A DNA stretch of 64,000 nt from a virus, in the IMG/VR virus record IMGVR_UViG_3300042559_000515, positions 19,631 through 83,630 of that record; one strand, given 5' to 3'. The notes below the pieces were generated by a model, which did not search any database, was not told the DNA's origin, and saw only the letters and a program-made list of their open reading frames with translations. Numbering within the stretch: the stretch's first letter is position 1; each line of letters begins with the position of its first letter. A program made the position numbers and the translations under genes. Below, one piece after another: positions 1 to 64,000 of this stretch.

Positions 1-132
1 ACAGAACTCTTCGGTGAAGATAATGATGCGCTTAACTAGTTGGTCAATGAACTCGGCAGAGGTTTCATCAAGTTCCTCGCCCTCACCGAAATCTTCAGTA
101 GGTTCAATTAGTTCATTTTCGTCTAAGGACAT
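1..132 (-). CDS. Partial hypothetical acidic protein (N-terminus only)
   Basis: The first 44 residues of a minus-strand gene that runs off the left edge. It starts with ATG at 132-130 and has an acidic N-terminus (MSLDENELIEPTEDF) followed by a short amphipathic helix. No family recognised. It lies 6 nt after the stop of the next gene upstream, so it probably belongs to the same leftward transcript. Confidence 0.6.
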   Translation of the reverse strand, partial: MSLDENELIEPTEDFGEGEELDETSAEFIDQLVKRIIIFTEEFC

Positions 133-138
133 ATTTCC

Positions 139-363
139 CTATGGTTGTGTGGAACGAGATTGCAACTCATCCCAAAGGTCTTTTACAAGATTTAACACCC
201 TAGAGAATTCATCGGGTGATGCTTTATGGAATGCCCATTGGTCATAGGTGGCTCCAAGTTCCATAAGGCAAGCATTAAGCCACCCACGGAGTTGGATGTC
301 ATCCATATTTTTAATGCGGTCAGCCCGTGGGCGCTCCTGTTTTGTTTCCTTTCGGAACAGCAT
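139..363 (-). CDS. Hypothetical protein, 74 aa
   Basis: Short helical soluble protein with Trp-rich segments (LRGWLNACLMEL, DQWAFHK, DLWDELQ). The start is uncertain: TTG at 375, ATG at 363 and ATG at 306 are all in frame; 363 has a weak purine-rich stretch upstream, while 306 would remove the overlap with the upstream gene that ends at 320. No family recognised. Confidence 0.6.
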   Translation of the reverse strand: MLFRKETKQERPRADRIKNMDDIQLRGWLNACLMELGATYDQWAFHKASPDEFSRVLNLVKDLWDELQSRSTQP

Positions 364-778
364 TCCAGTTTCCAATCTCGTGTGGTGTCAGGTCTAGGTA
401 ACGACCCTGCATTGCAGACAAGATACCCGATTCTTCACTGAGATGTTGTGGTTTACAGAGACCAACTTGTAGACAACGCTTAAAGGCAACAATGTAGATA
501 CCTGTCCCCTTGTTCCATGGAGAAGATGTTTGGTGCATGGTCCCAACACCCACATGAATTAAGCGTGTGTCTTTTTTCAAGATTGCGTACACACGACCAT
601 AAACATACAACTGGTCATGTTGAAATTTAAATACAAACTTAAAGTAGAAGAACGCAGGAATAATAAATGCAGGGTGTAGAACTATTGCAGATGTGGCATA
701 ACCAAGAAATACCAGCAATGGCCCAAATGTAAGGGCTTTAGCAATACTCTTAGAAATCTTGCGTGTGGTAGTTGTCAT
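320..778 (-). CDS. Hypothetical membrane protein, 152 aa
   Basis: Basic N-terminus followed by two hydrophobic segments (about residues 17-33 and 34-52), then a soluble C-terminal part with a GVGTMHQT loop. This suggests an inner-membrane protein with a cytoplasmic tail. It overlaps the KTSC gene upstream by 29 nt. Its place next to the endolysin makes a lysis-related role possible, but nothing in the sequence proves it. Confidence 0.7.
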   Translation of the reverse strand: MTTTTRKISKSIAKALTFGPLLVFLGYATSAIVLHPAFIIPAFFYFKFVFKFQHDQLYVYGRVYAILKKDTRLIHVGVGTMHQTSSPWNKGTGIYIVAFKRCLQVGLCKPQHLSEESGILSAMQGRYLDLTPHEIGNWNAVPKGNKTGAPTG

Positions 779-1322
779 CTCGTGAACCTATTCTGCTATA
801 TCTGTATGAGTTTAAAAAGTCATTAATAAAACGACCCTTTGAGTTACTGTTTGCAAAGTTATTATAGATACTTTCAGGAACATTGTTGTACTTGTAGGTA
901 TCTCCACGCTTGTGGAACTTGACATAAACGGTGCCTAGAACATTTGTACCATATTGCGGGTCAACACCAGATTTAGCAAGAAGATATTGTTTTTCTGCTG
1001 GCTTAGGAACAAACTTATGTGAGGCTACACGGGTACTTCGGTCAGGACCCTGACCATAGTTATCTTCTGGTGGACGAGCGTCAGCAACATAGTAGGTGTC
1101 ATAGTTGATGGATACTCCACCCTCTTCACCTTCGGTTGGTAAGTTTTCTGACTTAACACGGGAAGAACCAAACATCTCAAAAGGAGGGAGGTGGTCTTCC
1201 TCTTCTCGTTCAGGTGTTCCGCTAGGGATTAACTGACGAAGGTCTCGGTTTGCACCAATCCGACCTTCTTCAGCAAGGATGTCTGTAAGACTTCTACCCA
1301 GCCGTTTTTTCGGTTTCGCCAT
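750..1322 (-). CDS. KTSC-domain protein, 190 aa
   Basis: A Lys-rich N-terminus, an acidic disordered middle and a C-terminal KTSC-like domain at about residues 128-176: a beta-hairpin (GTVYVKFHKRGDTYKYNNV), a helix and the characteristic SKGRF turn (161-165) before a YRYSRI strand. KTSC domains occur in many phage and host proteins; a nucleic-acid or lysyl-tRNA-synthetase-related role has been proposed for the family. The long extension before the domain is unusual. The start has an AAAAGGAA site. Confidence 0.85.
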   Translation of the reverse strand: MAKPKKRLGRSLTDILAEEGRIGANRDLRQLIPSGTPEREEEDHLPPFEMFGSSRVKSENLPTEGEEGGVSINYDTYYVADARPPEDNYGQGPDRSTRVASHKFVPKPAEKQYLLAKSGVDPQYGTNVLGTVYVKFHKRGDTYKYNNVPESIYNNFANSNSKGRFINDFLNSYRYSRIGSRDDNYHTQDF

Positions 1323-1428
1323 TTGATTCCTTTTGAATTAAAGCCGATTTTAGAATGGCTAATTCAACATTAAGACGAGAAATCTCAGAAGAGAGATGCT
1401 TGATTACTTCTTGTGGGTCAATTTCCAT
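1294..1428 (-). CDS. Small coiled-coil protein, 44 aa
   Basis: ATG at 1428 opens a short frame (MEIDPQEVIKHLSSEIS...) with heptad-like spacing of Leu and Ile, predicting one helix that could form a coiled coil. It overlaps the start of the KTSC gene by 29 nt in another frame. Such mini coiled-coil genes are frequent beside phage lysis genes. Support is the clean frame, the composition and the tight fit in the gap. Confidence 0.6.
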   Translation of the reverse strand: MEIDPQEVIKHLSSEISRLNVELAILKSALIQKESNGETEKTAG

Positions 1429-1442
1429 GCGGAGATACTACC

Positions 1443-1970
1443 TTATTCAGGCTTAGGAAGTGCACGCCATGCGGCTTCAAACTTAGCCGCATCCTTTGCC
1501 ATTTCTGGAGAAAGTTCTAAATGCAACCACTTCCCGCCAAAACTTCCAGCGTTATCGGACTCACTAAAAATCTTTACCCCAGCCTCATTTTCGCCTCTTG
1601 AGCACCTGAAACCTCTTCCATACCCCTGGTTTTTGTCCTTGGGGTTTGCGTCAAATGCGTAGTCGTGAATCTCTTCAATTCCTAATTCTTTTGTGTACTT
1701 GATGAACCAGTTCCACATGGCAACGCCGACCTTGCGGTCGTCATACCCAATATCTACAGCGGCTCCAGTGGCGTGGACACTGAGGAATTTCTCCATGCCA
1801 GGGTCGCCAATCTTCTTACCAGCGGTCTTAGAGTTTCGCATCAATCGGGCGGAATAAATTCCCAGATTCTTTGTTTTCCATCTCTTGGCACAAAGTTCTG
1901 CCAGTTTCTCGGTTCCAGGCTGTGCACCTTTTCCATCAAATGCGGGATAATAACTGTATTTTCTTGGCAT
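1443..1970 (-). CDS. Peptidase M15 family endolysin (VanY/L,D-peptidase type)
   Basis: Zinc peptidase expected to cut peptidoglycan stem peptides at lysis. The M15 signature is complete: SVHATGAAVDI places zinc ligands at His66 and Asp73, and WLHLEL gives the third ligand at His150. The 175 aa length fits a single catalytic domain with no cell-wall-binding module and no signal peptide, so a holin or other export route is needed; holin-like genes are at 11335-11502 and 15789-16019. No ribosome site; a TAAAAT hexamer lies exactly 6 nt before the ATG, suggesting a leaderless mRNA. Confidence 0.9.
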   Translation of the reverse strand: MPRKYSYYPAFDGKGAQPGTEKLAELCAKRWKTKNLGIYSARLMRNSKTAGKKIGDPGMEKFLSVHATGAAVDIGYDDRKVGVAMWNWFIKYTKELGIEEIHDYAFDANPKDKNQGYGRGFRCSRGENEAGVKIFSESDNAGSFGGKWLHLELSPEMAKDAAKFEAAWRALPKPE

Positions 1971-1976
1971 GCACCT

Positions 1977-1982
1977 ATTTTA
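1977..1982 (-). promoter_or_regulatory. Candidate -10 element, leaderless start of the endolysin
   Basis: TAAAAT, then 6 nt (AGGTGC), then the ATG. One of at least nine copies of the same TANNNT-N6-ATG arrangement in this window. Confidence 0.6.
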
Positions 1983-2013
1983 GCCTATCTAGTCAAGGCT
2001 CGTTGATGTAGAA

Positions 2014-2256
2014 TCACCACTTATTTACAGGACAAAAAGCGTGTAGCAACTCTGTTTTTGTAGGCATATGACAACCACACTTACTACATTGATGGGTAAT
2101 CAAGTAGTGTGGGCAGGCTTCACAAATTGCCAATCGCTCTGCTTTCACAGTGTCAGATACTTTTGGAGTATCAGGATTAAAAAGGGCTGTAGGGGTAACG
2201 ATTCCTGCTTGTTGTTTGGCTAGGTTCTTAGCCTTCCAGTCTTGCCAAGGACTCAT
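2014..2256 (-). CDS. Small zinc-ribbon-like protein, 80 aa
   Basis: The C-terminal half holds two cysteine pairs (CEACPH and CSKCGC) followed by MPTKTELLHAFCPVNKW. This C-x2-C...C-x2-C-G-C...CP-x2-KW arrangement recurs in small phage proteins and should bind one or two zinc ions. The N-terminus is a short amphipathic helix. Function unknown. Its start overlaps the stop of the gene upstream by 4 nt. Confidence 0.8.
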   Translation of the reverse strand: MSPWQDWKAKNLAKQQAGIVTPTALFNPDTPKVSDTVKAERLAICEACPHYLITHQCSKCGCHMPTKTELLHAFCPVNKW

Positions 2257-2435
2257 GGCCTAACAAACCCTTCACCGTTCCAAAGCAACCCTTCTTCAAC
2301 AGGGACATCGGAGACAATAATCTTTGGGTCGCTGCTGAGAATGGCTATCAACTTATCAACAGCATCCGACTGGATATTTGGGACAGGCATTTCGCCTGCT
2401 ACTTCTCCATCTACTACAAAAATAAAATGTGACAT
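2253..2435 (-). CDS. Hypothetical protein, 60 aa
   Basis: Begins MSHFIFVVDGEVAGEM and ends LLWNGEGFVRP; a small beta-rich protein by eye. The ATG at 2435 is preceded by AAGGAG at a 5 nt spacing, which decides it over an upstream in-frame start at 2453. Similar tiny proteins sit behind tail-fibre genes in other phages, but no function is known. Confidence 0.75.
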   Translation of the reverse strand: MSHFIFVVDGEVAGEMPVPNIQSDAVDKLIAILSSDPKIIVSDVPVEEGLLWNGEGFVRP

Positions 2436-2443
2436 ATCGCTCC

Positions 2444-3097
2444 TTAACAGCAACTAATGATTACGCACTGGTCTGTACCTGTCTTACGATAGCCGCCAAC
2501 AGAGCAACTATCTACATTCTCAGGGCCAACTAGCCCTGAACCGCCTGAACAGGATGCATTAGCAGTTCCTGCACTATCGGAGTATAGCCATCCCCAAATA
2601 GTTCCAGTTACATACTGACCATTGTTAAGTTGGATGGTAACAAAATCAAAGTATGAAGTCCATGAACCACAGGAACCAGTTGTGTAAGTAGTGCAACCAG
2701 AACCACTATTAGCGGTATACAAAGTGGCAGAACCGCAGCCAGCGCAATCCACCGATGATGCAGTAAAGCAACCACTATTACAATCAGGAGCAGCAACAGT
2801 AGCGCCAGCGACATCATAAGATGGACAACCATCCTTTGTATAACGAGTGGGAATCTGGTAGGTGCGGTTGCCACATGACCCTGAGTACACAGCACTTAAA
2901 GTAGTTGTTCCCCAATCACGACCACCAGCGTCATGCCTACGGCAATCAGTCCATGCCCGTGCCCATACGCCGTCTTTCTTAGCCCATACACTTTTAGCGT
3001 AAAGCCAGTTTCCCCCTGATTTACCATACATAACGGTTCCTTGGGATTGGTCATCACCACCAACCCATGTTCCATTTTTGTTGGCTTTGAGAGTCAT
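2444..3097 (-). CDS. Cysteine-rich tail-associated protein, 217 aa
   Basis: The N-terminus (MTLKANKNGTWVGG...WAKKDGVWARAW) resembles the small beta domains that attach to tail fibres. Residues 55-217 carry 14 cysteines in a Gly/Ser/Thr-rich background (DCNSGC, DCAGCGS, a terminal SCC). There is no signal peptide, so it is more likely a virion protein than a secreted one. It follows directly after the collagen-like fibre and shares the Cys-rich character of the 404 aa fibre. Receptor-binding or disulfide-stabilised tip is an inference. Confidence 0.75.
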   Translation of the reverse strand: MTLKANKNGTWVGGDDQSQGTVMYGKSGGNWLYAKSVWAKKDGVWARAWTDCRRHDAGGRDWGTTTLSAVYSGSCGNRTYQIPTRYTKDGCPSYDVAGATVAAPDCNSGCFTASSVDCAGCGSATLYTANSGSGCTTYTTGSCGSWTSYFDFVTIQLNNGQYVTGTIWGWLYSDSAGTANASCSGGSGLVGPENVDSCSVGGYRKTGTDQCVIISCC

Positions 3098-3100
3098 GTC

Positions 3101-3628
3101 TTAAACCACAATCCAAACATCACCGTTACTTCCACCTGTGGGACCACTAGCAGATACGGTAATTGCAGTAGAAGCAGGACCTGTTGCACCTGTAGGACCA
3201 GTAGCACCTGTGGGACCAGTTGGTCCACCTGCGGGGCCAGTAGCACCAACGGGGCCAGTAGCACCTGTTGCACCCGTTAGACCAGTGGGACCAGTAGCAC
3301 CTGTCGCACCAACTCCAGTTGGACCAGTTGGTCCTGTTAAGCCTGTGGGTCCTGTCGCTCCAACAGGTCCAGTAGCGCCTGTTAATCCTGTGGGTCCCGT
3401 GGCTCCTGTTACACCAGTTGGTCCAGTTGGACCTGCAACTGATGATGCGGCTCCAGTAGGCCCAGCAGGTCCTGAGGAATAGGCAAGAGACGACCACGCC
3501 GTGGTCCCATTACCAACTTTAAACTTACCCGTGTCTTTTTCAAGACCCATCTCACCTTCAGCAAGGATGGGGTTAGCGGTAGTCCACTCAGCCGCTGTAC
3601 CTCTACGAAGTTGAATTTTAATAGGCAT
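3101..3628 (-). CDS. Collagen-like tail fibre with Mtd-type N-terminal domain
   Basis: Residues 1-50 match the small beta domain that starts many phage fibres ([11 protein letters not shown]...[27 protein letters not shown]), similar to the N-terminus of the Bordetella phage tropism determinant. Residues 52 to about 150 are Gly-X-Y repeats dominated by GPTG and GATG, expected to form a trimeric collagen-like shaft, with a short beta tail ending GDVWIVV. Stop and start overlap (TAATG-type junction) with the baseplate-like gene upstream. Repeat-rich DNA here may vary in length between isolates. Confidence 0.9.
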
Positions 3629-3954
3629 TACACACCACCTGCATTAATTGAGTCAATTCCACCGTATGAGGAATTGGGAAAACCACCATCTAGATTAGTT
3701 GAACCTGATGAAGCGGTTATATCAGTTTGTAACCAAAAAACATTAGTCATGTTTTCATCATCTGCGGACACCACAATCTGCGTCCCAATAGTAGGTACAG
3801 CCCAAACACCATTAGAAGACTGCCTACCAATACGAGAAATTGAAATTTCTGTATTCACACCTGTTACCGAAGGAATTTTTACCCGAATCTCACCTGTAGT
3901 TGGGTTGGTATAGGTGACAAGGGCACGATGAACAATAGATGAGCAACTATGCAT
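3628..3954 (-). CDS. Baseplate/spike OB-fold-like protein, 108 aa
   Basis: The sequence [20 protein letters not shown]...ISRIGR...[27 protein letters not shown] has the strand pattern of the gp5-N/phage_base_V OB fold found in baseplate spikes and hub-like tail proteins. Start ATG 3954 was chosen because AAAGGA precedes it and it removes overlap with the glycosyltransferase gene. It sits between a glycosyltransferase and a fibre. No lysozyme domain is attached. An alternative is a fibre-anchoring adaptor. Confidence 0.7.
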
Positions 3955-3956
3955 AA

Positions 3957-5021
3957 TTAATCCTTTAACTGGTACCAACCATCTTCCCACAAAGTGAGGA
4001 GACGGTTGAAGTACTTCTCATACATTAAACCAACGGGAGTAAGACCATATCGGTCTTTAGCGTAGGTGCTGATTAACTGGCGGTCTAGTTCTGGCGCCTT
4101 TTTAGCCGCATCTACAAACTCTTGAAGAGTGTGGCAACGGAACCCCGTCACTCCGTCTTGGACAGTTTCAGTAAAGGCGCCCCAGTCGGTAGAGATAACA
4201 GGGGTACCACAAGCCATCGCTTCAATAGCCACTGTTCCAAAAGGCTCCACATAGATTGTTGGTGCAAATAGGGCTATTGCGCCTCCCATGAGTTCGGCTC
4301 TTTTTTCTGTTCCTACAACACCTACATACTCACCGTACTCTGGTGGTACACCCTGCCCAGCAATCACCAGACGCTTCCCTAGAGCCTTACAGACATCTAC
4401 GGCTATCTGGTAGCCCTTGCGCTCAATAAGGCGTCCCATATAGAGATAGTAATCCCCAGGTGTTTCTTGTAATGGAAAATCATCAACATCAATGTAACTA
4501 GGGATGACGGTGTCATAGAACTTACCGTCAAGGGCGTGGGGGTCGGTTACCTTGGAGCCGTAACAGGAGTGCATCCATGCGTAGGACTCAAATACCTTGT
4601 AGGGGGCAAATGAGCCACCATAACCAATACCGAACTCCACACTCAATTCATTTGGGAAAGCGTCAGCAATAGGTTTGGAGGCATAGCCAGCGATAAGACA
4701 AATAAAGTCTTTGTGCTCTAAGCGCTCTTTAATTCCCTTGATGACATTGTTGTTGAAACTAACCCAGTGGGGAAGTGTCCAATCAAAAGAAGCCGCTGAG
4801 TAATGGTTGTCTCCAACTGCAACAAGCCGTTCTTCTTCTGTAATACAAACAATGTGCTCGTCACAAGGGGCTTCATTGAATTCCCCACCATACAGATAGA
4901 CCGTATGACCAAGGTCTTTCATCATGATGCAGAACTTGCGAATCTTTTCTGTATAGGCGCAAGCCGTAAAGTCTTCAGTGGTGTTTGTGTGAGGAAGACT
5001 AACTATGTGGAATCTCATCAA
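3957..5021 (-). CDS. Family 4 glycosyltransferase (GT-B fold)
   Basis: GT-B enzyme transferring a sugar from a nucleotide-sugar donor. The donor-binding half is clear: YLYMGRLIERKG (193-203, with Arg197 and Lys202 that contact donor phosphates), LVIAGQG, and the GT4 signature EPFGTVAIEAMACGTPVI with the paired glutamates at 259 and 267. The N-terminal half is shorter and more divergent. Its position in the tail-fibre module suggests it modifies a virion protein or competes with host surface glycosylation; neither can be shown here. It overlaps the gene upstream by 23 nt. Confidence 0.9.
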   Translation of the reverse strand: MMRFHIVSLPHTNTTEDFTACAYTEKIRKFCIMMKDLGHTVYLYGGEFNEAPCDEHIVCITEEERLVAVGDNHYSAASFDWTLPHWVSFNNNVIKGIKERLEHKDFICLIAGYASKPIADAFPNELSVEFGIGYGGSFAPYKVFESYAWMHSCYGSKVTDPHALDGKFYDTVIPSYIDVDDFPLQETPGDYYLYMGRLIERKGYQIAVDVCKALGKRLVIAGQGVPPEYGEYVGVVGTEKRAELMGGAIALFAPTIYVEPFGTVAIEAMACGTPVISTDWGAFTETVQDGVTGFRCHTLQEFVDAAKKAPELDRQLISTYAKDRYGLTPVGLMYEKYFNRLLTLWEDGWYQLKD

Positions 5022-6084
5022 GGACCTGCTTCTTGTTTTTAAATAATCTTAACTGGTTATGTACATATGGGCTAAGCGATTCATGAATGTGTAATTGACA
5101 ATGCTCAACGATTCTGTGAGTGTCGGACATTTCCCAATCTTCTGGAATTTGATAGTAGTCCCTAAATCGTTGAATACCAGCGTTTAGTTCATCTTGCTCC
5201 GCATTTAAAAGTTCTTGTGTATCCCAAATTCCTGGGTAAAGCACTGACAAGGATGATAGTGAACTACTTGCCATGTTCTTTTTAATAAATTCAATTAGTT
5301 CTGGTTTGTTAGGTTGCACATCCGTAGGACGCATTCGTGCGTTCTCGTTACCCTTAAGGTAGTTAGCAACTTGCATGTCAACTTGTGTATCAATAAAGTC
5401 AAGTGTAAAACCAAAAGTATTTAAAAACTCAGATGCTTTAAGAGCAATTTCTTCGGTGTTGTTAAACGGTTCTTTAGTTACTTCTGACCATTCATACAAA
5501 ACTTTAAACATTTCTGAAAGAGTAAGTCCAGCACAAGGGCTTTCTGCATTATTTTTATATTTTTCACGAACTTCTTCGTCAAGATGTAAATGTAAGTAAA
5601 TAAGATAACCAACACCATGCACTGATAATATTGATTCATATGCAATTATTTTATTAATTGTAGGAACAAGTCGTTCATCTTCTTGTACAAAAAGGTGTGG
5701 ACCATACAGTGTGTTGTCACAACGCCATTCTGCTTCTGGGTCAAAAAGTGCTCTTGAAGAACAAAATCCAAAATACCCTTGTGTTGTGTTGTCAATATCT
5801 GTGTCATAGATGTCAACAACTCGTTCCCAGTAATTTAAGTTTACAATTTCTTCAATATCCCCTTGTTTAGCAATTAAACAATTATTAAAAGCGTGTCTAA
5901 AAGGATGTGGGATAGCAACCACAAGGTGACCATCTTGCATAGAAAACACTTCGGCATCTATAAATGGGTCATCACCAGCAGGGGTACGGCGGTATAAATC
6001 TACGGTAGTTCCTGTAATGTGGTCTAGTACATAAAACAACTTGTGTGTTTTAATGGCATCAATGGTAAATGGTTTAACAAGCAT
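4999..6084 (-). CDS. Hypothetical protein, 361 aa, tail module
   Basis: Soluble, acidic protein without signal peptide or repeats. It begins MLVKPFTIDAIKTHKLFYVL and contains GTTVDLYRRTPAGDDP and several His-rich helices (YLIYLHLHLDEE). No family recognised. Tight placement between the glycine-rich fibre and the glycosyltransferase suggests a role in fibre synthesis or modification. It has a GAGGG ribosome site. Codon use is more A/T-ending than in the plus-strand operon. Confidence 0.75.
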   Translation of the reverse strand: MLVKPFTIDAIKTHKLFYVLDHITGTTVDLYRRTPAGDDPFIDAEVFSMQDGHLVVAIPHPFRHAFNNCLIAKQGDIEEIVNLNYWERVVDIYDTDIDNTTQGYFGFCSSRALFDPEAEWRCDNTLYGPHLFVQEDERLVPTINKIIAYESILSVHGVGYLIYLHLHLDEEVREKYKNNAESPCAGLTLSEMFKVLYEWSEVTKEPFNNTEEIALKASEFLNTFGFTLDFIDTQVDMQVANYLKGNENARMRPTDVQPNKPELIEFIKKNMASSSLSSLSVLYPGIWDTQELLNAEQDELNAGIQRFRDYYQIPEDWEMSDTHRIVEHCQLHIHESLSPYVHNQLRLFKNKKQVLDEIPHS

Positions 6085-6092
6085 AAGCCCTC

Positions 6093-7306
6093 TTATGGTC
6101 CAAAGTATTTAAATGTTACACCACCAGCAACACCAGCATTAAACCAACCTTGTCCACCAGTTCCTACGATTGGTCCGCTACCTGCTGGAACTGAACCATT
6201 TGCGCCAACACCTTGCGTGCCTCGTCCTCCACCGCCGTTACCGCCACGAAGACCGTAGGCTCCACCACCTGCGCCTCCTGCACCACCGTTGTGTGAAGCA
6301 CTGTTTTGAGTGGCTGCGCTGGCACCAGCAGCATCAGTTCCACCGCCGCCACCGCCAGCGTAATAACCGCAATCGTAGGCGTAGCAAGTTTGGTAGCAAG
6401 TTTGGTAGCAGGTTTCGTAACAAGTGTCGCAGCAAACCGACCCATTAATACAGTTGCCATTCTTGTCAACACCTTCACAGCAGCGACAGTTACAAGCGTA
6501 AGGGTTACAAGAAAATGGGTTACAGTTAAACGGGTTGCAGTTAAATGAGTAGTAATAACCATAAGTATTGTTTCCACCACCTCGTGCTGAGTTGTCTCCT
6601 GAACCAACAGCACCGCCAGTTCCGTTTGGTGCGCCACAAGAACCTGGGTGTGCGCCAGTGCCACCACCGCCACCAGTCCATGTTGTTGAGCCAATAGTTA
6701 AGGTTGTATTTCCGCCTGCTGTTGCTCCACCAGCACCATTCCCACCGTTACCTCCTGTACCACCAGCACCTACGGTTCCACTAATTGTTTGAGTTCCTGT
6801 AGTAGAAGATGTGTGAGATGCAGAAAGACGATAACCGCCTCCGCCACCTCCTGCGTAGTTGGCTCCACCGCCACCACCATACAAAAGAATTTCGGTAATG
6901 GTAGGGGCAACACCAGGAATTGAGGGTAAAGACAACGAATAAGCACCAGCAGTGGTGTTTAAATAAGTTTTCAGACTCCAAGTAGTAAACGAAACAGTAT
7001 TACCTGTTGTTGTCCCAACGCCATTAACTGCACGGCAACGGACATAATAAAGTGTTCCATTTGACAACCCAGTAACAGTTGAAGAAATTGTTTGATTTTG
7101 TCCAGTAGTTGTGGTTGCTGTTACTGTTGTAAAACTAGAAAAAACAGAACTTGTTGAATAATCAAAATAAACAACAGTTGATAAGTTGTTTGCACTTACA
7201 GTGGCGTTAAAAGTTGCTTGATTTTGATTAAAGTTTGTTACAGCATCAGTTGTTACTGTTGGTAACTCGCCAATGCTAGAAGCAAATGTGCCTTTTTTGA
7301 TAGGCA

Positions 7307-7307
<1 letters not shown>
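6093..7307 (-). CDS. Glycine-rich tail fibre with Fn3 domain and Cys-rich insert
   Basis: Domains in order: short N-terminus (MPIKKGTFASSIGELP), a fibronectin type III-like domain at about 15-110 (ends GLSNGTLYYVRCRAVNG), then a beta and poly-Gly receptor-binding region like those of phage adhesins and glycine-rich host proteins. Residues about 249-316 hold an insert with 15 cysteines, built from repeats CNPF (three copies) and TCYQ/TCYE (four copies). After it the poly-Gly region resumes and ends GGVTFKYFGP. It is the second gene of a fibre cluster; the stop of the 1095 aa fibre abuts its start. Probably the receptor-binding tip. Confidence 0.85.
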
Positions 7308-10590
<3,283 letters not shown>

Positions 10591-10594
<4 letters not shown>

Positions 10595-11310
10595 ACTGGG
10601 GGCACAGAGGTTGAAGGCTCTACAACAACCTGCCCCTGCGAAATGCTTGACCAATCACCAGCACTATCTTTTACGAATAGGTCAAATGAATAGGAGCCAG
10701 CAGGGATACCATTGGTGTCAGAGATATGGATTTCTAGCGTGTAACCTGCCTTAGGCGCAATGTACCCACGCTTGTTAGAAGGGCTTAGGGCGATAATAGT
10801 TGACTCACTTGGAGCAGTTGAGAACCAGCGGAGGTCAAGGACGGTGGTTCCAGAAGTGTTCTTTGCCTGCATGAAAGCATCAGTGACAGTCAAGATGTTG
10901 CCATCAGAATCTTTCCATGTGTAGGACTGGCGGAAGTCTGTATATTTCTTGAAACGGATTTCCATAGCGAGAGCGTCCTCCAGAGGCGTAATGTTGTCTA
11001 GGGCAGATACTGTAATTGTACCTTTTGAAATCATTGTTTGGATACCCTTAACAGTTGCAAGGACATCATAAGAAAGTTCACCGAGTGGTAAATCTTGTGT
11101 TTCTTCTGCTGTTAGGCTTAACTCCACCCCACGCTCAGTAGTAATAGTGGTGGTAATCTCGGCTACAGTCAAATCACCTGTCTTGATGTAAGCACGGGCA
11201 TCAGTAGGGGCATACAAACGGCGTGTTCGTCTATCCTTAATGATAAGCAACCGTTCCCACGGTAATCCCCGTGTGAGACTGTATTTAATTGTCTGAGCCT
11301 GATAAGACAT
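10591..11310 (-). CDS. BppU-like upper baseplate/fibre anchor, two tandem domains
   Basis: Two repeats of about 110 residues, each with the strand pattern of BppU-like baseplate domains: a charged opening strand ([15 protein letters not shown] / [14 protein letters not shown]), an A/T-rich middle and a closing strand ([13 protein letters not shown] / [13 protein letters not shown]). These connect baseplate to receptor-binding fibres. Its stop overlaps the start of the long collagen fibre, so the two are translationally coupled, consistent with an anchor and its fibre. The start is preceded by a TAGAAT hexamer at exactly 6 nt and no ribosome site. Confidence 0.75.
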
Positions 11311-11316
11311 GTATCT

Positions 11317-11322
11317 ATTCTA
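11317..11322 (-). promoter_or_regulatory. Candidate -10 element, leaderless start of the fibre operon
   Basis: TAGAAT, then AGATAC, then ATG. It is preceded by TGAAG, as are the copies at 20395 and 44433. Confidence 0.6.
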
Positions 11323-11334
11323 CTTCAGAACAGG

Positions 11335-11502
11335 CTACTCGTCCCCGCCCTTTGCGATACCTGAAACAACATGTACAACTAGGGCTATGCCACTAATCCA
11401 CAGACCATAGGTACGAACCTGTCCAGACAAAGTAATTAGAACTAATGCGGTTCCAGCAAGCGTCCACGCTAAACCTTGCAATTCTTCAAAAAATCTTTTC
11501 AC
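11335..11502 (-). CDS. Holin-like membrane protein, 55 aa
   Basis: GTG start with AGGAGG six bases upstream. After a short MKRFFEELQ helix come two hydrophobic segments (about 11-26 and 34-48) separated by QVRTYG, and a charged end (KGGDE). This is the shape of a small two-TM holin or holin-like membrane protein. The GTG shares one base with the stop of the secreted protein gene upstream, implying translational coupling. Too short to assign by family; a tail-anchoring membrane peptide is an alternative. Confidence 0.7.
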   Translation of the reverse strand: MKRFFEELQGLAWTLAGTALVLITLSGQVRTYGLWISGIALVVHVVSGIAKGGDE

Positions 11503-12953
11503 TATGGCCTCCTACGGGAATCTGACTGGGGACCGCTGGAAGACGAAGAAGATACAGAAACTACTGGTGCCATAAATAATACACCAGTTGCGGCTACTAG
11601 GACCTTGCGCTGTCCGACATTGATGTTTGAACCAATCGGTACATAACTATTAAACTTATTGTCAAACACATTGATGCTTTCTTCAAATTCGGCTCTGACT
11701 TCCTCTGAAGCGCCCTGAACGGCTTCCACCAGTTGTTCTGCTTCTGCGTCAGACAAATCTGACACTTCCACAGCATCAAAGATTTCTGCGGCTTGCTCTG
11801 CGGTCACCGATTGGATGACATCAGGGTTTGTAGCCAGTTCTTCAGCCTCAGCCGCACTAACGCCTTCTTCAATGATGTTGTCCACAGCGGCTTGAATCTC
11901 TTCTTGTGGAAGGTCAGCAATAGCACCCAAAAGAGCCAAAACTTCTGTGTCAACTACTTGCTCAGGGTCTGGTTCAGGGGCTATAGTTGTGGTTGATGGA
12001 ATTTCTAATGTGGTTGTTGTTTCTGGCACTGTTGTCGTTGTGGTTGTGGTTGGAGCCATCGTCACAACTGGTGGCACCGTTGTTGAAGAAGAAGTTGTGG
12101 TCGTTGAAGAAGTGGTGGTGGTCAACTCGGTTGTCGTGGTGGTTGGCGGCACAGTGGTTGAAGGTGCAACTGTGGTTGTACTCGTTGAAGTCGTGGTTGT
12201 ACTCGTTGAAGTCGTAGTTGTTGGTACTGGTAAAGTTAAACCTGACACCTCATTACTCCACCCCGAATAAACGGTAATAGAATCGTTATCAGCACGAACT
12301 TTAAACTGGTATTCGGTATTCGGTGTTAGGTCTTCAACAACTGCGGATGTCTGTATTGACGAAATTGCCCATCCAGTACGCCAGTTGTCATTTGAGAAAA
12401 AAACAGCGTATCTCTCTACCTGAGCATTAGATTGTTCTGGGGCATCCCATGATAAGTAAACCTTATTTTGGTTTGTAGATGTGACAATTAAATTCTGTGG
12501 GGCGTTTAAATACGGGGCAATTGTCGTTGTGGTGGTGCTAGTCGTTGTCGTAGTTGGCTGTTCTGGCACTTCACTAGGTACAGAGTTAGTTTCTAGTGTG
12601 TAAGAAGTGCCATACCACCTATTGGGGTCACCGCAACAAACTCCTGTGCGGAGACGGTATGTACCACTTGTTTGCACATCATAAGAAATAAATGAATCTA
12701 ACCCGTAGTAGTCATCATTTGAAGACAAAACAGTGTTATTACTGTCATACAGCCAAAACATACTGTCAATACCGTATTGCTGGGCATTTGCCCGCACAGT
12801 AAAGGTAGTACCAGACTCCAACTCAAAGTAGAAGTCGTTGGCACCAGAGGTGGTTAAAGTTTCGGCTTTAGCGGGAGAAGACGGATAGAACCCCAGCATT
12901 GTGAGCGTAAGCCACAAAAAACAACTTGTAATCCGCAAACGGGATTTAAGCAT
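11502..12953 (-). CDS. Secreted Fn3 protein with Thr-rich linkers, 483 aa
   Basis: Signal peptide at 1-30 (hydrophobic core after MLKSRLR; cleavage likely after AKA). Next a PPC-like beta domain (about 32-125), a Thr-rich linker, an Fn3 domain (about 150-240), a long Thr/Ser/Pro linker (poly-T runs), an Ala/Glu-rich helical domain (about 335-430) and a basic tail. The C-terminal helical domain and the YVPIGSNINVGQRKV motif look like host surface proteins of freshwater actinobacteria rather than phage proteins, suggesting capture from a host. Exported during infection or displayed on the virion: undecided. Leaderless-type start. Confidence 0.85.
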   Translation of the reverse strand: MLKSRLRITSCFLWLTLTMLGFYPSSPAKAETLTTSGANDFYFELESGTTFTVRANAQQYGIDSMFWLYDSNNTVLSSNDDYYGLDSFISYDVQTSGTYRLRTGVCCGDPNRWYGTSYTLETNSVPSEVPEQPTTTTTSTTTTTIAPYLNAPQNLIVTSTNQNKVYLSWDAPEQSNAQVERYAVFFSNDNWRTGWAISSIQTSAVVEDLTPNTEYQFKVRADNDSITVYSGWSNEVSGLTLPVPTTTTSTSTTTTSTSTTTVAPSTTVPPTTTTTELTTTTSSTTTTSSSTTVPPVVTMAPTTTTTTTVPETTTTLEIPSTTTIAPEPDPEQVVDTEVLALLGAIADLPQEEIQAAVDNIIEEGVSAAEAEELATNPDVIQSVTAEQAAEIFDAVEVSDLSDAEAEQLVEAVQGASEEVRAEFEESINVFDNKFNSYVPIGSNINVGQRKVLVAATGVLFMAPVVSVSSSSSSGPQSDSRRRP

Positions 12954-12959
12954 TAAGAT

Positions 12960-12965
12960 AGTTTA
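12960..12965 (-). promoter_or_regulatory. Candidate -10 element, leaderless start of secreted protein
   Basis: TAAACT, then ATCTTA, then ATG. No Shine-Dalgarno sequence precedes the start. Confidence 0.6.
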
Positions 12966-13030
12966 CCAGAGACACGAAGAGGGACCGCCCTCAAGCAGTC
13001 CCCCTCGGTGGGTAAAGACCTCATGAATAA

Positions 13031-13062
13031 TTATACACAACTGTGCATAATTATGTGGATAA
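13031..13062. promoter_or_regulatory. Cluster of three DnaA boxes
   Basis: Three matches to the DnaA box TTATNCACA in 32 bp: TTATACACA (13031-13039, plus), TGTGCATAA (13042-13050, i.e. TTATGCACA on minus) and TGTGGATAA (13054-13062, i.e. TTATCCACA, the strongest known box). The first two form an inverted repeat flanked by ATAATTAT arms. The site lies in a gap between genes and is AT-rich. It could be a replication origin using host DnaA, a DnaA-titrating site or a DnaA-regulated promoter. Confidence 0.65.
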
Positions 13063-13063
13063 C

Positions 13064-13294
13064 CTAGAGAACTAGGCTAGGTGAACCACCACCATACATT
13101 CCATAATGCATAGCGAATGCAATTCTGTCTTCTTTCCAACCCAGCAAAAGAAGTGTCTTAATAGCGTCTGCTCTAGATGAAACAGTTGCAACGATGTGCT
13201 TTTTCATAAGAGACGCCGCTTCTTCGGGGGTAACAGCGTCATCTGCTCCAGGTGAGTAATAAAGATGTGGTCTAATCACATGTACCGTTGACAT
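13064..13294 (-). CDS. Hypothetical protein, 76 aa
   Basis: Soluble helical protein (VTPEEAASLMKKHIVATV...RADAIKTLLLLGWKEDRIAFAMHYGMYGG). Its start overlaps the stop of the ParB-like gene by one base (TAATG). The C-terminal GWKEDRIAFAMHYG helix with a Gly-rich end is distinctive, but no family is recognised. Confidence 0.7.
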   Translation of the reverse strand: MSTVHVIRPHLYYSPGADDAVTPEEAASLMKKHIVATVSSRADAIKTLLLLGWKEDRIAFAMHYGMYGGGSPSLVL

Positions 13295-13935
13295 TAATAA
13301 TCTCCTACTACGAATTTTGCTCTAAGTGGTTCGCCTTTTATGAGGGCGGCAGTTGCTCGGTGATGTCCACCAAGCAGTCGCAGTTCCCCTGTGTGTGGAT
13401 GAATATACACGAAGGGTGTTTGATTCCCAACATCCTCATGGTCAGCATGGAGGTCTCCATGTTGTCCGTGCTCTAAATAGTGTAGAACTCCACTAGAAGT
13501 AACGGAAGGCTGACTCCCGCTGAGAAATCGTGGGTCAAATTCACGAAGGTTATCTACTGATGGCTTGTCATGAATTACCCTACTTACCAACGAAGGGTCA
13601 TAACTAAATCCGCCCTTATTTTTGGTTGATTGACTCCAGGGGATACCAGTTTTAAGACTGGCGGGTTGACCTTCTCGTACCCATGGGCTTTCTTCATAGT
13701 CAGGATTACGCCTACGAGAGTAATCAAGTTCTGCTGGTGAAGTAGGTTTACCTTGACCAAACAAAGGGTAAATGCTTTTTGACCCAAATAAGTTTTCTAG
13801 GCGCTTTGCGTAGTTTGCCTGATGATATGGGTGGCTCAGGTAAGCCATGTCAATGTATTCACCAAGTTGTGTTTCACTAAGCCTGTTGGTTGACATGGGC
13901 GTAACCTTATCCCTTAGTAAATACTTTCGCAACAT
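13294..13935 (-). CDS. ParB/Srx-like HHR-motif protein, 213 aa
   Basis: The C-terminal part carries the ParB/sulfiredoxin-fold signature: VYIHPHTGELRLLGGHHRATAALIKGEPLRAKFVV, with GGHHR equivalent to the GxxR nucleotide-binding motif. The first 130 residues are a divergent extension. Three smaller HHR or AHR proteins occur at 14537, 16406 and 20590, so this is the largest of a local family. ATG 13896 is an alternative start. A role in DNA binding or nucleotide hydrolysis is inferred from the fold only. Confidence 0.75.
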   Translation of the reverse strand: MLRKYLLRDKVTPMSTNRLSETQLGEYIDMAYLSHPYHQANYAKRLENLFGSKSIYPLFGQGKPTSPAELDYSRRRNPDYEESPWVREGQPASLKTGIPWSQSTKNKGGFSYDPSLVSRVIHDKPSVDNLREFDPRFLSGSQPSVTSSGVLHYLEHGQHGDLHADHEDVGNQTPFVYIHPHTGELRLLGGHHRATAALIKGEPLRAKFVVGDY

Positions 13936-13947
13936 TAGAGGTGTTCA

Positions 13948-14073
13948 TCAATAAACTCCCTCGCAACAAGCATCCCTAGCGCCGCAAGATTCGCACTTAT
14001 AATGAGCGTGTTCAGGACGCATTTTGCCCCCACACCAAACACATTGAGTAGAGCAGTCTTTGGCATCACTCAT
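13948..14073 (-). CDS. Mini zinc-ribbon protein, 41 aa
   Basis: Short frame with CVWCGGKM and CESCGARDACC: two CxxC pairs 17 residues apart, a typical zinc ribbon, plus two more cysteines. ATG 14073 overlaps the TGA of the upstream gene (ATGA). Function unknown. Confidence 0.7.
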   Translation of the reverse strand: MSDAKDCSTQCVWCGGKMRPEHAHYKCESCGARDACCEGVY

Positions 14074-14225
14074 GACACCACGAGGATGATGTCCCAGGAA
14101 CTAGCCTCAATCTGGATAGCCTTTGACAATACTATGTTCTTATAACCACTAGCCTTGGCAAGGTTTGTTGCAATCTTGATGGCGTCACTGATTAAAACCG
14201 TGTGCACAGGATAGGTTACAAACAT
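14070..14225 (-). CDS. Hypothetical protein, 51 aa
   Basis: Frame beginning MFVTYPVHTVLISDAIKIA and ending SWDIILVVS. Alternating strand and helix with conserved-looking Lys/Ser pairs; no family recognised. Its coupling to the zinc ribbon (4 nt overlap) and clean fit to the gap support translation. A run of nine T lies just upstream. Confidence 0.55.
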   Translation of the reverse strand: MFVTYPVHTVLISDAIKIATNLAKASGYKNIVLSKAIQIEASSWDIILVVS

Positions 14226-14239
14226 AATTTAAAAAAAAA

Positions 14240-14503
14240 TTATTGCTCTGTGCGTGAGATGCCAGAGTCAGACGCAAGCAACTGTCCTGACCACTCGTTG
14301 GCGTTACAGTCTTGACAATTGTCTAAATCTTTACAATTACAGCGTGATGTAATTGCATTGATAAATGCCGCCTGATTGCGCTGTCCTCGTGAAAGGAAGC
14401 CACCGCCACCTCCGAGGTTAATACCCTCAATTGCAGGTCGTTCCATTTCGCTACGGCTTGGTGTATCTGGACCGCTACCCATGCCTGATTTTTTCTTTGC
14501 CAT
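14240..14503 (-). CDS. Hypothetical Cys-containing protein, 87 aa
   Basis: N-terminus MAKKKSGMGSGPDTPSRSEM is disordered and basic, then a GGGGG run and CNCKDLDNCQDCNANEWSG with four cysteines that could bind metal. No ribosome site; a perfect TATAAT lies 6 nt before the ATG. No family recognised. Confidence 0.7.
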   Translation of the reverse strand: MAKKKSGMGSGPDTPSRSEMERPAIEGINLGGGGGFLSRGQRNQAAFINAITSRCNCKDLDNCQDCNANEWSGQLLASDSGISRTEQ

Positions 14504-14509
14504 ACAGAA

Positions 14510-14515
14510 ATTATA
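14510..14515 (-). promoter_or_regulatory. Candidate -10 element, leaderless start
   Basis: Perfect TATAAT (extended by GG upstream), then TTCTGT, then ATG of the 87 aa gene. The best match to a sigma-A -10 among the leaderless sites. Confidence 0.65.
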
Positions 14516-14536
14516 CCTTAATAGCCAATGGGGGGT

Positions 14537-14938
14537 TTATGACCCTTTTCTAGGGTCAATACCTAAGTTGAATAAGTGCTTACTGTCATCCCCATACTCA
14601 ATAGGGATAAACATGTCAGGGTTGATGCTAAATGCCGAAGCGACTCGGTGGTGACCATCAGAGATAACTGTTTCATCATTCTCTCGGCTGAAGAACTCAA
14701 TATTGACAGGGTTTTGGACACCCTTTTCTTTGATTGAATCATGGAGGTTAAGGTTGTCATACATTTTTGCGTAAGAAATAGGGTCCATAGACTCTTCAAG
14801 TTTTTCATTTAACAATTCTGGATTTTGTGACATAGGACGCCACTCTTCCAAATCATCACCTGCTGGCATGTCCATTAACTCACGGGCAGTCATAAATAAC
14901 TTGAGTTGTTTTGGATTGAGGTGATTTTTAGCCGCCAT
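14537..14938 (-). CDS. ParB-like HHR protein with NPKQLKLF tag, 133 aa
   Basis: ParB-like core: LHDSIKEKGVQNPVNIEF...ETVISDGHHRVASAFSINPDMFIPIEY, where DGHHR is the GxxR motif. The N-terminus (LNPKQLKLFMTARELM) is nearly the same as that of the 134 aa protein at 16406, and QLKLF fits the beta-sliding-clamp-binding motif QL[SD]LF. It follows a paralogue of the tag family at 14938 with a one-base overlap. DNA binding or clamp association is inference. Confidence 0.8.
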   Translation of the reverse strand: MAAKNHLNPKQLKLFMTARELMDMPAGDDLEEWRPMSQNPELLNEKLEESMDPISYAKMYDNLNLHDSIKEKGVQNPVNIEFFSRENDETVISDGHHRVASAFSINPDMFIPIEYGDDSKHLFNLGIDPRKGS

Positions 14939-15789
14939 TAGTAATCCTCTAAACCAGGAAGTTTGGGTTGTGAATTATTATTTGGCAAATCTTCTTGAGA
15001 AAATTGAGTAGACATCTTAGAACGGCGATTTCTTCTAAGTTCGTCCCTTAGTGCGCTTCTTGCCACACGCACATCTTCATGTGATACCTCACCACGAAGG
15101 TAAATGCCCATGTGCTTTTCTTCAAAAGGTGTGACAATCTTTGGCTCAAACATAGTTGTGTTTACTTGTTCACTTCCAGGATTGTCTTCATTAGGTTGAA
15201 TTAATCCACGCTCTACAGCGTGCTTAGCAATACGACTGCTATGAGGGGACAAGTTTGCTGAGGGGATAATGTCAGAGTTTAAGTGGTCTTGCTTAATGAT
15301 TGACATCAATGTTGGAAAAGTGTGTGTTGCATGCTTATCAAAGTACGCATTAGAAATTTCTAGAGTACCCCTCTGTTCCCCAAACAGTTTCCCAGTATTA
15401 ACCATAGGGTGATTTTTAATAACCTCTACTGCCCTACTAAAACCCTCTGGGTCTGTCCTATGTGTAGCCTCGTCATTGATGACGCTACTGATGGAAGAAA
15501 CATCTTCTTCAGACATGTTGGGGTCATTGAAGTCACTGAGGTGTTTGATTAGTTCATGAGAGACACCAGTGGCTCTACTTAGGTGACGGGTAGGTGCGTA
15601 CTTACCCCGTTCGTTTCCATTGTCCCAGATAGGTCCGTTAAAACCTGGGTTATGGATTACGCCTACTTCACCCCAAGCGTGGCCTGCAAGAGCACCGCTT
15701 CCAACTAAAGCGTCACTGTCAGTTGCAACAGCACGGTAACTCTTCCAACCTGCACCAAAGTTACCGTCTCCCCTAAAGTACCTACCCAT
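14938..15789 (-). CDS. Tag-family paralogue A, 283 aa
   Basis: One of four related proteins (others at 16810, 17637, 18470). Shared features: an N-terminal WKSYRAVAT segment, a central LSPHSSRIAKHAVERGL segment and a C-terminal Q-x-LPG tag (here SQPKLPGLEDY). This copy is the most divergent. No enzyme motifs, signal peptide or membrane segment. Its place in a late-type minus operon, one base from a ParB-like gene and a holin-like gene, suggests virion-associated or late intracellular proteins. Confidence 0.75.
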   Translation of the reverse strand: MGRYFRGDGNFGAGWKSYRAVATDSDALVGSGALAGHAWGEVGVIHNPGFNGPIWDNGNERGKYAPTRHLSRATGVSHELIKHLSDFNDPNMSEEDVSSISSVINDEATHRTDPEGFSRAVEVIKNHPMVNTGKLFGEQRGTLEISNAYFDKHATHTFPTLMSIIKQDHLNSDIIPSANLSPHSSRIAKHAVERGLIQPNEDNPGSEQVNTTMFEPKIVTPFEEKHMGIYLRGEVSHEDVRVARSALRDELRRNRRSKMSTQFSQEDLPNNNSQPKLPGLEDY

Positions 15790-16019
15790 TACTTAGACTT
15801 CTTATCTACTTTATTAAAGACATCGTTGATTTCGTCAACGGTAAGTTTTCCATCATCCATGAAGGCACGAGCAAGACCTTCAACTACAAATGAGACACCG
15901 CCAATACCTGCCATCAGTACGGCTTTCCATAGTGGAATACCAGCAATAGCGCCTGCGCCAACAACGGAAAGACCAGTGGCTGCAAAAGTGGCAAGAATAC
16001 GGAGAAGAATCTGTTTCAC
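15789..16019 (-). CDS. Holin-like protein with EF-hand-like tail, 76 aa
   Basis: Two hydrophobic segments (about 5-25 and 30-48, Ala/Gly-rich: FAATGLSVVGAGAIAG / VLMAGIGGVSFVVEGL) followed by a charged tail FMDDGKLTVDEINDVF, which resembles a calcium-binding EF-hand loop (DDGKLTVDE). Two-TM small proteins of this type serve as holins in actinophages. GTG start at 16019 with TAAAAT 7 nt upstream and no ribosome site. Confidence 0.8.
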   Translation of the reverse strand: MKQILLRILATFAATGLSVVGAGAIAGIPLWKAVLMAGIGGVSFVVEGLARAFMDDGKLTVDEINDVFNKVDKKSK

Positions 16020-16026
16020 AGACTCT

Positions 16027-16032
16027 ATTTTA
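16027..16032 (-). promoter_or_regulatory. Candidate -10 element, holin-like gene
   Basis: TAAAAT, then 7 nt, then GTG. Same arrangement as the other leaderless sites with one extra base. Confidence 0.5.
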
Positions 16033-16034
16033 CA

Positions 16035-16208
16035 CTAACCGCCGTTGCGGTAAAAGCCACGACCAACAAGGTTGACCGATGGGGTGCCGAAGACCTTTTT
16101 CATCTGTTCTTGGCACTCTGGGCAGATAACTACTGGCTCTTCGGCATGAATTGACCGACTCTCCTCGTGGGAGTGGTCATTTGAGCATTTGTACTGATAT
16201 GTAGCCAT
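16035..16208 (-). CDS. FmdB-type zinc ribbon protein, 57 aa
   Basis: Begins MATYQYKCSNDHSHEE and continues VVICPECQEQMKKVFGTPSVNLVGRGFY, the layout of FmdB/CxxC-CxxC regulatory zinc ribbons (one Cys replaced: KCSND instead of CxxC). Phages often encode such proteins between structural genes. The ATG immediately follows the TAA of the gene upstream, so it is coupled. Confidence 0.8.
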   Translation of the reverse strand: MATYQYKCSNDHSHEESRSIHAEEPVVICPECQEQMKKVFGTPSVNLVGRGFYRNGG

Positions 16209-16391
16209 TTAGTCGTCTTCAAATTTATTTTTCTGGAACAGGTACGCAGGGTAGGAATCCATAAAGTCATCCGTCTCGTTTTCACGGCGCTCACGAAGAA
16301 TCTGTTTCTGCTTGCGCTTTTTGTGCTCATTGTCAAACTGTGGACTTAATTTCTTTTGACGAAATTCGTTGAGGTCTACTACATCACCCAT
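16209..16391 (-). CDS. Hypothetical basic protein, 60 aa
   Basis: Very charged (RQKKLSPQFDNEHKKRKQKQ, RERRENE), probably one long helix; the N-terminus MGDVVDLNEFRQKK is like that of small phage proteins between tail and lysis genes. A TAGAAT hexamer lies 8 nt before the ATG. No family recognised. Confidence 0.7.
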   Translation of the reverse strand: MGDVVDLNEFRQKKLSPQFDNEHKKRKQKQILRERRENETDDFMDSYPAYLFQKNKFEDD

Positions 16392-16399
16392 ATGTTCTT

Positions 16400-16405
16400 A
16401 TTCTA
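16400..16405 (-). promoter_or_regulatory. Possible -10 element (8 nt gap)
   Basis: TAGAAT, then 8 nt, then the ATG of the 60 aa basic protein. Weaker match to the 6 nt rule. Confidence 0.4.
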
Positions 16406-16810
16406 TCAATAAGTGTCGTAGTGGTAGTCTGAGTCGTCAAAGTGTGGCAAATCCACTTTATGGTCTGCCTGTGTTTGGTAGTCATAGTAATTAGCATAAC
16501 CAGGACCGACTTCATAATTTACAGGAATGAACTGGTCTGGGTTCAAACGATGTTGTGCGGCAATACGGTGGTGCCCGCCAACAATATACTGGTCCTTAGG
16601 GTGTAGAGAAACAGGAATCTGTACACCTGTCTCCTTGATGCTGTCCATCAAACCATTTTGTTCCGCTTCATCAGCCTTGCGTTCCCACAGTTCATCTGTG
16701 GATTCACCAGGAAGGTAGTCACCGTCAATTGGTTCAAAATCTTTGACGATTTCTCGTGCAGTCATAAACAGTTTTAACTGATTTGGATTTTCTTGTTTTT
16801 TCCGAGCCAT
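16406..16810 (-). CDS. ParB-like HHR protein with NPNQLKLF tag, 134 aa
   Basis: ParB-like core with GLMDSIKETGVQIPVSL and YIVGGHHRIAAQHRLNPDQFIPVNY. The N-terminal tag ENPNQLKLFMTAREIV matches the paralogue at 14537 almost residue for residue although the rest differs more, so the tag is under separate selection. The C-terminus is His/Asp/Tyr-rich. It overlaps tag-family paralogue B by one base, repeating the pairing seen at 14537/14938. Confidence 0.8.
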   Translation of the reverse strand: MARKKQENPNQLKLFMTAREIVKDFEPIDGDYLPGESTDELWERKADEAEQNGLMDSIKETGVQIPVSLHPKDQYIVGGHHRIAAQHRLNPDQFIPVNYEVGPGYANYYDYQTQADHKVDLPHFDDSDYHYDTY

Positions 16811-17637
16811 TACACGAATCCTTCCATTCCAGGCAAAAACTGGTCACTCAACCCTTTTCTAGTGACAGGAGTAGTGTTTCTAATCTTAGGCTTGCGGAGC
16901 ATCTCACGAACATCCTGTCGTGCGGCACGCACCATATCAGGGTGAATGGCTTCATCGGGTTGGTCATTACCCCACACATTGTTAGCAAACTCACTACCTA
17001 CAGAACGATTATGTTGTCTGATGGTGTTTGTTACTTCTGCGTTAGGGTTTGCGGGGTCTGTTTCAACTAAACCCTTATCTAGTGCTGTTTTAGTCAATTT
17101 ACTACTATAAGGAGATAACGAACCAGACGCAATTATTTTTTCTGCACCTAAATCACGCTTGGCAAGGGCGGCAAGGGTAATAGCAGTGTGGGGCATACTT
17201 GGGTCCGCAACCATGTTGTCAATTTGTATAGACGATGGTATTCGTTCAAATAGAGTTTCTGGTTGAAAGTATTTGTTACCCTCTATGTGTGGCTTCATTG
17301 CCTCTTTATCAAAACCCCCACTACGAAGAGCATGTAGTATCTGGTTTGCGGAATCTTCGTGACCAGTCCAGTCATCTTCTGGAATACTTTCAATTTTGTC
17401 CGAAATGTGTCTTAGATAATTATTACTTAAACCTGTCACATTGTATGGGTCACGGTAATTAGTTTTTGCACTATTATCAAAAGGGACAACATACTTTGAT
17501 GGCGAGTGTGACACACTGATACTTGCGTATGGTCGGCGCTTTTCTACACCACTAAGTGTTTCTACCTCAAATTCATTACCTACAGCGTTATATGTAGACA
17601 TGTCTTCTTCATGGTTTTTAAAGTATTCAATTGCCAT
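16810..17637 (-). CDS. Tag-family paralogue B, 275 aa
   Basis: Closest to paralogue D at 18470: both share FQPETLFE, PSSI, DPSM-HTA, AKRD-AEKIIAS and LSP-SS segments. The C-terminus reads TRKGLSDQFLPGMEGFV, the same tag as in C and nearly the same as D. Soluble, no known domain. Three of these genes lie in tandem with one-base TAATG junctions, indicating duplication followed by divergence while the tag stayed fixed. Confidence 0.8.
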   Translation of the reverse strand: MAIEYFKNHEEDMSTYNAVGNEFEVETLSGVEKRRPYASISVSHSPSKYVVPFDNSAKTNYRDPYNVTGLSNNYLRHISDKIESIPEDDWTGHEDSANQILHALRSGGFDKEAMKPHIEGNKYFQPETLFERIPSSIQIDNMVADPSMPHTAITLAALAKRDLGAEKIIASGSLSPYSSKLTKTALDKGLVETDPANPNAEVTNTIRQHNRSVGSEFANNVWGNDQPDEAIHPDMVRAARQDVREMLRKPKIRNTTPVTRKGLSDQFLPGMEGFV

Positions 17638-18470
17638 TAGACAAAACCTTCCATGCCTGGGAGGAACTGGTCGCTAAGTCCTTTGGCTGTCACTGGCTTG
17701 GGATTGCGCTTGCGACCAAGAATCTCACGCACAGCCTCTTTACCTCGGATAACACTTGTATCAGGGATAGGTGCTCCTTTTTCACGGATAACATCTGCGT
17801 ATTCACTTGACATGGTGTGACGAAGTTGTCTTTGCTCCTCATAGTCACCAGCGGTGCTTTCTGCGCTTGGGTTACCTGAATGGGCACTAACGGGTAGCCC
17901 ACGCTTAATGGCGTTTTGTGTCAGTTTGCTACTGAACTTTGTCAGTGAACTATCTGCCACAAATGGCGCACGGTTCCCCTCATCGTAGGCAATACCAAGA
18001 AGGTTGATACCTGCGGCATTCATGGAGGGGTCAGAGTACATTCCGTTAATGTATGTCTTTGCAGGTTTTGATTCATAAAACAAATGTTCTGGTGTAATGT
18101 GGGGGTTGGTGCGTGCCTGCTCCACCGCCCAATCCATTGTCTTACCGTGGCTTGGATATCCTCTAAGAACACCAAGCGCACGCATAGCATCCATTTTTTC
18201 AGGGTTATCGGCTATATCTGGTTCGTCAAGTAATGAACGATACCTTTTGGTCAGGTATTCGGGGTGGAGACCAGTCTGACCACTGTCATCAGCGTAATTA
18301 GGACCTTGTTCATCATCAAAAGTAGGGGTGTACTCTGCAAACTGGTGATATGTACCTACATTTGCATTCGGCACCGCACCAGTCTCAGGTTTTGGTGTAC
18401 CTAATGCTCTGTAAAACGACTGAAACCCACCAGGGTAGTGTTGGCGAGATTCAAGAATATATTCAGGCAT
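17637..18470 (-). CDS. Tag-family paralogue C, 277 aa
   Basis: N-terminus MPEYILESRQHYPGGFQSFYRALG; central LTKFSSKLTQNAIKRGLPVS; C-terminus TAKGLSDQFLPGMEGFV, identical over the last 14 residues to paralogue B. The middle is more diverged than between B and D. No catalytic motif seen. The constant tail on variable bodies suggests a common binding partner, for example a packaging or scaffold protein or the sliding clamp; this is inference. Confidence 0.8.
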   Translation of the reverse strand: MPEYILESRQHYPGGFQSFYRALGTPKPETGAVPNANVGTYHQFAEYTPTFDDEQGPNYADDSGQTGLHPEYLTKRYRSLLDEPDIADNPEKMDAMRALGVLRGYPSHGKTMDWAVEQARTNPHITPEHLFYESKPAKTYINGMYSDPSMNAAGINLLGIAYDEGNRAPFVADSSLTKFSSKLTQNAIKRGLPVSAHSGNPSAESTAGDYEEQRQLRHTMSSEYADVIREKGAPIPDTSVIRGKEAVREILGRKRNPKPVTAKGLSDQFLPGMEGFV

Positions 18471-19327
18471 CAGACAAAGCCTTCCATACCAGGTAGAAAC
18501 TGAGCGCTGAGACCCTTCTTTGTGACAGGCGTGTTATTTCGGGCTGGTGTGCCACGCTGACCACGAAGCCATCCACGGATGTCATCCCTAGCACCCTTTA
18601 CTTCTTCTGGAGAAATTGGTGTCTCTGGCTGGTCCATACCCCAAGGGTTATCTTGTCTTTTTACCCTGATAGTCCGCTTGCTCTTGTCAATGTCATTTGT
18701 AATCTCTGCTTCGGGGTTATCCCGATGTGTTTCAACTGGCAGACCTCTGGTTACAGCATTCCTAACCAATTGGCTACTAAATGGAGATAGGTCATCAGAT
18801 GCAATTATCTTTTCTGCCTTTTGGTCACGCTTTGCAATAGCGGACAAAGTCATGGCTGTGTGAGCCATACTTGGGTCAGACACCATATTTGTAATCTCTA
18901 TAGACGATGGAACCTCTTCAAACAAAGTTTCTGGTTGAAAATGGGGGTTACTCCGCATCTGACCCCGTACATATGCCTTACTGACAGGGTCTGACATGTG
19001 CATGATGCCGATGGTGTGCATGGCATCGTCATCATAGCCAGTCCAGTTATCTTCACCTTTTTTTGTAAGTTTGTCTGCCAGATGACTTACATAATCATCG
19101 CTGAGACCAGTGTCTGTGTAGGAGTCACCACCAATATTTGTGTAGGGTACGACAAACCTTCCTGGCCTGTGCTTTACATTAATTGTTGCAAAAGGTCGCT
19201 CTTGTAAGTCACCTGGGTCATCAGGAAGTCCAAAGAATGGGTCAGGCTCTACATCAACAGGCTTTCCTAATGCGGTGTAGGAAAAATTACCTTCGTAATC
19301 TGTGTTCTTAGAGTAATCAATTGCCAT
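18470..19327 (-). CDS. Tag-family paralogue D, 285 aa
   Basis: N-terminus MAIDYSKNTDYEGNFSYTALG; centre matches B closely (HFQPETLFE, SSIEITNMVSDPSM, KAEKIIASDDLSPFSS); C-terminus KKGLSAQFLPGMEGFV. The last gene upstream in the tandem block. Stop/start overlap by one base with both neighbours. Function unknown. Confidence 0.8.
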   Translation of the reverse strand: MAIDYSKNTDYEGNFSYTALGKPVDVEPDPFFGLPDDPGDLQERPFATINVKHRPGRFVVPYTNIGGDSYTDTGLSDDYVSHLADKLTKKGEDNWTGYDDDAMHTIGIMHMSDPVSKAYVRGQMRSNPHFQPETLFEEVPSSIEITNMVSDPSMAHTAMTLSAIAKRDQKAEKIIASDDLSPFSSQLVRNAVTRGLPVETHRDNPEAEITNDIDKSKRTIRVKRQDNPWGMDQPETPISPEEVKGARDDIRGWLRGQRGTPARNNTPVTKKGLSAQFLPGMEGFV

Positions 19328-19728
19328 TACGAGTTCTTTAGACGGCGGTTGACGAAATCTGCCTGCTCTTGAGGTAAATCAGGTCCAGCGGTTGGTCTAC
19401 GAGTTGTGACAAGGTTTCCTGACTCATATGCCTTCATAGCAGCGCCCATCAGTGCAGAACCAACGCCTTTTCCACGGTGCTCTGGCTCAACTTCAAGACT
19501 TTCAACTGAGTTTGGTGCAAGAGTGGGGTTCATGGAGTAATAAGCATCACCCGTTCCATGCAGTACCAGACGACCCATCACATCTTCGCTTGTGTAACTC
19601 CCACCATCATTAGGAAGTGCAGTCAATGTGGTGTACATAGGGTAGCGACCGTCCTCAAAAGGTAGTCGTTCATCAGAATGCTCTAATGAAATTTGAAACT
19701 GATTGAGGTTGAGATGCTTCTTAGCCAT
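19327..19728 (-). CDS. GNAT-family acetyltransferase, 133 aa
   Basis: The acetyl-CoA-binding motif is plain: VESLEVEPEHRGKGVGSALMGAAMKAYESG (beta4, R-G-x-G-x-G loop and alpha3). The domain is short and lacks clear motif B after it. The N-terminus HLNLNQFQISL resembles the LNP-x-Q tags of the ParB-like neighbours. The target is unknown; a modification of a host or co-injected protein is possible. Leaderless-type start with TAAACT at 6 nt. Confidence 0.85.
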   Translation of the reverse strand: MAKKHLNLNQFQISLEHSDERLPFEDGRYPMYTTLTALPNDGGSYTSEDVMGRLVLHGTGDAYYSMNPTLAPNSVESLEVEPEHRGKGVGSALMGAAMKAYESGNLVTTRRPTAGPDLPQEQADFVNRRLKNS

Positions 19729-19734
19729 ACACTT

Positions 19735-19740
19735 AGTTTA
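19735..19740 (-). promoter_or_regulatory. Candidate -10 element, leaderless start of GNAT
   Basis: TAAACT, then AAGTGT, then ATG. No ribosome site. Confidence 0.6.
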
Positions 19741-19787
19741 CTATGGTCAAACGGCGAATTTTTTTACTCCGTTCAGCGCCCTAGTTG

Positions 19788-20057
19788 TCAGCGCCGCCTG
19801 TTTCGCTGTTCTGCATTTGCTTGACGAGTCTGGATACCCAACTTACGGGCGACCGCTACCTCACGATGGAACTGCTCTGGGTTGTGTTGTGCCATCCGTG
19901 ACATGTGTTGCCAGTGTGTACGGTCCATGTTCCAGCCCGTAGCCGCCTCTACACCTTCTTTTAGGAGTCCAAAGCCAATCCTCTTGGGGTGTTTTTGCAA
20001 CTCATTGGAAATAATGTTCTTATTTTCCTGGTGTTCTTCGTCAGAAATCTTTGCCAT
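19788..20057 (-). CDS. Hypothetical helical protein, 89 aa
   Basis: All-helical and charged (MAKISDEEHQENKNIIS...RKLGIQTRQANAEQRNRRR). ATG 20057 was chosen because AGGAG lies upstream; an in-frame start at 20096 overlaps the next gene. The segment HNPEQFHREVAVA again shows the NP-x-QF pattern of this block. No family recognised. Confidence 0.7.
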   Translation of the reverse strand: MAKISDEEHQENKNIISNELQKHPKRIGFGLLKEGVEAATGWNMDRTHWQHMSRMAQHNPEQFHREVAVARKLGIQTRQANAEQRNRRR

Positions 20058-20061
20058 AGCC

Positions 20062-20388
20062 TTAACTCCTCTTTTGAGTCCAGTGTTCACCTGCACGGTG
20101 CTGATTAATGACTCCTACACCGTCCTTGTGGGTGGCAACATCTTCCAAAATGTCTCCAGAGGGGCTGAAAACGCTACGAAGACCACCAACTGGGGTGTGT
20201 TCTAGTCCATAACCGTCTACTGCAACGAATCCAACACCCCATTTAGCGTCAGAATCGGCTTCATAAGGGGAAAGACCTGCATCATGGAGCACATCATGAC
20301 CAATAAAGCGTTCTCCAGCGACCGTCATCTTCTCACGGCGGTGTGCAGACTTCAGTAATGCGTTGAATTGGTCGGGGTTAAGTGCCAT
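20062..20388 (-). CDS. Hypothetical protein with LNPDQF tag, 108 aa
   Basis: Begins MALNPDQFNALLKSAHRREK, sharing the LNP-x-Q opening with the ParB-like and GNAT neighbours, followed by a mostly beta body (DAKWGVGFVAVDGYGLEHTP). No known domain. Start preceded by TAAACT at 6 nt. Confidence 0.7.
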   Translation of the reverse strand: MALNPDQFNALLKSAHRREKMTVAGERFIGHDVLHDAGLSPYEADSDAKWGVGFVAVDGYGLEHTPVGGLRSVFSPSGDILEDVATHKDGVGVINQHRAGEHWTQKRS

Positions 20389-20394
20389 TTACCT

Positions 20395-20400
20395 AGTTTA
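20395..20400 (-). promoter_or_regulatory. Candidate -10 element, leaderless start
   Basis: TAAACT preceded by TGAAG, then AGGTAA, then ATG. The AGGTAA could also act as a very close ribosome site. Confidence 0.5.
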
Positions 20401-20589
20401 CTTCAAGATTCCCCATGTGGGATTAGGTTGGAACCTGATGTCATTGGACTCAAAATGCTTGACAATACCCGACTCAAGCACGACAACCCAGCAGGTGTTA
20501 GCGCCCCAGCCATAATCAATGAGTAAAAGTGCTACCCCATCACCGAGAGGGGTAGAAACCTCTAGTGGCTGTTGGAATTCGTGAATCAA
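20398..20589 (-). CDS. Small beta-barrel-like phage protein, 63 aa
   Basis: Sequence MIHEFQQPLEVSTPLGDGVALLLIDYG...NTCWVVVLESGIVKHFESNDIRF matches a small protein family common in T4-like and environmental phages: a five-strand barrel with a G-D-G turn and a closing HF-x-SNDIR motif. Function unknown. Coupled to the ParB-like gene upstream (1 nt apart). Confidence 0.8.
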   Translation of the reverse strand: MIHEFQQPLEVSTPLGDGVALLLIDYGWGANTCWVVVLESGIVKHFESNDIRFQPNPTWGILK

Positions 20590-20997
20590 TTAGTCTCGTT
20601 CGTGGAGATAGGTCTCATCTTCACGATGCACATGTGCGGGAAGGCGTTCCGACTGCGCCTCTGGGTCGTTCACAGCCTCTTTGTAGGTCACAGGGACCAT
20701 CCATGAGGGGTCAATGTCATGTGCGGCGGCAATACGGTGTGCACCATTGACAATACTGGTCTGACCACGGCTCCTGCCAAGACGAATGGGGTTGACCATC
20801 CCCTCTTTACGCAGGCTCGTATGCAGTCCTGACTTATATGCTTCATCGCTTTTGCGATTCCAGAATAATTCTTCAGAAGGATGACCAGACCTAGTGACAT
20901 CTTTTGTGGTCATTTCAAGGTCTGAGCCTTCAAGTTCTTCACGGAGCATGCTGGCTGGCATAAAGAGTTGTTCGTTGAGGTGATGCCAAGTAGCCAT
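20590..20997 (-). CDS. ParB-like AHR protein, 135 aa
   Basis: Core LHTSLRKEGMVNPIRL...TSIVNGAHRIAAAHDIDPSWMVPVTY: NGAHR replaces the GGHHR of its relatives. The N-terminus HLNEQLFMPASML is a shortened form of the NP-x-QLKLFMTA tag. First gene of the leftward block after the divergent region; TATACT lies 6 nt before the ATG with no ribosome site. Confidence 0.8.
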   Translation of the reverse strand: MATWHHLNEQLFMPASMLREELEGSDLEMTTKDVTRSGHPSEELFWNRKSDEAYKSGLHTSLRKEGMVNPIRLGRSRGQTSIVNGAHRIAAAHDIDPSWMVPVTYKEAVNDPEAQSERLPAHVHREDETYLHERD

Positions 20998-21003
20998 CTA
21001 TCC

Positions 21004-21009
21004 AGTATA
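21004..21009 (-). promoter_or_regulatory. Candidate -10 element heading the leftward block
   Basis: TATACT, then GGATAG, then ATG of the gene at 20997. It would start the 13-21 kb transcript. Confidence 0.6.
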
Positions 21010-21150
21010 GGGCTATCTAGGTGTGCAGGTGATTGTCCCGATTCCTGGTTAGGGCTATGTGGTGCGTGGGTGGTTTAGGGCTTAGTCGGTCCTACCCCCC
21101 ACCCTGTCCGAGGGTACCACTTAACCATGGGGGGTGTCAAGCCCTGAGCA

Positions 21151-21223
21151 TATGACATTCGTCACATGTGCCCATCGTCACACCCCCGACCATGTGACCT
21201 TCGTCACAGTGACCTTTGTCACA
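21151..21223. promoter_or_regulatory. Three CRP/GlxR-like palindromes
   Basis: TATGA-N6-TCACA (21151-21166), TGTGA-N6-TCACA (21193-21208, an exact match to the CRP/GlxR consensus) and AGTGA-N6-TCACA (21208-21223). The spacers are CATTCG, CCTTCG and CCTTTG, so the whole repeat is conserved. A further half site (CATCGTCACA) is at 21173-21182. They lie between the leftward and rightward gene blocks and may tie expression to host cAMP-receptor-type regulators, or be iterons for a phage protein. Confidence 0.65.
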
Positions 21224-21245
21224 CCCCGTTTACTTGACATCCAGG

Positions 21246-21268
21246 AAACCCTTACACCGCAAGGGTTT
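21246..21268. repeat. Hairpin repeat AAACCCTT, copy 1
   Basis: AAACCCTT-ACACCGC-AAGGGTTT, a perfect 8 bp inverted repeat followed by GCGG. Related copies at 21325 and 21566. No T-run, so not an ordinary terminator. Confidence 0.6.
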
Positions 21269-21324
21269 GCGGGGTACTCATCATAGTTCCCCCCCAATGT
21301 CAACCCCCCCTACTCCCCAGTAAA

Positions 21325-21341
21325 CCCTTATGGCATAAGGG
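21325..21341. repeat. Hairpin repeat, copy 2
   Basis: CCCTTAT-GGC-ATAAGGG, a perfect 7 bp inverted repeat preceded by AAA as in copy 1. Confidence 0.6.
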
Positions 21342-21565
21342 AATCCTCTCAGACGCTCTCTAAGCCCCTCTACCCATGAGTAACCCCCTCTAGGCACCTA
21401 GCACCCATTTTGCGCATTTAAACGGCTCTACGGCGATTCTGCATGTTTATGCAGGGCTTCAAATACCCCTGATTTCATTGACTATTTGAAGATTGAGCCT
21501 GTCAAAAACACCAATGAAAACGGGCTTTTTGGTTTTGACATCGCAGATATTCCATACATCCCATG

Positions 21566-21590
21566 AAACCCTTGAGCCATAAGGATTTGC
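21566..21590. repeat. Hairpin repeat, copy 3 (imperfect)
   Basis: AAACCCTT-GAGCCAT-AAGGATTT followed by GCG; one mismatch in the stem. The same flanks as copy 1 (AAACCCTT...TTTGCG). Confidence 0.5.
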
Positions 21591-22014
21591 GCCCATTTGG
21601 CACATATTTCATACAGAAAATGATGCATGAACATGCACTACAACTGGGGCTATGGAATCAGGGGCACACACAAGGGGGCGAGGGGGGCAGGTATTCCCCA
21701 CACCTCCGATGCCCAAGGCACAATCCCGATGCCCCAGCACACCCCTGAGCCTCCAGCACCTACTCCCCCCTCAGACCACACAGAAGAGCCTTCAGAGCGT
21801 TCAAATACCCTCTCTGCCACCTGCATACCCTCCCCCTGTCTTCCCCCTATCAGAGGCTCTCCCAGCACGGTTTGGGCGCCCTTTTCCTCACCCCCCTATC
21901 CCTCGGAGCCTTGCCATATATGGGCAAAAAAAGAATCAGAAAAAACATTTGAAAACTATTGACATTCCGAAATGCCCTCTGCGAGACTGGGGGTGAGGGG
22001 CGCTTCGGCGCCTC

Positions 22015-22037
22015 GCTCTTTGAAAACTGAAGATTCC
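22015..22037 (+). promoter_or_regulatory. boxA-like antitermination element
   Basis: GCTCTTTGAAAACTGAAG resembles bacterial rRNA boxA (core GCTCTTT), immediately after a UUCG hairpin at 21997-22014. A second TTGAAAATTGAAGATTC copy lies at 22162-22178. It could recruit Nus factors to the transcript of the long plus operon. Confidence 0.35.
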
Positions 22038-22713
22038 GCCGTGTTCTTGATGGCTGGGCTTTGCCCATTCCATAGCGCCCTGTTCCTGTCCTGCCCTAAG
22101 TCCTTGGGCATTGCAGTTCAGATTCAGTTGCCTCCACGGTTCATGGAATCCAGTCAGTCCCTTGAAAATTGAAGATTCTCCGCCAGCAGAGCAAACGCTC
22201 GCCACGCTGGTTTACGGTCAGAGCACTTGACCCAGTTCATACGAAGCCCTTGGCAGGGTGAGAATCAATCAGATATGCGCCACGGTCGGCAAGGGGTGGC
22301 AACCCCTCCCCAGTCAGACCGTGGTTATTGCGAACTAGCAGGTTCTGTGAACCTCCTCGGCTCCGCTAAGTCCACTCGGTGGATACTGGCGGATGACCCA
22401 CTGACGCTAAGTCCAACGCTGACACTGCATTGTGTTGACCCCATAGTGGGTCACTTGCTCCAAGGAGCCTTTGCAGGACAGGCAATGGTAATGCGAATCG
22501 GATGGAGGGTTCCGTTCATCAAGGTCACCACTTCGGTGTGTGCGCCAATTACGAACGAGGGCAGGTGTCAAGGGATTGGCACGACACACAGAACAGAGGC
22601 TCTGCGGAGAAGGACTCAACTAGCACCGACTACACGGCACACGGTTCGCAACCCACACCAGTTGACGCTCAAGGTCAGTTGGAAAGCATCAGCACATGGT
22701 GTGGGGTCGCAAC

Positions 22714-22779
22714 GGTGTCGGGGGGTTCGCCCCTCGGCTCCGTGCCACTGGCACATCGCAAGGTGTGCTGGTGGGACGG
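22714..22779 (+). repeat. Double-hairpin element 1
   Basis: Hairpin 1 (22714-22741) has 11 pairs, a UUCG loop and one mismatch. Hairpin 2 (22740-22779) pairs CCGT-x-CCACTGGCACA with TGTGCTGGTGG-x-ACGG around an 8 nt loop. Same architecture as the elements at 23295, 25387, 27422 and 29100. It ends 35 nt before the first gene of the plus operon. Confidence 0.65.
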
Positions 22780-22814
22780 ATAATCCGTTCCCTCTACCAA
22801 AGGAGCACCACACA

Positions 22815-23276
22815 ATGGCACTTAATGTTGATTGGGGAAACACCCCCGTTTATAAAGAGTTCCTCGCCACCACCCCTGATGGCGACTTCACTGACTCCAA
22901 CGGCTACCCACGCTTCCCTATCGGTGACCTCATGTTCAGCATGATGATTGTCCAGCAGGGTCGCATCTCTGAGAAGAACGCCCACAAGGTGTTCGCTCGC
23001 CTGTCGCTTTACCTTGAAGCGATGGTCGGTGGTTCATTCTCACGAGTGTGGGATGGCGAGAAGGTCATTGAAGAACGACTCAGCCCTGAGCACATCAAGC
23101 GTGCGATGGGCTTGCGAGTCAATGTGTCCGATGAGTCCGATACCAGTTGGGTGCAGTACTTCTTGCGTCTTGTAAAGCGTGAGAATGCTGAGCCTGTTGC
23201 TGGCATGACCGAATGGACAACGGCGAATATCAAGCGCCACCTTGCGAAGTACGAGGTTGACTACCTCGCCTCGTAA
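22815..23276 (+). CDS. Hypothetical protein, 153 aa, first gene of plus operon
   Basis: Start ATG 22815 is set by AAAGGAGCACCACACA upstream, the same sequence that precedes the next gene; the frame stays open for 196 codons further up, but that part has non-protein composition. Mixed helical protein with ISEKNAHKVFARLSLYLEAMVGG and KRAMGLRVNVSDESDTSWVQYFLRLVKR. No family recognised. C-ending codons as in the rest of the operon. Confidence 0.8.
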   Translation: MALNVDWGNTPVYKEFLATTPDGDFTDSNGYPRFPIGDLMFSMMIVQQGRISEKNAHKVFARLSLYLEAMVGGSFSRVWDGEKVIEERLSPEHIKRAMGLRVNVSDESDTSWVQYFLRLVKRENAEPVAGMTEWTTANIKRHLAKYEVDYLAS

Positions 23277-23294
23277 GTCACACCCACTACCAAA

Positions 23295-23359
23295 GGCATC
23301 AGCGCTTCGGCGCTGGTGTCCTCACTGTGCATCGGCTTCGGTCGGTGCATGGTGAGGAC
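23295..23359 (+). repeat. Double-hairpin element 2
   Basis: Hairpin 1: GGCATCAGCGC/GCGCTGGTGTC, 11 pairs with a UUCG loop (23295-23320). Hairpin 2: TGCATCGGC/GTCGGTGCA, 9 pairs with a UUCG loop, a 2x2 internal loop, then CCTCAC/GTGAGG (23321-23359). The 3' arm of hairpin 1 can also extend hairpin 2 (GTCCTCAC/GTGAGGAC), so the two may compete. Confidence 0.7.
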
Positions 23360-23388
23360 ATTGTCCACAACACAAGGAGCACCACACA

Positions 23389-23754
23389 ATGAAAGCAACC
23401 GACCCTGAGTTTGCAGGAATGCACCACGATGAAATCTTGAAGCACTTTGCAGGCATCAAGGCAAGCATCAAGAAAATGGGGGGCGTGACAGTCCCTCCAA
23501 CACGCCAGCAGGTTGAGTGGGACAGCGTCCCTCTCATTCACGAAGACGCAACAATCGGTCATGTTGTCAAAGACATCCGAATTGACAGCGTTGGTCATGT
23601 CGGCATCGTTGATGATGTGAGCGTCATCACGAAGCGTGACGGACGCACAGCAGTTGTTGTGTCGTTCCGATTCGTCAACCACACAACGCTCAACCAATCC
23701 CGTACCGACATCAGAACTCGCAAGGTTGAGTTCATCCTCAACAACAACCAATAG
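23389..23754 (+). CDS. Hypothetical protein, 121 aa
   Basis: N-terminal helices (DEILKHFAGIKASIKKMGG) and a beta-rich C-terminal half with alternating Val and Ile (HVVKDIRIDSVGHVGIVDDVSVI, AVVVSFRFV). CAAGGAGCACCACACA ribosome site. No family recognised. Confidence 0.75.
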   Translation: MKATDPEFAGMHHDEILKHFAGIKASIKKMGGVTVPPTRQQVEWDSVPLIHEDATIGHVVKDIRIDSVGHVGIVDDVSVITKRDGRTAVVVSFRFVNHTTLNQSRTDIRTRKVEFILNNNQ

Positions 23755-23762
23755 GAGCACCA

Positions 23763-24047
23763 ATGACAACACCTAAGACATACCCAACCTTCACTGACCC
23801 TGACGGCGTCCTACAGCCGTTCAAGGGTATGACCACGGGGCGCCATGCGAAGCGTGTCGTCTCGTACTGGCGCAAGGATGCGAGTGAGCCGTGGAAACGC
23901 TTCGGTAACTCCGTGAGCGTTGACGCCATGGACAAGCGCATGCGTCACATTGAAAAGCAAGGATGGAAGATTCGTTACTCCATCATTGACATGGACAACC
24001 AACTCACCATCAAACAAATTGAAACCATCAACAAGGAGAACAAATAA
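23763..24047 (+). CDS. Hypothetical protein, 94 aa
   Basis: Small basic alpha/beta protein (VVSYWRKDASEPWKRFGNSVSVDAMDKRMRHIEKQGWKIRYSII). Possibly a nucleic-acid-binding fold by composition only. TAGGAGCACCA ribosome site. Its stop overlaps the next start by one base. Confidence 0.7.
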   Translation: MTTPKTYPTFTDPDGVLQPFKGMTTGRHAKRVVSYWRKDASEPWKRFGNSVSVDAMDKRMRHIEKQGWKIRYSIIDMDNQLTIKQIETINKENK

Positions 24048-24376
24048 TGAGCACATCAACCAACACACGCCACCCACTGACCATCTCGTACACCCTCATG
24101 GTGAGCGAGGAATTGCTGGACAACCTCAAGTCGCATGACGGCACCCGTTACTGGGTGCTGGGCGAATACGAAGTCCACACTGACTTTGAGGGTGAGACCT
24201 ACATCACCGACAACGGTCACCGCTTCAACTACGACACTGAGACCGCACTGCGTGGCATCGCACTGTGGATTCAGAACGGTGGTGACTGGGACGAACTCAA
24301 AGACTTGTCCACCGACCACTACGACCACGATGCCATTTGGCAGTACGGGTTCTTCGGTGAACTTGTCTACGGCTAA
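24047..24376 (+). CDS. Hypothetical acidic protein, 109 aa
   Basis: Acidic protein (YWVLGEYEVHTDFEGETYITDNGHRFNYD, GGDWDELKDLSTDHYDHD). Such acidic early phage proteins may mimic DNA or bind basic host factors, but there is no direct evidence. Coupled to its upstream neighbour by TAATG. Confidence 0.7.
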   Translation: MSTSTNTRHPLTISYTLMVSEELLDNLKSHDGTRYWVLGEYEVHTDFEGETYITDNGHRFNYDTETALRGIALWIQNGGDWDELKDLSTDHYDHDAIWQYGFFGELVYG

Positions 24377-24422
24377 CCCATTGACCACCTACAACAACAA
24401 CACCAACCAACAAGGAGCAATC

Positions 24423-25367
24423 ATGACCACATCAGTAACCGAGGTGCAGAGCACCCTTTCAACCTTCCAGCCTCGTGACCGCAAGTACGACTTGCGCACC
24501 GCCGAGGGCAAGTACTTCAAGCGCCTCAACTCGTACAACAGTGAGTACACAGTGACCACTGGCGTTGTCATCGTCCCTGAGGAGCGTGGCTACGGCGACA
24601 CTGCCACCGTCATTGATGTGACCTACGATGCCATCCATCTTGTGCGCACCGTTGATGTTGACAGCGACCTCGTTGAGACCTACCTCAAGGGCAAGTTGCA
24701 GTACGACTGGCAGTCTCGTGACCGCAAGAAGGCATCGTTCATTGTCGTCAACGAGGCGCTCTTCCAAGAGAGTTGGTCGGGCGGTCGCTGGGTGCATGTT
24801 GACTACTCCGTGTGGTCGCTTGAAGAGGGTGGCGAGGTAGTTGCCACCACTGGCACCAGCGACACTGACCATTACGAGACCTCACGCATTGTTGCTAAGG
24901 CGCTCGGTAATCGTGTGTTTGAGATGAACTCGGACATCCAAGCCAATGAAGCACGCAAGGCACAGGCTGACGAGCATGCACGCAAGGTTGCCGATGTCTT
25001 GTCAGCGTTCGTGCCGTCCTACTCCTACGAGCGTTCGCTTGCCGAAGCCACCAAGTTCATTGAGCGTGGTGTGAAGGAGTCAGAGGGTGAGAACAGTCAC
25101 TGGCACAATCATGTGCATGTCGCCATTGACATTGAGGTGATGAAACTCTGTAAGCGATATGTACAGATTCTCGGTGCGACCACCGACACTGTCCGCATTG
25201 CGTTCAACTCGTACAGCGGTGACATCAAGGTCGTTGATGAGCACATGGCATACGCCACGGTCATCGCAGAGCGCACTGGTGGTGGCTGGTCAAGCAACGA
25301 CTTCTCAGGAGCGTTGCTGGGTCAGGTACTTCACCGCTTCACCAAGATTGTCTGCCAGCACATCTAG
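24423..25367 (+). CDS. Hypothetical protein, 314 aa
   Basis: Start at ATG 24423 with AAGGAG; the frame is open further up but overlaps the previous gene. Three parts: an N-terminal beta region with DRKYDLRTAEGKYFKRLNSY, a middle with WVHVDYSVWSLEEGGEVVATTG, and a helical C-terminal half (ADEHARKVADVLSAFVPSYSYE). No recognised domain. Confidence 0.75.
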   Translation: MTTSVTEVQSTLSTFQPRDRKYDLRTAEGKYFKRLNSYNSEYTVTTGVVIVPEERGYGDTATVIDVTYDAIHLVRTVDVDSDLVETYLKGKLQYDWQSRDRKKASFIVVNEALFQESWSGGRWVHVDYSVWSLEEGGEVVATTGTSDTDHYETSRIVAKALGNRVFEMNSDIQANEARKAQADEHARKVADVLSAFVPSYSYERSLAEATKFIERGVKESEGENSHWHNHVHVAIDIEVMKLCKRYVQILGATTDTVRIAFNSYSGDIKVVDEHMAYATVIAERTGGGWSSNDFSGALLGQVLHRFTKIVCQHI

Positions 25368-25386
25368 TCACGACAACATCCCCCAA

Positions 25387-25462
25387 GGCATCACAGGCTC
25401 CCCCAGCCTGTGGTGTCCTCACAGGACATCGGCACTCCCCCAAGTGTCGGTGTCTTGTGAGG
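25387..25462 (+). repeat. Double-hairpin element 3
   Basis: Hairpin 1: GGCATCACAGGCT/AGCCTGTGGTGTC, 13 pairs, CCCCC loop (25387-25417). Hairpin 2: GACATCGGCACT with AGTGTCGGTGTC, 12 pairs, then one mismatch and CCTCACA/TGTGAGG (25417-25462). The outer stems match element 2 while the loops and tips differ, with compensating changes. Confidence 0.75.
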
Positions 25463-25499
25463 GCATACAGCCCAGCACCACTATCAACAGGAGAATCCA

Positions 25500-26045
25500 A
25501 TGGGCGTTTATCAATACGCAATTACAAAGACCAAGCGAATCAAGGGACTGTCCGATGTCTTCGGTGACATCGGTGTGGTTGAGTTCCGCTACAGGTACTC
25601 GTGGTCACCGAACGAGAAGTTTGAGAAGTACTGCGCTCGCCTTGACGCCAATATTGAGCGCAAGTGGGCAGGCACTGAGTTGCCGATTCTTGTGACCGAC
25701 AAGAAGGGCAGGGGCTTGTCAGTGTGGGTCGGTGACAGTGCGAACTGGTGTGACGGTGACAGCAAGGGTGGCGAGATGCCAATCGGCTCATCGCAGGGCT
25801 GGGATGCCTTGTGGCACTGGGCAGAACGCAATGGTCGTTTGGAGATTCCACTGTGGTTGATGACCGCTGGCGACTTTGAGCACAGCCAAGAGATTCCATT
25901 CGTCCCGACTACTGAGAAGGCATACCGAGAACTGGTGGACGCCTGCTCCACTCTCCGCCTCCGTCAGCGTGGCGACAGCAACGCTCAGCCACAGATTCCG
26001 AACAACCGCTACTGGGTCAACAATGACCTCTACACATACCTTTAA
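25500..26045 (+). CDS. Hypothetical protein, 181 aa
   Basis: Alpha/beta protein with many Trp residues (WHWAERNGRLEIPLWLMTAGDFEHS). CAGGAGAATCCA ribosome site. No family recognised. The region DSANWCDGDSKGGEM has a Cys but no metal-binding pattern. Confidence 0.75.
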   Translation: MGVYQYAITKTKRIKGLSDVFGDIGVVEFRYRYSWSPNEKFEKYCARLDANIERKWAGTELPILVTDKKGRGLSVWVGDSANWCDGDSKGGEMPIGSSQGWDALWHWAERNGRLEIPLWLMTAGDFEHSQEIPFVPTTEKAYRELVDACSTLRLRQRGDSNAQPQIPNNRYWVNNDLYTYL

Positions 26046-26055
26046 GGAGAACCCA

Positions 26056-26352
26056 ATGACCATCAAGCAATACACAGTCACAATGTCCAGCACGCACTTC
26101 GTGCTTGCCGAATCCATATCGCAAGCGGAGAGCATCGTGTACGAGGCACTGCTTCGTCTCTCCAAGGTGGACGAGCGTGTCCCCGACAGTGAGGTGGACT
26201 GGTTCCACGCAGTCACCCTTGAGGACGGGCACTACTCAACCATCGTGCGAGACGGTGACGAGATGAGTGACTACGACAGGAAAGTCCAACGATTGAAGCG
26301 AGTGCGAGAACTCGTTGAGAAGGTCTGCAACGAAGAGATGGAGAAGAACTAA
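26056..26352 (+). CDS. Hypothetical protein, 98 aa
   Basis: Short protein with a beta start (IKQYTVTMSSTHFVLAESIS) and a long charged C-terminal helix (DRKVQRLKRVRELVEKVC). AAGGAGAACCCA site. Its stop overlaps the next start (TAATG). Confidence 0.75.
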   Translation: MTIKQYTVTMSSTHFVLAESISQAESIVYEALLRLSKVDERVPDSEVDWFHAVTLEDGHYSTIVRDGDEMSDYDRKVQRLKRVRELVEKVCNEEMEKN

Positions 26353-26654
26353 TGACCACAATCACAGTTACATGGAAGGCGTTTGCGGACTCACTGACCT
26401 TTAAGGAGAAGGTCACATCGGCAACCATTAAGACCAACCGCATTCAAGGTGATGGCATCGCCATCGCTGAGGTGGTGTTCCGTGACACCAACCTCTACCA
26501 AGGCGTGCTGTGGGACTTGCTGGAGCCTGTCCTGCCTGAGAACCGAACACACACAGCACTGAGTGTTGGTGACGAGGTGACCGTTGACGGTCGCACTTAC
26601 CAATGCGCCAGTATCGGCTGGGTGGAACTCACCTTTGACGCAGTCAACCAATAA
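26352..26654 (+). CDS. Hypothetical protein, 100 aa
   Basis: Beta-rich small protein (TITVTWKAFADSLTFKEKV, SVGDEVTVDGRTYQCASIGWVEL), possibly an SH3-like or OB-like barrel by strand pattern. Translationally coupled to its neighbour. No family recognised. Confidence 0.7.
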   Translation: MTTITVTWKAFADSLTFKEKVTSATIKTNRIQGDGIAIAEVVFRDTNLYQGVLWDLLEPVLPENRTHTALSVGDEVTVDGRTYQCASIGWVELTFDAVNQ

Positions 26655-26684
26655 ACAACCAGTTCTAGTAAAGGAGAACAAAAA

Positions 26685-27404
26685 ATGTCAGCCACCACCA
26701 TCACCCCCCGTCAGCAGTCATTTATTCGCTCACTCTTAGAGGAGCGTCTTGATGTACTGGAAATCACCAACCTTGACGAGTACATCGTCTCGGTCGGTCT
26801 CAACGCACTCACAGCGAACTCTGCGAGCAAACTCATTGAGCATCTCAAGTCGGTGCCTGTGGGCAAGAAGTCAGAGCATGCGCACTTGCCCGAAGGTCGG
26901 GTCATCGTCAACAAGTTCGCCAAGGAGTGCACGCTCTGTGGTGGCTTGGTGGACAGCGGTGCTGGTCATGCAGTGCAGACTGCTAATGGCTGGCGGACAT
27001 TCCATGCGATGGACAAGTGCAGTGCACCAGCCGATGCTCCACGCATCACGGTTGAGTCCAAGCGTGCGTATCGCTGTGACGATGGCACTGTCGCTATCGC
27101 CTACACCACACAGAACGGTCGCATTGCGATGCGCCGTCTTGTGATTCACGAGGACAACAAGGGTTCTCTTGAGTACTGGAAGGGCGGTGTCGCCATCGTG
27201 AGCGCCACTGGCTCGCTCCTTACGCAGGAGCAGGCATCCGAACTCGGCAAGGTGTACGGGTTCTGCATCTGCTGTGGCAAGGACTTGAGTGAAGACCAGT
27301 CGCTTGCTGTCGGGTATGGCAGGACTTGTGCTGGCAACAATGAGTGGTGGTACCCATCACCCAGTGAAGCACGAGAGATTCTCAACCGACCAGTCAGTAT
27401 CTAG
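26685..27404 (+). CDS. DUF6011-like zinc protein, 239 aa
   Basis: The C-terminal CICCGKDLSEDQSLAVGYGRTC fits the DUF6011 pattern (CxxCgk-L...S...GxGxxC). An additional pair (CTLCGG) is at about 85. The N-terminus ITPRQQSFIRSLLEERL resembles helical modules found before zinc domains in phage proteins. Probably zinc- or nucleic-acid-binding; precise role unknown. Confidence 0.8.
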   Translation: MSATTITPRQQSFIRSLLEERLDVLEITNLDEYIVSVGLNALTANSASKLIEHLKSVPVGKKSEHAHLPEGRVIVNKFAKECTLCGGLVDSGAGHAVQTANGWRTFHAMDKCSAPADAPRITVESKRAYRCDDGTVAIAYTTQNGRIAMRRLVIHEDNKGSLEYWKGGVAIVSATGSLLTQEQASELGKVYGFCICCGKDLSEDQSLAVGYGRTCAGNNEWWYPSPSEAREILNRPVSI

Positions 27405-27421
27405 TTCAACCCATTAGTTGA

Positions 27422-27490
27422 GGGGACAGCACGAGCAACTGTTCGTGCCGTCCTCACTATCTATTCGCAATGTGTGAGTAGGTAGTGAGG
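27422..27490 (+). repeat. Double-hairpin element 4
   Basis: Hairpin 1: GCACGA/TCGTGC plus GGGGAC/GTCCTC with one mismatch (27422-27455). Hairpin 2: CCTCACTATCTATTCGCA pairs with TGTGAGTAGGTAGTGAGG, 18 continuous pairs including wobbles, ATG loop (27452-27490). A third stem GGGCGAT/ATCGCCC follows at 27489-27505. Confidence 0.7.
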
Positions 27491-27536
27491 GCGATATCAT
27501 CGCCCCTGAGCACCCAACATAACCAAGGAGTATTCC

Positions 27537-29075
27537 ATGTCCCACCGTTCCGCACTTGATGCCCTGCTGTCCTCAGCAGTGCGTGTCCCCAAACCCATTG
27601 ATGTCTGCCCCGAACTCACAGCGCTGTCGGGTGCACATGACTATGACCTCGGCTTTGACCTGTCACTGCCATTACTCCCGTACCAGCGTGCTGGTGTGGC
27701 GTATGCGCTCAAGCAACGCCGTGTCATCCTCGGTGACGAGATGGGCTTGGGCAAGACCCCACAACTCATTGCCGTGGCTCTCAAGGCTGTTGAGGACGGT
27801 CACCGTGCACTCATCGTGGTGCCACCGTCACTGCGCCTCAACTGGGACAGAGAGATTGCCAAGTTCACCTCTCGCCGTCTCACCGTGGAGATTGCTGAGG
27901 GCACCACGCCCTACGCACTGCGCAAGTCTGATGTCGTCATCATCGGTGACGCCAGTGTGGTCGGCTGGGCGCCTGCGCTCAACCGTCTCAACTTCGGTGC
28001 ACTGTTAGTTGACGAGGCACACCGCTTCAAGAACCCCAAGGCAAAGCGCACCATCGCATTGCAGGGCATCGCTCGTGGCATTGATGCTGACGGGTATGTC
28101 GTGCTCGCTTCGGGTACGCCAGCAACCAACCGCCCCGTTGAGTTGGTCGCACTGCTTGACACCATCGGTCGCCTTGACCCTGTGTTCGGTTCTGCTGGTT
28201 CATTCAAGTGGCGCTACTGCGACCCGATTCGCAATGCGTTCGGCTGGACATTCAACGGTTCAACCAACAGTGCCGAGTTGCACGACAAGTTGCGTGGCAC
28301 TTGCTACATCCGCCGTAAGAAGGCTGATGTGCTCACCGAGTTGCCAGCCAAGCGCCGTGCTCAGGTTGCTATCGCTCTGACCGATGTGGAGTTGCGTGAG
28401 TACCTCCGCATTGAGTCTGACTTCCTCATGTGGGTGTACGGCAAGGGTGGTCGTGAGGCTGTCATGCGTGTGTCTCGTGCCGAGGCAATCACGCAGTTGA
28501 CCGCACTGCGACAGGAGATGGCAAAGGTCAAGGTCAAGCACGCCATTGAGCACATTGAGTCCATCGTTGAGGGTGACCAGCCAGTGGTCATCTTCGGACA
28601 TCACCGTGCGGTGCTTGAGTCCATCATCGCTGAGTGTGAGACACGCTCTGCTGAAGACCCACGATGGAATGTCGTGAGTGTTCTCGGTGGCAAGTCCGAT
28701 GCACAAAAGCAACAAGCAGTGGACGACTTCCAGTCGGGTCGTGCGAGCGTGTTCGTGGGCAACTACACCTCCGCTGGTGTCGGTCTCACACTCACTCGTG
28801 CCAACCAGTGGGTGAGCGTGGAGTTACCGTGGACACCTGCTGAACTACAGCAAGCCGAAGACCGATGCCACAGATTCACGCAAACAGAATCTGTGACTTG
28901 CTGGCACCTGACTGGTGCTCGTGCCAATGGTCAGTTGACCATTGACGACCGACTCTTCGGTCTGCTCAACAGCAAGGCGGAGGTTCTCTCCGCAGTGCTT
29001 GACGGCAACGCCGAAGACCTCGGTGCTGAGGCTGGCTCACTGCTCGCCTCGCTCCTTGGTGACTGGGTCGGCTAA
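27537..29075 (+). CDS. SNF2-family DNA-dependent ATPase, 512 aa
   Basis: SNF2/HepA-type two-lobe translocase. Visible motifs: Q motif (LPYQRAGV, Gln50), Walker A GDEMGLGKT (66-74), VVPPSL, DEAH box (DEAH 159-162), SGTP (motif III), a C-terminal helicase lobe with VVSVLGG and VGNYTSAGVGLTL, and motif VI QAEDRCHR. Closest in plan to SMARCAL1-like annealing helicases. A second SNF2 protein is encoded at 55952, but the two differ and use different Walker A forms. In an early-type operon it may remodel forks or displace host proteins from DNA. Confidence 0.93.
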   Translation: MSHRSALDALLSSAVRVPKPIDVCPELTALSGAHDYDLGFDLSLPLLPYQRAGVAYALKQRRVILGDEMGLGKTPQLIAVALKAVEDGHRALIVVPPSLRLNWDREIAKFTSRRLTVEIAEGTTPYALRKSDVVIIGDASVVGWAPALNRLNFGALLVDEAHRFKNPKAKRTIALQGIARGIDADGYVVLASGTPATNRPVELVALLDTIGRLDPVFGSAGSFKWRYCDPIRNAFGWTFNGSTNSAELHDKLRGTCYIRRKKADVLTELPAKRRAQVAIALTDVELREYLRIESDFLMWVYGKGGREAVMRVSRAEAITQLTALRQEMAKVKVKHAIEHIESIVEGDQPVVIFGHHRAVLESIIAECETRSAEDPRWNVVSVLGGKSDAQKQQAVDDFQSGRASVFVGNYTSAGVGLTLTRANQWVSVELPWTPAELQQAEDRCHRFTQTESVTCWHLTGARANGQLTIDDRLFGLLNSKAEVLSAVLDGNAEDLGAEAGSLLASLLGDWVG

Positions 29076-29099
29076 CACAATCTGAGGTGGTGCTCACGG

Positions 29100-29170
29100 G
29101 CGTCACGAGGTGCGAGCCTCGTGGCGTGCCGTGGTCATTGTGGGGTCGGGACACTCCGCAGTGACCACGG
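29100..29170 (+). repeat. Double-hairpin element 5
   Basis: Hairpin 1: GCGTCACGAGG/CCTCGTGGCGT, 11 pairs, 6 nt loop (29100-29127). Hairpin 2: CCGTGGTCATTGTGGGGT with ACTCCGCAGTGACCACGG, 18 continuous pairs including wobbles, 6 nt loop (29129-29170). It lies between the SNF2 gene and the next gene. Confidence 0.75.
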
Positions 29171-29212
29171 GACGCAAGTCCAAACAGCACCAACACAACA
29201 AGGAATTAAACA

Positions 29213-29581
29213 ATGAAGACACAAGCAATCATCACTATCAACCATCCCGACAACCTGTCAGCGAACTGGGTTATCGCTGATGTCATTGACCCATTCATCG
29301 CTGATGTCAACACTGGTGGCAACGATGAATGGAATCTCGCCTTGGCGTTGTCACTGACCGAGACGCAACTGCGTGACAAGGCATTGCGCAGTGCGCTGTT
29401 GCTGGTTCTCAGTGACTTCCCTGCGGACATGAGCAACGAGTGGATTCTTGACGGCGTCCTCAATGATGACGAGCGCATCATTGTGTGGGAGCCGTTCTCC
29501 ATCGTCAACTGGGACAAAGAAGAACTGGTCGCTCACATTGAGCAGACAGCGGACACCATCTACAACACATACTTTCAATAA
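29213..29581 (+). CDS. Hypothetical acidic protein, 122 aa
   Basis: Acidic helical protein (ALALSLTETQLRDKALRSALLLVL, DDERIIVWEPFSIVNWDKEELVAHIEQ). AAGGAATTAAACA upstream. No family recognised. Confidence 0.7.
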   Translation: MKTQAIITINHPDNLSANWVIADVIDPFIADVNTGGNDEWNLALALSLTETQLRDKALRSALLLVLSDFPADMSNEWILDGVLNDDERIIVWEPFSIVNWDKEELVAHIEQTADTIYNTYFQ

Positions 29582-29592
29582 GGAGACAAACA

Positions 29593-29790
29593 ATGAAGAC
29601 AGAGACCATCAACAACATCCTGCTCGTACTACTGGGAATGGCACTTGCTCTTGGGAGTGTCATCTTGTGGGACACCGTGGACTACTACGCCAAGTGTGAT
29701 GCGGTCGTGGTGCAGGACATCAATGGCAATCGCTACTGCGTGGACAAGGCAACGCTCGTTGAGAGCACAACAACTAATTACAACAAGTAA
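29593..29790 (+). CDS. Small membrane protein, 65 aa
   Basis: One hydrophobic segment (about 9-26, LLVLLGMALALGSVILW) near the N-terminus, then a periplasmic-side domain with two cysteines (YYAKCDAVVV, NRYCVDK). Orientation inferred from charge only. AAGGAGACAAACA site. Could act on the host membrane. Confidence 0.75.
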   Translation: MKTETINNILLVLLGMALALGSVILWDTVDYYAKCDAVVVQDINGNRYCVDKATLVESTTTNYNK

Positions 29791-29800
29791 AGGACACATC

Positions 29801-30082
29801 ATGAACCCATACGAACAACCCGAACAACCAATCGGTTGCCAATGCAATGTCACCTTCGGTGGTCAAGAGATGGCAGTCATCATCGCATTCGGTGATGACC
29901 CAGTTATCACTGACGACATCGGCAACCCTTGGTATGACCTTGACATCAATGTCTTCTACTACCTCAACGATGCAGAGACAGACCAACTACACGATGCAGT
30001 CAACAAAGGCTTAGAGGGCTTTGCTGTTGACGGCGAAATTGAAATAGTCATTGACAGTGACTTTGAATACCTTTTTCTTTAA
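29801..30082 (+). CDS. Hypothetical acidic protein, 93 aa
   Basis: ATG 29801 follows AAAGGACACATC. Acidic beta-rich protein (MAVIIAFGDDPVITDDIGNP, EIEIVIDSDFEYLFL). No family recognised. Confidence 0.7.
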   Translation: MNPYEQPEQPIGCQCNVTFGGQEMAVIIAFGDDPVITDDIGNPWYDLDINVFYYLNDAETDQLHDAVNKGLEGFAVDGEIEIVIDSDFEYLFL

Positions 30083-30094
30083 GGAGCAACCAAC

Positions 30095-30415
30095 ATGAAC
30101 ATCACATCAGAACAAGAGCAGGCAGTAGACAACTGGGAGTACCAGTACCGACCCATCAAGAACCACATCAGTGGTGACCTTGGATGGAACGGCACCGTCT
30201 TTGAGACCTACGGAGACGACATTGCGTTCGTGGTTTCACAGCCACAAAACCTCATATGGACATGGGTAGACACCGACAATGGCACAACCATCCTCAGTGG
30301 TTACCACCTTGTCAATCGCATCGGTTACTTCGTGACCGAGTACCCATGGGTGAGACCAACCGAGGTGCAGGTAGAGACCTACACAGAAGAAGAAACAGAA
30401 GAGGAGCCGTTCTAA
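30095..30415 (+). CDS. Hypothetical acidic protein, 106 aa
   Basis: Trp-rich centre (DLGWNGTVFETYGDDIAFVV, LIWTWVDTDNG) and a very acidic tail (EEETEEEPF). Stop overlaps the next start. No family recognised. Confidence 0.7.
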   Translation: MNITSEQEQAVDNWEYQYRPIKNHISGDLGWNGTVFETYGDDIAFVVSQPQNLIWTWVDTDNGTTILSGYHLVNRIGYFVTEYPWVRPTEVQVETYTEEETEEEPF

Positions 30416-30639
30416 TGCAGAACATCAAGTTCGTTCAGAGTGTGACCATCTCGGTCACCTTTGACATGTCCTTTCCCAGCGACTGGACACTCCAGCAGAT
30501 TCTGGAGAGCATCAAGGACACCACCACTGATATCAGTGCACATGTCCTGCCCGAAACACTTCCACAAGGTGCAGTAAGTAACAGCACCATTGTGGATGAC
30601 ATCATTATCAACCACACCGCCATACAGGAGAACAACTAA
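30415..30639 (+). CDS. Hypothetical protein, 74 aa
   Basis: Opens IKFVQSVTISVTFDMSFPSDWTLQQILES; alternating strands then a helix. Coupled on both sides by one-base overlaps (TAATG), so it is part of a tight gene run. No family recognised. Confidence 0.65.
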   Translation: MQNIKFVQSVTISVTFDMSFPSDWTLQQILESIKDTTTDISAHVLPETLPQGAVSNSTIVDDIIINHTAIQENN

Positions 30640-31052
30640 TGACCGCAACAACCGCCAGTGACTTCCAAGTCACGCTCGCATACATCCAACAGAACATTGA
30701 TGCCATCGCTGAGTTTGCTCAGCAGTTCCTCAATGAGAACTACTTTGAAGACGATGATGTCTTCCACTCATACGGAGACCGTGTTGACCTCAACTTCATC
30801 CGAGATGAAGATGACAACAAGTGGAGGTGCTTTGCATACCCAGTGGTCAACGGTGACCCCTCCTATGACTACGAGGTAGCCATCCCAGTGGACACCGATA
30901 CCTACAAGGTTGTGCGGTTCTACAAAGACATCAGCCGTGCCAACAAGGTCATCCTGACTGGACTTACCTTGCAGGACGCAAAGGAACACTGCAAGCGTGA
31001 TGACACGCACAGTGACGACTGGTTTGACGGATACGAAAAGGAAAGCAAGTAA
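30639..31052 (+). CDS. Hypothetical acidic protein, 137 aa
   Basis: N-terminal helix (FQVTLAYIQQNIDAIAEFAQQFL), acidic middle and a beta C-terminal part (YDYEVAIPVDTDTYKVVRFY). No family recognised. Part of the TAATG-coupled series. Confidence 0.7.
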   Translation: MTATTASDFQVTLAYIQQNIDAIAEFAQQFLNENYFEDDDVFHSYGDRVDLNFIRDEDDNKWRCFAYPVVNGDPSYDYEVAIPVDTDTYKVVRFYKDISRANKVILTGLTLQDAKEHCKRDDTHSDDWFDGYEKESK

Positions 31053-31243
31053 TGGAAACACAAGTCAGCAAGCAATCACTGGACACCATCGTTGATGCTC
31101 TGTTCCTCTACATGAAGTGGAACGAGGGATTCTCAAAGGTGGCTATCACACAGAACGACTACGAAGCATCAGCACGACACATCATCAACGCAAACAACGC
31201 AGAGCGAGCAATCGCAGAACTCAAACAACAAGGAGACAAATAA
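31052..31243 (+). CDS. Hypothetical helical protein, 63 aa
   Basis: All-helical (QSLDTIVDALFLYMKWNEGFSKVAITQNDYE..., ERAIAELKQQG). No family recognised. Coupled to both neighbours. Confidence 0.65.
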   Translation: METQVSKQSLDTIVDALFLYMKWNEGFSKVAITQNDYEASARHIINANNAERAIAELKQQGDK

Positions 31244-31416
31244 TGAACCCTGAGAAATACCATTGGTTCGCAGAAGACGGTTCCTATGGCAGTGGTGTCA
31301 CCCTCGTGGTGGACACCAGCAACTGGACGGATGAAGACTGGCGAGACATTGAAGACACATCAGACAGCGAGCGCTCCACAGTGGCGCTTGAGATAACCAA
31401 GAAGAGAAAGGGGTAG
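31243..31416 (+). CDS. Hypothetical protein, 57 aa
   Basis: ATG 31243 overlaps the upstream TAA. Acidic with a basic end (WTDEDWRDIEDTSDSE... TKKRKG). No family recognised. Confidence 0.65.
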   Translation: MNPEKYHWFAEDGSYGSGVTLVVDTSNWTDEDWRDIEDTSDSERSTVALEITKKRKG

Positions 31417-31419
31417 GTC

Positions 31420-31653
31420 ATGCCCACCACATCACCAGCGACTTACTACAAGGAATCCATCAGCAATGCGTTTGGCTCCCTCGTAGGCAAAACAGTATTG
31501 CGAGTGCGTCCGTTCGTACCGAGCGAGTATGAGATGTTTGGGTGGTCAGAAGGTCACGCATTCCTCATTGAGTTTGACGACAACACCTTGCTCATTCCCG
31601 TATCAGATGAAGAGTGCAACAGCGCAGGCTGGCTGTACATTGACGAACTCTAA
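31420..31653 (+). CDS. Hypothetical protein, 77 aa
   Basis: Contains ISNAFGSLVGKTVLRVRPFVPSE and LIEFDDNTLLIPVSDEEC, a small beta-barrel-like pattern. Follows the previous gene by 3 nt. No family recognised. Confidence 0.65.
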   Translation: MPTTSPATYYKESISNAFGSLVGKTVLRVRPFVPSEYEMFGWSEGHAFLIEFDDNTLLIPVSDEECNSAGWLYIDEL

Positions 31654-31670
31654 AAGAAAGAACAACAAAT

Positions 31671-32219
31671 ATGAACACCAATCTTTGCAGTAACTGCAAG
31701 ACCGAACTCAACGAAGATTCCATGCGCTGGTCAAGCGTCCTCAGCGGAGAAATCTGTGAGGGTTGCTTTGACGAAGACATGACTTACCCAGCGACCATCC
31801 GTATCGTTAACCCGAACGGTGATGTGGAGACCTACCTTGTCGGTGACCTCAACATCATTACCGAGTACGGAGACGATACAGACCTCCCTGCCAAGCGTCA
31901 GTGGGTCAGCACCGATGGCTGGCGTGGCTATAACAAGACAGAGATTGATGGCTGGGTAGCAGTACTCACTGGATGGACAACGGGTGGCTATGACGACCCC
32001 ATCGCTCGTAGGAAGCGCCTGTTCAACAACTTTGCTGAGTACCTGCTAACCAATGACATCTACCCACCATGTCAGGTTGCCTTGATTACCGACACCACAT
32101 CCAACCTGTTTTCAACCGCAGTGACCGTTCAGGTTCTTGCAAAGGATGAGGACACATTCAACAACTGGCTGAACTCAACCGAGTACCCAGCCGAAGAACT
32201 ATCACACTCATTGTCTTAG
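31671..32219 (+). CDS. Zinc-finger-containing protein, 182 aa
   Basis: The N-terminus has CSNCKTEL and, 20 residues later, CEGC: a CxxC-x25-CxxC pair expected to bind zinc. The rest is a beta region (ATIRIVNPNGDVETYLVGD) and a helical end. Function unknown. Confidence 0.7.
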   Translation: MNTNLCSNCKTELNEDSMRWSSVLSGEICEGCFDEDMTYPATIRIVNPNGDVETYLVGDLNIITEYGDDTDLPAKRQWVSTDGWRGYNKTEIDGWVAVLTGWTTGGYDDPIARRKRLFNNFAEYLLTNDIYPPCQVALITDTTSNLFSTAVTVQVLAKDEDTFNNWLNSTEYPAEELSHSLS

Positions 32220-32231
32220 AAAGGAGACACC

Positions 32232-32483
32232 ATGACCACCATTATCCGTAACTATCAGAAAGATGAACTCATCTCTGATGCACAGGACATCTACACCAAC
32301 TACACCTTTGAGGAACTTGATGGTGCGGTGTTCTTGACCAGTTGTGACATCACAGGCGCTGAGATTTACCACCTGACCAACGACAAGGTTGCTTGGATTC
32401 AATCCATTGACCTTGACTGGGTCGCTCCGTATGACGAGCGTGTCCTTCGCACGACATCATTAGACACTGTGGAGGTCAAGTAG
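32232..32483 (+). CDS. Hypothetical acidic protein, 83 aa
   Basis: Acidic small protein (IIRNYQKDELISDAQDIYTNY, YHLTNDKVAWIQSIDLDWV). GAAAGGAGACACC site. No family recognised. Confidence 0.65.
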   Translation: MTTIIRNYQKDELISDAQDIYTNYTFEELDGAVFLTSCDITGAEIYHLTNDKVAWIQSIDLDWVAPYDERVLRTTSLDTVEVK

Positions 32484-32485
32484 CC

Positions 32486-32728
32486 ATGGCAACATTCAAG
32501 TTCAAAGTTCAGTGGGACATAGAGGTAGACATAGACGCCATTGATGAAGACGAGGCATACGAAATCATCTATGGCGATGTCCTCCTTGATGCCTACGGCA
32601 GGGGCAAAGGCTCCCTCAGTGTTGACCTCGTAGAAGACATTGAAAAAAGTGAATGGGGTTTGTTTGATACCGACCCCGAAGAAGAACCAATTACCTACCT
32701 CGCTCTTAATGACGAGGATTACCTCTAA
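32486..32728 (+). CDS. Hypothetical acidic protein, 80 aa
   Basis: Starts with a strand (ATFKFKVQWDIEVDIDAIDED) and is acidic throughout, ending EPITYLALNDEDYL. Resembles small DNA-mimic-like phage proteins by charge only. Confidence 0.65.
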   Translation: MATFKFKVQWDIEVDIDAIDEDEAYEIIYGDVLLDAYGRGKGSLSVDLVEDIEKSEWGLFDTDPEEEPITYLALNDEDYL

Positions 32729-32738
32729 GGAGAACCCA

Positions 32739-32972
32739 ATGATTAACCAACTACCGTTCTGGTGCCGTTCATGCGAAGCGGACTTCAACAACTTTGATGA
32801 GCAGGGAGTGTGTGGCAAGTGTGACACACCAAATGTTCTTGAGCGCCACAACATCACAGTGACCATTCCAGTAGACGCCTTCTCACTGCTTGACGCTCAA
32901 GCAAATGTAGAGGCTCTCATCAAGCAATTAATCAAACAGCAAATCGTCTCTCCAGAGACAACAGTGTTCTAA
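32739..32972 (+). CDS. Zinc-ribbon protein, 77 aa
   Basis: Start set by AAGGAGAACCCA. CRSCEADF and CGKCDTPN form a CxxC-x12-CxxC zinc ribbon; the second half is a helix (DAQANVEALIKQLIKQQ). Function unknown. Confidence 0.75.
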   Translation: MINQLPFWCRSCEADFNNFDEQGVCGKCDTPNVLERHNITVTIPVDAFSLLDAQANVEALIKQLIKQQIVSPETTVF

Positions 32973-32985
32973 GGAGGACATCAAC

Positions 32986-33270
32986 ATGGGATACCAAACA
33001 GCACTCGGCATTGCCGAGACCGACATCAGCCTCAGCCAGCAAGTGTCATGGCACTTCAGTAGCAACTGCTACCCACCAGTGCCACAGTTGATGGTGCCAG
33101 TGGCAGTAGAAGCCATTGAGAAAGTTCTCTACGAAGACGGCGGTGAATTACTTCAACTGCCCGAAGGTGTGTCCTTCCGTGGTGACACTGAGGTCAATGC
33201 ATACACCATCGTGGAGAACCTCCACCTGTGGGCATTCGTACACGACAACCTTGAAGGAGAGGACGAGTAA
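32986..33270 (+). CDS. Hypothetical protein, 94 aa
   Basis: Contains SQQVSWHFSSNCYPPVPQLMVPVAVEAIE, with His/Cys that might bind metal, and an acidic end. AAGGAGGACATCAAC site. Overlaps the next start by one base. Confidence 0.65.
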   Translation: MGYQTALGIAETDISLSQQVSWHFSSNCYPPVPQLMVPVAVEAIEKVLYEDGGELLQLPEGVSFRGDTEVNAYTIVENLHLWAFVHDNLEGEDE

Positions 33271-33491
33271 TGGCTGAACAAATAAATACATCCATTGTCA
33301 TTCATCACCGAGGATTCCTCCTCGGCTACAGCGTGTCCGTGACGCTTTGGGTAGAAGGTGAGTTTGAGCCACTGGTGGACAACCGACAGTGGACATTCAC
33401 CAAGCGCAAGGCTCGCAGTATCGCACAAAAGAATGTCATGGCGATAGAAGCCATCAAAAAACTACAGGAGGCAATGCGTGCAGGTATCTAA
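33270..33491 (+). CDS. Hypothetical protein, 73 aa
   Basis: Beta first half (TSIVIHHRGFLLGYSVSVTLWVEG) and a basic helix (KRKARSIAQKNVMAIEAIKKL). The helix could bind nucleic acid. Overlaps the membrane-protein gene by 14 nt. Confidence 0.65.
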   Translation: MAEQINTSIVIHHRGFLLGYSVSVTLWVEGEFEPLVDNRQWTFTKRKARSIAQKNVMAIEAIKKLQEAMRAGI

Positions 33492-33669
33492 CTACCAACG
33501 ATTCCGAAACCGTGTGCTGTACCCCATCGCAAGCATCTTTTTTGTGGTGGCTCTGTACATCTCATGGTTCAAGTCCATCTACCTTTACGGACAGCCCATC
33601 ACGCTGTTAGTAGTCATGACTCTCGTTGGGTTCGGGTTTGCAATCGCAAACTTTAAACCCAAACGCTAA
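33478..33669 (+). CDS. Two-TM membrane protein, 63 aa
   Basis: GTG start with CAGGAGG 6 nt upstream. Two hydrophobic segments (about 13-30 and 38-57) joined by WFKSIYLYGQP, with a basic end. Candidate host-membrane-acting or holin-like protein outside the lysis module. Confidence 0.75.
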   Translation: MQVSNYQRFRNRVLYPIASIFFVVALYISWFKSIYLYGQPITLLVVMTLVGFGFAIANFKPKR

Positions 33670-33751
33670 GTTGTCATCAACCAATCACGCCGATAAATTA
33701 GTCGGTGTGGTACCACCCACAACAAAAACCAAACACAGAAAGTAACTAACC

Positions 33752-34777
33752 ATGTCACGAGAAACTTACGAATGGCTCAACACCAACATCCTTGTCGGAT
33801 TCAGCGAACAGCGAGGTAATGCATGGCATTACAAGGAGTCAGCACAAGGCACCGAACCCAACCACTACACGGGAGCAGTTCCTGTGGATGATGTCCTCCG
33901 CCGTCTCTTCAACTGGACAGCAGTTGAGGCTGAGTCCTGTGTCCGTGTCCCAAATGGTGACGGAACATTCCGCCTCATCACTGACCCGACCCGAAAGGCA
34001 ATCGTCCATTCCGATAACGACACCGTCTTTGCGGTGTTCAAGAACTCTTACCAAGTTCACCAGTACAAGAAGTGGCTCCTTGACACCGTTGCGAATCTTG
34101 TTGACGACAACGACCTCGCCATCGGCGGTGCTGGTCTCCTCCGTCAAGGTGCCAAGGCATATGTTCAGGTGGAATTGCCTGAGACGATTAAGACGCCATC
34201 AGGCTTTGACATTCGTCCTCACCTCCTCGCCTGCACATCACATGACGGCACCCTGTCATCAACCTTCCAGTTGGTATCCACTGTGGTCGTGTGTGACAAC
34301 ACGCTCGCTGGTGCCTTGAGTGAGAAGACAGCCAAGCACAAGGTGCGCCACAGCAAGCACTCCATCGGCAAGTTGCAGACAGTCCGTGACGCTCTCGGAA
34401 TCATCCATGAGTACACAGATGACCTCATGCTTGAACTGGAGCGCCTGTCCACTCAGAAGGTCTCTGACCGTGAGTTCAATGCAATCATTGAGCACCTCGT
34501 GCCACTATCAACAGACTTGGACATCCGTCCTCAGGTCAAGGCTCGTGTGGAGAACAAGCAGGAACTCCTGCGCCACATGTACACCAATGACCCGATGGTC
34601 TCTCCATGGAAGGGCACTGCGCTCGGAGTACTTCAGATGTGGAACACCTACCAGCACCACTTCGCTGGTGCAGACGGTTCCCGTATTGAGCGCAACATGC
34701 TCAACGGCATCACTGGTAAGACCAGCGACCAAGACAAGTTCGTCTTGAACGCCATTGACAACTTGGTGCTCGCCTAA
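33752..34777 (+). CDS. DUF932 phage/plasmid-like protein, 341 aa
   Basis: Matches the DUF932 plan (phage/plasmid-like TIGR03299 group): FAVFKNSYQVHQYKKWLLDTV, RPHLLACTSHDGTLSSTFQLVSTVVVCDNTL and the ARHSKHS-like segment KVRHSKHSIGKLQTV. Family members occur widely in phages and plasmids; the biochemical role is unknown. A hairpin (CACGCCGA/TCGGTGTG at about 33688-33711) lies in its 5' leader. Its stop overlaps the WhiB start. Confidence 0.85.
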   Translation: MSRETYEWLNTNILVGFSEQRGNAWHYKESAQGTEPNHYTGAVPVDDVLRRLFNWTAVEAESCVRVPNGDGTFRLITDPTRKAIVHSDNDTVFAVFKNSYQVHQYKKWLLDTVANLVDDNDLAIGGAGLLRQGAKAYVQVELPETIKTPSGFDIRPHLLACTSHDGTLSSTFQLVSTVVVCDNTLAGALSEKTAKHKVRHSKHSIGKLQTVRDALGIIHEYTDDLMLELERLSTQKVSDREFNAIIEHLVPLSTDLDIRPQVKARVENKQELLRHMYTNDPMVSPWKGTALGVLQMWNTYQHHFAGADGSRIERNMLNGITGKTSDQDKFVLNAIDNLVLA

Positions 34778-35154
34778 TGGCAACGGAGGTAGAAGTGGGG
34801 GGCGTCAAGCCCCCCTCTTCTCGTTACATCCGCTTGACGGACTACGACACAGGTAACTTCGTTGACCTACCTAGCCTCAAGTTTGAGGACGATGGTCTGT
34901 GGAGGGACAAGGCATACTGCAAGGGTCAGACATACATGACCCCTGTGTTCTTCACCGAGAATGCACAGCGCAACAACACACGGGCAATGATGATTGAGAA
35001 AGCACAATCATTCTGTAATAAGTGTGAGGTGCGCAAGGAGTGTTACAACTTCGCACGGAAAAATGACTTCAGGCATGGTGTGTGGGGTGGTGTGGACTTC
35101 TTCGTATCCAGCGAATCACCACGCCGTATCCCTCTTCCCGACAGCATTGATTAA
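34777..35154 (+). CDS. WhiB-family iron-sulfur regulator, divergent
   Basis: Four cysteines of the WhiB [4Fe-4S] site: Cys48, then Cys80-x2-Cys83-x5-Cys89, followed by the GVWGG turn (101-105). The lone first Cys sits about 32 residues before the CxxC rather than the usual 20-30, and the N-terminal 45 residues are an extension. WhiB proteins bind sigma factor A; phage versions can repress host WhiB2 targets. The second family member is at 36691. Confidence 0.9.
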   Translation: MATEVEVGGVKPPSSRYIRLTDYDTGNFVDLPSLKFEDDGLWRDKAYCKGQTYMTPVFFTENAQRNNTRAMMIEKAQSFCNKCEVRKECYNFARKNDFRHGVWGGVDFFVSSESPRRIPLPDSID

Positions 35155-35166
35155 AGAAAGACATTT

Positions 35167-35508
35167 ATGAAATTGAATATCAGCGAATTATTGGAGTCAA
35201 CCTACTCAACAGAGCATCCTGAACTACTGGCGATGTATCACATTGACATTGAAGAAGAGGGGGAGGACGGCTCATGGCATGGGAAACTATGGTGGGACAT
35301 GGAAGGTCAAGAGCGTACAATTCCATTCCTTGCAGTTAGTAACGCAAATGATGGTGGCAAGAACAAGTACACACCAATCACGGGTGTTGCAGATAAGAAA
35401 GCATTCTTTGAAGCATCACAAAAAGCATTCCCACAGTCTGCGGAGCCAGCAGACACGGCATGTGTTTATCTAGAACTGCGTCAGGCAGTACTGGACGAAA
35501 TGGAATAA
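35167..35508 (+). CDS. Hypothetical protein, 113 aa, last gene of plus operon
   Basis: Acidic N-terminal helix (LNISELLESTYSTEHPELLAMYHIDIEEE), then WHGKLWWDMEGQERTIPFLAV and an Ala-rich end. AAAGAAAGACATTT site. It precedes several hairpins and the intrinsic terminator. Confidence 0.7.
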   Translation: MKLNISELLESTYSTEHPELLAMYHIDIEEEGEDGSWHGKLWWDMEGQERTIPFLAVSNANDGGKNKYTPITGVADKKAFFEASQKAFPQSAEPADTACVYLELRQAVLDEME

Positions 35509-35601
35509 CAGCAGTGGTGGTCACGCCAGCAGAAGGTGACCGTAAATAAGGGGAATCGTAATCCCCGTGCGCAGTGATTAACGGGTGCGCTTACCACAAG
35601 G

Positions 35602-35640
35602 AAAGACCCTCACCTTAATCGGTGGGGGTCTTTTCCTTTT
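35602..35640. terminator. Rho-independent terminator, end of plus operon
   Basis: AAAGACCCTCACC-TTAATC-GGTGGGGGTCTTT, a 13 bp stem followed by TCCTTTTCCTTTT. Two weaker hairpins precede it (GGTCAC/GTGACC near 35519-35541; GGGGA/TCCCC near 35552-35567). It overlaps the end of the minus-strand zinc-ribbon gene and can serve both directions. Confidence 0.85.
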
Positions 35641-35773
35641 CCTTTTCCTCAACCAACGGAAGAGAAACCACTCTGTTGGCTTTCTTTGGACACTTGTGTG
35701 TCGGTGGGATTGCCAACTTGATACTGGTACTCATTGAGACATTGCACGATGGGCACTGATACTTCTCAGTCAT
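35615..35773 (-). CDS. Small zinc-ribbon protein, 52 aa
   Basis: MTEKYQCPSCNVSM...THKCPKKANRVVSL: CxxC followed 17 residues later by a single Cys and a Lys-rich end (EEKEKEKTPTD) encoded inside the terminator. A complete ribbon would need a fourth ligand (His). Stop at 35615. Start overlaps the HTH gene by 8 nt. Confidence 0.65.
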   Translation of the reverse strand: MTEKYQCPSCNVSMSTSIKLAIPPTHKCPKKANRVVSLPLVEEKEKEKTPTD

Positions 35774-35978
35774 TATTGATTACCTTCCATGGACGCCACT
35801 TAGCAAGAAACTCCATGACCTCTGTCCTGTCCCACAGTGGTGTTGATGCCAACTGCACGAATGGTTCAGGGAACTCAGCCATCTGACGGAGTGAGTGAAT
35901 CCGTTGCTTGGACACGCCAAGAACCTCAGCGACCTCAGAGGTGCCGAGAATATCTTCAACGGGTAGACACTTACTCAT
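35766..35978 (-). CDS. AlpA/MerR-like HTH protein, 70 aa
   Basis: Helix-turn-helix LGTSEVAEVLGVSKQRIHSLRQM followed by FPEPFVQLASTPLWDRTEVMEFLAKW, the typical winged AlpA or excisionase-like layout. ATG 35978 with GGAG was chosen over a long upstream extension that runs into the next gene. Likely a phage transcription regulator. Confidence 0.85.
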   Translation of the reverse strand: MSKCLPVEDILGTSEVAEVLGVSKQRIHSLRQMAEFPEPFVQLASTPLWDRTEVMEFLAKWRPWKVINND

Positions 35979-36018
35979 GACTCCATAGTACCTTTCTTGT
36001 AGACCGCTTTGTCTAGGA

Positions 36019-36582
36019 CTAAGGGCGAGTCTTCTTCCACTCCGCCATACCAGCCTCGGTGTAGCGGTCACGGAGTGGTTTGCGTGTCTTCCAGTTAATG
36101 CAGTTCTTGCCCCAGTTCTTTGAACTGCGCCAGCCGATTGCTGGTCGGAAGAAAGGCTTGTTGTTCAACTTGTCATCAAGTGTTCTGAACACATTCTTGG
36201 TCTGAAATCCGAAGAACGAGATTCTGTTGGCAACGATAATTTGCTCTTCTTTGGTTGCGTTCTTTGGTGATGTTGCGAACTGCCATCCACCGAATCCACG
36301 CCATGCGCTTTGAGCGATACCGAGACCACCTGCGTAGTAGCCACCGTCATTCCACTTGTGGTTGGTCTCACACCATGAGACTGCTTCCCAGAAGCGGACT
36401 GAGCCTGCCTTTTTAGTTTTGAGTTGTGCCTGTAGTTCAGGATGCATCATGTTGATGCTTTGCGCTTGGACTGTTGTAGCCACAGTGGTTGTAGTCGTCA
36501 CCTCCACTTCTTGTGCCGATGCTCCATGCATCCCTAATGGAAATGAAAGTGTGGCGACTAAGCCAATGCGTGCTAACAGCAA
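36019..36582 (-). CDS. Secreted Rpf-type transglycosylase-like protein, 187 aa
   Basis: Resuscitation-promoting-factor domain: FWEAVSWCETNHKWNDGGYYAGGLGIAQSAWRGFGG with the catalytic Glu72 in WCET and the G-G-L-x-I-x-Q segment, then KEEQIIVANRI. Signal peptide MLLARIGLVATLSFPLG, cleaved after GASA. The TTG at 36582 has AAAGGAG upstream and starts right at the signal peptide; an ATG at 36621 would add 13 residues and sits inside a strong hairpin. Expected to cut peptidoglycan outside the membrane, perhaps to aid lysis or reactivate slow hosts. Confidence 0.88.
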   Translation of the reverse strand: MLLARIGLVATLSFPLGMHGASAQEVEVTTTTTVATTVQAQSINMMHPELQAQLKTKKAGSVRFWEAVSWCETNHKWNDGGYYAGGLGIAQSAWRGFGGWQFATSPKNATKEEQIIVANRISFFGFQTKNVFRTLDDKLNNKPFFRPAIGWRSSKNWGKNCINWKTRKPLRDRYTEAGMAEWKKTRP

Positions 36583-36616
36583 GGTGTACTCCTTTGTAGG
36601 CGGATAAAGCACGAAA

Positions 36617-36665
36617 CCCATACCAAGAGAGACACGAGTGTCTCAGGGGGTGACCTTGGTATGGG
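36617..36665 (-). promoter_or_regulatory. Long hairpin in Rpf leader
   Basis: CCCATACCAAG pairs with CTTGGTATGGG (11 bp) around an inner GAGACAC/GTGTCTC stem (36629-36644). It lies just upstream of the Rpf ribosome site and would occlude the alternative ATG at 36621. Could be a terminator-like or translational control element. Confidence 0.6.
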
Positions 36666-36690
36666 CTTCTGTATCTACTATACAGGGTAG

Positions 36691-37098
36691 TTACTCCAAC
36701 AACCCATACCTAACTGTTGATATGTCAATCACTGTTTCATTCATGTACGGAATAACACTCATGTTCACATTCACATTCTCCGTACTATCTTTGTGAGCGC
36801 TAGAACAAAGTTCGCAGTCACAGCCCTGTCGGTAACGGAGCCATGACCCGTGTGGCTTCAGAAGGGACTGCTTGCCATCCTTCATGGGCTGTCGCTCCTT
36901 AGGTGTGAGACCGCCCCACATGCCCCACTTCTCGTTTATGCCATCGTTGAGGCACTCTTTCCACAGAGGGCAACAACGGCACACTTCTCTCGCAATGGAG
37001 TAGTACTGCTCTGGTGCGTCCGCCTCCATGGGTGGATACCAAAACACATTGTTCCTCTTATGGCAGAGGGCTTCTAATCGCCAGTCTTCATCAATCAT
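36691..37098 (-). CDS. WhiB-family iron-sulfur regulator with Cys extension
   Basis: Canonical WhiB: Cys12, Cys40-x2-Cys43-x5-Cys49 and GMWGGLTPKER (59-69). After the WhiB domain comes an extra segment HGSWLRYRQGCDCELCSS with CxCxxC, which may bind another metal; it resembles C-terminal tails of some phage WhiBs. Divergent from the plus-strand WhiB at 34777, so the phage carries two different ones. Likely acts on host sigma-A-dependent transcription. Confidence 0.92.
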   Translation of the reverse strand: MIDEDWRLEALCHKRNNVFWYPPMEADAPEQYYSIAREVCRCCPLWKECLNDGINEKWGMWGGLTPKERQPMKDGKQSLLKPHGSWLRYRQGCDCELCSSAHKDSTENVNVNMSVIPYMNETVIDISTVRYGLLE

Positions 37099-37147
37099 TA
37101 ATTAATCCATGTTGTGTTTCGTACACTAGAAAGGTAGGTTTATTCCT

Positions 37148-37516
37148 ATGACAACCAATACAAATACCCAGTCCCTGTCCACCCTCGTTGAAGAGCGAAT
37201 CCGACTCAAGGCTGAGTTGGACAATCTCACTCAGCGTCTCAAAGACTTTGACGAACTCGTCATCGCTGAACTCCAAAGCCAAAATCTCACGAAGTTTGAG
37301 ACCGCCGTTGGCAAGGTCAATCTCGTCCAGAGCAACACTGTTGTTTGGAATGACGAGGTTCTCAAGGAACTTCTCAAGCCAGTTCAGTGGAAGCGAATCG
37401 TCATTGAGAAGGTTGACAAGTCCCGTCTTGACGCCGAACTCGTGGTCGGTCGTATTGACGAGAGCCTCGTTGAAGTGGCTCGCTCCATCAAGCAGTCCAA
37501 GCCGTTCTTGCGCTAA
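37148..37516 (+). CDS. Coiled-coil phage protein, 122 aa (isolated plus gene)
   Basis: N-terminal coiled coil (LVEERIRLKAELDNLTQRLKDFDELVIAELQ) followed by a beta hairpin (KVNLVQSNTVVWNDEVL) and helices (VEVARSIKQSKPFLR). The layout matches a small phage family also seen in the 138 aa protein at 55348. AAAGGTAGG lies upstream, and TACACT could be its -10. The opposite strand has a long frame, but protein features and composition favour plus. Confidence 0.75.
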   Translation: MTTNTNTQSLSTLVEERIRLKAELDNLTQRLKDFDELVIAELQSQNLTKFETAVGKVNLVQSNTVVWNDEVLKELLKPVQWKRIVIEKVDKSRLDAELVVGRIDESLVEVARSIKQSKPFLR

Positions 37517-37518
37517 CA

Positions 37519-37863
37519 CTAAATCCACTGCTCGTCAGGACGCTGGCTCTCTAGGGGGTCGGCGTCCTGCCTTTGGACACAGTCCCATCCACAACTGTCG
37601 TAGCCTGCGATGTCTGCCCAGTGGTCTTTCTTGTCAGGTGTCCATGCAATGCGTGCAATCTTGACGAGCATCATCATGACGGCAACATCGTGGGGACGAA
37701 TACTTAATTCACCTCGTGATTGCATTGTGCGTTCAAGATATGCCTGCCACAAAGAACCACACGCAGAAAAGTTATCTAGTGGGTCTCCGTAGTCGGTATT
37801 CCTACCACCATTGATGTAAGCAAGTGACTCTTCTAGAATCTCGGAACGAAAGTTCTGTTCCAT
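37519..37863 (-). CDS. DUF6378-like protein, 114 aa
   Basis: Matches the DUF6378 pattern: ILEESLAYINGGRNTDYGDPLDNFSACGSLWQAYL...PHDVAVMMMLVKIARIAW...DHWADIAGYDSCG. The family is frequent in phages; a link to MazG-like nucleotide hydrolysis has been suggested but is not established. Convergent with the isolated plus gene; the two stops are 2 nt apart. Confidence 0.85.
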   Translation of the reverse strand: MEQNFRSEILEESLAYINGGRNTDYGDPLDNFSACGSLWQAYLERTMQSRGELSIRPHDVAVMMMLVKIARIAWTPDKKDHWADIAGYDSCGWDCVQRQDADPLESQRPDEQWI

Positions 37864-37866
37864 GGA

Positions 37867-38178
37867 TTACTTGCTAAGAGCCTTTACAATCTCACGAGCC
37901 TCGTAATGGCTGACGCATTCACAGACAAAGTCGTAATCCATGGAGCCAATGCGCTTGGAGCGTGCCACCACATAGTTACCGTTAGGCATCTTAACGATGG
38001 AGTAGTCAACCTCTACGGGTGCTGGTGGTGTGTAGGAACCAATGTTCTCACCCTTGTTCTCCCAGCCATTGGGATACTTGTCAACTGCTTTTTGGTATTG
38101 CTCTTTAAAACTAGGCAACTTCTGTTGGTTCTTACTCATTTGGGTGTAGTAACCCTCAGATAGTTTTTCGTAATCCAT
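37867..38178 (-). CDS. Hypothetical protein, 103 aa
   Basis: ATG 38178 chosen for AAAGGACATCAA. Contains SIVKMPNGNYVVARSKRIGSMDYDFVCECVSHYEAREIV, a beta hairpin then helix with two Cys. No family recognised. Confidence 0.7.
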   Translation of the reverse strand: MDYEKLSEGYYTQMSKNQQKLPSFKEQYQKAVDKYPNGWENKGENIGSYTPPAPVEVDYSIVKMPNGNYVVARSKRIGSMDYDFVCECVSHYEAREIVKALSK

Positions 38179-38229
38179 TTGATGTCCTTTCAAATTGTGG
38201 CGAATTGTAGTTTTGTGTTATGCGCCTTG

Positions 38230-39666
38230 TCAAGACTCTTCTGACAGGTCAATGATTTCTGCGTACATGGCATCGGTTGCCTCTGGACTCATCCCACCAT
38301 TGGGCAGTTGGCGAGCCTGCTCCCCTGCCTTGGCTCCGAACAAACGAGACAGGACACCGCTGGTGCCACGAGCCTCAACCTCAAACCGTAGGGTGTCTCG
38401 GCTGTCAGAGATGTTCTTCATGCGCTCCACCATGTTGAAGACTCTGTCCATTTCTGTTGACAGCGTGGTGTCAATTCCTTGACCTTCTAGTTCTTCAGCG
38501 AACCTAGCGAACATCACACGACCCACCTGCATCTCTACGAGAGCACGCATAGCGGCGTTTAATTGGTCTTTGGTACGAATCTCAATGGGCAAAGAAAACG
38601 CACACTCACTATTCTCTTGAAATTGAGGACAACGACTTGCCAAGTAACAATGATTACATTGCCTCAAAGGGTTGGCGTTGTAACGAAGAACATTGACCTG
38701 TTCTGGGTCAATTTCTATTGATTCTCCTTGGTTATCTGTGTGTTGAGTACCTATAGAAGTAACCGTCTCAACACCCATAACTGGGAGTAATCTTTTTTCG
38801 CTTTCGTGCCTCTTTTCAGGTACCTGTGGAACAATGTTTGTACCCCTCGGTGCCACAGATACCGTATTATCGGTATCCCCTGAAATCATTATGATTTGGT
38901 TGTCATCAGTGAGTGTGAACTCTTCTTCGTCATCAACATTCATAAGGTCATAGCCCCCAAAGTTTTTAGTTTCCCATGCTCTCCACGATTGGATAGCGAG
39001 GTGTGCCACAGCGTTTACTTCATCTTCAAGGACTGCGTTGTAATCCACACCAAGACGCTGAATGTCGTTGCGGTGTCTCTTGCGTGCGCTCTCTTTTTGT
39101 TGTGCTGGGTAACGGTGTAGTGCGTGTCCATCCCACACCTGAGTCTCTCCGTAACGCAGTGCGCTAGACCATGAGACGACTACAACGGACTCCCAGTTGA
39201 TGCGACCAATTACATCAGGCTTAGAGGTCATACCGATTAATTGCGTTGACCAGCGTGTAGCAATCTGCCCGATGCGTGAGATTGTCTTACCTGTGATGGC
39301 TTTGTCTGAGATAGCCACACGACCATACTTCTGACACAGCCACTGGAGACGCTCTAGGTCATCGGGGTCATTCCAAATGGGCACATACTTCTCACCCATC
39401 CATGACCCATCATAATCTGGTCGTCCAATTACATAAGTCAAATTATCTATGTGCTCACGAATAAATGAGTCATAACGAGCCAAGTCTTCATCATTCTCTG
39501 AGACATAGAGGATGATGTCATGCCCCTGATACACCGTTGCGAGGTCTAACTCTTTGCGCTTAGGAACGGCGTAATGGGTCAGGTTGATACCGAATCGGGT
39601 AACACCTGCGCTCAACAACATAGACCTGTATGAGCCTTTCTCGGCTCCTCCAAAGAATACTTTCAC
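38230..39666 (-). CDS. Large hypothetical protein with Cys motif, 478 aa
   Basis: N-terminal half looks like a Rossmann-type fold (MKVFFGGAEKGSYRSMLLSAGV, HDIILYVSENDED, TYVIGRPDYDG, VAISDKAITG). A central CNHCYLASRCPQFQENSEC has four cysteines and probably binds zinc or Fe-S. The C-terminal third is helical (TKDQLNAAMRALVEMQVGR) and mentions SRLFGAKAGE. No family named with confidence. Long enough to be a key enzyme or virion protein. Confidence 0.8.
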   Translation of the reverse strand: MKVFFGGAEKGSYRSMLLSAGVTRFGINLTHYAVPKRKELDLATVYQGHDIILYVSENDEDLARYDSFIREHIDNLTYVIGRPDYDGSWMGEKYVPIWNDPDDLERLQWLCQKYGRVAISDKAITGKTISRIGQIATRWSTQLIGMTSKPDVIGRINWESVVVVSWSSALRYGETQVWDGHALHRYPAQQKESARKRHRNDIQRLGVDYNAVLEDEVNAVAHLAIQSWRAWETKNFGGYDLMNVDDEEEFTLTDDNQIIMISGDTDNTVSVAPRGTNIVPQVPEKRHESEKRLLPVMGVETVTSIGTQHTDNQGESIEIDPEQVNVLRYNANPLRQCNHCYLASRCPQFQENSECAFSLPIEIRTKDQLNAAMRALVEMQVGRVMFARFAEELEGQGIDTTLSTEMDRVFNMVERMKNISDSRDTLRFEVEARGTSGVLSRLFGAKAGEQARQLPNGGMSPEATDAMYAEIIDLSEES

Positions 39667-39845
39667 TTCTTAGGTTCCATAAACTGTCGCATACGCACCC
39701 TCATCTCAACCAACTGGTCAGACAGTTCAGATACAACTTTTACAGGTACTTCTTTGTCTTGAGCCGCTTTTCGTAAAAGGGCGTCAGCAACTAACAGAGC
39801 AGTTCGTGCTTGACTGAAATAAGACTTGGGAAGACGCTCTGCCAT
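39663..39845 (-). CDS. Small helical protein, 60 aa
   Basis: Helical protein (LPKSYFSQARTALLVADALLRKAAQ, SDQLVEMRVRMRQFMEP). Overlaps the 478 aa gene by 4 nt and precedes it, so it may be its partner. No family recognised. Confidence 0.7.
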   Translation of the reverse strand: MAERLPKSYFSQARTALLVADALLRKAAQDKEVPVKVVSELSDQLVEMRVRMRQFMEPKK

Positions 39846-39851
39846 AGCACC

Positions 39852-40097
39852 TCAGTTGGGGGGCTTACGCCAGACAGATGGGCTGTGTGCCTCTTCAATC
39901 TCTTGGCGATGTTCATCGTCCTCATAGAGGCGAACAATGTGCATACATGGTGGTTCACCAGACACTTCTTCTTCCATCCACTCATCATCGGACATCGGAA
40001 GTCCATCATGGGTGTAGCACACGGCTGGACCGCACCAGCCATTTTCCATTCCAATTTCCAACCATGTATCAAAATCAATATCCATGTCGTCAATCAT
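39852..40097 (-). CDS. Small acidic phage protein, 81 aa
   Basis: DFDTWLEIGMENGWCGPAVCYTHDGLPMSDDEW and CMHIVRLYEDDEHRQEI match a small protein seen in many actinophages and cyanophages (GWCGPxVCYTHDG signature). Start ATG 40097 overlaps the end of the next gene; ATG 40085 is an alternative. Function unknown. Confidence 0.75.
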   Translation of the reverse strand: MIDDMDIDFDTWLEIGMENGWCGPAVCYTHDGLPMSDDEWMEEEVSGEPPCMHIVRLYEDDEHRQEIEEAHSPSVWRKPPN

Positions 40098-40566
40098 TCC
40101 AGTGTCGTTCGGCTTTGGCAAGGGCTTGTGCGTCAAGTTCTTTAGAGAGTTCATCCCATCCTCTGATAGTTCGTCCGTCAACCCATTCTGGTCTTGGGAT
40201 GCTTGGGATAGAGACAAGAAGGGATGTAATCCCTTCATGAACGGACTTAGCGACAGTGGAGGGGTCTGTGTCAACGAACCAGTCAATTCTTCCGTATCCT
40301 GCTTGGATACCACGAATACGCTCCAGTTTGGCATCGGGAGATGTTTCATAAGTTAAATCAATCGCTCCTGCTTTATAGCCTTCACGCTTAAGCCACTCCA
40401 TGAGTATAGGTGTTTTTTTATCGTCAAGTCCGTGAGCAAGTACACAGATACGCCCTTCGTACATTGGAAACATCATGTTCCATAATTTTCGTCCTTCTTT
40501 TGTTGGTTGTCTAGCACCAAGTTCATCCCCAGGATGAGCAAGGACATCAAAACCAAAGACAATCAC
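40090..40566 (-). CDS. HAD-like hydrolase-type protein, 158 aa
   Basis: IVFGFDVLAHPGDELGARQPTKEGRKLW: strand and loop with Asp, then EGRICVLAHGLDDKKTPILMEWLKREGYKAGAIDLTYE and WFVDTDPSTVAKSVHEGI, which follow HAD-fold motifs I-IV in reduced form. Motif I lacks the typical DxD, so catalytic activity is doubtful. It resembles a group of phage proteins of this size. Confidence 0.6.
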   Translation of the reverse strand: MIVFGFDVLAHPGDELGARQPTKEGRKLWNMMFPMYEGRICVLAHGLDDKKTPILMEWLKREGYKAGAIDLTYETSPDAKLERIRGIQAGYGRIDWFVDTDPSTVAKSVHEGITSLLVSIPSIPRPEWVDGRTIRGWDELSKELDAQALAKAERHWND

Positions 40567-41030
40567 TTGTCGTACAAGCCCATTGCCTTGCGCTCAACAT
40601 GAGCGACATGAGCGCCTACTGGACAGTACATACAGATGTACTGACGGTGTTCGGGTGGTACACCAGTCTTGCGTCCGATGGTCTTGGATTCATCACACCA
40701 GTCGGGGCAACCACCTTCTGGACGATTGTGTTGGTTAAAGCACTTGAGAGCCTGAACCTTGAGGTCGTCTCGTGTCTCACGGATGTAGACATCTTGTTCT
40801 GCCAACTCACCCTTGAGCGCCGTTTCAACATCCAGTTTGCTGGCTGTCTCTGGGTCTACACGGTAGATGAGTGCACGGCAGTTGTCGGGGTCTTGTACCT
40901 GACCATTGTGTCTATCACACAATTCAATTAACTCTTGGTCGTACTCAACAGGTCCGTCATATGGACGCATCTTGTACATAACTCCGTGTGTCTTACAAAT
41001 AAGAATACGGTCAAAACCTGTCTCAGCCAT
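40563..41030 (-). CDS. Cys/His-rich phage protein, 155 aa
   Basis: Starts with LICKTHGVMYKMRPYDGP and ends with CPDWCDES...HRQYICMYCPVGAHVAHVERK: clusters of Cys and His suitable for two zinc sites. Common in actinophages without known function. The ribosome site TAAGGAG lies next to two alternative hairpins (41037-41065), suggesting regulated translation. Confidence 0.75.
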   Translation of the reverse strand: MAETGFDRILICKTHGVMYKMRPYDGPVEYDQELIELCDRHNGQVQDPDNCRALIYRVDPETASKLDVETALKGELAEQDVYIRETRDDLKVQALKCFNQHNRPEGGCPDWCDESKTIGRKTGVPPEHRQYICMYCPVGAHVAHVERKAMGLYDK

Positions 41031-41036
41031 TTGATA

Positions 41037-41065
41037 CTCCTTAGATAGTTACTAAGGAGACTATC
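41037..41065 (-). promoter_or_regulatory. Possible ribosome-site-sequestering switch
   Basis: On the minus strand GATAGT-CTCCTTAGTA-ACTATC forms one hairpin, leaving CTAAGGAG (the ribosome site at 41044-41037) free. The loop sequence CTCCTTAG is the exact complement of CTAAGGAG, so an alternative 8 bp hairpin hides the ribosome site of the 155 aa gene. Confidence 0.55.
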
Positions 41066-41080
41066 ACATGTTTTTGGTGG

Positions 41081-41296
41081 TTAGACGATGGGGGAATTAT
41101 CTGCACGGACAGATTCATCGTTGTGGATGATGTGTGCAAGGTTGCGTGCGTTGACAGGCGCATCGGGTCCATGGAATGTCCCGTAGTGGAGGTTGCGCTT
41201 GTAGACAGATGACTTCTGACCACTTGCATGGTGGTCAATCTTGATGTCCTTGCTTGAGTGTCCATAGGACTCAAGCCAAGGGTACATGCTTGCCAT
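41081..41296 (-). CDS. Hypothetical protein, 71 aa
   Basis: His- and Asn-rich small protein (HSSKDIKIDHHASGQKSSVY, RNLAHIIHNDESVRADN). TAATG junction with the gene upstream. No family recognised. First member of a run of small low-complexity genes to 46.4 kb. Confidence 0.65.
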   Translation of the reverse strand: MASMYPWLESYGHSSKDIKIDHHASGQKSSVYKRNLHYGTFHGPDAPVNARNLAHIIHNDESVRADNSPIV

Positions 41297-41502
41297 TAGA
41301 GACCTGAATCAGCCAGTGGGTGGCGCTCAACGATGCTGTACAGTTCGCCCGTTGGGTACTGTGACTGCAACACATTCATGCGTGCCGTTGCCGATGTTGG
41401 GTCAACCTCTCCACCACGGTCGGGTGTGAGTGACTTGTACTTGCCATCGGAAAGACCAAGACGAAGGTCTCGGTTCATTGAGCGTGAATCATTAACTGCC
41501 AT
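41296..41502 (-). CDS. Hypothetical protein, 68 aa
   Basis: Polar, likely disordered (DSRSMNRDLRLGLSDGKYKSLTPDRGGE), ending YSIVERHPLADSGL. Coupled by one-base overlaps on both sides. No family recognised. Confidence 0.65.
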   Translation of the reverse strand: MAVNDSRSMNRDLRLGLSDGKYKSLTPDRGGEVDPTSATARMNVLQSQYPTGELYSIVERHPLADSGL

Positions 41503-41747
41503 TACAACATTCCTTCATTTGGATTGGGACGAGAACTAATTAAAACCATTGCGTGCCGTCTTGCATCTCTTTCAGCATTTTGACCTGCAAAATGACCACT
41601 CATTTTTTCTCCGTCAAATACTTGAGAAACACCGCCGTTGTTATGATGGCGGATAGCAATGTTGAGATGTGGATGACCAACCCGTTCTAATGACCACGGG
41701 CTTCTTTCTGTTGTTTCCTCAACGGTTTTGTCTTTTTTGCGCAACAT
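41502..41747 (-). CDS. Hypothetical protein, 81 aa
   Basis: Basic start MLRKKDKTVEETTERSPW, then HLNIAIRHHNNGGVSQVFDGEKMSG. A TAAAAT hexamer lies 9 nt before the ATG. No family recognised. Confidence 0.65.
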   Translation of the reverse strand: MLRKKDKTVEETTERSPWSLERVGHPHLNIAIRHHNNGGVSQVFDGEKMSGHFAGQNAERDARRHAMVLISSRPNPNEGML

Positions 41748-41756
41748 AACAGAACT

Positions 41757-41762
41757 ATTTTA
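41757..41762 (-). promoter_or_regulatory. Possible -10 element (9 nt gap)
   Basis: TAAAAT, then 9 nt, then ATG of the 81 aa gene; a looser version of the leaderless arrangement. Confidence 0.4.
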
Positions 41763-41765
41763 CCA

Positions 41766-42188
41766 CTAAGGAGTCCAGCCAGCGGCTGATGTGCGACTGA
41801 AAGCATCAGCGTCACTGTCAAATCCTGATTCCCTTGCTGAAGCCCTACGCCGTGCACGCAATTCTTCTGGAGAGATACCCAACCGTGATGCTGACTCCTC
41901 GTCAAATTCACGCCTCTTTCGGCGGTCAGACATACCTTGCTTTAGGCTTGCAACACCCTTAATAAGGTTGCCAGCGTTTGCAGGTACTTCCCAACGGGAT
42001 TTCTTTGTATCTACATAATCGGGTGTTGAGCCATAATCACGATTAAGACTGACATTAGGAGAATCAAACTTTACTTGAGATACCGCAGGGGGCTTTGGCT
42101 CACTCCATGTAGTTGGTTGAACGCCAAGCGTTTCTGGGACACCAATACCTTGCTGGTACCGACCGTTGCGCATTCTTCCTTGTGTCAT
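41766..42188 (-). CDS. Hypothetical protein, 140 aa
   Basis: ATG 42188 overlaps the TGA upstream (ATGA). Mostly disordered with Pro-rich parts and a basic helix (KQGMSDRRKRREFDEESASRLGISPEELRARRRASARE). It may bind DNA or be co-packaged. No family recognised. Confidence 0.7.
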   Translation of the reverse strand: MTQGRMRNGRYQQGIGVPETLGVQPTTWSEPKPPAVSQVKFDSPNVSLNRDYGSTPDYVDTKKSRWEVPANAGNLIKGVASLKQGMSDRRKRREFDEESASRLGISPEELRARRRASARESGFDSDADAFSRTSAAGWTP

Positions 42189-42493
42189 GACCACAATCCT
42201 TGCATTGAGTATCGGCTAGAACCTGAGAAATTGTCTTCCATAAAACCATTACGGAACATCACGGGTGCACCTGACACCCATGAACGGTATGTCGGGAATG
42301 CACGGTCAATTGTGAGGGCGTCTGCAACACCCATCTCCTGCTTAGACATCCCTCTAGACTCTGGAAACAATTGTTGTGGCACCACAGGACGAATCGCCCG
42401 AATATCTTCGGGTGTAGAGATTGCACTCTGTAGAGCCATGTCTACGAGCATCTCTTGTCGTGACTGCCACGGCTTAGAAGGGTACTGAGCCAT
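42185..42493 (-). CDS. Hypothetical protein, 102 aa
   Basis: Contains MLVDMALQSAISTPEDIRAIRPVVPQQLFPE and ends FSGSSRYSMQGLWS. TAATG junction. No family recognised. Confidence 0.65.
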   Translation of the reverse strand: MAQYPSKPWQSRQEMLVDMALQSAISTPEDIRAIRPVVPQQLFPESRGMSKQEMGVADALTIDRAFPTYRSWVSGAPVMFRNGFMEDNFSGSSRYSMQGLWS

Positions 42494-42744
42494 TACTTAC
42501 AGTCGGCGCAAGAACCAGAACCCTTGGGGGTGTTGGTACCACAGTTAGCGCATGATTCCATTTCAGGGCGCTGAATACCACCAGCAGGGGCGTTATCCAT
42601 ATTCATGCGTTCACCTGTCTTTGGGTGAATGTATGGACCATTCATGCTCTCAAGTTCTTTCATTGACATGGGTTTTGGTGCTTTAAAGAACCTAGCCCTA
42701 TCAACACGACCATCTCCTGGTTTTCTACCTATTCCACGAGGCAT
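42493..42744 (-). CDS. Small protein with C-terminal zinc ribbon, 83 aa
   Basis: The C-terminus CANCGTNTPKGSGSCADCK is a compact CxxC-x11-CxxC ribbon; the rest is basic and disordered. Coupled to neighbours by TAATG. Function unknown. Confidence 0.7.
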   Translation of the reverse strand: MPRGIGRKPGDGRVDRARFFKAPKPMSMKELESMNGPYIHPKTGERMNMDNAPAGGIQRPEMESCANCGTNTPKGSGSCADCK

Positions 42745-43028
42745 TACTTATCTTCCTTGTCTAAGCCAAACTCTTTTAATGTTTCAGGAGAGAAAGTAGC
42801 AACCTCTGTGTTGAGGTATGGAGCCTTAGAAGGGTCATCCATCCATTCTCGTGCACTGTCCTGTGCTGGGTACATGTCAAGGTTTGGTGGCTGTTCTGAA
42901 CCATCTCCCTGTGTACGAATCATGTCGTTTGCTGAAGTAGCAAGTGAATGACCAAGTCGTGCAACATGTGCAAAGTTACCCAAACCAATCATGGATGGAT
43001 ACTTTGAGGGGTCTTGCTGACGAGGCAT
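42744..43028 (-). CDS. Hypothetical protein, 94 aa
   Basis: N-terminal MPRQQDPSKYPSMIGLGNFAH, an acidic end (FSPETLKEFGLDKEDK). No recognised domain. TAATG junctions on both sides. Confidence 0.65.
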   Translation of the reverse strand: MPRQQDPSKYPSMIGLGNFAHVARLGHSLATSANDMIRTQGDGSEQPPNLDMYPAQDSAREWMDDPSKAPYLNTEVATFSPETLKEFGLDKEDK

Positions 43029-43357
43029 TAACGGACACCACCACGGATGGCGTTACCAATTTCATCGGCGTATGGACCGACATCCATGCCACGGTCACGG
43101 TCTTTGCGGTACTGGTTGATGAGGTCTTGACCCTTGTACTCGTCAATCTCTTCTGGGTAATCTCCGCCCTCAAAGTGACGCTCGTATGCCTCATTGTCTG
43201 CATACAAAGGTGAGTTTGTGCTCACCTCGTCAAATGCATTCTGCAAAGGCTGGATGGCTGTCTCATTAATCCAGTCAGCCAAACGAGCCGCAATTCGTGG
43301 GGTATCACGGTGCACAGAGCGACCTCCGTGATTGCGTGTATCCATTCCTTTAGGCAT
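43028..43357 (-). CDS. Hypothetical protein, 109 aa
   Basis: Basic start MPKGMDTRNHGGRSVHRDTPR, helix ARLADWINETAIQPLQNAFDE, acidic middle. No family recognised. Confidence 0.65.
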   Translation of the reverse strand: MPKGMDTRNHGGRSVHRDTPRIAARLADWINETAIQPLQNAFDEVSTNSPLYADNEAYERHFEGGDYPEEIDEYKGQDLINQYRKDRDRGMDVGPYADEIGNAIRGGVR

Positions 43358-43358
43358 T

Positions 43359-43622
43359 TTAGTTTTCTCCTCTTACTCGGCGGTCTTGTACATCTTCTTC
43401 GGTGCGCTCATAGTCGGACGGAAGTCCAACACGGCTCTGAAGAGGACGGCGTGTGCGGTCTGCTGGACCGACTGCTTCATCGTAGTCTGATTGCTCTGGG
43501 TCATAGTTGATACCCATGAGACCAGCGTTACGCTGTGCGAGCATTTCCTGCTGTGCAATCATCTGATTGCGCATGTTGATATATGGGTCTGCGATAGGAC
43601 GCATTCTTTCGTTATGTGCCAT
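43359..43622 (-). CDS. Hypothetical protein, 87 aa (IADPY family)
   Basis: N-terminus MAHNERMRPIADPYINMRNQ parallels the next gene upstream (MAYNEKGRFIADPYLTTRK), so the two are diverged duplicates. The C-terminus is charged and probably disordered. Function unknown. Confidence 0.7.
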   Translation of the reverse strand: MAHNERMRPIADPYINMRNQMIAQQEMLAQRNAGLMGINYDPEQSDYDEAVGPADRTRRPLQSRVGLPSDYERTEEDVQDRRVRGEN

Positions 43623-44059
43623 TAGTCTTCCTCATCTTCCTTATAGACTTTGTAGTCACGGCGCATTGGCTTAAAGACTGTGACACCATGACCTGATTCT
43701 TGGAATGCCTGAATACCTGCGTCAACTGGAATAGACGAACCACCTTGTCCGTACAAGGTATCTTTACTACCCTCTGGCATAAGGTCTGCATCGGTGAATG
43801 TATCGTAGGCATAGCCATCGTCATCTCGTTCAAAACCTTGTTGCATATTGCTACGACCTTCAAGATGTGGAGCATCCCCACTTGGCAGGTCCATATCTTC
43901 ACGAATCTGCTGTGCTAAGTCACGAGGACCTCGTGCTTCATTTCGCACATCGGTTGCTTGACGATATACAGAAGTGAGACGCTCTGTAATGTCGTTACGG
44001 TATTTCCTAGTAGTTAAATAAGGGTCTGCAATAAAGCGACCTTTTTCGTTATATGCCAT
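43622..44059 (-). CDS. Hypothetical protein, 145 aa (IADPY family)
   Basis: Shares the MA-x-NE-x2-R-x-IADPY-x3-R opening with the 87 aa gene; then a helix (NDITERLTSVYRQATDVR), an acidic middle and a Lys/Asp/Glu end. No family recognised. The duplicated N-terminus suggests an interaction tag. Confidence 0.7.
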   Translation of the reverse strand: MAYNEKGRFIADPYLTTRKYRNDITERLTSVYRQATDVRNEARGPRDLAQQIREDMDLPSGDAPHLEGRSNMQQGFERDDDGYAYDTFTDADLMPEGSKDTLYGQGGSSIPVDAGIQAFQESGHGVTVFKPMRRDYKVYKEDEED

Positions 44060-44066
44060 TAGAAAC

Positions 44067-44426
44067 TCACTTTACTTTCTCAGGGATTGGGAGTGATAGT
44101 GCCATACCACCTGAAGGTGACTTTGGTGGCTTCTTACTGTTGCGAAGAATTGACGAACCGCCTTCATCCTTTGGAGGATTGTCCCGAAAGGAGTTGCTGT
44201 CAGCCCCTTTAGGCTCTCTTGCGTAGTAATCACCTTCAGGCTCAGAATTAGGCTTTTCAAGGGTGTACTTTTTATTTGCGCCTGTTTGAGTGAACTCGCC
44301 TTTTTCGTCTTCTCCACTCCATGACTGGAGGCGAAGTTCTGGAGTAAGTCGGGGGTGTTGTTGACCCGCAACGGCAGATGCGCCACTATGGGGTTTTCTA
44401 TATTCTCCGCCAAAACGATTTGCCAT
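44067..44426 (-). CDS. Hypothetical protein, 119 aa
   Basis: Polar and low complexity (SGASAVAGQQHPRLTPELRLQ; KKPPKSPSGGMALSLPIPEK). Start has TAAAAT at exactly 6 nt and no ribosome site, so this may head a leaderless transcript through the small-gene array. Confidence 0.65.
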   Translation of the reverse strand: MANRFGGEYRKPHSGASAVAGQQHPRLTPELRLQSWSGEDEKGEFTQTGANKKYTLEKPNSEPEGDYYAREPKGADSNSFRDNPPKDEGGSSILRNSKKPPKSPSGGMALSLPIPEKVK

Positions 44427-44432
44427 ACAGAT

Positions 44433-44438
44433 ATTTTA
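44433..44438 (-). promoter_or_regulatory. Candidate -10 element, leaderless start
   Basis: TAAAAT preceded by TGAAG, then ATCTGT, then ATG of the 119 aa gene. Confidence 0.6.
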
Positions 44439-44444
44439 CTTCAT

Positions 44445-44942
44445 TTAACGCCAGCGTGGAGCGAGAGTTTTTAATTGACTTCTACGCTGAGGGCTAATCT
44501 GTTGAGCCTGACCCTCTTCATTACCACGGGGGATACCACGGGGACCGACCTTGCCGTCATTGGTGAGGCGCACAGGCTCTGCCCCAACTGGAGCAAACTT
44601 GAGACCCTGAGCCTCATACTGGAGACCTGTGTACTTGCCAAACTCTTCAGGCCAAAAGTAATCACCTGTATTGATTCTTTCACCTTTGTGAACGCCACGG
44701 CTGTACTGGCGAGCGTTCATACGGCTCAGAGTGCCGAGAACCTTGTCTTGTCGGCGGTTAGACGACATTGTTCCGAGGTAACCATCAGGGTAGGCGGTGT
44801 CTACTGAGGTGCGGTTACCCGACATGAGTTGGTCTTTAGACGAACGGTAGTACGGAGATGGACCATAACCATTTGTAGGGTCAGAGTTTGGTGCAGAGGA
44901 TGCGTTACCCCATGTACCAAATGATGGTGTCTGTTGTGCCAT
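44445..44942 (-). CDS. Hypothetical protein, 165 aa
   Basis: Begins MAQQTPSFGTWGNASSAPNS; includes RMNARQYSRGVHKGERINTGDYFWPEEFGKYTGLQYEAQG and a basic end (PQRRSQLKTLAPRWR). No family recognised. TAATG junction with the next small gene. Confidence 0.7.
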   Translation of the reverse strand: MAQQTPSFGTWGNASSAPNSDPTNGYGPSPYYRSSKDQLMSGNRTSVDTAYPDGYLGTMSSNRRQDKVLGTLSRMNARQYSRGVHKGERINTGDYFWPEEFGKYTGLQYEAQGLKFAPVGAEPVRLTNDGKVGPRGIPRGNEEGQAQQISPQRRSQLKTLAPRWR

Positions 44943-45097
44943 TACATCATCCCGCCTGCTGAAAATCCGCCTATGAAGCCACCTTGACCATTGCCAGTTG
45001 GCTCAACAGGACGGGCAGAGCGTTCCTTTGCTTTCTTTCGTACATATCGTTGTTGTGTACGGGACTTTGAGCGTGGGTGTTTAGTAGTCATCACCAT
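44942..45097 (-). CDS. Small basic protein, 51 aa
   Basis: Very basic (KHPRSKSRTQQRYVRKKAKERSAR) then a Gly-rich end (GQGGFIGGFSAGGMM). ATG 45097 or 45091. It overlaps the gene upstream by 17 nt and shares a TAATG junction with the next. Likely nucleic-acid-binding by composition. Confidence 0.6.
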   Translation of the reverse strand: MVMTTKHPRSKSRTQQRYVRKKAKERSARPVEPTGNGQGGFIGGFSAGGMM

Positions 45098-45353
45098 TAT
45101 AGAAAGATTCTGTAATGTCTTCTGAGCCTTTTTCTGGTTGGTACTTGTTCAAACTTCCACCCTCAAACATGTTGGGTTGGTTCTTGATAGTTCCCCAGTG
45201 TGCGCCACCTGCGCTGACAATGTGCATGTCACCTTGTTGGTTTCGGAATACACGACCACCCTGTTCAACCATACGCATAGCCTCGCCACCCCAGTTGGGT
45301 TGTTTGGATTGACCTTGTGGTCGGAATACAGGTTGACCTTTAAAGGAAGGCAT
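45081..45353 (-). CDS. Hypothetical protein, 90 aa
   Basis: Contains AMRMVEQGGRVFRNQQGDMHIVSAGGAHWGTIKNQPN, a beta-hairpin-like unit, and an acidic end. No family recognised. Confidence 0.65.
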   Translation of the reverse strand: MPSFKGQPVFRPQGQSKQPNWGGEAMRMVEQGGRVFRNQQGDMHIVSAGGAHWGTIKNQPNMFEGGSLNKYQPEKGSEDITESFYNGDDY

Positions 45354-45355
45354 GG

Positions 45356-45727
45356 TTAGTACTGCTGTCTCCAGATATCACCTTTTGGTGCATTTGCTTT
45401 GATGTCTGAGTCAATACCACCCATGATGCCCTTCCACTCTTCTGCCTGCTTAGCATGGTGTTCACGGGTCTTTGGGTCTGGCGAGTTAGTAGCACGCTCC
45501 ATATGCATATCATACAGTTGCTTAGACGACTCATATCCTTGACCTAATTCGTTACCACGCTTAACTGTTTGTGGATTGTTTGGCTTTGGTGCAAAACGAG
45601 CATTTGGGTTAGGGCGAGGTGGCTGGAGAGTACCTTTAGATGCGTAGGCATCAAATGGATGTGGCGCTCTAGGAGCGCTGTTTGAATTGTTATTGCGGTT
45701 TACTCGCATTCCTCTAAAAAGTGGCAT
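45356..45727 (-). CDS. Hypothetical protein, 123 aa
   Basis: Asn/Pro-rich first half (NNNSNSAPRAPHPFDAYAS), then a helical part (SKQLYDMHMERATNSPDPKTREHHAKQAEEW). No family recognised. Confidence 0.65.
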   Translation of the reverse strand: MPLFRGMRVNRNNNSNSAPRAPHPFDAYASKGTLQPPRPNPNARFAPKPNNPQTVKRGNELGQGYESSKQLYDMHMERATNSPDPKTREHHAKQAEEWKGIMGGIDSDIKANAPKGDIWRQQY

Positions 45728-45729
45728 TT

Positions 45730-46089
45730 CTATTCTCCTGACTTACGCTCAAAGCGAGATGGGGCACTGAGATGACCATGTTCCATATACCGTGAAACGG
45801 CAGTGGAAGGGTGCATTCGGTGTTGTTGGATAAAACCACCAATGGCGGTTTCAAACTTCTTACCACGCTTACCAAATGCGCCAGACATAATCTGTTCTGC
45901 ATGCTTGGCGGTGGCGTAATCTGCTCCTGCAATACGACCAGCAATACCCGTCTCTGGGCTACGAAGGTTTGACCATGCACGCTCTTCTCGCCGTGTCTGA
46001 CGCTTGGTCATTGCTGGGCGTTCAGGCTCGTTGCTAGAAAGGTTAATTACTTTTCGTCCATCACGGACTTCATATGAATCAGTGCTCAT
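45730..46089 (-). CDS. Hypothetical basic protein, 119 aa
   Basis: ATG 46089 lies after the TAA of the gene upstream; an in-frame GTG at 46101 would overlap it. Basic helical protein (MTKRQTRREERAWSNLRSPETG, GGFIQQHRMHPSTAVSRYMEHGH). No family recognised. Confidence 0.65.
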   Translation of the reverse strand: MSTDSYEVRDGRKVINLSSNEPERPAMTKRQTRREERAWSNLRSPETGIAGRIAGADYATAKHAEQIMSGAFGKRGKKFETAIGGFIQQHRMHPSTAVSRYMEHGHLSAPSRFERKSGE

Positions 46090-46094
46090 CTTAG

Positions 46095-46436
46095 TTACCA
46101 CCGTGCCGTTTCGTTTTCAACAAAGGAATTTGGCGAAGGAGAAGGAGCAGGCGGGAACTGTGAACTACTGACACTGTGACCATTGCTCTCAGTAGAACGA
46201 GTTACCAATTTATTTACAGCGTAGTTTTTTGCAGAAGATTTAAGAAAATTTCCTGCAATTGCTCTACCACCAGTAGCGGCGGCTGCTCCACCAGCAGTAG
46301 CACCACCAGCGGCGGCTGCTCCGCCAGCAGCGGCTCCGCCAGCAGTAGCGGCTCCTGCGGCTGTAGCGCCAGTAGCGGCGGCTCCGCCAGCGGCGGCACT
46401 TCCTCCTAATGCGGCTAATATTGCTGGTAAAGGCAT
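46095..46436 (-). CDS. Ala/Gly-repeat protein, 113 aa
   Basis: Residues 8-60 consist almost only of Ala, Gly and Thr in imperfect GGAAAA and GGATA units, then a helix (NFLKSSAKNYAVNKLV) and a Pro/Ser-rich end. It could form a membrane-inserting or packing helix; similar low-complexity proteins occur in virions. The repeat DNA is itself prone to length change. Confidence 0.7.
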   Translation of the reverse strand: MPLPAILAALGGSAAAGGAAATGATAAGAATAGGAAAGGAAAAGGATAGGAAAATGGRAIAGNFLKSSAKNYAVNKLVTRSTESNGHSVSSSQFPPAPSPSPNSFVENETARW

Positions 46437-46444
46437 AGGTCTCC

Positions 46445-46735
46445 TTATTTAATCTGTGGTTTTAATGATATCGCAGAAATAGTTTCACCGTTTTCACCCA
46501 CAATGTCATCAAAACCAATGACAAATGACAAGTCAATGCCACGGGGTGCAACAAACCCACGGGCAATAGCGGCTGCTTTTACAGCCTGATTGACTGCTGA
46601 TGCGCCAATAGCACGCATCTTTGGTGTCTGTCCTGCATTAATGGCACGAGCCATAATTGAGCCTACAGACTGTGGATTACTGGAACCAGAGACCTTTAAG
46701 ACATCGTCAATAGGGGTATTTAGTTCTTGTGACAT
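46445..46735 (-). CDS. SpoVS-family protein, 96 aa
   Basis: Close match to the stage V sporulation protein S fold: VLKVSGSSNPQSVGSIMARAI, MRAIGASAVNQAVKAAAIAR and GFVAPRGIDLSFVIGFDDI. SpoVS-like proteins are small Alba-fold-type proteins, probably nucleic-acid-binding. The host homologue regulates sporulation and cell division in spore formers. In a phage it may act on host chromatin or RNA. Normal AAGGAG ribosome site, with TAAAAT about 36 nt upstream. Confidence 0.9.
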   Translation of the reverse strand: MSQELNTPIDDVLKVSGSSNPQSVGSIMARAINAGQTPKMRAIGASAVNQAVKAAAIARGFVAPRGIDLSFVIGFDDIVGENGETISAISLKPQIK

Positions 46736-46767
46736 AGTGGGAACTCCTTGTAGTTGTTTCCCCTATT

Positions 46768-47145
46768 TTAGGTGTATTCAGCCTCACCCAACAAGTCAAC
46801 AAAATCATCCAACCTCATCACGACATAAGACTCTCCAAGAGCCTTTTCCCCTTTTCCAGGTCTCTTGACTACAAGTGCAGGCACTGCTCCACCGAGTCGT
46901 TGAGCCTGCTCTACGGTGTCGTTAAGCCATTGGCTAAGTTGAAATGATTTTTGGTTCTTACATTGAACCGCTACTTTTCTAAGAGTCGCCTTACGAGCAA
47001 TCCCATTGATATCCCCAGTGTCATTGCCACCAGAAAGTGCAGGACGGTGAGCATGGATGAAACCCTTTCGGATTAAGTAATCTCTAACAAGAACTTCAAA
47101 GGATGTTCCCTTGGCTTTATTCTTATTTGCCATCGTAGCACTCAT
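46768..47145 (-). CDS. Holliday-junction-resolvase-like PD-(D/E)XK nuclease
   Basis: The catalytic layout is visible: Glu17 (GTSFEVLVRDYL), Asp45 (SGGNDTGDING), then QCK at 61-63 (VAVQCKNQKS) in place of ExK. The end (ALVVKRPGKG...YVVMRLDDFVDLL) fits phage resolvase-type nucleases that process branched DNA. ATG at 47133 is an alternative start. It lies among recombination genes. Confidence 0.8.
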   Translation of the reverse strand: MSATMANKNKAKGTSFEVLVRDYLIRKGFIHAHRPALSGGNDTGDINGIARKATLRKVAVQCKNQKSFQLSQWLNDTVEQAQRLGGAVPALVVKRPGKGEKALGESYVVMRLDDFVDLLGEAEYT

Positions 47146-47554
47146 TGTTTAATAGTTCTGTCACATGTGGAGGATACAAGATGTAACCCTTTGCTGGGTT
47201 GTCTGAGCCTCCTGCCAAAACCTTTTGGGTCAGGTGTTGTTTGTTAACTTCTAAATAGTTTTTTAAACGATTAACAGAAACGACAACAAACGCATCGGGT
47301 GAGTGGAGGTACACCCACCAGTGTGCTTGGGTGACATTGATACCTGATGGCTTCCAGCCAGTGCCCCGTGGATTCTGTTCGGTCTCTACGACCATGTTCC
47401 CATTTCGGTAACGGTCGTACTTGACTTCAAAGTGCCCTGCGCTTAAATCAGAAAGGAAGTTTGTGACTATCTGTTCTCCCTCTTGACCAAAGGCTAAGTC
47501 CTTGGTGAAGTCAAACCTGTCAATGTCGTGTGATGGCTGGTACCCAGTGGTCAT
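47123..47554 (-). CDS. PD-(D/E)XK-like nuclease, 143 aa
   Basis: Pattern FGQEGEQIVTNFL (Glu25), then HFEVKYDRYRNGNMVVE with ExK at 43-45, followed by NVTQAHWWVYLHSPDAFVVVSV. This agrees with compact phage endonucleases of the PD-(D/E)XK superfamily. It overlaps the next gene by 23 nt. Confidence 0.75.
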   Translation of the reverse strand: MTTGYQPSHDIDRFDFTKDLAFGQEGEQIVTNFLSDLSAGHFEVKYDRYRNGNMVVETEQNPRGTGWKPSGINVTQAHWWVYLHSPDAFVVVSVNRLKNYLEVNKQHLTQKVLAGGSDNPAKGYILYPPHVTELLNNECYDGK

Positions 47555-47556
47555 AG

Positions 47557-47772
47557 TTAGTTCTTTGTGATGAAGTCGTCTAGGTATTCGTGGTAAATCT
47601 CGGTGGCATCAATGGCATTGATTCCCTTGACATGACCAAAGCCATCAATCTCTAACGCTTGGATTAATCTACGAAGCAAAGCCATTGCTAGTTCTCGCTC
47701 AAGGTATGCGTCAAACGCACGGTCAAAGTTTTCTTGCGACTTCTTCTTCCAGTATTTGGCGGTCTTAAACAT
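47557..47772 (-). CDS. Hypothetical protein, 71 aa
   Basis: Helical (MFKTAKYWKKKSQENFDRAFDAYLERELAMALLRRLI) with a mixed end. ATG 47772 gives an 8 nt overlap with the upstream gene; ATG 47796 is an alternative. No family recognised. Confidence 0.7.
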   Translation of the reverse strand: MFKTAKYWKKKSQENFDRAFDAYLERELAMALLRRLIQALEIDGFGHVKGINAIDATEIYHEYLDDFITKN

Positions 47773-47986
47773 GTAGCGCCTCAATTGCATTGTCAATGGC
47801 GTTGTGGAGGGTACCCCACTCCATGCGGTGGCGTGCCATTACGGTCTTGTGATACGAGGGCATCTTGCCTTCTTCAATGATGGCGTCTTCAATCTTTTGA
47901 ATTGCCTTGCGAAGTCGTACAACTTCTTCTTGAGAGCGCATGAGGCTTACTTGAAGTTCGTTAATGGTTGCTTGTTGCTCATCCAT
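47765..47986 (-). CDS. Coiled-coil protein, 73 aa
   Basis: Long heptad-patterned helix (QATINELQVSLMRSQEEVVRLRKAIQKIEDAIIEEG) followed by HKTVMARHRMEWGTLHNAI. AAAGGAAAAGAAA site. Function unknown. Confidence 0.7.
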   Translation of the reverse strand: MDEQQATINELQVSLMRSQEEVVRLRKAIQKIEDAIIEEGKMPSYHKTVMARHRMEWGTLHNAIDNAIEALHV

Positions 47987-47997
47987 TTTCTTTTCCT

Positions 47998-48147
47998 TTA
48001 ATCTCCTTGGTATCTACCTGGAGGATAAACATCTTTAGGATTTGGTTTTCCTGAGTTCATCATATCAACGATGAAATCTACGGACTCTCTTACTCGTTCT
48101 GCAAAAGTAGTTTCTGGTTCTTCTGTGTTTTCTGGTTCGTTGCTCAT
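47998..48147 (-). CDS. Small acidic protein, 49 aa
   Basis: MSNEPENTEEPETTFAERV...DFIVDMMNSGKPNPKDVYPPG. ATG directly follows the TAA of the 26 aa gene. No family recognised. Confidence 0.6.
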   Translation of the reverse strand: MSNEPENTEEPETTFAERVRESVDFIVDMMNSGKPNPKDVYPPGRYQGD

Positions 48148-48228
48148 TTATTTAACTTTCTGTCCCATTAAAAGTCCGCATGAAAATACGGCTCCCAACA
48201 TAATGATTTGAATAAGGAAATTACCCAC
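48148..48228 (-). CDS. Membrane micropeptide, 26 aa
   Basis: GTG start preceded by GAGGAGG; the sequence is almost entirely hydrophobic (FLIQIIMLGAVFSCGLLMG) with a QKVK end. A single-span peptide, perhaps a regulator of a larger membrane protein. Overlaps the gene upstream by 8 nt. Confidence 0.5.
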   Translation of the reverse strand: MGNFLIQIIMLGAVFSCGLLMGQKVK

Positions 48229-48373
48229 TTACGACCTCCTCGTAATCGTTAAGAATTGCGGAAGCCATTTTTAGCGCAGAAGGTAGGTCATCGTCAAGGA
48301 TGTTGTCAACAATCACATTGATGGTGTTGTACATCAACTTTGCAAGGAACTGCCAATCCTCGTCATGTTCCAT
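48221..48373 (-). CDS. Small acidic helical protein, 50 aa
   Basis: MEHDEDWQFLAKLMYNTINVIVDNILDDDLP, then a helix ending YEEVVSG. Overlaps the next gene upstream by 11 nt. No family recognised. Confidence 0.6.
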   Translation of the reverse strand: MEHDEDWQFLAKLMYNTINVIVDNILDDDLPSALKMASAILNDYEEVVSG

Positions 48374-48491
48374 AGAATGCTCGCACTTTTTCTTTTAGCC
48401 GTTCGTTCTCGTCTTGAAGGATACGGACTAATGCCCACAATTGTTTAATAGTTTGTTCGTTTGTAGTTTCTGACTTTTCGGAGTCTGACAT
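48363..48491 (-). CDS. Small coiled-coil protein, 42 aa
   Basis: ATG 48491 overlaps the TGA upstream (TGATG). MSDSEKSETTNEQT then IKQLWALVRILQDENERLKEKV, a leucine-zipper-like helix. An in-frame extension to 48557 exists but lies inside the wHTH gene. Confidence 0.6.
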   Translation of the reverse strand: MSDSEKSETTNEQTIKQLWALVRILQDENERLKEKVRAFYGT

Positions 48492-48742
48492 CAGTACCCC
48501 TTGTATGTCTGCGCTATTCCACGGAGGTAACTTTCCCCATGTGGAGTAATCTTCCACATGTCCTTGATGGGCATCATAAACCCATACTTTGAAAGAATGA
48601 ACATGGTGTCCTTAACACGGGACGGCTTTTCAAACTTGTTGGGGAAGCACTCCATGAGGTCTTGTACACCTACAGGATTATTCTTCATCTTGGCGTATTT
48701 CAAGGCGCAGTGTGTTGCACCGCCATACTTAATTCGGCTCAT
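48491..48742 (-). CDS. Winged-helix-like protein, 83 aa
   Basis: Helices GGATHCALKYAKMKN, GVQDLMECFPNKFEKPSRVKDTMFILSKYGFM and the strand WKITPHGESYL follow a winged-helix layout (H3 then wing). Possibly a DNA-binding regulator. Overlaps the gene upstream by 4 nt. Confidence 0.65.
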   Translation of the reverse strand: MSRIKYGGATHCALKYAKMKNNPVGVQDLMECFPNKFEKPSRVKDTMFILSKYGFMMPIKDMWKITPHGESYLRGIAQTYKGY

Positions 48743-49197
48743 GGGTTATACCGTGCATTCTTATACTCCTTTGGGGCAAGTCCAATACGGCGACTTAACT
48801 CTCGGCTAAGTACTTGGGCACCACGCTCACACCGTTGAAACACAGTCTCTGTCAACTTGCGGAAAGCACGGGACTCCAAGTACATGTCTTGTGCCTCTAA
48901 GACACTGATGTCAATGTCACGGCGAGCCTTGGCAAGAGTAACAGTGTCTCCCTTTACCTTCTCAACCGTCTGGTCAATGATTGCTTTAGCCTCAGTAACT
49001 TTAAGAAGGTGTGCCTTGCGGTCTTCGTCAATCTCTGACTTGACCAACTCTGCGTGTGTATATGACACCCATCCCATGAACTCTGCGTACAGGTTCATTA
49101 AAGCACTATCGGATAATTCGTCTAGGCTCTCTGGAAGACTCGGAATCTGGTCCGTTGGTTGTTCGGGTAGGTGAAACTTGCTCAGAAACTTGTTCAT
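48739..49197 (-). CDS. Hypothetical helical protein, 152 aa
   Basis: Long helices (AELVKSEIDEDRKAHLLKVTEAKAIIDQTVEKVKG, FRKLTETVFQRCERGAQVLS), with a disordered start (NKFLSKFHLPEQPTDQIPSLPESLDEL). ATG 49197 follows AAGAGGGG; the frame is open to 49353 inside the Cas4-like gene, so the true start may be further up (49269). Resembles phage proteins found next to RecA-type recombination genes. Confidence 0.7.
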   Translation of the reverse strand: MNKFLSKFHLPEQPTDQIPSLPESLDELSDSALMNLYAEFMGWVSYTHAELVKSEIDEDRKAHLLKVTEAKAIIDQTVEKVKGDTVTLAKARRDIDISVLEAQDMYLESRAFRKLTETVFQRCERGAQVLSRELSRRIGLAPKEYKNARYNP

Positions 49198-50038
49198 CCC
49201 CTCTTGGGATTGACCATCCGATGCTCTGACCACTGTCCGCACTTTGTCCGTTGTCACTACTGTTCTCATTGTTATAACACTGCTTCTTGTATGGGCAACT
49301 CTTACATACCCGATGGGTTTGTTCCAACCATGAAGGTCGTACTGGAGGTTCATTATCTTCTAACGCACGCACCACGGTATGGCAGGAGGCTAGGATGGAG
49401 TCAACAATATCAGGTTGGTATTGAATTGAAAACTCTTTGACATCCTGATTTGCTTTCCATTCATAAAGAATGACTGCATCATGGATGTTTAGGCAATGCA
49501 TGTACAACTGTGTTTGACGCACATGCGATGGGAAAGGTTTCTTAATACTTGCCCAAAGACCATCAATAGTTACTTCACCACGAGCGTAAGGTGCAAACAA
49601 TGCGTAGTCTTCCATACGGATTGTTCCGACACCGAGGCTCTTGATTTCAAGAACAGCCTTCCCCTTGGAGTCATTGATAATGCCGTCTGCATGACCGATG
49701 ATGTGGTGGTCAGCATCCTTGATAGGAACTTCGGCTTGCTCTAAGACACCAGCCTCAGTAAGCCACTTCTGCCACTTCTCATGGATAAGGTGACCTTCAG
49801 CAAAAATGTTTAAACGCTGTAATGAAAACGATTCACTAGGACCTGGGTAACCAGTAATCTTGTACCAAGAGGAGCGTGGGCACCAGTCCTTCTTACAAAT
49901 CTCTGAAGGGTGCAGGTGGAGAGAATCACGCTCTTCACTGCTCTTGGCGTTCTTCTCCAAGAGAAGTCGCTCTACTGGTGCTAGGAGCCTGTAGGGGCTG
50001 CTTAAAAGCCTCTTCATGTCTTCTGTCTTGATGGTCAT
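49106..50038 (-). CDS. Cas4/RecB-like PD-(D/E)XK exonuclease, 310 aa
   Basis: RecB-type nuclease core: GHLIH (His83), GHADGI (Asp118), AVLEIKS with E131-x-K133, and HVRQTQLYMHCL (Gln175). Cysteines flank the core: Cys48 or Cys53 before it and Cys245-x2-Cys248-x5-Cys254 after it, the Cas4/AddB layout for a [4Fe-4S] cluster. The last 50 residues (Asn/Ser/Gln-rich) overlap the next gene. Likely processes DNA ends for RecA. No cas genes nearby. Confidence 0.9.
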   Translation of the reverse strand: MTIKTEDMKRLLSSPYRLLAPVERLLLEKNAKSSEERDSLHLHPSEICKKDWCPRSSWYKITGYPGPSESFSLQRLNIFAEGHLIHEKWQKWLTEAGVLEQAEVPIKDADHHIIGHADGIINDSKGKAVLEIKSLGVGTIRMEDYALFAPYARGEVTIDGLWASIKKPFPSHVRQTQLYMHCLNIHDAVILYEWKANQDVKEFSIQYQPDIVDSILASCHTVVRALEDNEPPVRPSWLEQTHRVCKSCPYKKQCYNNENSSDNGQSADSGQSIGWSIPRGDEQVSEQVSPTRTTNGPDSESSREPRRIIR

Positions 50039-50358
50039 TCTGCACCTGTCATTTCAATAAAGTCATCTTCGGCAAGAACAACATATCTGCGACCTGCAAG
50101 GTCAAACTGAAGTACTGGCATTCGGTCTTCTACGATTGCTCGTTCAACCAACTCACGAAGGTCAACCTCTTTTAAGGTGATGGACTTCTTGTTAGTAGTG
50201 AACTTATTTTCAAATAAAAACTCTGCCGAACGCACATCGTTCTTGCGTAGCCAGAAAGACCCTGAGCCAGCATTACGACTTCCCTTGTAAGTATCAGCAG
50301 TGCGCTTTTCCTGCTTACGAGAAGTCTTCATAATTTGACGCTTCTCTTCAAGGTTCAC
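50035..50358 (-). CDS. Small PD-(D/E)XK resolvase-like nuclease, 107 aa
   Basis: KQEKRTADTYKGSRNAGSGSFWLRKNDVRSAEFLFENKFT: Glu17, Asp41 and ExK at 50-52 match the Holliday-junction-resolvase-type endonucleases of phages. Its start overlaps the recA stop by 4 nt. Confidence 0.8.
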   Translation of the reverse strand: MNLEEKRQIMKTSRKQEKRTADTYKGSRNAGSGSFWLRKNDVRSAEFLFENKFTTNKKSITLKEVDLRELVERAIVEDRMPVLQFDLAGRRYVVLAEDDFIEMTGAE

Positions 50359-51374
50359 AGTTCAATACCGTGCTTCTCAAAGACATCCTTACGAAGGCTT
50401 GCTTGCATGTCAAGGTCTTCACGGACACCAGCAAGTGCCTTGTCCTTACCCTGCCAACGCTCTCCACCGTATGAGTAGAACGCACCTGCACGCTCAATGA
50501 TGTTGGATGCAATGCCGATGTTCACCATGTCCTTGATGACATCAAAGTCGCCAAACTCAAAATTAGTTGCGTCTGCAAAGTAGAAGTCAACAATGGCTGA
50601 CTGCTGTGGTCGGTGTGTCTTGTTCTTAATAGTACGACCCTTGATGGACTGACCAACGGTCTCGTCTTTCTCCTTGAGCCACTCATCACGCTTGACTTCA
50701 ACACGACAGAAGTAGTGGAAGTTCTTTGCCTTACCACCTGGGGTAGTGCGGTTGTCTCCCCACATGACACCAATCTTCTCACGCCACTGGTTAATGATGA
50801 GACCAGTACAACCACGGTCTTCTTCAATCAATGAACGCTTCTGTGACTTAGAAGACTTGCGGAAGAATTTGCCAGTAAGACGGGCACCGAGACCAACGGT
50901 GAACTCTTCCATCATCTTCTCTGCTTCTGCGTCTGGAACGAGCGCAGGCAAAGAGTCAATAACAATCATGTCAACTGCACGGTTGTCCAACGCACGGATA
51001 GCGAGGTCATACACCTGCTCCATGATGTTGTTCTCCACAATCCAGAGACGGTCAAGGTCTACACCGATTGCCTTTGCATACTCAGGAACGAAGTCCTCAG
51101 CCGCAATCCACATGGCGCAAAACTCTGGGTCAAGTGCTTGGTTAGCCGCAATGGTCTTGAATGCCATAGCAGTCTTACCTGATGACTCTTCACCAATGAT
51201 TTCACTCCACTGGTTAACAGGCCAACCTCCACCAAGCATCAGGTCGTAGGACAAGACACCAGTGGTGATGCGTGGAATCATCTCACGAACATCAGAGCCT
51301 CGGACGATGCTTCCATCACCGTACTTCTTTTTGACTGATGCGATGATGGATTGAAGTGATTCGTATTCTGACAT
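50355..51374 (-). CDS. recA: RecA-like recombinase
   Basis: ATP-dependent strand-exchange protein. Walker A GEESSGKT (61-68), catalytic Glu93 (AAEDF), Walker B VDMIVIDSLPAL (Asp140), the L1/L2 region (GLIINQWREKIGVMWGDNRTTPGGKA) and an N-terminal KKKYGDGSIVRGSD as in bacterial RecA. At 339 aa it is close to host RecA length but diverged. It lies between a nuclease and polymerase genes, in a replication-recombination unit. GAGGT ribosome site. Confidence 0.95.
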   Translation of the reverse strand: MSEYESLQSIIASVKKKYGDGSIVRGSDVREMIPRITTGVLSYDLMLGGGWPVNQWSEIIGEESSGKTAMAFKTIAANQALDPEFCAMWIAAEDFVPEYAKAIGVDLDRLWIVENNIMEQVYDLAIRALDNRAVDMIVIDSLPALVPDAEAEKMMEEFTVGLGARLTGKFFRKSSKSQKRSLIEEDRGCTGLIINQWREKIGVMWGDNRTTPGGKAKNFHYFCRVEVKRDEWLKEKDETVGQSIKGRTIKNKTHRPQQSAIVDFYFADATNFEFGDFDVIKDMVNIGIASNIIERAGAFYSYGGERWQGKDKALAGVREDLDMQASLRKDVFEKHGIEL

Positions 51375-51377
51375 TTG

Positions 51378-51782
51378 TTACCTCGGTAGTGCTTGGTCGT
51401 ACATGCCGTTCCAACCACACTCGTAACAGCGTGGTGCTGGGCTTGCACCGTTAATCATGGTGTTATGACCACGCCCTGTCCTGCTGAAAACATAAATGCT
51501 TCCGCAATCTGGGCAGGTCATGTTACCTTCTTTGCGTGTGGCTTCACCACCTTGCCACAAACGAATTGCAGTACTCATGTCAATCTGTTCGTTGGCACCA
51601 CGACTTGGGTCAAGCAACTCCTGTCGTCCACCTTGTTGCACAACATTATGTTGTTGCTGTTGTGGAGACTGCATGGGAGTTTGCATAGGCATATTCAACG
51701 GAGGAGTTGTGGGGGGAGTTGTGTAAGTGCGTTGCGGTGTAGGTGTCTCACCAGCAAGTTTTTTTGACCACCAATCAGTCAT
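51378..51782 (-). CDS. Pro/Gln-rich protein with zinc ribbon, 134 aa
   Basis: ATG 51782 overlaps the upstream TGA. N-terminal half is Pro/Thr/Gln-rich and disordered, C-terminal half has TCPDCGSIYVF...PRCYECGWNGMY, a CxxC-x23-CxxC zinc ribbon. Position just upstream of recA suggests an accessory role. Confidence 0.75.
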   Translation of the reverse strand: MTDWWSKKLAGETPTPQRTYTTPPTTPPLNMPMQTPMQSPQQQQHNVVQQGGRQELLDPSRGANEQIDMSTAIRLWQGGEATRKEGNMTCPDCGSIYVFSRTGRGHNTMINGASPAPRCYECGWNGMYDQALPR

Positions 51783-52131
51783 CTTCGTATTCCTCCAATG
51801 AATCCTGTTCAACCATAAGAATTACTTTTTCTGAGTCTAATAGTTTATTGATTAATGCGACACCGTGTGACACGAGTGTTCTATGAAACTCATCCTTGAT
51901 GTCCTCTGATAAGTCGTGGATGCTCTTTAATTCACAAAACCAATCAGAGCATTGCAATACTTCTTCTAATAACCCCGTGGTTGTCAGAAGTGCCCAGCGA
52001 GCGATGACATCATAAGTTTCAATCTCTTGAACTTCTTCGGAAGGCATAGAGAACCCTGCCTCATGGGCAAAGTCTTGTCCCAAAGAGGGTGACAGCATAA
52101 GGTAATACATTCTTTTGTCCACTGCACTCAT
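51775..52131 (-). CDS. Hypothetical helical protein, 118 aa
   Basis: All-helical, acidic end (VEQDSLEEYEDD). Contains YDVIARWALLTTTGLLEEVLQCSDWFCEL. Overlaps the polymerase gene by 4 nt and precedes the zinc-ribbon gene. No family recognised. Confidence 0.7.
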   Translation of the reverse strand: MSAVDKRMYYLMLSPSLGQDFAHEAGFSMPSEEVQEIETYDVIARWALLTTTGLLEEVLQCSDWFCELKSIHDLSEDIKDEFHRTLVSHGVALINKLLDSEKVILMVEQDSLEEYEDD

Positions 52132-54176
52132 CCTTTTGCCTCAGCCCAACTGTAGGCAGAGTCGCATGAAACAACTAAGGGTACTGCATCTATGACCCGA
52201 CCATGTCCCATAGTCTCTATGAACTTAGGGGTCAATTCATCAATGATGTCTTCATTTACTGACACCACCAATTCGTCATGCACCTGCACCAGCAACTGGG
52301 CGTCAAAGCCCTCCAGAAGCCCTGAGATGCCCACCATAGCCTCTTTACATAGGTCAGCCGCAGAACCCTGCACCACGGCGTTCACAGCCTGTCTCTCGGC
52401 ACGAGAGCGCACATACTCGTCTTGGGAGTTGAGGTCTGAAAGGCGCCTACGGCGACCATACAAGGTAGATACATACCCCTTCTTTCTACCAGACTCAATG
52501 ACCTGTCGTTTCCACTCGGTAAGACCAGCGAACTGCTTGTAGTACTGGTCAATCATGTGGCGAGCCTCTTCAATAGAAATGCCTGTGGTGTTTGCCAACT
52601 TGTGTGGTCCTCCACCGTATGCGGTAAGAAAGTTAACGCCCTTACCAATCTGTCGCTCTTCGCTGGTCACCTCTTCAAGTGGCTTCTTAAGGAGCAAAGC
52701 GGCGGCTCCTGCGTGAATGTCCTCTTCGTTTTTAAAGATTCTAATTAGTTGTTTATCCTGAGAAAACATTGCCATGACCCGCAATTCAATTTGGTCATAG
52801 TCAGCCACCAGCAACTTGTAACCCTCTGGCGCCACGAACAGGCTTCGTACTGAAGACGAGCGTGGGATGTTCTGAAGGTTTGGGTTACTGGAAGATAAAC
52901 GACCTGTGGCTGTGCGGTGCAAATGAAATGAAGGATGCAACTTACTGTTGTTCAACTTAGGAATCAGACCATCAACATATGTTGATTTAAGTTTCTGCAT
53001 TTCTGAATACTCCAGAAGGAGTGGCACTACTGGGTGTTCGTGCTTTAACTTCTGTAGTGATTCTTCATCAACAGATGGCGCACCCTTGGCTGTCTTCTTC
53101 ACGGGCTTTAACGCCAGACCACCTTCACGCTTCTTGTTGAACAAGAGAGCCTGCTTATGTGGGTTGGAGTCAGGGTTGAACCCAACAAAGGAATGTTCAC
53201 TAATGGCAAGAATGATGTCACGAAGTTTTCCATCTAATTCTTTACCTAATGTTTTTAACGCACGAGAATCAACGAGGATTCCATTGTTCTCCATCTCCAT
53301 CAATACACGGAGGACTTTAACATCAAGTTTGAATGCGTTCTCTAGTTCTTCGTTAGAACTAATGATTCTCCACATGCGTGTGTAGAGCGACCATGTCCAG
53401 CGAGCGTCAAGGTGCACATACCGTGCCGCTTTATCAAACGGAACGGTGTCAATGATTGCGCCCAACTTTCCTTCACGACCATGTGAGTGTGTGCGAAAGT
53501 TATTGAGTACTACCTGCTCCATGGAGTAACTCATAAGGTTCTCATCAAGAATGTGTTGCATCAAGATGGTGTCAAAGAAAGGACCCGATGGGATTTCTCC
53601 GTAGTACTTGCCGATAGAGCGAGCGTCAAACTTGACATTGTGACCAATCTTGACAGCGTTACTAAAGAACAGTGGCTTGAGTATCTCAAGTACTGCTGAA
53701 CGGTCTAATTGTTCTGGCACTTCATCGTGTGTTGCTGGGATGTGGTAACGAGCCTTTGCTGATGACTCTTGACCATTCTTAAGCAACTTTCGGTAACCCT
53801 CTGGTGGAACAGTGGAGCCATCACCAATTTCTTCTGGTATCAAAACGACACCAACACGGTGACCCATGGGAATAGCCCAAGAGTGACCGTGTGTGGCTAA
53901 GGCAATCCAAAACACCTCATTACGCAATGGGTCAAGTGCTAACTCACCACGATATTTGTTCTCAAGGTTTTCACGAGCCTTCCGAGCAATCTCAGGTGTA
54001 GGACTCTTCAACTTAGAGAGATGTGTTTTCCATTCCTGTTCAACAATCTCAATAAGGTTGGGATGCCGTTCCAAATTCCCACGGGTCTCCACATCAAATG
54101 CGAAGGCTCCGTGTTGCTGAATAATGGAAACGGCTTCCCTTACCTCATCAAGCGTTGTTACAACGCCGTAAGACAT
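52128..54176 (-). CDS. polA: Family A DNA polymerase with 3'-5' exonuclease
   Basis: DnaQ-like exonuclease: DVET (28-31), HNVKFDARSIG (Asp184) and YVHLDA (Asp257). Polymerase: RTATGRLSSSNPNLQNIP (421-438), motif A ADYDQIELRVMA (Asp459/Asp461), motif B RQIGKGVNFLTAYGG (Arg508, Lys512, Phe516, Tyr520) and motif C QVHDELVV (His633, Asp634). No 5'-3' exonuclease domain; at 682 aa it is a Klenow-like replicative phage polymerase. Phe516 at the position of Taq Phe667 predicts discrimination against dideoxynucleotides. Confidence 0.97.
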   Translation of the reverse strand: MSYGVVTTLDEVREAVSIIQQHGAFAFDVETRGNLERHPNLIEIVEQEWKTHLSKLKSPTPEIARKARENLENKYRGELALDPLRNEVFWIALATHGHSWAIPMGHRVGVVLIPEEIGDGSTVPPEGYRKLLKNGQESSAKARYHIPATHDEVPEQLDRSAVLEILKPLFFSNAVKIGHNVKFDARSIGKYYGEIPSGPFFDTILMQHILDENLMSYSMEQVVLNNFRTHSHGREGKLGAIIDTVPFDKAARYVHLDARWTWSLYTRMWRIISSNEELENAFKLDVKVLRVLMEMENNGILVDSRALKTLGKELDGKLRDIILAISEHSFVGFNPDSNPHKQALLFNKKREGGLALKPVKKTAKGAPSVDEESLQKLKHEHPVVPLLLEYSEMQKLKSTYVDGLIPKLNNSKLHPSFHLHRTATGRLSSSNPNLQNIPRSSSVRSLFVAPEGYKLLVADYDQIELRVMAMFSQDKQLIRIFKNEEDIHAGAAALLLKKPLEEVTSEERQIGKGVNFLTAYGGGPHKLANTTGISIEEARHMIDQYYKQFAGLTEWKRQVIESGRKKGYVSTLYGRRRRLSDLNSQDEYVRSRAERQAVNAVVQGSAADLCKEAMVGISGLLEGFDAQLLVQVHDELVVSVNEDIIDELTPKFIETMGHGRVIDAVPLVVSCDSAYSWAEAKG

Positions 54177-54886
54177 TAGTCGTCTGTCTGAATCTCAAGT
54201 GCAACTTCAGCGAGTGTCTTACGAGACGGTGTGCGAATGATTTCGTCCGTGTATGCGTTGCCACTGAAATGGTTGAGGTCCTCTTTGGACAAAGCCTCAA
54301 GGCTCCATTCCTCAAGGTCGCCTTCACGAACCATCTGATGGTTGGTAGAGGTTGTAGCACCCTTACCTGAGCGTGACACAGTCCAATAGTGCTTAGACAG
54401 TGGTCCCATTGCTGGGTGGTCATTGAAGTTCTTAAGTGAGTCAATAACTCGTGCGCCAACTTCGTATGAACGAAGCACTGGCTCTTCCCCTGGTGTCAAG
54501 AGGACAACATTAAAGTTAAAGCGCCATGACGGACGGTTACCTGCTTCACAGAGTGGGCAAGAGGTACCTGAATCCATGTCAGCAATACATGTGAATGACA
54601 TCTGACCTTTGCGCTCTACCCAGTGCTGGCGGTAGCGAGCGTATGGTGCGTCCTCAATGAACTTGATGATTTGGATTGACTCAGTCACCTTGAGGCGCTT
54701 TGCGTAATCACCATCGCTGTTAGTGGAGGTGCGCTCGGTGCTACCCCAACCACTGCGCACTACTTTGCGTACTGGTTCACTTGTTTCTGCTTGTGGCTTA
54801 CGAATAAGCCCTGAATCATTGGATGCTTTGGAAGGTTCCGTGAACTCTTGTTCATCGTCTTCAAAGTCGTTGTCCCATCTACCCAT
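54176..54886 (-). CDS. Single-stranded-DNA-binding-like protein, 236 aa
   Basis: Matches the plan of actinophage SSB-like proteins: IQIIKFIEDAPYARYRQHWVE, GQMSFTCIADMDSGTSCPLCEAGNRPSWRFNFNVVLL with a Cys pair (zinc, as in T4 gp32), and an acidic C-terminus EIQTDD. Preceding acidic N-terminus. Its position immediately upstream of polA supports a replication role. AAGGAGCAAACAAC site. Confidence 0.8.
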   Translation of the reverse strand: MGRWDNDFEDDEQEFTEPSKASNDSGLIRKPQAETSEPVRKVVRSGWGSTERTSTNSDGDYAKRLKVTESIQIIKFIEDAPYARYRQHWVERKGQMSFTCIADMDSGTSCPLCEAGNRPSWRFNFNVVLLTPGEEPVLRSYEVGARVIDSLKNFNDHPAMGPLSKHYWTVSRSGKGATTSTNHQMVREGDLEEWSLEALSKEDLNHFSGNAYTDEIIRTPSRKTLAEVALEIQTDD

Positions 54887-54898
54887 GTTGTTTGCTCC

Positions 54899-55351
54899 TT
54901 ACTTGGGCCAATTGGCTTGTATGTAGTGAATGAAAGATACCCAATTGTTGGCGTCTTGCCAACTAGGATTTCTATCTCCCATAAGATTATTTTGGTCAAG
55001 TGCTGTTAGTAACACTTCAACCTGCTCACGGGAATAGAGACGATACCCCTTGCGGTCGGCGTTTAACAACTCCGCACCGCTTGCTTTTGAGGTTCGGTAT
55101 GTGGGGGCAGGAATCCACCCCTTGCGCTCCCATTTGCGAAGGGTAACCGCAGAACGACCAATTACTTTTGCTACTGAACCAACGGTGTACAACTCACGGT
55201 GAACACCACCAATCATTACAAGTTTCTTTGGCACCCCTCGGAACGGGTCATCAACTACTGACCCCTGCTCTGGTTTAAGAGGGCGATTCTTTGGCTTCTT
55301 TTTTCCTGGGTAATCAGGTAAGTCACCAAAAAGTTCAAGGACATCTCTCAT
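54899..55351 (-). CDS. MerR-like HTH protein, 150 aa
   Basis: LYTVGSVAKVIGRSAVTLRKWERKGWIPAPTYR...GYRLYSREQVEVLLTALDQ is a MerR-type winged HTH. A basic N-terminal extension (KKKPKNRPLKP) precedes it. Regulator of replication genes or a DNA-binding accessory factor. Confidence 0.88.
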   Translation of the reverse strand: MRDVLELFGDLPDYPGKKKPKNRPLKPEQGSVVDDPFRGVPKKLVMIGGVHRELYTVGSVAKVIGRSAVTLRKWERKGWIPAPTYRTSKASGAELLNADRKGYRLYSREQVEVLLTALDQNNLMGDRNPSWQDANNWVSFIHYIQANWPK

Positions 55352-55764
55352 GCCTTAAAAGCCCATGATTCTTTCTCTGTGTAAAACGACATGATGATGT
55401 CTTCCAGAGACTTGTCTGACCAAGCCAATCCTAAAATCTTGTCTTCGCTAAGTACTTCTATAACTTCTTTGACATCGTCCCAGAGGTTATTGTCTCGTGC
55501 CCACTGCTCAGCCGATGCAGTATCAAAAGAACGGGACACACGCTTTTCACGCTTAAGATTTAAATCACCGACAGTCAACCAGATGTGTCCCTTATCGTCA
55601 GGTGTACCGAAGTTTTCTACAGCAACAGACAGTTCTTTTTTCATGTCGTTGGTGCGTTTTTCAATAAGCGCAAGTGTGTCTTTTGACTTCTTGTACTCCT
55701 CAGCCAATCGCTCTAGGTAAGCAGTATCTGGCTGTGGTTGCTCTTCTCGTTTTACAACTCTCAC
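55348..55764 (-). CDS. Coiled-coil phage protein, 138 aa
   Basis: Coiled coil (YLERLAEEYKKSKDTLALIEKRTNDMKKELSVAVENFG), then a hairpin (KGHIWLTVGDLNLKREKRVSRSFD) and helices. Same layout as the 122 aa protein at 37148. Overlaps the HTH gene by 4 nt. Function unknown. Confidence 0.75.
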   Translation of the reverse strand: MRVVKREEQPQPDTAYLERLAEEYKKSKDTLALIEKRTNDMKKELSVAVENFGTPDDKGHIWLTVGDLNLKREKRVSRSFDTASAEQWARDNNLWDDVKEVIEVLSEDKILGLAWSDKSLEDIIMSFYTEKESWAFKA

Positions 55765-55949
55765 GAAACTACAAGACTGATGTCGGTGTCAAGAGAATGT
55801 ACAAGTTCAGAAATTAAGTGCTGTGCTTCTTCTGAAGTAAGCGGAGTTGCTGTTTCTGTGTCCAACATTTGGTCATCCATAAAGTCTGTCAAAAACTTGA
55901 CAAATTTTTCTGCAATTTCAATTGTTTCATAGTCATCGTATTTTTGCAT
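55761..55949 (-). CDS. Small acidic protein, 62 aa
   Basis: Acidic helical protein (YETIEIAEKFVKFLTDFMDDQML). Short spacing after the SNF2 gene. No family recognised. Confidence 0.65.
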   Translation of the reverse strand: MQKYDDYETIEIAEKFVKFLTDFMDDQMLDTETATPLTSEEAQHLISELVHSLDTDISLVVS

Positions 55950-55951
55950 TG

Positions 55952-57496
55952 TTATACCTCTGTATTTTTAAGGAAGTCGGAAAGTGTACCGAGATTTAGT
56001 TCAAATTTACCCTGTTGGTCGTACTGCTTGTCAAGGAACGCTGAATTAATACCACGCTTTTGCATGAGCATTTCGTACTGCCGTTCTTCAATAGACCCCT
56101 TCATTACGAACGAGGTAATTGTGACATGGGGGTGTGTTGAGGATAGTCGGATGATACGGGCGTCTCTTTGGTCCAGTTTTCCAGCCGACCAAGGGAGGTC
56201 GTAAGAGATGAGGTAATTGGCTTGTGGTAAGTCCACGCCATAGCCTCCCGCATCAGAGGATAAAAAGAGCCGAACATTACTGTCGGTTTGGAATTTGGTT
56301 TTAGCACGGTCTCGCTCATCTGCACCCATACCACCCATGAAGAGTACGCTCTCTGTAAGTCCTGTAGTTGCCTCTTGGATAAGCCGTAGGTTCTTCTTAA
56401 AGAACGAGAATAGAACCACTTTGTTATTTGGGTCTTCATTAAGTACATCCGTAATATAAGAAATAACGGCATCTAGTTTGGGTGTCTTAGCGCTCGTGGG
56501 GACCCAGTTGCTTTTGACGATTGCTGAAGCGTACTGACTGCCTTCTGTATTTTGTGTGGGGTCGTCAAACGCTTGTGCTGAGTCCAAAACCAACTGAGGG
56601 TTATCGCAGAGCATGCGGAGCACAGTAAGGCGAGCCATAATTTGACCTTGAGCGTCATTTCCATTTCCTCCGTTGTAGTGTGCCCACAAGTCAAATCCAC
56701 GACCAGTTGTTGTGATTGCTTTGCTGATTTCGTTTTGTAGGTCTTTGCTTATTTTCTCATACGCCGATGCACCTGCACTGTCAAACGGAACAGGAACGAC
56801 TTGTGTGATTACTTTGGGTAATTGGTCAGCAATGTCATCACGAGTTTTTCTAATCATGACTTCTGACAAAGATTCATTTAATGCTTGTAAGTTTCGGTAA
56901 CGCACTGGAGCGCCAAAGTGGTTACGCACAATGAAGGTGCGGTCAAAAATATCAAAGCGACCTAGCACTGATGGGTCAACAAACTCCATGATTGAAAACA
57001 ATTCTTCTGGTTTGTTCTCAATAGGTTGACCAGTGAGTGCAAAGCGATACTGGAATCGCTTACCTAACTTCTTTAACATCTTTGAACGCTTGGCACGGGG
57101 AGACTTGATGATGGTGGCTTCATCAATCACCATTGCATTAGCCCCAAGGTGCGTCAAGAATGTCTGGTCATTAAGAAGAACCTCTGGGTTGACAATGATG
57201 TAGCGACAGCGCAATGCGGTACGCCAAAGGACTTCCCGTTGCTTGGGTGTGCCATCAATAACGACCGCCGTGGAGTCGGTGAACTTCTTAATCTCACGAA
57301 GCCATTGGTATTTCAGCGAAGACGGAACAACAATAAGCACACGGTCTACTTCATTACTTTTGATTAGTTCTTCTATAGCCGAAAGAGTTGTAACTGTCTT
57401 ACCAGCACCCATGACCATGGCAAGAAGCATTTGACCTGTGTCAGCCATCTTCTGGCTTGCTTCTTCTTGGAATGGGTAGAGAGTTCCTTTAAACAT
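55952..57496 (-). CDS. SNF2-family DNA-dependent ATPase, 514 aa
   Basis: Helicase lobes with Walker A MVMGAGKT (27-34), IVVPSSL, DEAT at 125-128 as the variant Walker B, LTGQPIEN, and a second lobe with VLFSFFKKN, GGYGVDL and motif VI RDARIIRL. The DEAT box and MGAGKT loop separate it from the plus-strand SNF2 protein. ATG 57496 overlaps the primase stop (TAATG), deciding the start. Probably aids replication forks or rec repair. Confidence 0.92.
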   Translation of the reverse strand: MFKGTLYPFQEEASQKMADTGQMLLAMVMGAGKTVTTLSAIEELIKSNEVDRVLIVVPSSLKYQWLREIKKFTDSTAVVIDGTPKQREVLWRTALRCRYIIVNPEVLLNDQTFLTHLGANAMVIDEATIIKSPRAKRSKMLKKLGKRFQYRFALTGQPIENKPEELFSIMEFVDPSVLGRFDIFDRTFIVRNHFGAPVRYRNLQALNESLSEVMIRKTRDDIADQLPKVITQVVPVPFDSAGASAYEKISKDLQNEISKAITTTGRGFDLWAHYNGGNGNDAQGQIMARLTVLRMLCDNPQLVLDSAQAFDDPTQNTEGSQYASAIVKSNWVPTSAKTPKLDAVISYITDVLNEDPNNKVVLFSFFKKNLRLIQEATTGLTESVLFMGGMGADERDRAKTKFQTDSNVRLFLSSDAGGYGVDLPQANYLISYDLPWSAGKLDQRDARIIRLSSTHPHVTITSFVMKGSIEERQYEMLMQKRGINSAFLDKQYDQQGKFELNLGTLSDFLKNTEV

Positions 57497-58389
57497 TACA
57501 ACCACCAAGGAATAACTGAAGAGCCGACAATGGCTTCTTCTAACTCTGTATCTGTCATATCCCCAATGTCCTTTGCCTTCGTGTGGCTGTACTTCATCCA
57601 GTACACACCACCCTTTAGCAATGGCATGTCTTTAAAAATCTTTTTAGCACTAGCAATACCTGCTTCATCATTGTCCATTGCAATAATCAGTTTGTCTGCA
57701 ACTGAGTAGGTCAACTGCAACTGCTTCTTACTTACTTGAGCGCCGAATGTGGCAAGGCATTGCATCCCATCAAAGGATGAAGCAAAGCGAACAACATCTA
57801 AAGGTGACTCTACAAGAATAGCAGTGGACGATTTAAAGCGCTCAATACCAAACAGTGTTTCACTCTTCTTAACACCTGTTGGGTGGTTGTACACAAAACC
57901 ATTTCCCTTTTCCTGCCAACCAAGTAACTCACCTTCGGAAGAGACGATGGGAATAATCCATGCGTGCTTATCAGCGTTCCACCTGATGCCATGCTTGCGA
58001 GCAACATCTTCTGACAAGTTTCTGCTTGCAAGAATCTTTGCTGGAACTTCTTCGTAGTGGAGATACATCTGGTGGTCAACATTTGGACGCTTTTCCCACT
58101 TAGGCATCTGCAACCGTTCAACACTGTTGTTCATCAGCATTTGTGTAACAGAGAAATCGTCTTTACCTGTCAACTCCATGATGAGTTGTGGAAGTGTCCC
58201 ACGAGAACCACAGGAGTAACAAATCCAAAGACCTGAGTCGGCGTTCATAGACCATGAAGGAGAGTTATCGTCCTTACCTGTGCGTGCTAGGTGGACAGGG
58301 CATCGTGCAGATATTTCTTGTCCTGCTCTACGGACATCCACACCGATGGACATCAAGAAGTCTGCGAGGTCAGTAGTTCCAGCCATCAT
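57496..58389 (-). CDS. DnaG-type primase, 297 aa
   Basis: Zinc-binding N-terminus with Cys30, His33, Cys57, Cys60 (ARCPVH...ICYSCG), then a TOPRIM core: ILVESPLDVVRFA (Glu194) and IIAMDNDEAG (Asp239/Asp241). Short compared with full-length DnaG, lacking the C-terminal helicase-binding domain. It makes RNA primers; the helicase gene lies just upstream with a 20 nt overlap. Confidence 0.93.
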   Translation of the reverse strand: MMAGTTDLADFLMSIGVDVRRAGQEISARCPVHLARTGKDDNSPSWSMNADSGLWICYSCGSRGTLPQLIMELTGKDDFSVTQMLMNNSVERLQMPKWEKRPNVDHQMYLHYEEVPAKILASRNLSEDVARKHGIRWNADKHAWIIPIVSSEGELLGWQEKGNGFVYNHPTGVKKSETLFGIERFKSSTAILVESPLDVVRFASSFDGMQCLATFGAQVSKKQLQLTYSVADKLIIAMDNDEAGIASAKKIFKDMPLLKGGVYWMKYSHTKAKDIGDMTDTELEEAIVGSSVIPWWL

Positions 58390-59629
58390 TGTCCGCCTCC
58401 TCTCCGTCTTCTCCTACTTCGGTGAAGTTCATGTTTTCCCAGTCCCACTTAATACGCACTTCACCTTTTGGTGCAGTACGAGCAAGCACTACTCGGATGA
58501 TTGCTTGATTGTCAATGTCTGGGTCTGACTCCACACCAAGAATCAAATCGGAGTCTTGTGCAAACGATGAGGTGTAACCAATTGAGTCAGCAGAAATCTG
58601 CCGTGATTTCTTGTTACCAAGTTTCCATGAAAGAACCTGTGTCGTACCAATGAGTGGAACATCAAATCTCTGTGCAAGTCGCTTTAATGAACGGGTGATG
58701 TTTGTAAGCGCTTGTGGGCTTCCCTTAGGCTCACCATTCTCATCGTCCATCAAATACACACCGTCAACGATGACAAGACCTGGTCGGTACTGCTGAATCT
58801 TTCCTGCGATAGCGCTAACTGTTGTCAATGAAGACGCATCTTCAGTCATGATAAACGGATGCATGTTCTTGCGAATCTTGATGGACTTTTCAATCCTCTC
58901 TAGTTCTGCAATGTTTAAATCTCCACGCATGATTTTGTTGTGTGACACTCCTGCAACCAGTGCGTCATAGCGAGCCTCTTGTTCTTCAATACTCATTTCA
59001 AAAGAAACATACATTGGAGTAATACCATGAGCGTGAGCCGCTTGCGCCATGATGAGTGTCATCAGCGACTTACCCTTCTTTGCTTCACCCACAAATGTAA
59101 TCAACTGCTGGGGTCGGAATCCTGCGGTGATTTTGTCCAGCCCATTGAAACCTGTCGGAATGCCACGCAAGAAGTTTGGAGTATCACGCATTTCTCTGTA
59201 ACGCTCAATGCGTTGTTCCCAAGACTGGATGATGTCAACATCACGAAGATGTGCAACTTCAAGAGCCGCTTTCTGCAAACCCTCTGAAAGAATCTTTGCC
59301 GCTTCATCAGTGTCGTGTTCATTAAGGGATGGTGTAGCCGCAGTAACTGCAAGTACCAAGTGCTTGTGCTTGTACGCCATGTACAACTCATCAATGAGTC
59401 GTGGGAAAGGCTCTGCTTCTGCGTTAACAAGTTGTAGGTCTGCAAACTGTTGTTTAACTACTCGTGGTGTTGGAACGGCACTGTACTCACGCCAGTAACC
59501 AAGCAACCATAGGTAAACCGTGGACAACTCTGAGGTGAAGTGGTCGGGACGAACACCTGCATCAACTACTTCAGTAACACTCGCACTTTGGATAATTTTG
59601 CTGATTAGCAGATGTTCGCTACTAGCCAT
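58370..59629 (-). CDS. DnaB-type replicative helicase
   Basis: N-terminal helical domain (to about 150), then RecA-like motor: RGIPTGFNGLDKITAGFRPQQLITFVGEAKKGKSL with Walker A GEAKKGKS (181-188), the H1a motif SFEMS, and LVIVDGVYLMDD (Walker B). The start ATG 59629 lies in TAATG with the upstream stop. Length 419 aa fits DnaB-type phage helicases. A loader gene lies two genes upstream. Confidence 0.95.
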   Translation of the reverse strand: MASSEHLLISKIIQSASVTEVVDAGVRPDHFTSELSTVYLWLLGYWREYSAVPTPRVVKQQFADLQLVNAEAEPFPRLIDELYMAYKHKHLVLAVTAATPSLNEHDTDEAAKILSEGLQKAALEVAHLRDVDIIQSWEQRIERYREMRDTPNFLRGIPTGFNGLDKITAGFRPQQLITFVGEAKKGKSLMTLIMAQAAHAHGITPMYVSFEMSIEEQEARYDALVAGVSHNKIMRGDLNIAELERIEKSIKIRKNMHPFIMTEDASSLTTVSAIAGKIQQYRPGLVIVDGVYLMDDENGEPKGSPQALTNITRSLKRLAQRFDVPLIGTTQVLSWKLGNKKSRQISADSIGYTSSFAQDSDLILGVESDPDIDNQAIIRVVLARTAPKGEVRIKWDWENMNFTEVGEDGEEADNDGWNY

Positions 59630-60069
59630 TATGGTGCCCATGCCTTTTCTGTGCTCACAACCGTGGCTCGTGGGCCAATGATTTGAGCGACATCTTCGTT
59701 AGAGGTGTAGATGATACGCACGGCACGGCTGAATCGCAAGTCATATTCCAAAAGTTCTGGAGACTCGTAGTAGTACACAGGACAACTAATTCCTTTGCGC
59801 AACAACCACCTGTCAATTGCATCTACTGCATCTTCATGAATAAATGTATAAATGTCTGTACCAAGACCAAGTCGGTTAACACTGTCGGACAGTGCTTTGA
59901 TTGGAAGAGTGTTTGGTTCCCACAAACGAAGAACAGCGTCCCAGTTGTCACGCCTGCGTTGAATTGTTTCTAAAAATGACTTTGAGCCAGACGGAGGTGA
60001 TGCAAGAAGATTATCAAACACCACGCCTTGCGCTAATGGTGCGTAATCAATGATGTCATTGCCTTGCAT
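59629..60069 (-). CDS. Hypothetical protein, 146 aa, replication cluster
   Basis: GVVFDNLLASPPSGSKSFLE, then TLPIKALSDSVNRLGLGTDIYTFIHEDAVDAIDRWLLRKGISCPVYYYESPEL. A Rossmann-like or reduced HAD-like pattern with IIYTSNEDVAQIIGPRATVVST at the end. Start fixed by TAATG overlap with the loader gene. Role unknown. Confidence 0.7.
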   Translation of the reverse strand: MQGNDIIDYAPLAQGVVFDNLLASPPSGSKSFLETIQRRRDNWDAVLRLWEPNTLPIKALSDSVNRLGLGTDIYTFIHEDAVDAIDRWLLRKGISCPVYYYESPELLEYDLRFSRAVRIIYTSNEDVAQIIGPRATVVSTEKAWAP

Positions 60070-60725
60070 TATCTGACCGTGTTCTTCTCCAGCCAATCGC
60101 TCATTCGGTAATCGTCACTCTTAAGTGGCGCCATAAGACAACTGGACTTGATGATTGACTGCAAGTTTGCGCCGTAGATGTCGTTGAGTGTTGATGCCTT
60201 GTGGATGCTTGTAATAATCGTTGTCAATTGGTTGTGATAACGAGATTCAATCAACGATGAGATGGTCCTCTTAGTGAAGTCCGTTGGTCGTTCAGAGCCA
60301 AGGGCGTCAATCACAACAATGTCAAAAACCTCTTGCAGATACTTCATGGTGTTTGGGTCTTCGTAACCTTCTGGTAGGTCATCACCAAACTTGATTTCGT
60401 TGTAAGACATCTGAATGTACTTCTCAGCCGTAACAAACATCCCACAAATGTTGTTGGTGTAGACGACACGCTTCAGGATGGCTTGAGCAAGATGTGTCTT
60501 ACCTGAACCCGTACCACCGACTAAGTACAGCCCCTGACCGTTCTCAACCATCTCTGGTGCTTTGTCAATCCACTTGTTGATGAGTTCCAAGGACTCTTTG
60601 TCTTTGTCTGCTGTGTTGAATGTTTCTAAGTTTTGCGTGCGGAACCTTTTTGGGATTGCGGTGTTATGCACACGCTCTACAGGAGGTCTGTTGCGCCAGT
60701 ACTTTTGGCTACGAAGTTCACCCAT
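60069..60725 (-). CDS. DnaC/IstB-like AAA+ helicase loader
   Basis: Walker A GGTGSGKT (70-77), Walker B FDIVVIDALGSE (Asp140), sensor and box regions follow: KRTISSLIESRYHNQLTTIITSI. Size 218 aa matches DnaC-type loaders that place DnaB on DNA. Basic N-terminus (RSQKYWRNRPPVERVH) may contact the helicase. Lies just upstream of the helicase and primase genes. Confidence 0.93.
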   Translation of the reverse strand: MGELRSQKYWRNRPPVERVHNTAIPKRFRTQNLETFNTADKDKESLELINKWIDKAPEMVENGQGLYLVGGTGSGKTHLAQAILKRVVYTNNICGMFVTAEKYIQMSYNEIKFGDDLPEGYEDPNTMKYLQEVFDIVVIDALGSERPTDFTKRTISSLIESRYHNQLTTIITSIHKASTLNDIYGANLQSIIKSSCLMAPLKSDDYRMSDWLEKNTVR

Positions 60726-60727
60726 TG

Positions 60728-61117
60728 CTAAAGCCTTCTATCAGTTTCAACATCGTCATAACTATCTGGTTCCTTGTAGGTGGTCGCTTTCTTAGCGAGA
60801 GCGTCAAGATTAGCAAGGAAGGCACGCCATGGGGCAACGCCCTCCGTCAATGGTTTCTGTTTAATCTCTGTAATAAAAATATGCATCATGTCACGAATCT
60901 GTTTGGGGGTGTAGTTAGCCTCACGAAGTTTCTTTAATCCTTTTGACATCGCAGGAAAATTCACGGGGGAGTTCAACTTGCCCCAAGCGTCCTTTGGTAG
61001 GAGTTCCGAGAAGTAGGTCGTCAATCCAAATAGGGAATCTTGTCGGGGAGTCTTTTTTGGCGGAGCACTCTTAGGTTCGGCGTCTGCCCCAAATGCTGGA
61101 CCCCAGTCATCAGACAC
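60728..61117 (-). CDS. Hypothetical protein with QDSLF motif, 129 aa
   Basis: GTG at 61117 with GGAGG upstream and overlap with the previous TGA is preferred over ATG 61138. N-terminal TPRQDSLFGLTTYF contains QDSLF, close to the sliding-clamp-binding motif QL[SD]LF. The rest is helical (YTPKQIRDMMHIFITEI). Located between an initiator-like HTH and the loader, a replisome accessory role is plausible. Confidence 0.75.
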   Translation of the reverse strand: MSDDWGPAFGADAEPKSAPPKKTPRQDSLFGLTTYFSELLPKDAWGKLNSPVNFPAMSKGLKKLREANYTPKQIRDMMHIFITEIKQKPLTEGVAPWRAFLANLDALAKKATTYKEPDSYDDVETDRRL

Positions 61118-61586
61118 GACCAACCTCCACATCGTCATAGTCCGATTTCGGTCTCTTGTTATGGTTACTCTTATTACTCTTATTATTAACTCTTATTTGG
61201 GTGTCACTGGAGACACTAGGGGTAGTGTCAGGGGTGTCACCCCTAGTGGTGTCACTGGTGTCACTACCTAGTGTCACGGCTGACACTACCTCTGGGTTAT
61301 TAAAGTTGATGATAAATGCGTTGGAGAGGTTGTGTCCCTTGGTCCCACGGTGCTTGCGGATTAACACCCCAGCAGACTCAAGGCGCTTGACAGCACGGAT
61401 AACTGTTCGGCGGTCAACACCCACCTGCTCTGCGATGTATTTGTAGGAGGTCGTGGTGGTTTGGGTATCTGGCTTCATGTAAACCAGCAATTCCAGTAGG
61501 ACTGACTTGGCTACAGAGTCCCCATTGAGATACGGCAAAACCCAGCGTGGAAAGGCTAGGAAGGGTCCTCCAAATTTTGTACTCAT
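61110..61586 (-). CDS. Winged-helix replication-initiator-like protein, 158 aa
   Basis: wHTH: SYKYIAEQVGVDRRTVIRAVKRLESAGVLIRKHRG, like phage O/DnaD-type initiators. The C-terminal half is Thr/Ser/Asp-rich and disordered. ATG 61586 with CAAGGAGTACGAG was chosen over 61628. First gene of the leftward replication unit, divergent from the plus genes at 61734. Probably binds the origin or recruits the loader. Confidence 0.88.
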   Translation of the reverse strand: MSTKFGGPFLAFPRWVLPYLNGDSVAKSVLLELLVYMKPDTQTTTTSYKYIAEQVGVDRRTVIRAVKRLESAGVLIRKHRGTKGHNLSNAFIINFNNPEVVSAVTLGSDTSDTTRGDTPDTTPSVSSDTQIRVNNKSNKSNHNKRPKSDYDDVEVGRV

Positions 61587-61597
61587 CTCGTACTCCT

Positions 61598-61667
61598 TGT
61601 TGGTTGCTACGGGGTAGTGATGATACACTTTTTTTCCAACACTTGGACATACCCTGTGTTGGTTGCT
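61598..61667. repeat. Direct repeat TGTTGGTTGCT in divergent promoter region
   Basis: Perfect 11 bp direct repeats at 61598-61608 and 61657-61667 between the initiator-like gene and the plus genes. Could be operators controlling both directions. Confidence 0.45.
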
Positions 61668-61721
61668 CAGACGAAGGGCTGGGGCGCTTAACTGTGTCCC
61701 AGTCCTTAGTCGTTTATAGGG

Positions 61722-61727
61722 TAAAAT
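61722..61727 (+). promoter_or_regulatory. Candidate -10 element, leaderless start on plus strand
   Basis: TAAAAT, then GGTGCC, then ATG at 61734, with no ribosome site. Same layout as the minus-strand sites. Confidence 0.6.
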
Positions 61728-61733
61728 GGTGCC

Positions 61734-61901
61734 ATGGCTACAAAGAAAAAAGAAGTTTGGGACACCCCAGACCCTTCCAAAAAAGACAAGAAGTTGACTC
61801 CTGAACAGAAGTCAGAAGCAAAGGCTCGTGCTAAAAAAGCAGGACGCCCTTATCCAAATCTTGTGGACAACATGGCTGTGTCCAAAAAGGGTAAGAAGTA
61901 A
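61734..61901 (+). CDS. Small Lys-rich protein, 55 aa
   Basis: Basic and probably disordered (KKKEVWDTPDPSKKDKKLTPEQKSEAKARAKKAGRPYPNLVDNM). Short basic proteins of this kind occur in phage virions or bind DNA. Leaderless-type start. Its stop overlaps the next ATG (TAATG). Confidence 0.65.
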   Translation: MATKKKEVWDTPDPSKKDKKLTPEQKSEAKARAKKAGRPYPNLVDNMAVSKKGKK

Positions 61902-62164
61902 TGGCTCCATCCAAGTCAAGTGCACCTAAAAAGTCTGCTCAGTATTACAACGATAATCCTGAAGCAAAGGCTAAAAAGGGCGCTTACGATAAAGAGTTCA
62001 ACAAGAAACCAGAACAAAAAGAAAAGCGTTCTGAACTTGTTCAAGAACGCAGAGACCGTGGCGTCTATGGCAAGGGTGGCAAAGATATGTCCCACACCAA
62101 AGACGGTAAAATTGTTGCTGAATCCCCATCCACTAACCGTGGTCGTAACCGAGGAAAGAAATAA
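61901..62164 (+). CDS. Basic phage protein, 87 aa
   Basis: MAPSKSSAPKKSAQYYNDNPEAKAKKGAYDKEFNKKPEQ, ending GKIVAESPSTNRGRNRGKK; this matches a basic protein type found in cyanophage and other large phages (SAEYYRKN...AYDKKYN). Likely virion-associated or DNA-binding. Coupled on both sides by TAATG. Confidence 0.75.
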   Translation: MAPSKSSAPKKSAQYYNDNPEAKAKKGAYDKEFNKKPEQKEKRSELVQERRDRGVYGKGGKDMSHTKDGKIVAESPSTNRGRNRGKK

Positions 62165-62430
62165 TGGCTAGTAAGAAAGACCCCCGTTTAGAGCGTGCAG
62201 GTGTATCTGGTTTCAATAAGCCCAAGGCAACTCCAGACCATCCAACAAAGTCTCATATTGTTGTTGCCAAAGAAGGTGACCAGATTAAGACTATTCGTTT
62301 TGGTCAACAGGGTGTAGAAGGTTCACCTGATGGTTCTGCTCGTAATAAAGCATTCAAAGACCGTCATGCAAAGAATATTAAGAAGGGCAAGATGAGTGCC
62401 GCTTATTGGGCAGACAAGGTAAAGTGGTGA
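62164..62430 (+). CDS. DUF6321-like protein, 88 aa
   Basis: DPRLERAGVSGFNKPKATPDHPTKSHIVVAKEGDQIKTIRFGQQGVEG and a C-terminal FKDRHAKNIKKGKMSAAYWADKVKW match the DUF6321 family, small proteins of phage and mobile elements with a conserved HAKNI-x-KG-x2-S-AAYWA-x-KVKW end. Function unknown. It overlaps the Dps gene by 4 nt. Confidence 0.88.
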   Translation: MASKKDPRLERAGVSGFNKPKATPDHPTKSHIVVAKEGDQIKTIRFGQQGVEGSPDGSARNKAFKDRHAKNIKKGKMSAAYWADKVKW

Positions 62431-62861
62431 GCGCATTAACTGATGACCTCAAGACATTGATGGCTGATGTTGTCACGATGTACTTCGTGGCACATGGTTA
62501 TCACTGGAATGTTGAAGGACAAGACTTCTCTCAGTACCATGACCTTTTTGCGGATATCTACGAAGATGTCTATAGCAGTATTGACCCTATTGCGGAAAAC
62601 CTTCGCAAGTTGGATGAGTATGCGCCATTTACTCTTAGTAAGTTTACTGACCTTCGTACCGTTGAGTCAGTAGAAGTTAAACCTGAGCCACAGGCAATGG
62701 CAAAAGCCTTGTTGAAAGTTAATGACGGTGTCATTGAAACAATCAACAAGGCTTTTAAGTCTGCTGAAAAAGCAGGCGAGCAGGGCATTATGGACTTCCT
62801 AGCAAGTCGTGACGACATGCATAAGAAGTGGCGCTGGCAACTTACCGCTTCTACTAAATAG
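62427..62861 (+). CDS. Dps-like ferritin with intact ferroxidase site, 144 aa
   Basis: Mini-ferritin fold: AHGYHWNVEGQDFSQYHDLFADIYEDVYSSIDPIAENLR. His26, His38, Asp53 and Glu57 reproduce the exact spacing (12, 15, 4) of the ferroxidase ligands of E. coli Dps (51, 63, 78, 82). The GTG at 62427 overlaps the upstream TGA; an ATG at 62406 would add seven residues. Dps protects DNA and stores iron; in a phage it could shield DNA during infection or scavenge iron. Tail-to-tail overlap of 8 nt with the next minus gene. Confidence 0.92.
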   Translation: MSALTDDLKTLMADVVTMYFVAHGYHWNVEGQDFSQYHDLFADIYEDVYSSIDPIAENLRKLDEYAPFTLSKFTDLRTVESVEVKPEPQAMAKALLKVNDGVIETINKAFKSAEKAGEQGIMDFLASRDDMHKKWRWQLTASTK

Positions 62862-63657
62862 GTTTGTAACGCAAGTCTGCAAGGAATCGCTTGGTAAAGT
62901 TTTCTCCAAGCATCACAGACTGTAATACACCATCTTCAATCCAAGTAAGTTGTCCTTGAGTGACATTGAGTGGCTCAACAATTTCTGTTGCCACAACATC
63001 CGCTGAGATGATTGATGCATCACCGTCTACTGGTTCATGGTAGAAGATTGCATCAACAATTTCTTGTTTGGTCTTTCCGACATTCTCAACACCCAATGCT
63101 TTAGCCTGACGGCGAAGAACACCAATGTTCATGTTCATTAACTCGTCACGAGTGAATGGTGTTCCCTCAGTGGTTTCATTAGGGTCATGGTCAACAGTCT
63201 TTTCATGGACAATCTCTGGCTCAATGACATCCATGGTTACAGGCTCTGAACCTTCAATAACAATAGGTGTTAATGCCATAGTCAAGTCCTTAATAGGCTT
63301 GCCAGCATCTGCGCTCATAATTGCCAACTTCTCTGAAGATTCTTCATTGGCTTCATCCCAAAGGAGTAAGACTTCATCACAGACATTGATGATGGTCTTT
63401 GCTGGGTCATCATTTGTGACTACCTCAAGGGCAAAGTTAAGTAGTCCCTGTGGTGCTTTATCATCAATGCGTGTTACTGCGTTAAAAGGAACTTTGTGGT
63501 CTACCAGAAAGTCATAGACATCACTGACGGCTCCCTGTGGTGCACGGCGTGCGTGAATGACAAAGACTGCACCTTCATCACTCTTCAAGATGTCAATGAG
63601 ACCTTCTTGTACAACCTTGGTATTGGCAGACCCGCTACCAATAATTCCATACTTCAT
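62854..63657 (-). CDS. Protein with Rho-N/SAP-like domain, 267 aa
   Basis: N-terminal Rossmann-like part (MKYGIIGSGSANTKVVQEGL, FVIHARRAPQGAVSDVYDFL, IINVCDEVLLLWDEA). About residues 168-206, FTRDELMNMNIGVLRRQAKALGVENVGKTKQEIVDAIF, form a Rho N-terminal or SAP-type nucleic-acid-binding motif. C-terminal part unassigned. GGAGCAACAC site. May be a DNA- or RNA-binding regulator. Confidence 0.75.
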   Translation of the reverse strand: MKYGIIGSGSANTKVVQEGLIDILKSDEGAVFVIHARRAPQGAVSDVYDFLVDHKVPFNAVTRIDDKAPQGLLNFALEVVTNDDPAKTIINVCDEVLLLWDEANEESSEKLAIMSADAGKPIKDLTMALTPIVIEGSEPVTMDVIEPEIVHEKTVDHDPNETTEGTPFTRDELMNMNIGVLRRQAKALGVENVGKTKQEIVDAIFYHEPVDGDASIISADVVATEIVEPLNVTQGQLTWIEDGVLQSVMLGENFTKRFLADLRYKPI

Positions 63658-63666
63658 GTGTTGCTC

Positions 63667-63921
63667 CTACTTGTAAGTTTTACGAGCCGCCAAGTCCCCA
63701 TGAAGTGTCAGTAGACGCAAGAGACCGTGGCAGGCAGAAGCGATTGTAGCGACTACCAACCCACTTGTCCACACATCTGGAAGATTTGTGACAAACGCCA
63801 CCCCATAACCAAGAACAACTCCAACTAATACCTTTACCCAAGGCATTGCTTCTTTAGGCGTCAGTGTGTTAAGAAACTGCATCAACTTGTAAACAGCGAG
63901 ACCTGCTAGTAAATAATTCAT
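63667..63921 (-). CDS. Membrane protein, 84 aa (DUF1360-like or holin-like)
   Basis: Three hydrophobic segments (about 3-16, 27-46, 50-66) and a charged end (HGDLAARKTYK). The pattern AVYKLMQFLNTLTP...GVVLGYGVAFV resembles small phage membrane proteins of the DUF1360 or holin type. ATG overlaps the stop of the partial gene on the right. Confidence 0.75.
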   Translation of the reverse strand: MNYLLAGLAVYKLMQFLNTLTPKEAMPWVKVLVGVVLGYGVAFVTNLPDVWTSGLVVATIASACHGLLRLLTLHGDLAARKTYK

Positions 63922-64000
63922 TCAAGTACATTCCAATTGATTACATAGTCCGTGCCCTTCACAATTGTGACGGGAACGATGTAGTTCTCAATGATGTTAT
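63918..64000 (-). CDS. Partial gene at right edge (C-terminus only)
   Basis: Only the last 26 residues are in the window (NIIENYIVPVTIVKGTDYVI..., ending VLE). Its stop overlaps the start of the membrane-protein gene (ATGA). Beta-rich end; no family can be named. Confidence 0.6.
   Translation of the reverse strand, partial: NIIENYIVPVTIVKGTDYVINWNVLE

Follow-up and report, generated by a model that had tools for sequence, protein, structure and literature searches.

What holds a short peptide nearly constant at the ends of four phage proteins whose bodies have diverged? The proteins are encoded in a 64,000-nucleotide stretch (hereafter the window) that covers positions 19631-83630 of an 83,630-base IMG/VR phage record. 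All four open reading frames claimed in the initial annotation, here called paralogues A to D, are present on the minus strand (Table 1). Paralogues A, B and C follow one another directly in the same orientation, each stop overlapping the next start by 1 base (TAATG/TGATG). As such overlaps also join them to a GNAT-like gene upstream and a ParB-like gene downstream, the five genes form one coupled run. Paralogue D, set apart from the others by a ParB-like gene, a short ORF and a membrane-protein gene, echoes this arrangement with a ParB-like partner of its own. Six 1-base overlaps in total (minus strand, 19728-16406 and 16019-14537) link the series GNAT-A-B-C-ParB and holin-like-D-ParB, and a family member adjoining an N-tagged ParB-like gene was seen again in L176, L177 and L006.

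Table 1. Cassette genes and neighboring features of the window.
Feature	Position	Strand	Length (aa)	Observations
GGHHR-containing protein	13294..13935	-	213	ParB-like by motif only, no family hit; weak LSETQL near N-terminus
ParB-like (DGHHR)	14537..14938	-	133	N-terminal tag NPKQLKLFM, 14891-14917; start overlaps paralogue D stop
Paralogue D	14938..15789	-	283	Split tag: motif A MSTQF, 15001-15015; motif B QPKLPGLEDY, 14941-14970
Small hydrophobic protein, holin-like by inspection	15789..16019	-		Untagged; recurs in related cassettes
ParB-like (GGHHR)	16406..16810	-	134	N-terminal tag NPNQLKLFM, 16763-16789; start overlaps paralogue C stop
Paralogue C	16810..17637	-	275	C-terminal tag KGLSDQFLPGMEGFV, codons 16813-16857
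Paralogue B	17637..18470	-	277	C-terminal tag KGLSDQFLPGMEGFV, codons 17640-17684
Paralogue A	18470..19327	-	285	C-terminal tag KGLSAQFLPGMEGFV, codons 18473-18517
GNAT acetyltransferase-like	19327..19728	-	133	PF00583, 24.9 bits, above cut-off; N-terminal HLNLNQF, 19696-19716
Small cassette protein	20062..20388	-	108	N-terminal LNPDQF, 20365-20382
ParB-like	20590..20997	-	135	N-terminal HLNEQLFM, 20959-20982
Tail-region protein	4999..6084	-	361	QLRLF 18 residues before C-terminus; among the few clamp-like ends outside the cassette
Collagen-like Gly-X-Y protein	7307..10654	-	1115	Downstream of the cassette
Secreted-looking Thr-rich protein	11502..12953	-	483	Directly downstream of the cassette; counterparts adjoin relatives' cassettes
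Region without convincing genes	~21000-22200			Divides the leftward late cassette from rightward genes

The tails of paralogues A-C read KGLS[DA]QFLPGMEGFV, and that of paralogue D reads MSTQF...QPKLPGLEDY. Body identities are 47, 28 and 29% among A-C and 20 to 26% between these and D, whereas the tails of A-C are 88 to 94% identical. Over the last 15 aligned residues of A-C, 14 are identical, compared with 26% overall, and none of 100,000 column permutations reached that concentration. The tail codons differ synonymously at most degenerate positions with the residues unchanged; constraint therefore acts on the protein, and the likeness does not stem from recent gene conversion.

The description of the C-terminus as nearly invariant was borne out among A-C but does not extend to distant homologues of the family, whose tails drift to QLSLWDE, QQSLFGEDQ, QLQLEGFE or QLKLPGI. 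Further tail forms among homologues are QLSLWDD, QLTLPGI, QMKLPGID, QPQLPGMEDK and QPRLPGM. The conserved object is therefore a motif of the Q-phi-x-L-phi type rather than KGLSxQFLPGMEGFV. In a small hold-out, two relatives found with patterns that did not cover the tail (L217 and L218) both ended in QPRLPGM, as predicted. The full family alignment was too divergent to serve as a query for scanning IMG/VR. Three distant homologues (L213:3389-5771, L178:8964-12131 and L214:5395-6932) have an extra internal QLVMF, QLAMF or QMAMF besides the C-terminal tag; in the window group, ETLF or TELF stands in its place.

The LSPxSS core segment that the paralogues had been said to share is real, and the earlier statement that their bodies belong to no known family stands. 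No family match was obtained from Pfam, PHROGs or the PDB sequence set, Foldseek comparison of two paralogue models with the PDB gave no significant fold match, and no homologue was present in 50,697 cultured-phage records. A structure search of BFVD with a paralogue model returned two matches, both uncharacterized proteins of uncultured phages. In an AF2 model of paralogue C (20 relatives in the input; mean pLDDT 81, pTM 0.71), the last 25 residues are disordered, the tail having a pLDDT of 40 to 50. The second half of the model, a strand-helix-strand-helix arrangement, recalls GNAT, with one weak BFVD match to NAT_SF (E 0.88) and no significant PDB match. We read this half, which includes LSPxSS, as possibly a degenerate GNAT-like fold, a reading from the model that profile comparison does not support: the paralogue bodies had no Pfam hit, and hhalign to the cassette GNATs gave a probability of 0.3%.

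The paralogues have neighbors of other kinds. The cassette shares its strand with the structural (late) genes, lies upstream of the tail and terminase genes and is made of separate ORFs, mostly of 80 to 340 aa. Its body types are ParB-like, GNAT and ADP-ribosyltransferase-like (ART), with metallopeptidase-like bodies in relatives; many of the family scores fall below curated cut-offs, and the ART assignment comes from weak ART-PolyVal and Arr-ms matches. The N-termini of these unrelated neighbors carry NPxQLKLFM, HLNxNQF, LSSQF or GPQF. We described the recurring elements as motif A, [LIM][SN]x(1-2)Q[FL], and motif B, Q[LMP]x[LM][FWPE], and compared the 30 terminal residues of 123 nonredundant cassette proteins from 11 related phage stretches with those of 257 other proteins of the same phages. 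Motif A was found in 48 cassette proteins and 10 others (p 7e-18) and motif B in 41 and 4 (p 2e-18), p values that are descriptive because the ORFs were called mechanically and the expressions were written after the data had been seen. Shuffled cassette proteins gave means of 2.9 for motif A and 0.8 for motif B.

The tag is N-terminal on ParB-, GNAT- and ART-like bodies and C-terminal on the paralogue family. Tag peptides include KGLSDQFLPGMEGFV, KFDQPQLPGMEDK, NPKQLKLFMTA and SEQLSLWDE, and NLSSQFHVTHS has motif A only. Where both motifs stand at one end of a cassette protein, motif A precedes motif B, both at N-termini (ISKQF...NPEQLQMFM, LSKQF...NPDQLTLPGV) and at C-termini (HLSPQF...QLPGMEGF, ISSQF...LPGMEGFV, MSTQF...QPKLPGLEDY). 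The tails of paralogues A-C are the fused form of the two motifs, LSxQF-LPGMEGFV, and paralogue D is no outlier; its tail is a split version of the tag. In four long relatives that lack a family match (G018, G019, G022 and G025), only scattered tag-like ends were seen (QPSLFDE, NNPDQLSLF, EQPELPGL).

The initial annotation had proposed a docking or packaging signal on variable effectors and a search for it at the C-termini of other phage proteins. The tag stands at the N- or C-termini of many nonhomologous cassette proteins, and the proposal is well supported in its general form: motif A, motif B or both stand at an end of 74 of the 123 cassette proteins and of few of the 257 others, the tail is predicted to be disordered, and the neighbors are of effector type. 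We are confident that a shared terminal docking tag exists and is under selection.

By inspection and similarity, the phage encodes a tail sheath, a capsid protein, a scaffold, a portal and a terminase, and its replication genes comprise a family A DNA polymerase, DnaB, a primase, RecA and SNF2 helicases. The phage record has no match to the DnaN family, and with Pol A polymerase, DnaB, primase and RecA among its genes, the phage is unlikely to have a clamp user of its own. The major capsid protein and terminase are approximately 59 and 46% identical, respectively, to those of the Streptomyces phages BRock and GiJojo (Borockvirus), the latter with a contractile tail; unlike in the present phage, the tagged cassette was not found in the regions read of these cultured relatives. 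Capsid relatives also occur in Streptomyces and Terracoccus genomes and in two MAG contigs labelled Chloroflexi and Armatimonadota, and from the capsid and terminase relatives the hosts are probably actinobacterial. At least 586 IMG/VR contigs have a related capsid gene; among the contigs examined, only some had the cassette. Next to the terminase in L002 (16378-17286) is a DUF7178 protein (Pfam E 1e-14), and G006 has a protein of similar appearance near its terminase (L051:2145-3101).

Motif B recalls the peptides that bind the bacterial sliding clamp. The consensus published for these peptides allows two forms, Q-phi-x-[LM]-[FL] and Q-phi-x-[LM]-x-[FL]; they have acidic or carboxyl flanks and are located in loops, in C-terminal tails or, as in Hda, in a disordered N-terminus (PMC11139829). 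An actinobacterial precedent, the QLPLWG motif of mycobacterial ImuB (PMC10421592), is resembled by the QLSLW tail form, and transposases of mobile elements and the toxin SocB also use the clamp motif (PMC4549789, PMC9690074). The published consensus, unaltered, occurred at the termini of 14 of the 123 cassette proteins and 3 of the 257 others (p 2e-5). It fits the N-terminal tags of ParB-like proteins (QLKLF, QLRMF, QLQMF) and a few C-terminal ones (QLELPF, and QLSLF in G025). Exact QLxLF alone is too rare to be significant (2 of 123 versus 1 of 256). One small ORF beside a terminase ends exactly in QLSLF (NNPDQLSLF), and another cassette protein ends in QLELPFD. The tags also share the disordered tail and the acidic or carboxyl flank of clamp ligands, the stretch from the Q to the end having a mean charge of -0.95. 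Judged by sequence, the tail variation (QLSLWDE, QQSLFGEDQ, QLQLEGFE and QLKLPGI, with QLSLF elsewhere) looks like the spectrum of bacterial beta-clamp-binding peptides and would fit a sliding-clamp peptide at least as well as a portal or capsid partner. The window's paralogue tails themselves (QFLPGM, QPKLPGL) do not fit the published pattern; the LPG[MI], LEGF and QFLPGM forms have an extra glycine and miss the pentamer and hexamer, which only a minority of the tags satisfy.

The best explanation in our view, one that we hold tentatively and at somewhat less than even confidence, is a modular tag whose B half would work as a clamp-binding motif on effectors of the injected type. The four paralogues are part of a cassette, encoded on the late strand, of small proteins of effector type with a common terminal docking tag. 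In that tag, element B would act like a peptide that binds the bacterial sliding clamp, DnaN. Once the protein had been delivered or expressed late, its flexible tail would slot into the host clamp at the peptide pocket, concentrating the attached body at DNA or the replisome. We infer DnaN as the partner, an effector role for the proteins and any delivery in the virion. Besides the window tails, two observations stand against clamp docking: motif A, found on many ART- and GNAT-like proteins without motif B, is not a clamp motif, and its distribution suggests another or an additional partner; moreover, the upstream NP or [DE] context is conserved beyond what a clamp peptide needs.

Other origins and destinations of the tag were weighed against this one. 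Tails alike through chance, tandem duplication or gene conversion, that is, through recent copying or DNA exchange at gene ends, would suit the tandem order with 1-base overlaps, but this is extremely improbable: body identities of 20 to 47%, synonymously diverged tail codons and the presence of the motif on nonhomologous proteins and in distant phages rule out recent duplication or conversion. The more serious possibility, to which we nevertheless give limited credence, is a signal for packaging cargo into the virion, in which motif A, with or without motif B, would be recognized by a component of the prohead, scaffold, portal or baseplate and the cargo ejected with the DNA. The bodies that bear the tag are of the domain types seen in injected polyvalent proteins (ParB, weak ART, GNAT, metallopeptidase), the cassette shares the structural-gene strand upstream of the tail and terminase genes, hardly any other protein of these phages is tagged, and proteins of many unrelated kinds bound for one place would need just such a common tag. 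Packaging would explain the domain repertoire and the late-strand location as well as clamp docking does, whereas the drift via QLSLW, QQSLF and QLSLF matches the clamp pocket, the analysis turned up no receptor, and we know of no packaging signal of this form.

The two ideas may also be combined, with motif A as a virion targeting signal and motif B as a host-clamp docking peptide, used successively. Motifs A and B are found singly as well as paired, and in the pairs at either terminus A comes first; in many proteins, however, they share one Q (HLNPKQLKLFM, LSDQFLPGM) and may therefore be a single motif, and such successive use seems improbable. Less probable still is docking to a different hub of host or phage, such as RNA polymerase, an adaptor of a protease, or a chaperone or antitoxin-like partner that is shared, as might be suggested by motif A being no clamp motif and by ParB-like and paralogue genes being neighbors in several phages. 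Because the window tails are noncanonical, motif A is not accounted for by the clamp and packaging would suit the domain repertoire and late-strand position equally well, clamp docking is preferred only tentatively, with packaging a real but doubtful contender and the combination of both a poor one. On the widest reading, which we consider unlikely though conceivable, a two-part address tag at either protein end, common to a whole lineage of uncultured phages, would direct dozens of unrelated single-domain effectors to the virion (motif A) and the host clamp (motif B).

Should the tag prove to be a common address, every ORF that bears it would be a probable delivered or clamp-docked effector, and an anonymous cassette in a large phage lineage would become a searchable effector set. 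Such phages would deliver many effectors by tagging separate proteins rather than fusing domains, a plug-in alternative to polyvalent proteins. The tags would also be new natural clamp-binding peptides for the site targeted by griselimycin, the peptide site of the sliding clamp.

Among known systems, the tags are like the clamp-binding motifs of Hda, Pol II, Pol IV, ImuB, IS transposases and SocB in being short Q-phi-x-[LM]-phi peptides in disordered N- or C-terminal tails, often next to an acid or the free carboxylate and grafted onto unrelated proteins. They differ in that many have LPG[MI] or LEGF with an extra residue, a conserved upstream element A and an NP or [DE] context, and the cassette bodies, whose clamp binding is putative, are not replication proteins. 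In the capsid-targeting sequences of T4, through which Alt and the internal proteins are loaded to be ejected with the DNA, a short terminal signal likewise serves diverse proteins, including an ART; the T4 proteins are packaged, whereas packaging here is putative, and the cassette tag differs in sequence and is found at either terminus. For the polyvalent proteins of phages and conjugative elements, virion delivery has been predicted (Iyer et al. 2017, PMC5512222). As a set, though not in the four paralogues themselves, the cassette matches their domain kinds, being phage encoded with a ParB-like, ART, GNAT and metallopeptidase repertoire, mostly at weak family scores; unlike polyvalent proteins, which fuse 2 to 15 disparate domains in one polypeptide, it consists mostly of separate small proteins with a common terminal tag.

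Follow-up and report, generated by a model that had tools for sequence, protein, structure and literature searches.

A stand-alone Dps-type mini-ferritin in the replication region of a phage, with relatives placed among or fused to capsid genes

Dps proteins encoded by phages have hitherto been read as an aid to host metabolism. The passages on Dps in the papers on Lactobacillus phages (PMC6669764) and on gut phages (Benler et al. 2021, PMC8008677) both interpret the protein as an aid against oxidative stress. For the E. coli phage SU10, the relevant part of the report (PMC4281155) describes Dps as the product of a middle gene, of which 6 peptides were detected by mass spectrometry in phage that had been precipitated with PEG and not purified in CsCl; the same preparation also held non-structural proteins, namely DNA polymerase and thioredoxin. 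These data show that the SU10 protein, a distant relative of the one described here, is expressed; its location in the virion is not thereby shown. A table in PMC9962691 has an entry for an engineered fusion of Dec with Dps that sits on the exterior of P22 particles. The P. aeruginosa Dps PA0962 has neither a C-terminal tail nor basic N-terminal residues and cleaves DNA in vitro, according to the sections of PMC10002758 that deal with these points.

A literature search, with preprints and most subscription journals outside its scope, found no account of Dps or ferritin fused to head proteases or contained in procapsids. Three candidate reports turned out, in their relevant portions, to concern other matters: the Dps in the paper on phage YerA41 is that of the Yersinia host, the 'DPs' of PMC12796354 are capsid-bound 'DP' proteins and not Dps, and PMC11281485 concerns a bacterial regulon.

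We analysed a stretch of 64,000 nucleotides (hereafter the window), bases 19631-83630 of an 83,630-base virus record, in which the preliminary description had placed a phage Dps at 62427-62861. The locus was compared with its close relatives in a set of 81 close loci, consisting of the window stretch (L001) and the best 80 of 164 confirmed IMG/VR loci; these stretches reach up to 8 kb on each side and are often shorter. The Dps gene and its surroundings are given below, with the number of the 81 loci in which each neighbour was found.

60069-60725, minus strand: DnaC-like helicase loader (phrog_50, 7e-30; 60 of 81 loci)
61110-61628, minus strand: replication initiation protein, divergent to the island (phrog_270, 3e-16; 67 of 81 Dps loci)
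61722-61727, plus strand: TAAAAT, possible leaderless-type -10 element, 6 nt before the island's first ATG (61734)
61734-61901, plus strand: sp55, small basic protein of 55 aa, pI 10.1 (phrog_34011, 3e-23; 41 of 81 loci)
61901-62164, plus strand: sp87, small basic protein of 87 aa, pI 10.0 (phrog_6437, 3.5e-28; 9 of 81 loci)
62164-62430, plus strand: sp88, small basic protein of 88 aa, pI 10.2 (phrog_7595, 2e-35; 33 of 81 loci)
62427-62861, plus strand: Dps-type mini-ferritin of 144 aa with a GTG start (Pfam, PHROG, PDB, AF2, VIA-align)
62854-63657, minus strand: convergent gene of 267 aa, function unassigned (weak Rho_N match; 64 of 81 loci)

The open reading frame is present where it had been placed, and it matches Pfam Ferritin, PHROG 3636 and Dps chains of the PDB. 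Its first 4 bases (GTGA) are also the last 4 of the gene before it, and its frame is closed 15 codons upstream of the start. A start codon stands at the same position in 69 of the 81 loci (ATG in 45 and GTG in 24, the window's own included), which supports the GTG start that the preliminary description had chosen. The protein matched the Pfam Ferritin family (PF00210) at 2.3e-17 and phrog_3636 at 7e-28; in the latter match residues 3-143 were aligned to positions 7-147 of the 149 in the profile, so the match runs across the whole profile and the protein belongs to PHROG 3636. The best PDB Dps chain by sequence was 8ff9, the P. aeruginosa Dps PA0962 (3e-21). The AF2 monomer model, calculated with 33 aligned sequences, had a mean pLDDT of 96.3 and predicted helices at residues 3-28, 34-49 and 52-61, 70-76, 88-115, and 119-142, which is the helix order of Dps, including the short BC helix, in a four-helix bundle. 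The top 50 PDB rows of a Foldseek search with this model were all Dps-family chains (under names that include Dps, NAP, MrgA, Dpr, Dlp, TpF1 and one 'putative bacterioferritin'), and the top 50 Dps chains in VIA-align had Z-scores of 20.4-22.1 over 141-144 residues. The pN/pS values against 13 chosen relatives were 0.05-0.26, with synonymous sites near saturation in most pairs, and they show strong purifying selection on the gene. The window gene is a new member of an already known kind, and what makes it stand out is its family context.

The preliminary description had also proposed a working ferritin-like protein with a complete ferroxidase centre, spaced exactly as in E. coli Dps. We followed the four ligands, and one further position, through the 59 distinct close Dps sequences drawn from the 81 loci. 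The further position corresponds to Asp67 of E. coli Dps, which we take to be, in numbering as in role, a fifth ligand; its counterpart in the window is Ala42.

62502-62504, plus strand: His26, ferroxidase ligand, invariant in 59 of 59 and aligned with PA0962 H37
62538-62540, plus strand: His38, ferroxidase ligand, invariant in 59 of 59 and aligned with PA0962 H49
62550-62552, plus strand: Ala42, presumed counterpart of E. coli Asp67, variable (A 39, S 8, G 6, E 5, L 1; n=59)
62583-62585, plus strand: Asp53, ferroxidase ligand, invariant in 59 of 59 and aligned with PA0962 D64
62595-62597, plus strand: Glu57, ferroxidase ligand, invariant in 59 of 59 and aligned with PA0962 E68

The ligands H26, H38, D53 and E57 are thus spaced 12/15/4, and the pattern H-x11-H-x14-D-x3-E occurs only once in the six-frame translation of the window, at the Dps gene. 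All 212 distinct Dps domains that were aligned (59 close, 26 fused, 43 other viral, 77 cellular and 7 from isolate phages, with the fragments L248 and L160 left out) have the four ligands at the 12/15/4 spacing, the invariance of the histidines being partly built in since the relatives were found with peptide seeds that contain both of them. The spacing is therefore as had been described, but it is not special to E. coli Dps; to judge from the alignment, it is a mark of Dps generally. The alanine at position 42 means that the acidic residue presumed for E. coli is missing in the window Dps, and the position is variable among the 77 cellular relatives as well (E 32, M 45). The part of PMC10002758 on the iron site gives the ligands of PA0962 as H37, H49, D64 and E68, at the same spacing, with His49 and Glu68 as the only protein ligands of the second iron. 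Because the residue at position 42 varies across Dps and its counterpart is not named as a ligand of PA0962, we did not treat it as defining, and since the second iron of PA0962 is held by His49 and Glu68 only, Ala42 need not break the iron site. That the window encodes a working ferroxidase-type Dps is well supported by the predicted fold, the invariant ligands and the purifying selection, from which we infer its activity.

The window Dps is acidic, with a pI of 4.9 and a net charge of -8. It is also tailless, its first predicted helix beginning at residue 3 and its last reaching residue 142 of 144, and it has no basic N- or C-terminal tail of the kind found in E. coli-type DNA-binding Dps. 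Values of pI span 4.7-6.9 for the 59 close sequences, 4.5-7.1 for a further 43 viral Dps that stand alone, and 4.3-5.1 for the 26 fused Dps domains. Protection of DNA had been put forward as a role of the protein; with this charge and without a basic tail, protection by direct binding is unsupported. Because the protein is acidic and tailless, chemistry is to be preferred over coating, and protection through the removal of Fe2+ and H2O2 would be the likelier form.

The Dps gene is the last of four co-directional genes, with sp88 directly upstream of it. This island opposes a replication block that comprises the initiator, the DnaC-like loader, a DnaB-like helicase, a primase, a helicase, a DNA polymerase and a recombinase, and that also holds a weak SSB match. 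The match of the 267-aa gene on the other side to PF07498 (Rho_N), at 1.7e-4, was below the cut-off. The association of Dps with the three small basic proteins, to which the preliminary description had attached weight, proved weak: sp55, sp88 and sp87 occur in 41, 33 and 9 of the 81 loci, respectively, and across the loci small basic proteins stand on either side of Dps, sometimes downstream. sp88 matched 50 isolate phage records and was up to 86% identical in marine roseophages of ~40 kb, an identity that is high for otherwise different phages. In the Lentibacter phage ICBM2 the sp88 gene is on the same strand as, and after, the genes for an internal virion protein and an endolysin, and the C-terminal part of sp88 gave a weak match to phrog_220, minor head protein and DNA pilot (1.5e-5). 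A search for sp55 in isolate phages gave no match. A search for sp55, sp87 and sp88 within longer ORFs (>150 aa) at the viral loci turned up a single weak example, sp88 in L214 (33%), and a shared 'cargo' role of the three proteins was not borne out. A megablast of window positions 50000-64000 against isolate phages gave no match, so this region has no named close relative in the isolate collection.

The TAAAAT ahead of the island looks like the promoter of a leaderless transcript: in 14 of 27 loci, that of the window among them, a TANNNT is found 4-8 nt ahead of the start, compared with 2.5% of the ATGs on the plus strand of the window. A promoter of the leaderless type would suit an actinobacterial host. 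A promoter scan of the island gave 1 sigma-70-like site where 2.2 were expected, and this one was on the other strand; terminator-like sites numbered 2, with 1.4 expected. Between the initiator gene and the island lies an inverted repeat (61674-61707) of 14 pairs, G-T allowed and 8 of them G-C, which is a candidate operator, terminator or origin element; such sites are here about as frequent as in shuffled sequences. Elsewhere, the minus strand of the window encodes a Cas4-domain-like exonuclease within the replication/recombination block (49106-50038; phrog_1706, phrog_1990), a 1115-aa tail fibre protein (7307-10654) for which tail fibre families and collagen-like minor tail families gave many matches, and a 478-aa protein (38230-39666) that matched phrog_887, queuine tRNA-ribosyltransferase, at 1.2e-35, gave no match in Pfam, and is perhaps a DNA-modifying transglycosylase.

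Replication genes were present in the fetched stretch of 70 of the 81 loci. Dps stood in the head module in nine loci, and two (L005 and L031) were cut off upstream. The gene order in L035, L045, L046, L066, L075 and L080, as far as the stretches reach, is TerL, Dps, portal, scaffold and major head protein, and in L077, L079 and L081 Dps directly follows a different TerL. The nine head-module proteins are 65-73% identical to the window Dps, the stand-alone relatives between TerL and portal 66-73%. In L077, in which the Dps right after TerL is 66% identical to that of the window, the TerL, portal and major head protein are 74%, 73% and 68% identical to those of the window phage (metallophosphoesterase, 53%; scaffold, 41%), which means that Dps is found at either place in phages that share a head type. 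In the window phage itself the head genes occupy the left part of the record (L249); the whole record contains one Dps match only, at the window site, and the window Dps does not lie between terminase and portal. Outside the close set, Dps follows the major head protein gene in L082, a 7-kb contig from a gammaproteobacterial MAG bin, which is most likely a mis-binned phage contig.

A fold search of viral protein models returned, among its top matches, proteins of uncultured phages that bear the name 'Prohead protease' or are long proteins named 'Dps'. Scanning again, now with the Dps of L082 as query, yielded 79 loci and, with L082 itself, a wider set of 80 loci. In 33 of these 80 the Dps domain lies inside an ORF >300 aa (L183-L239, e.g. 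L199:5395-7158), a share that is not a natural frequency, given a query taken from a head module and a scan that retains nothing but motif matches. The 33 fused loci hold 28 distinct proteins and 26 distinct Dps domains. Eight of the 28 proteins were scanned (L184 over the last 840 of its 1740 residues only), and all eight matched a head maturation protease PHROG, the weakest match being that of L199 (2e-5); five, L199 included, also matched Pfam Peptidase_S78 (PF04586) above the cut-off. Their architectures differ: protease, Dps and a long acidic tail in L199, L212, L239 and L190; Dps followed by protease in L216 and, by sequence, in L210; protease, DUF6321 (PF19846, 2.9e-29) and Dps in L185 (L185:4891-7098); and a protease of another type followed by Dps in L197. 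In the 1740-aa ORF of L184, Dps comes after profile matches to portal and to head maturation protease that overlap each other. By pattern, the S78-like His and Ser motifs are present in 27 of the 33 fused loci, the exceptions being L183-L186, L197 and the fragment L194. The ferroxidase ligands are intact in all 26 fused Dps domains, and in an alignment of 14 of the 28 fused proteins, all of the S78 type, His61 and Ser123 of the protease and H225, H237, D252 and E256 of Dps were invariant.

The neighbours of the 26 distinct fused genes include a portal in 18 loci, a major head protein in 17 and a head-tail adaptor in 16, where the neighbour groups were named from one scanned representative each and the portal is on the other strand; beside the fused genes of L197, L185 and L216 lie portal or head protein genes of other kinds. 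The fused genes occupy the usual place of the head protease. Stand-alone Dps genes were also found near head genes in this second set, near the portal in L182 and L240 and after the major head protein in L170 and L171, and many others adjoin baseplate-like, cytidyltransferase-like or unassigned genes. The window Dps, with its ORF of 144 aa, is not fused to a protease. A genome-packing aid had been among the roles suggested for it; this idea gains indirect support from close relatives situated between terminase and portal and, further off, from those joined to head maturation proteases.

When the fused protein of L199 was queried against isolate phages, five records were found, each with one of the two domains and none with both. 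The Dps-protease fusion has so far been seen in uncultured phages only, and fused sequences are already in UniProt under automatic-looking names. The AF2 model of L199 (14 sequences) had an overall pLDDT of 56.6 and a pTM of 0.31, with pLDDT of ~58-89 in the Dps part and ~47-78 in the protease part, and it was mostly disordered after Dps apart from one long helix. The top 50 rows of a Foldseek search with this model were Dps-family chains only, so the protease part of L199 rests on sequence profiles.

To place the window Dps, a tree was built from 96 thinned rows (146 columns) by a quick method, with SH-aLRT support only and with a cellular sample limited to motif hits (80 kept of 118). The 63 viral-contig rows formed one set (SH-aLRT 95), and 26 cellular rows stood apart (88). 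The window Dps fell in a set of 17 rows that joins replication-side with head-module forms (SH-aLRT 96), which sits inside a 48-row set holding all 18 fused rows (SH-aLRT 99), and it is a member of a virus-only Dps clade that includes the fused forms. On this tree the fused label needs 2 changes, 1 of them forced, which is compatible with more than one number of independent fusions. The Dps of isolate phages were outside the viral clade, on long branches and with unsure placement. Apart from L082, the best cellular match had 38% identity to the query, and the plasmid match that ranked highest had 39%. Compared with cellular Dps, the viral set is marked by Asn99 (123 of 128 viral sequences) and Gly120 (128 of 128).

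The explanation that we consider best, and probably correct, is that the window Dps protects phage DNA in the infected cell by iron chemistry and not by coating. Its subunits would assemble into a 12-mer cage, with ferroxidase sites between subunits that would be built of the observed His26 and His38 together with Asp53 and Glu57. At these sites Fe2+ would be oxidised, probably with H2O2 as in P. aeruginosa Dps, and with the Fe3+ stored in the cage, the Fenton reaction that would break phage DNA would be suppressed. The action would be chemical; the protein has no basic tail and presumably does not bind DNA. The Dps gene stands in a small island that faces the replication genes, so its product most likely acts inside the infected cell, during DNA copying and packaging, and for a stand-alone gene beside replication genes this is the safer reading, packaging into the particle being possible. 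Position alone says little, because small phage gene islands can hold functionally unrelated genes, and a purely protective role fits poorly with the cutting of DNA in vitro by PA0962, the closest solved relative. As a family, however placed (replication-side, terminase-portal or protease-fused), these Dps are tied to phage DNA and its container.

The same chemistry could serve elsewhere. Dps may enter the procapsid and stay in the particle, where it would guard the packed DNA against Fenton damage; the head maturation protease would be its carrier in the fused forms, and in the window phage the stand-alone protein would be recruited by some unspecified contact. The head maturation protease is a procapsid component in HK97-type heads, so the fusions make sense if Dps is wanted inside the procapsid. 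This reading draws on the 33 of 80 loci with Dps inside a long ORF, on the protease matches of all eight that were scanned, on the portal and major head protein genes beside most of the 26 distinct fused genes, and on the ligands kept in every fused domain; the stand-alone relatives between TerL and portal argue for it too, as does L077, with its Dps right after TerL and its head proteins 68-74% identical to those of the window phage. However, the window gene lacks the fusion and lies outside the head module, the isolate phages yielded no example of the fusion, and the SU10 preparation in which Dps was detected contained DNA polymerase and thioredoxin and had not been purified in CsCl, as stated in the relevant part of PMC4281155. 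We regard it as rather unlikely. Dps could also be an auxiliary metabolic gene that detoxifies peroxide and iron for host metabolism, with no tie to phage DNA. That is the printed reading in the passages on gut and Lactobacillus phages (PMC8008677, PMC6669764), whose Dps belong to the same protein family, but it leaves the head-protease fusions and the terminase-Dps-portal order unexplained; we hold it to be less likely than not. The probabilities that we assign add up to more than one, because these two alternatives differ from protection in the infected cell in place or beneficiary and not in chemistry.

Two further alternatives depart from that chemistry. Dps might bind and compact phage DNA like E. 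coli Dps and so aid its packing, in line with the PHROG label 'DNA binding protein' and with neighbours of pI 10 that could act as partners. The label, however, is an annotation and not a test, and a tailless protein of pI 4.9, with relatives that are acidic to neutral (pI 4.3-7.1), makes such coating very unlikely. The faintest chance is that Dps is a metal-dependent nuclease that nicks DNA, for example that of the host, like P. aeruginosa Dps. PA0962, at 30% identity, cleaves DNA in vitro, and endonuclease activity is reported for PA4880, another Dps-like protein; but the section of PMC10002758 on cleavage leaves the mechanism and the residues undefined for PA0962, and a nuclease that entered the capsid as part of the fused forms would put the phage's own genome at risk.

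The Dps relatives that lie among capsid genes or are fused to proteases suggest that some phages build ferritin into their particles. Packaging of Dps in capsids is a serious hypothesis, and it is strongest for the fused forms. In its full form, to which we give slightly less than an even chance, a phage lineage builds a ferroxidase mini-ferritin into its procapsids, by fusion of Dps to the head maturation protease or to the protease plus a scaffold-like tail, or by a gene in the terminase-portal module, so that its virions carry an iron and peroxide scavenger; the window phage has the stand-alone form and may load it. Protease-fused Dps with intact iron-site residues points to a use other than aid to host metabolism, namely guarding the packed genome inside the particle. 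If this is true, a chemical defence is added to the known contents of capsids.

Among known Dps, PA0962 (8ff9) shares 30% identity with the window Dps and matches its fold over the whole length. The two are alike in their four ferroxidase ligands, in the spacing of these and in having no basic tails, whereas PA0962 is a cellular stress protein and has Glu at the position of Ala42. The Dps of seven annotated isolate phages (Streptomyces Bmoc and Tomas, Aeromonas 4_4572, Cronobacter GAP52, Salmonella 7-11, Proteus Privateer and Lactobacillus Lb338-1) also share the His, His, Asp and Glu ligands, and their genes adjoin replication or nucleotide genes; they differ in having only 22-38% identity to the window Dps, often over part of the length, and Asp at position 42 in 7 of 7. 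The Dps of Gratiaviridae and other gut phages, which we compared by description, have likewise been proposed to act against oxidative stress, and the passages on them in PMC8008677 give no link to head genes. Also related to the window Dps are four UniProt proteins of uncultured Caudovirales (A0A6J7XDU5, A0A6J7WPK9, A0A6J7WIS1 and A0A6J5RFH1), in which the Dps part is 44-48% identical and the fold-search TM-score to the window model is 0.87-0.96; these proteins are 333-763 aa long, whereas the window Dps stands alone. The HK97-type prohead serine protease (PF04586), the partner domain of many fused relatives, is absent from the window Dps. What is distinctive about the family is that a virus-only Dps clade recurs within the machinery of capsid assembly, by gene position or by fusion, and keeps its iron-site residues intact.
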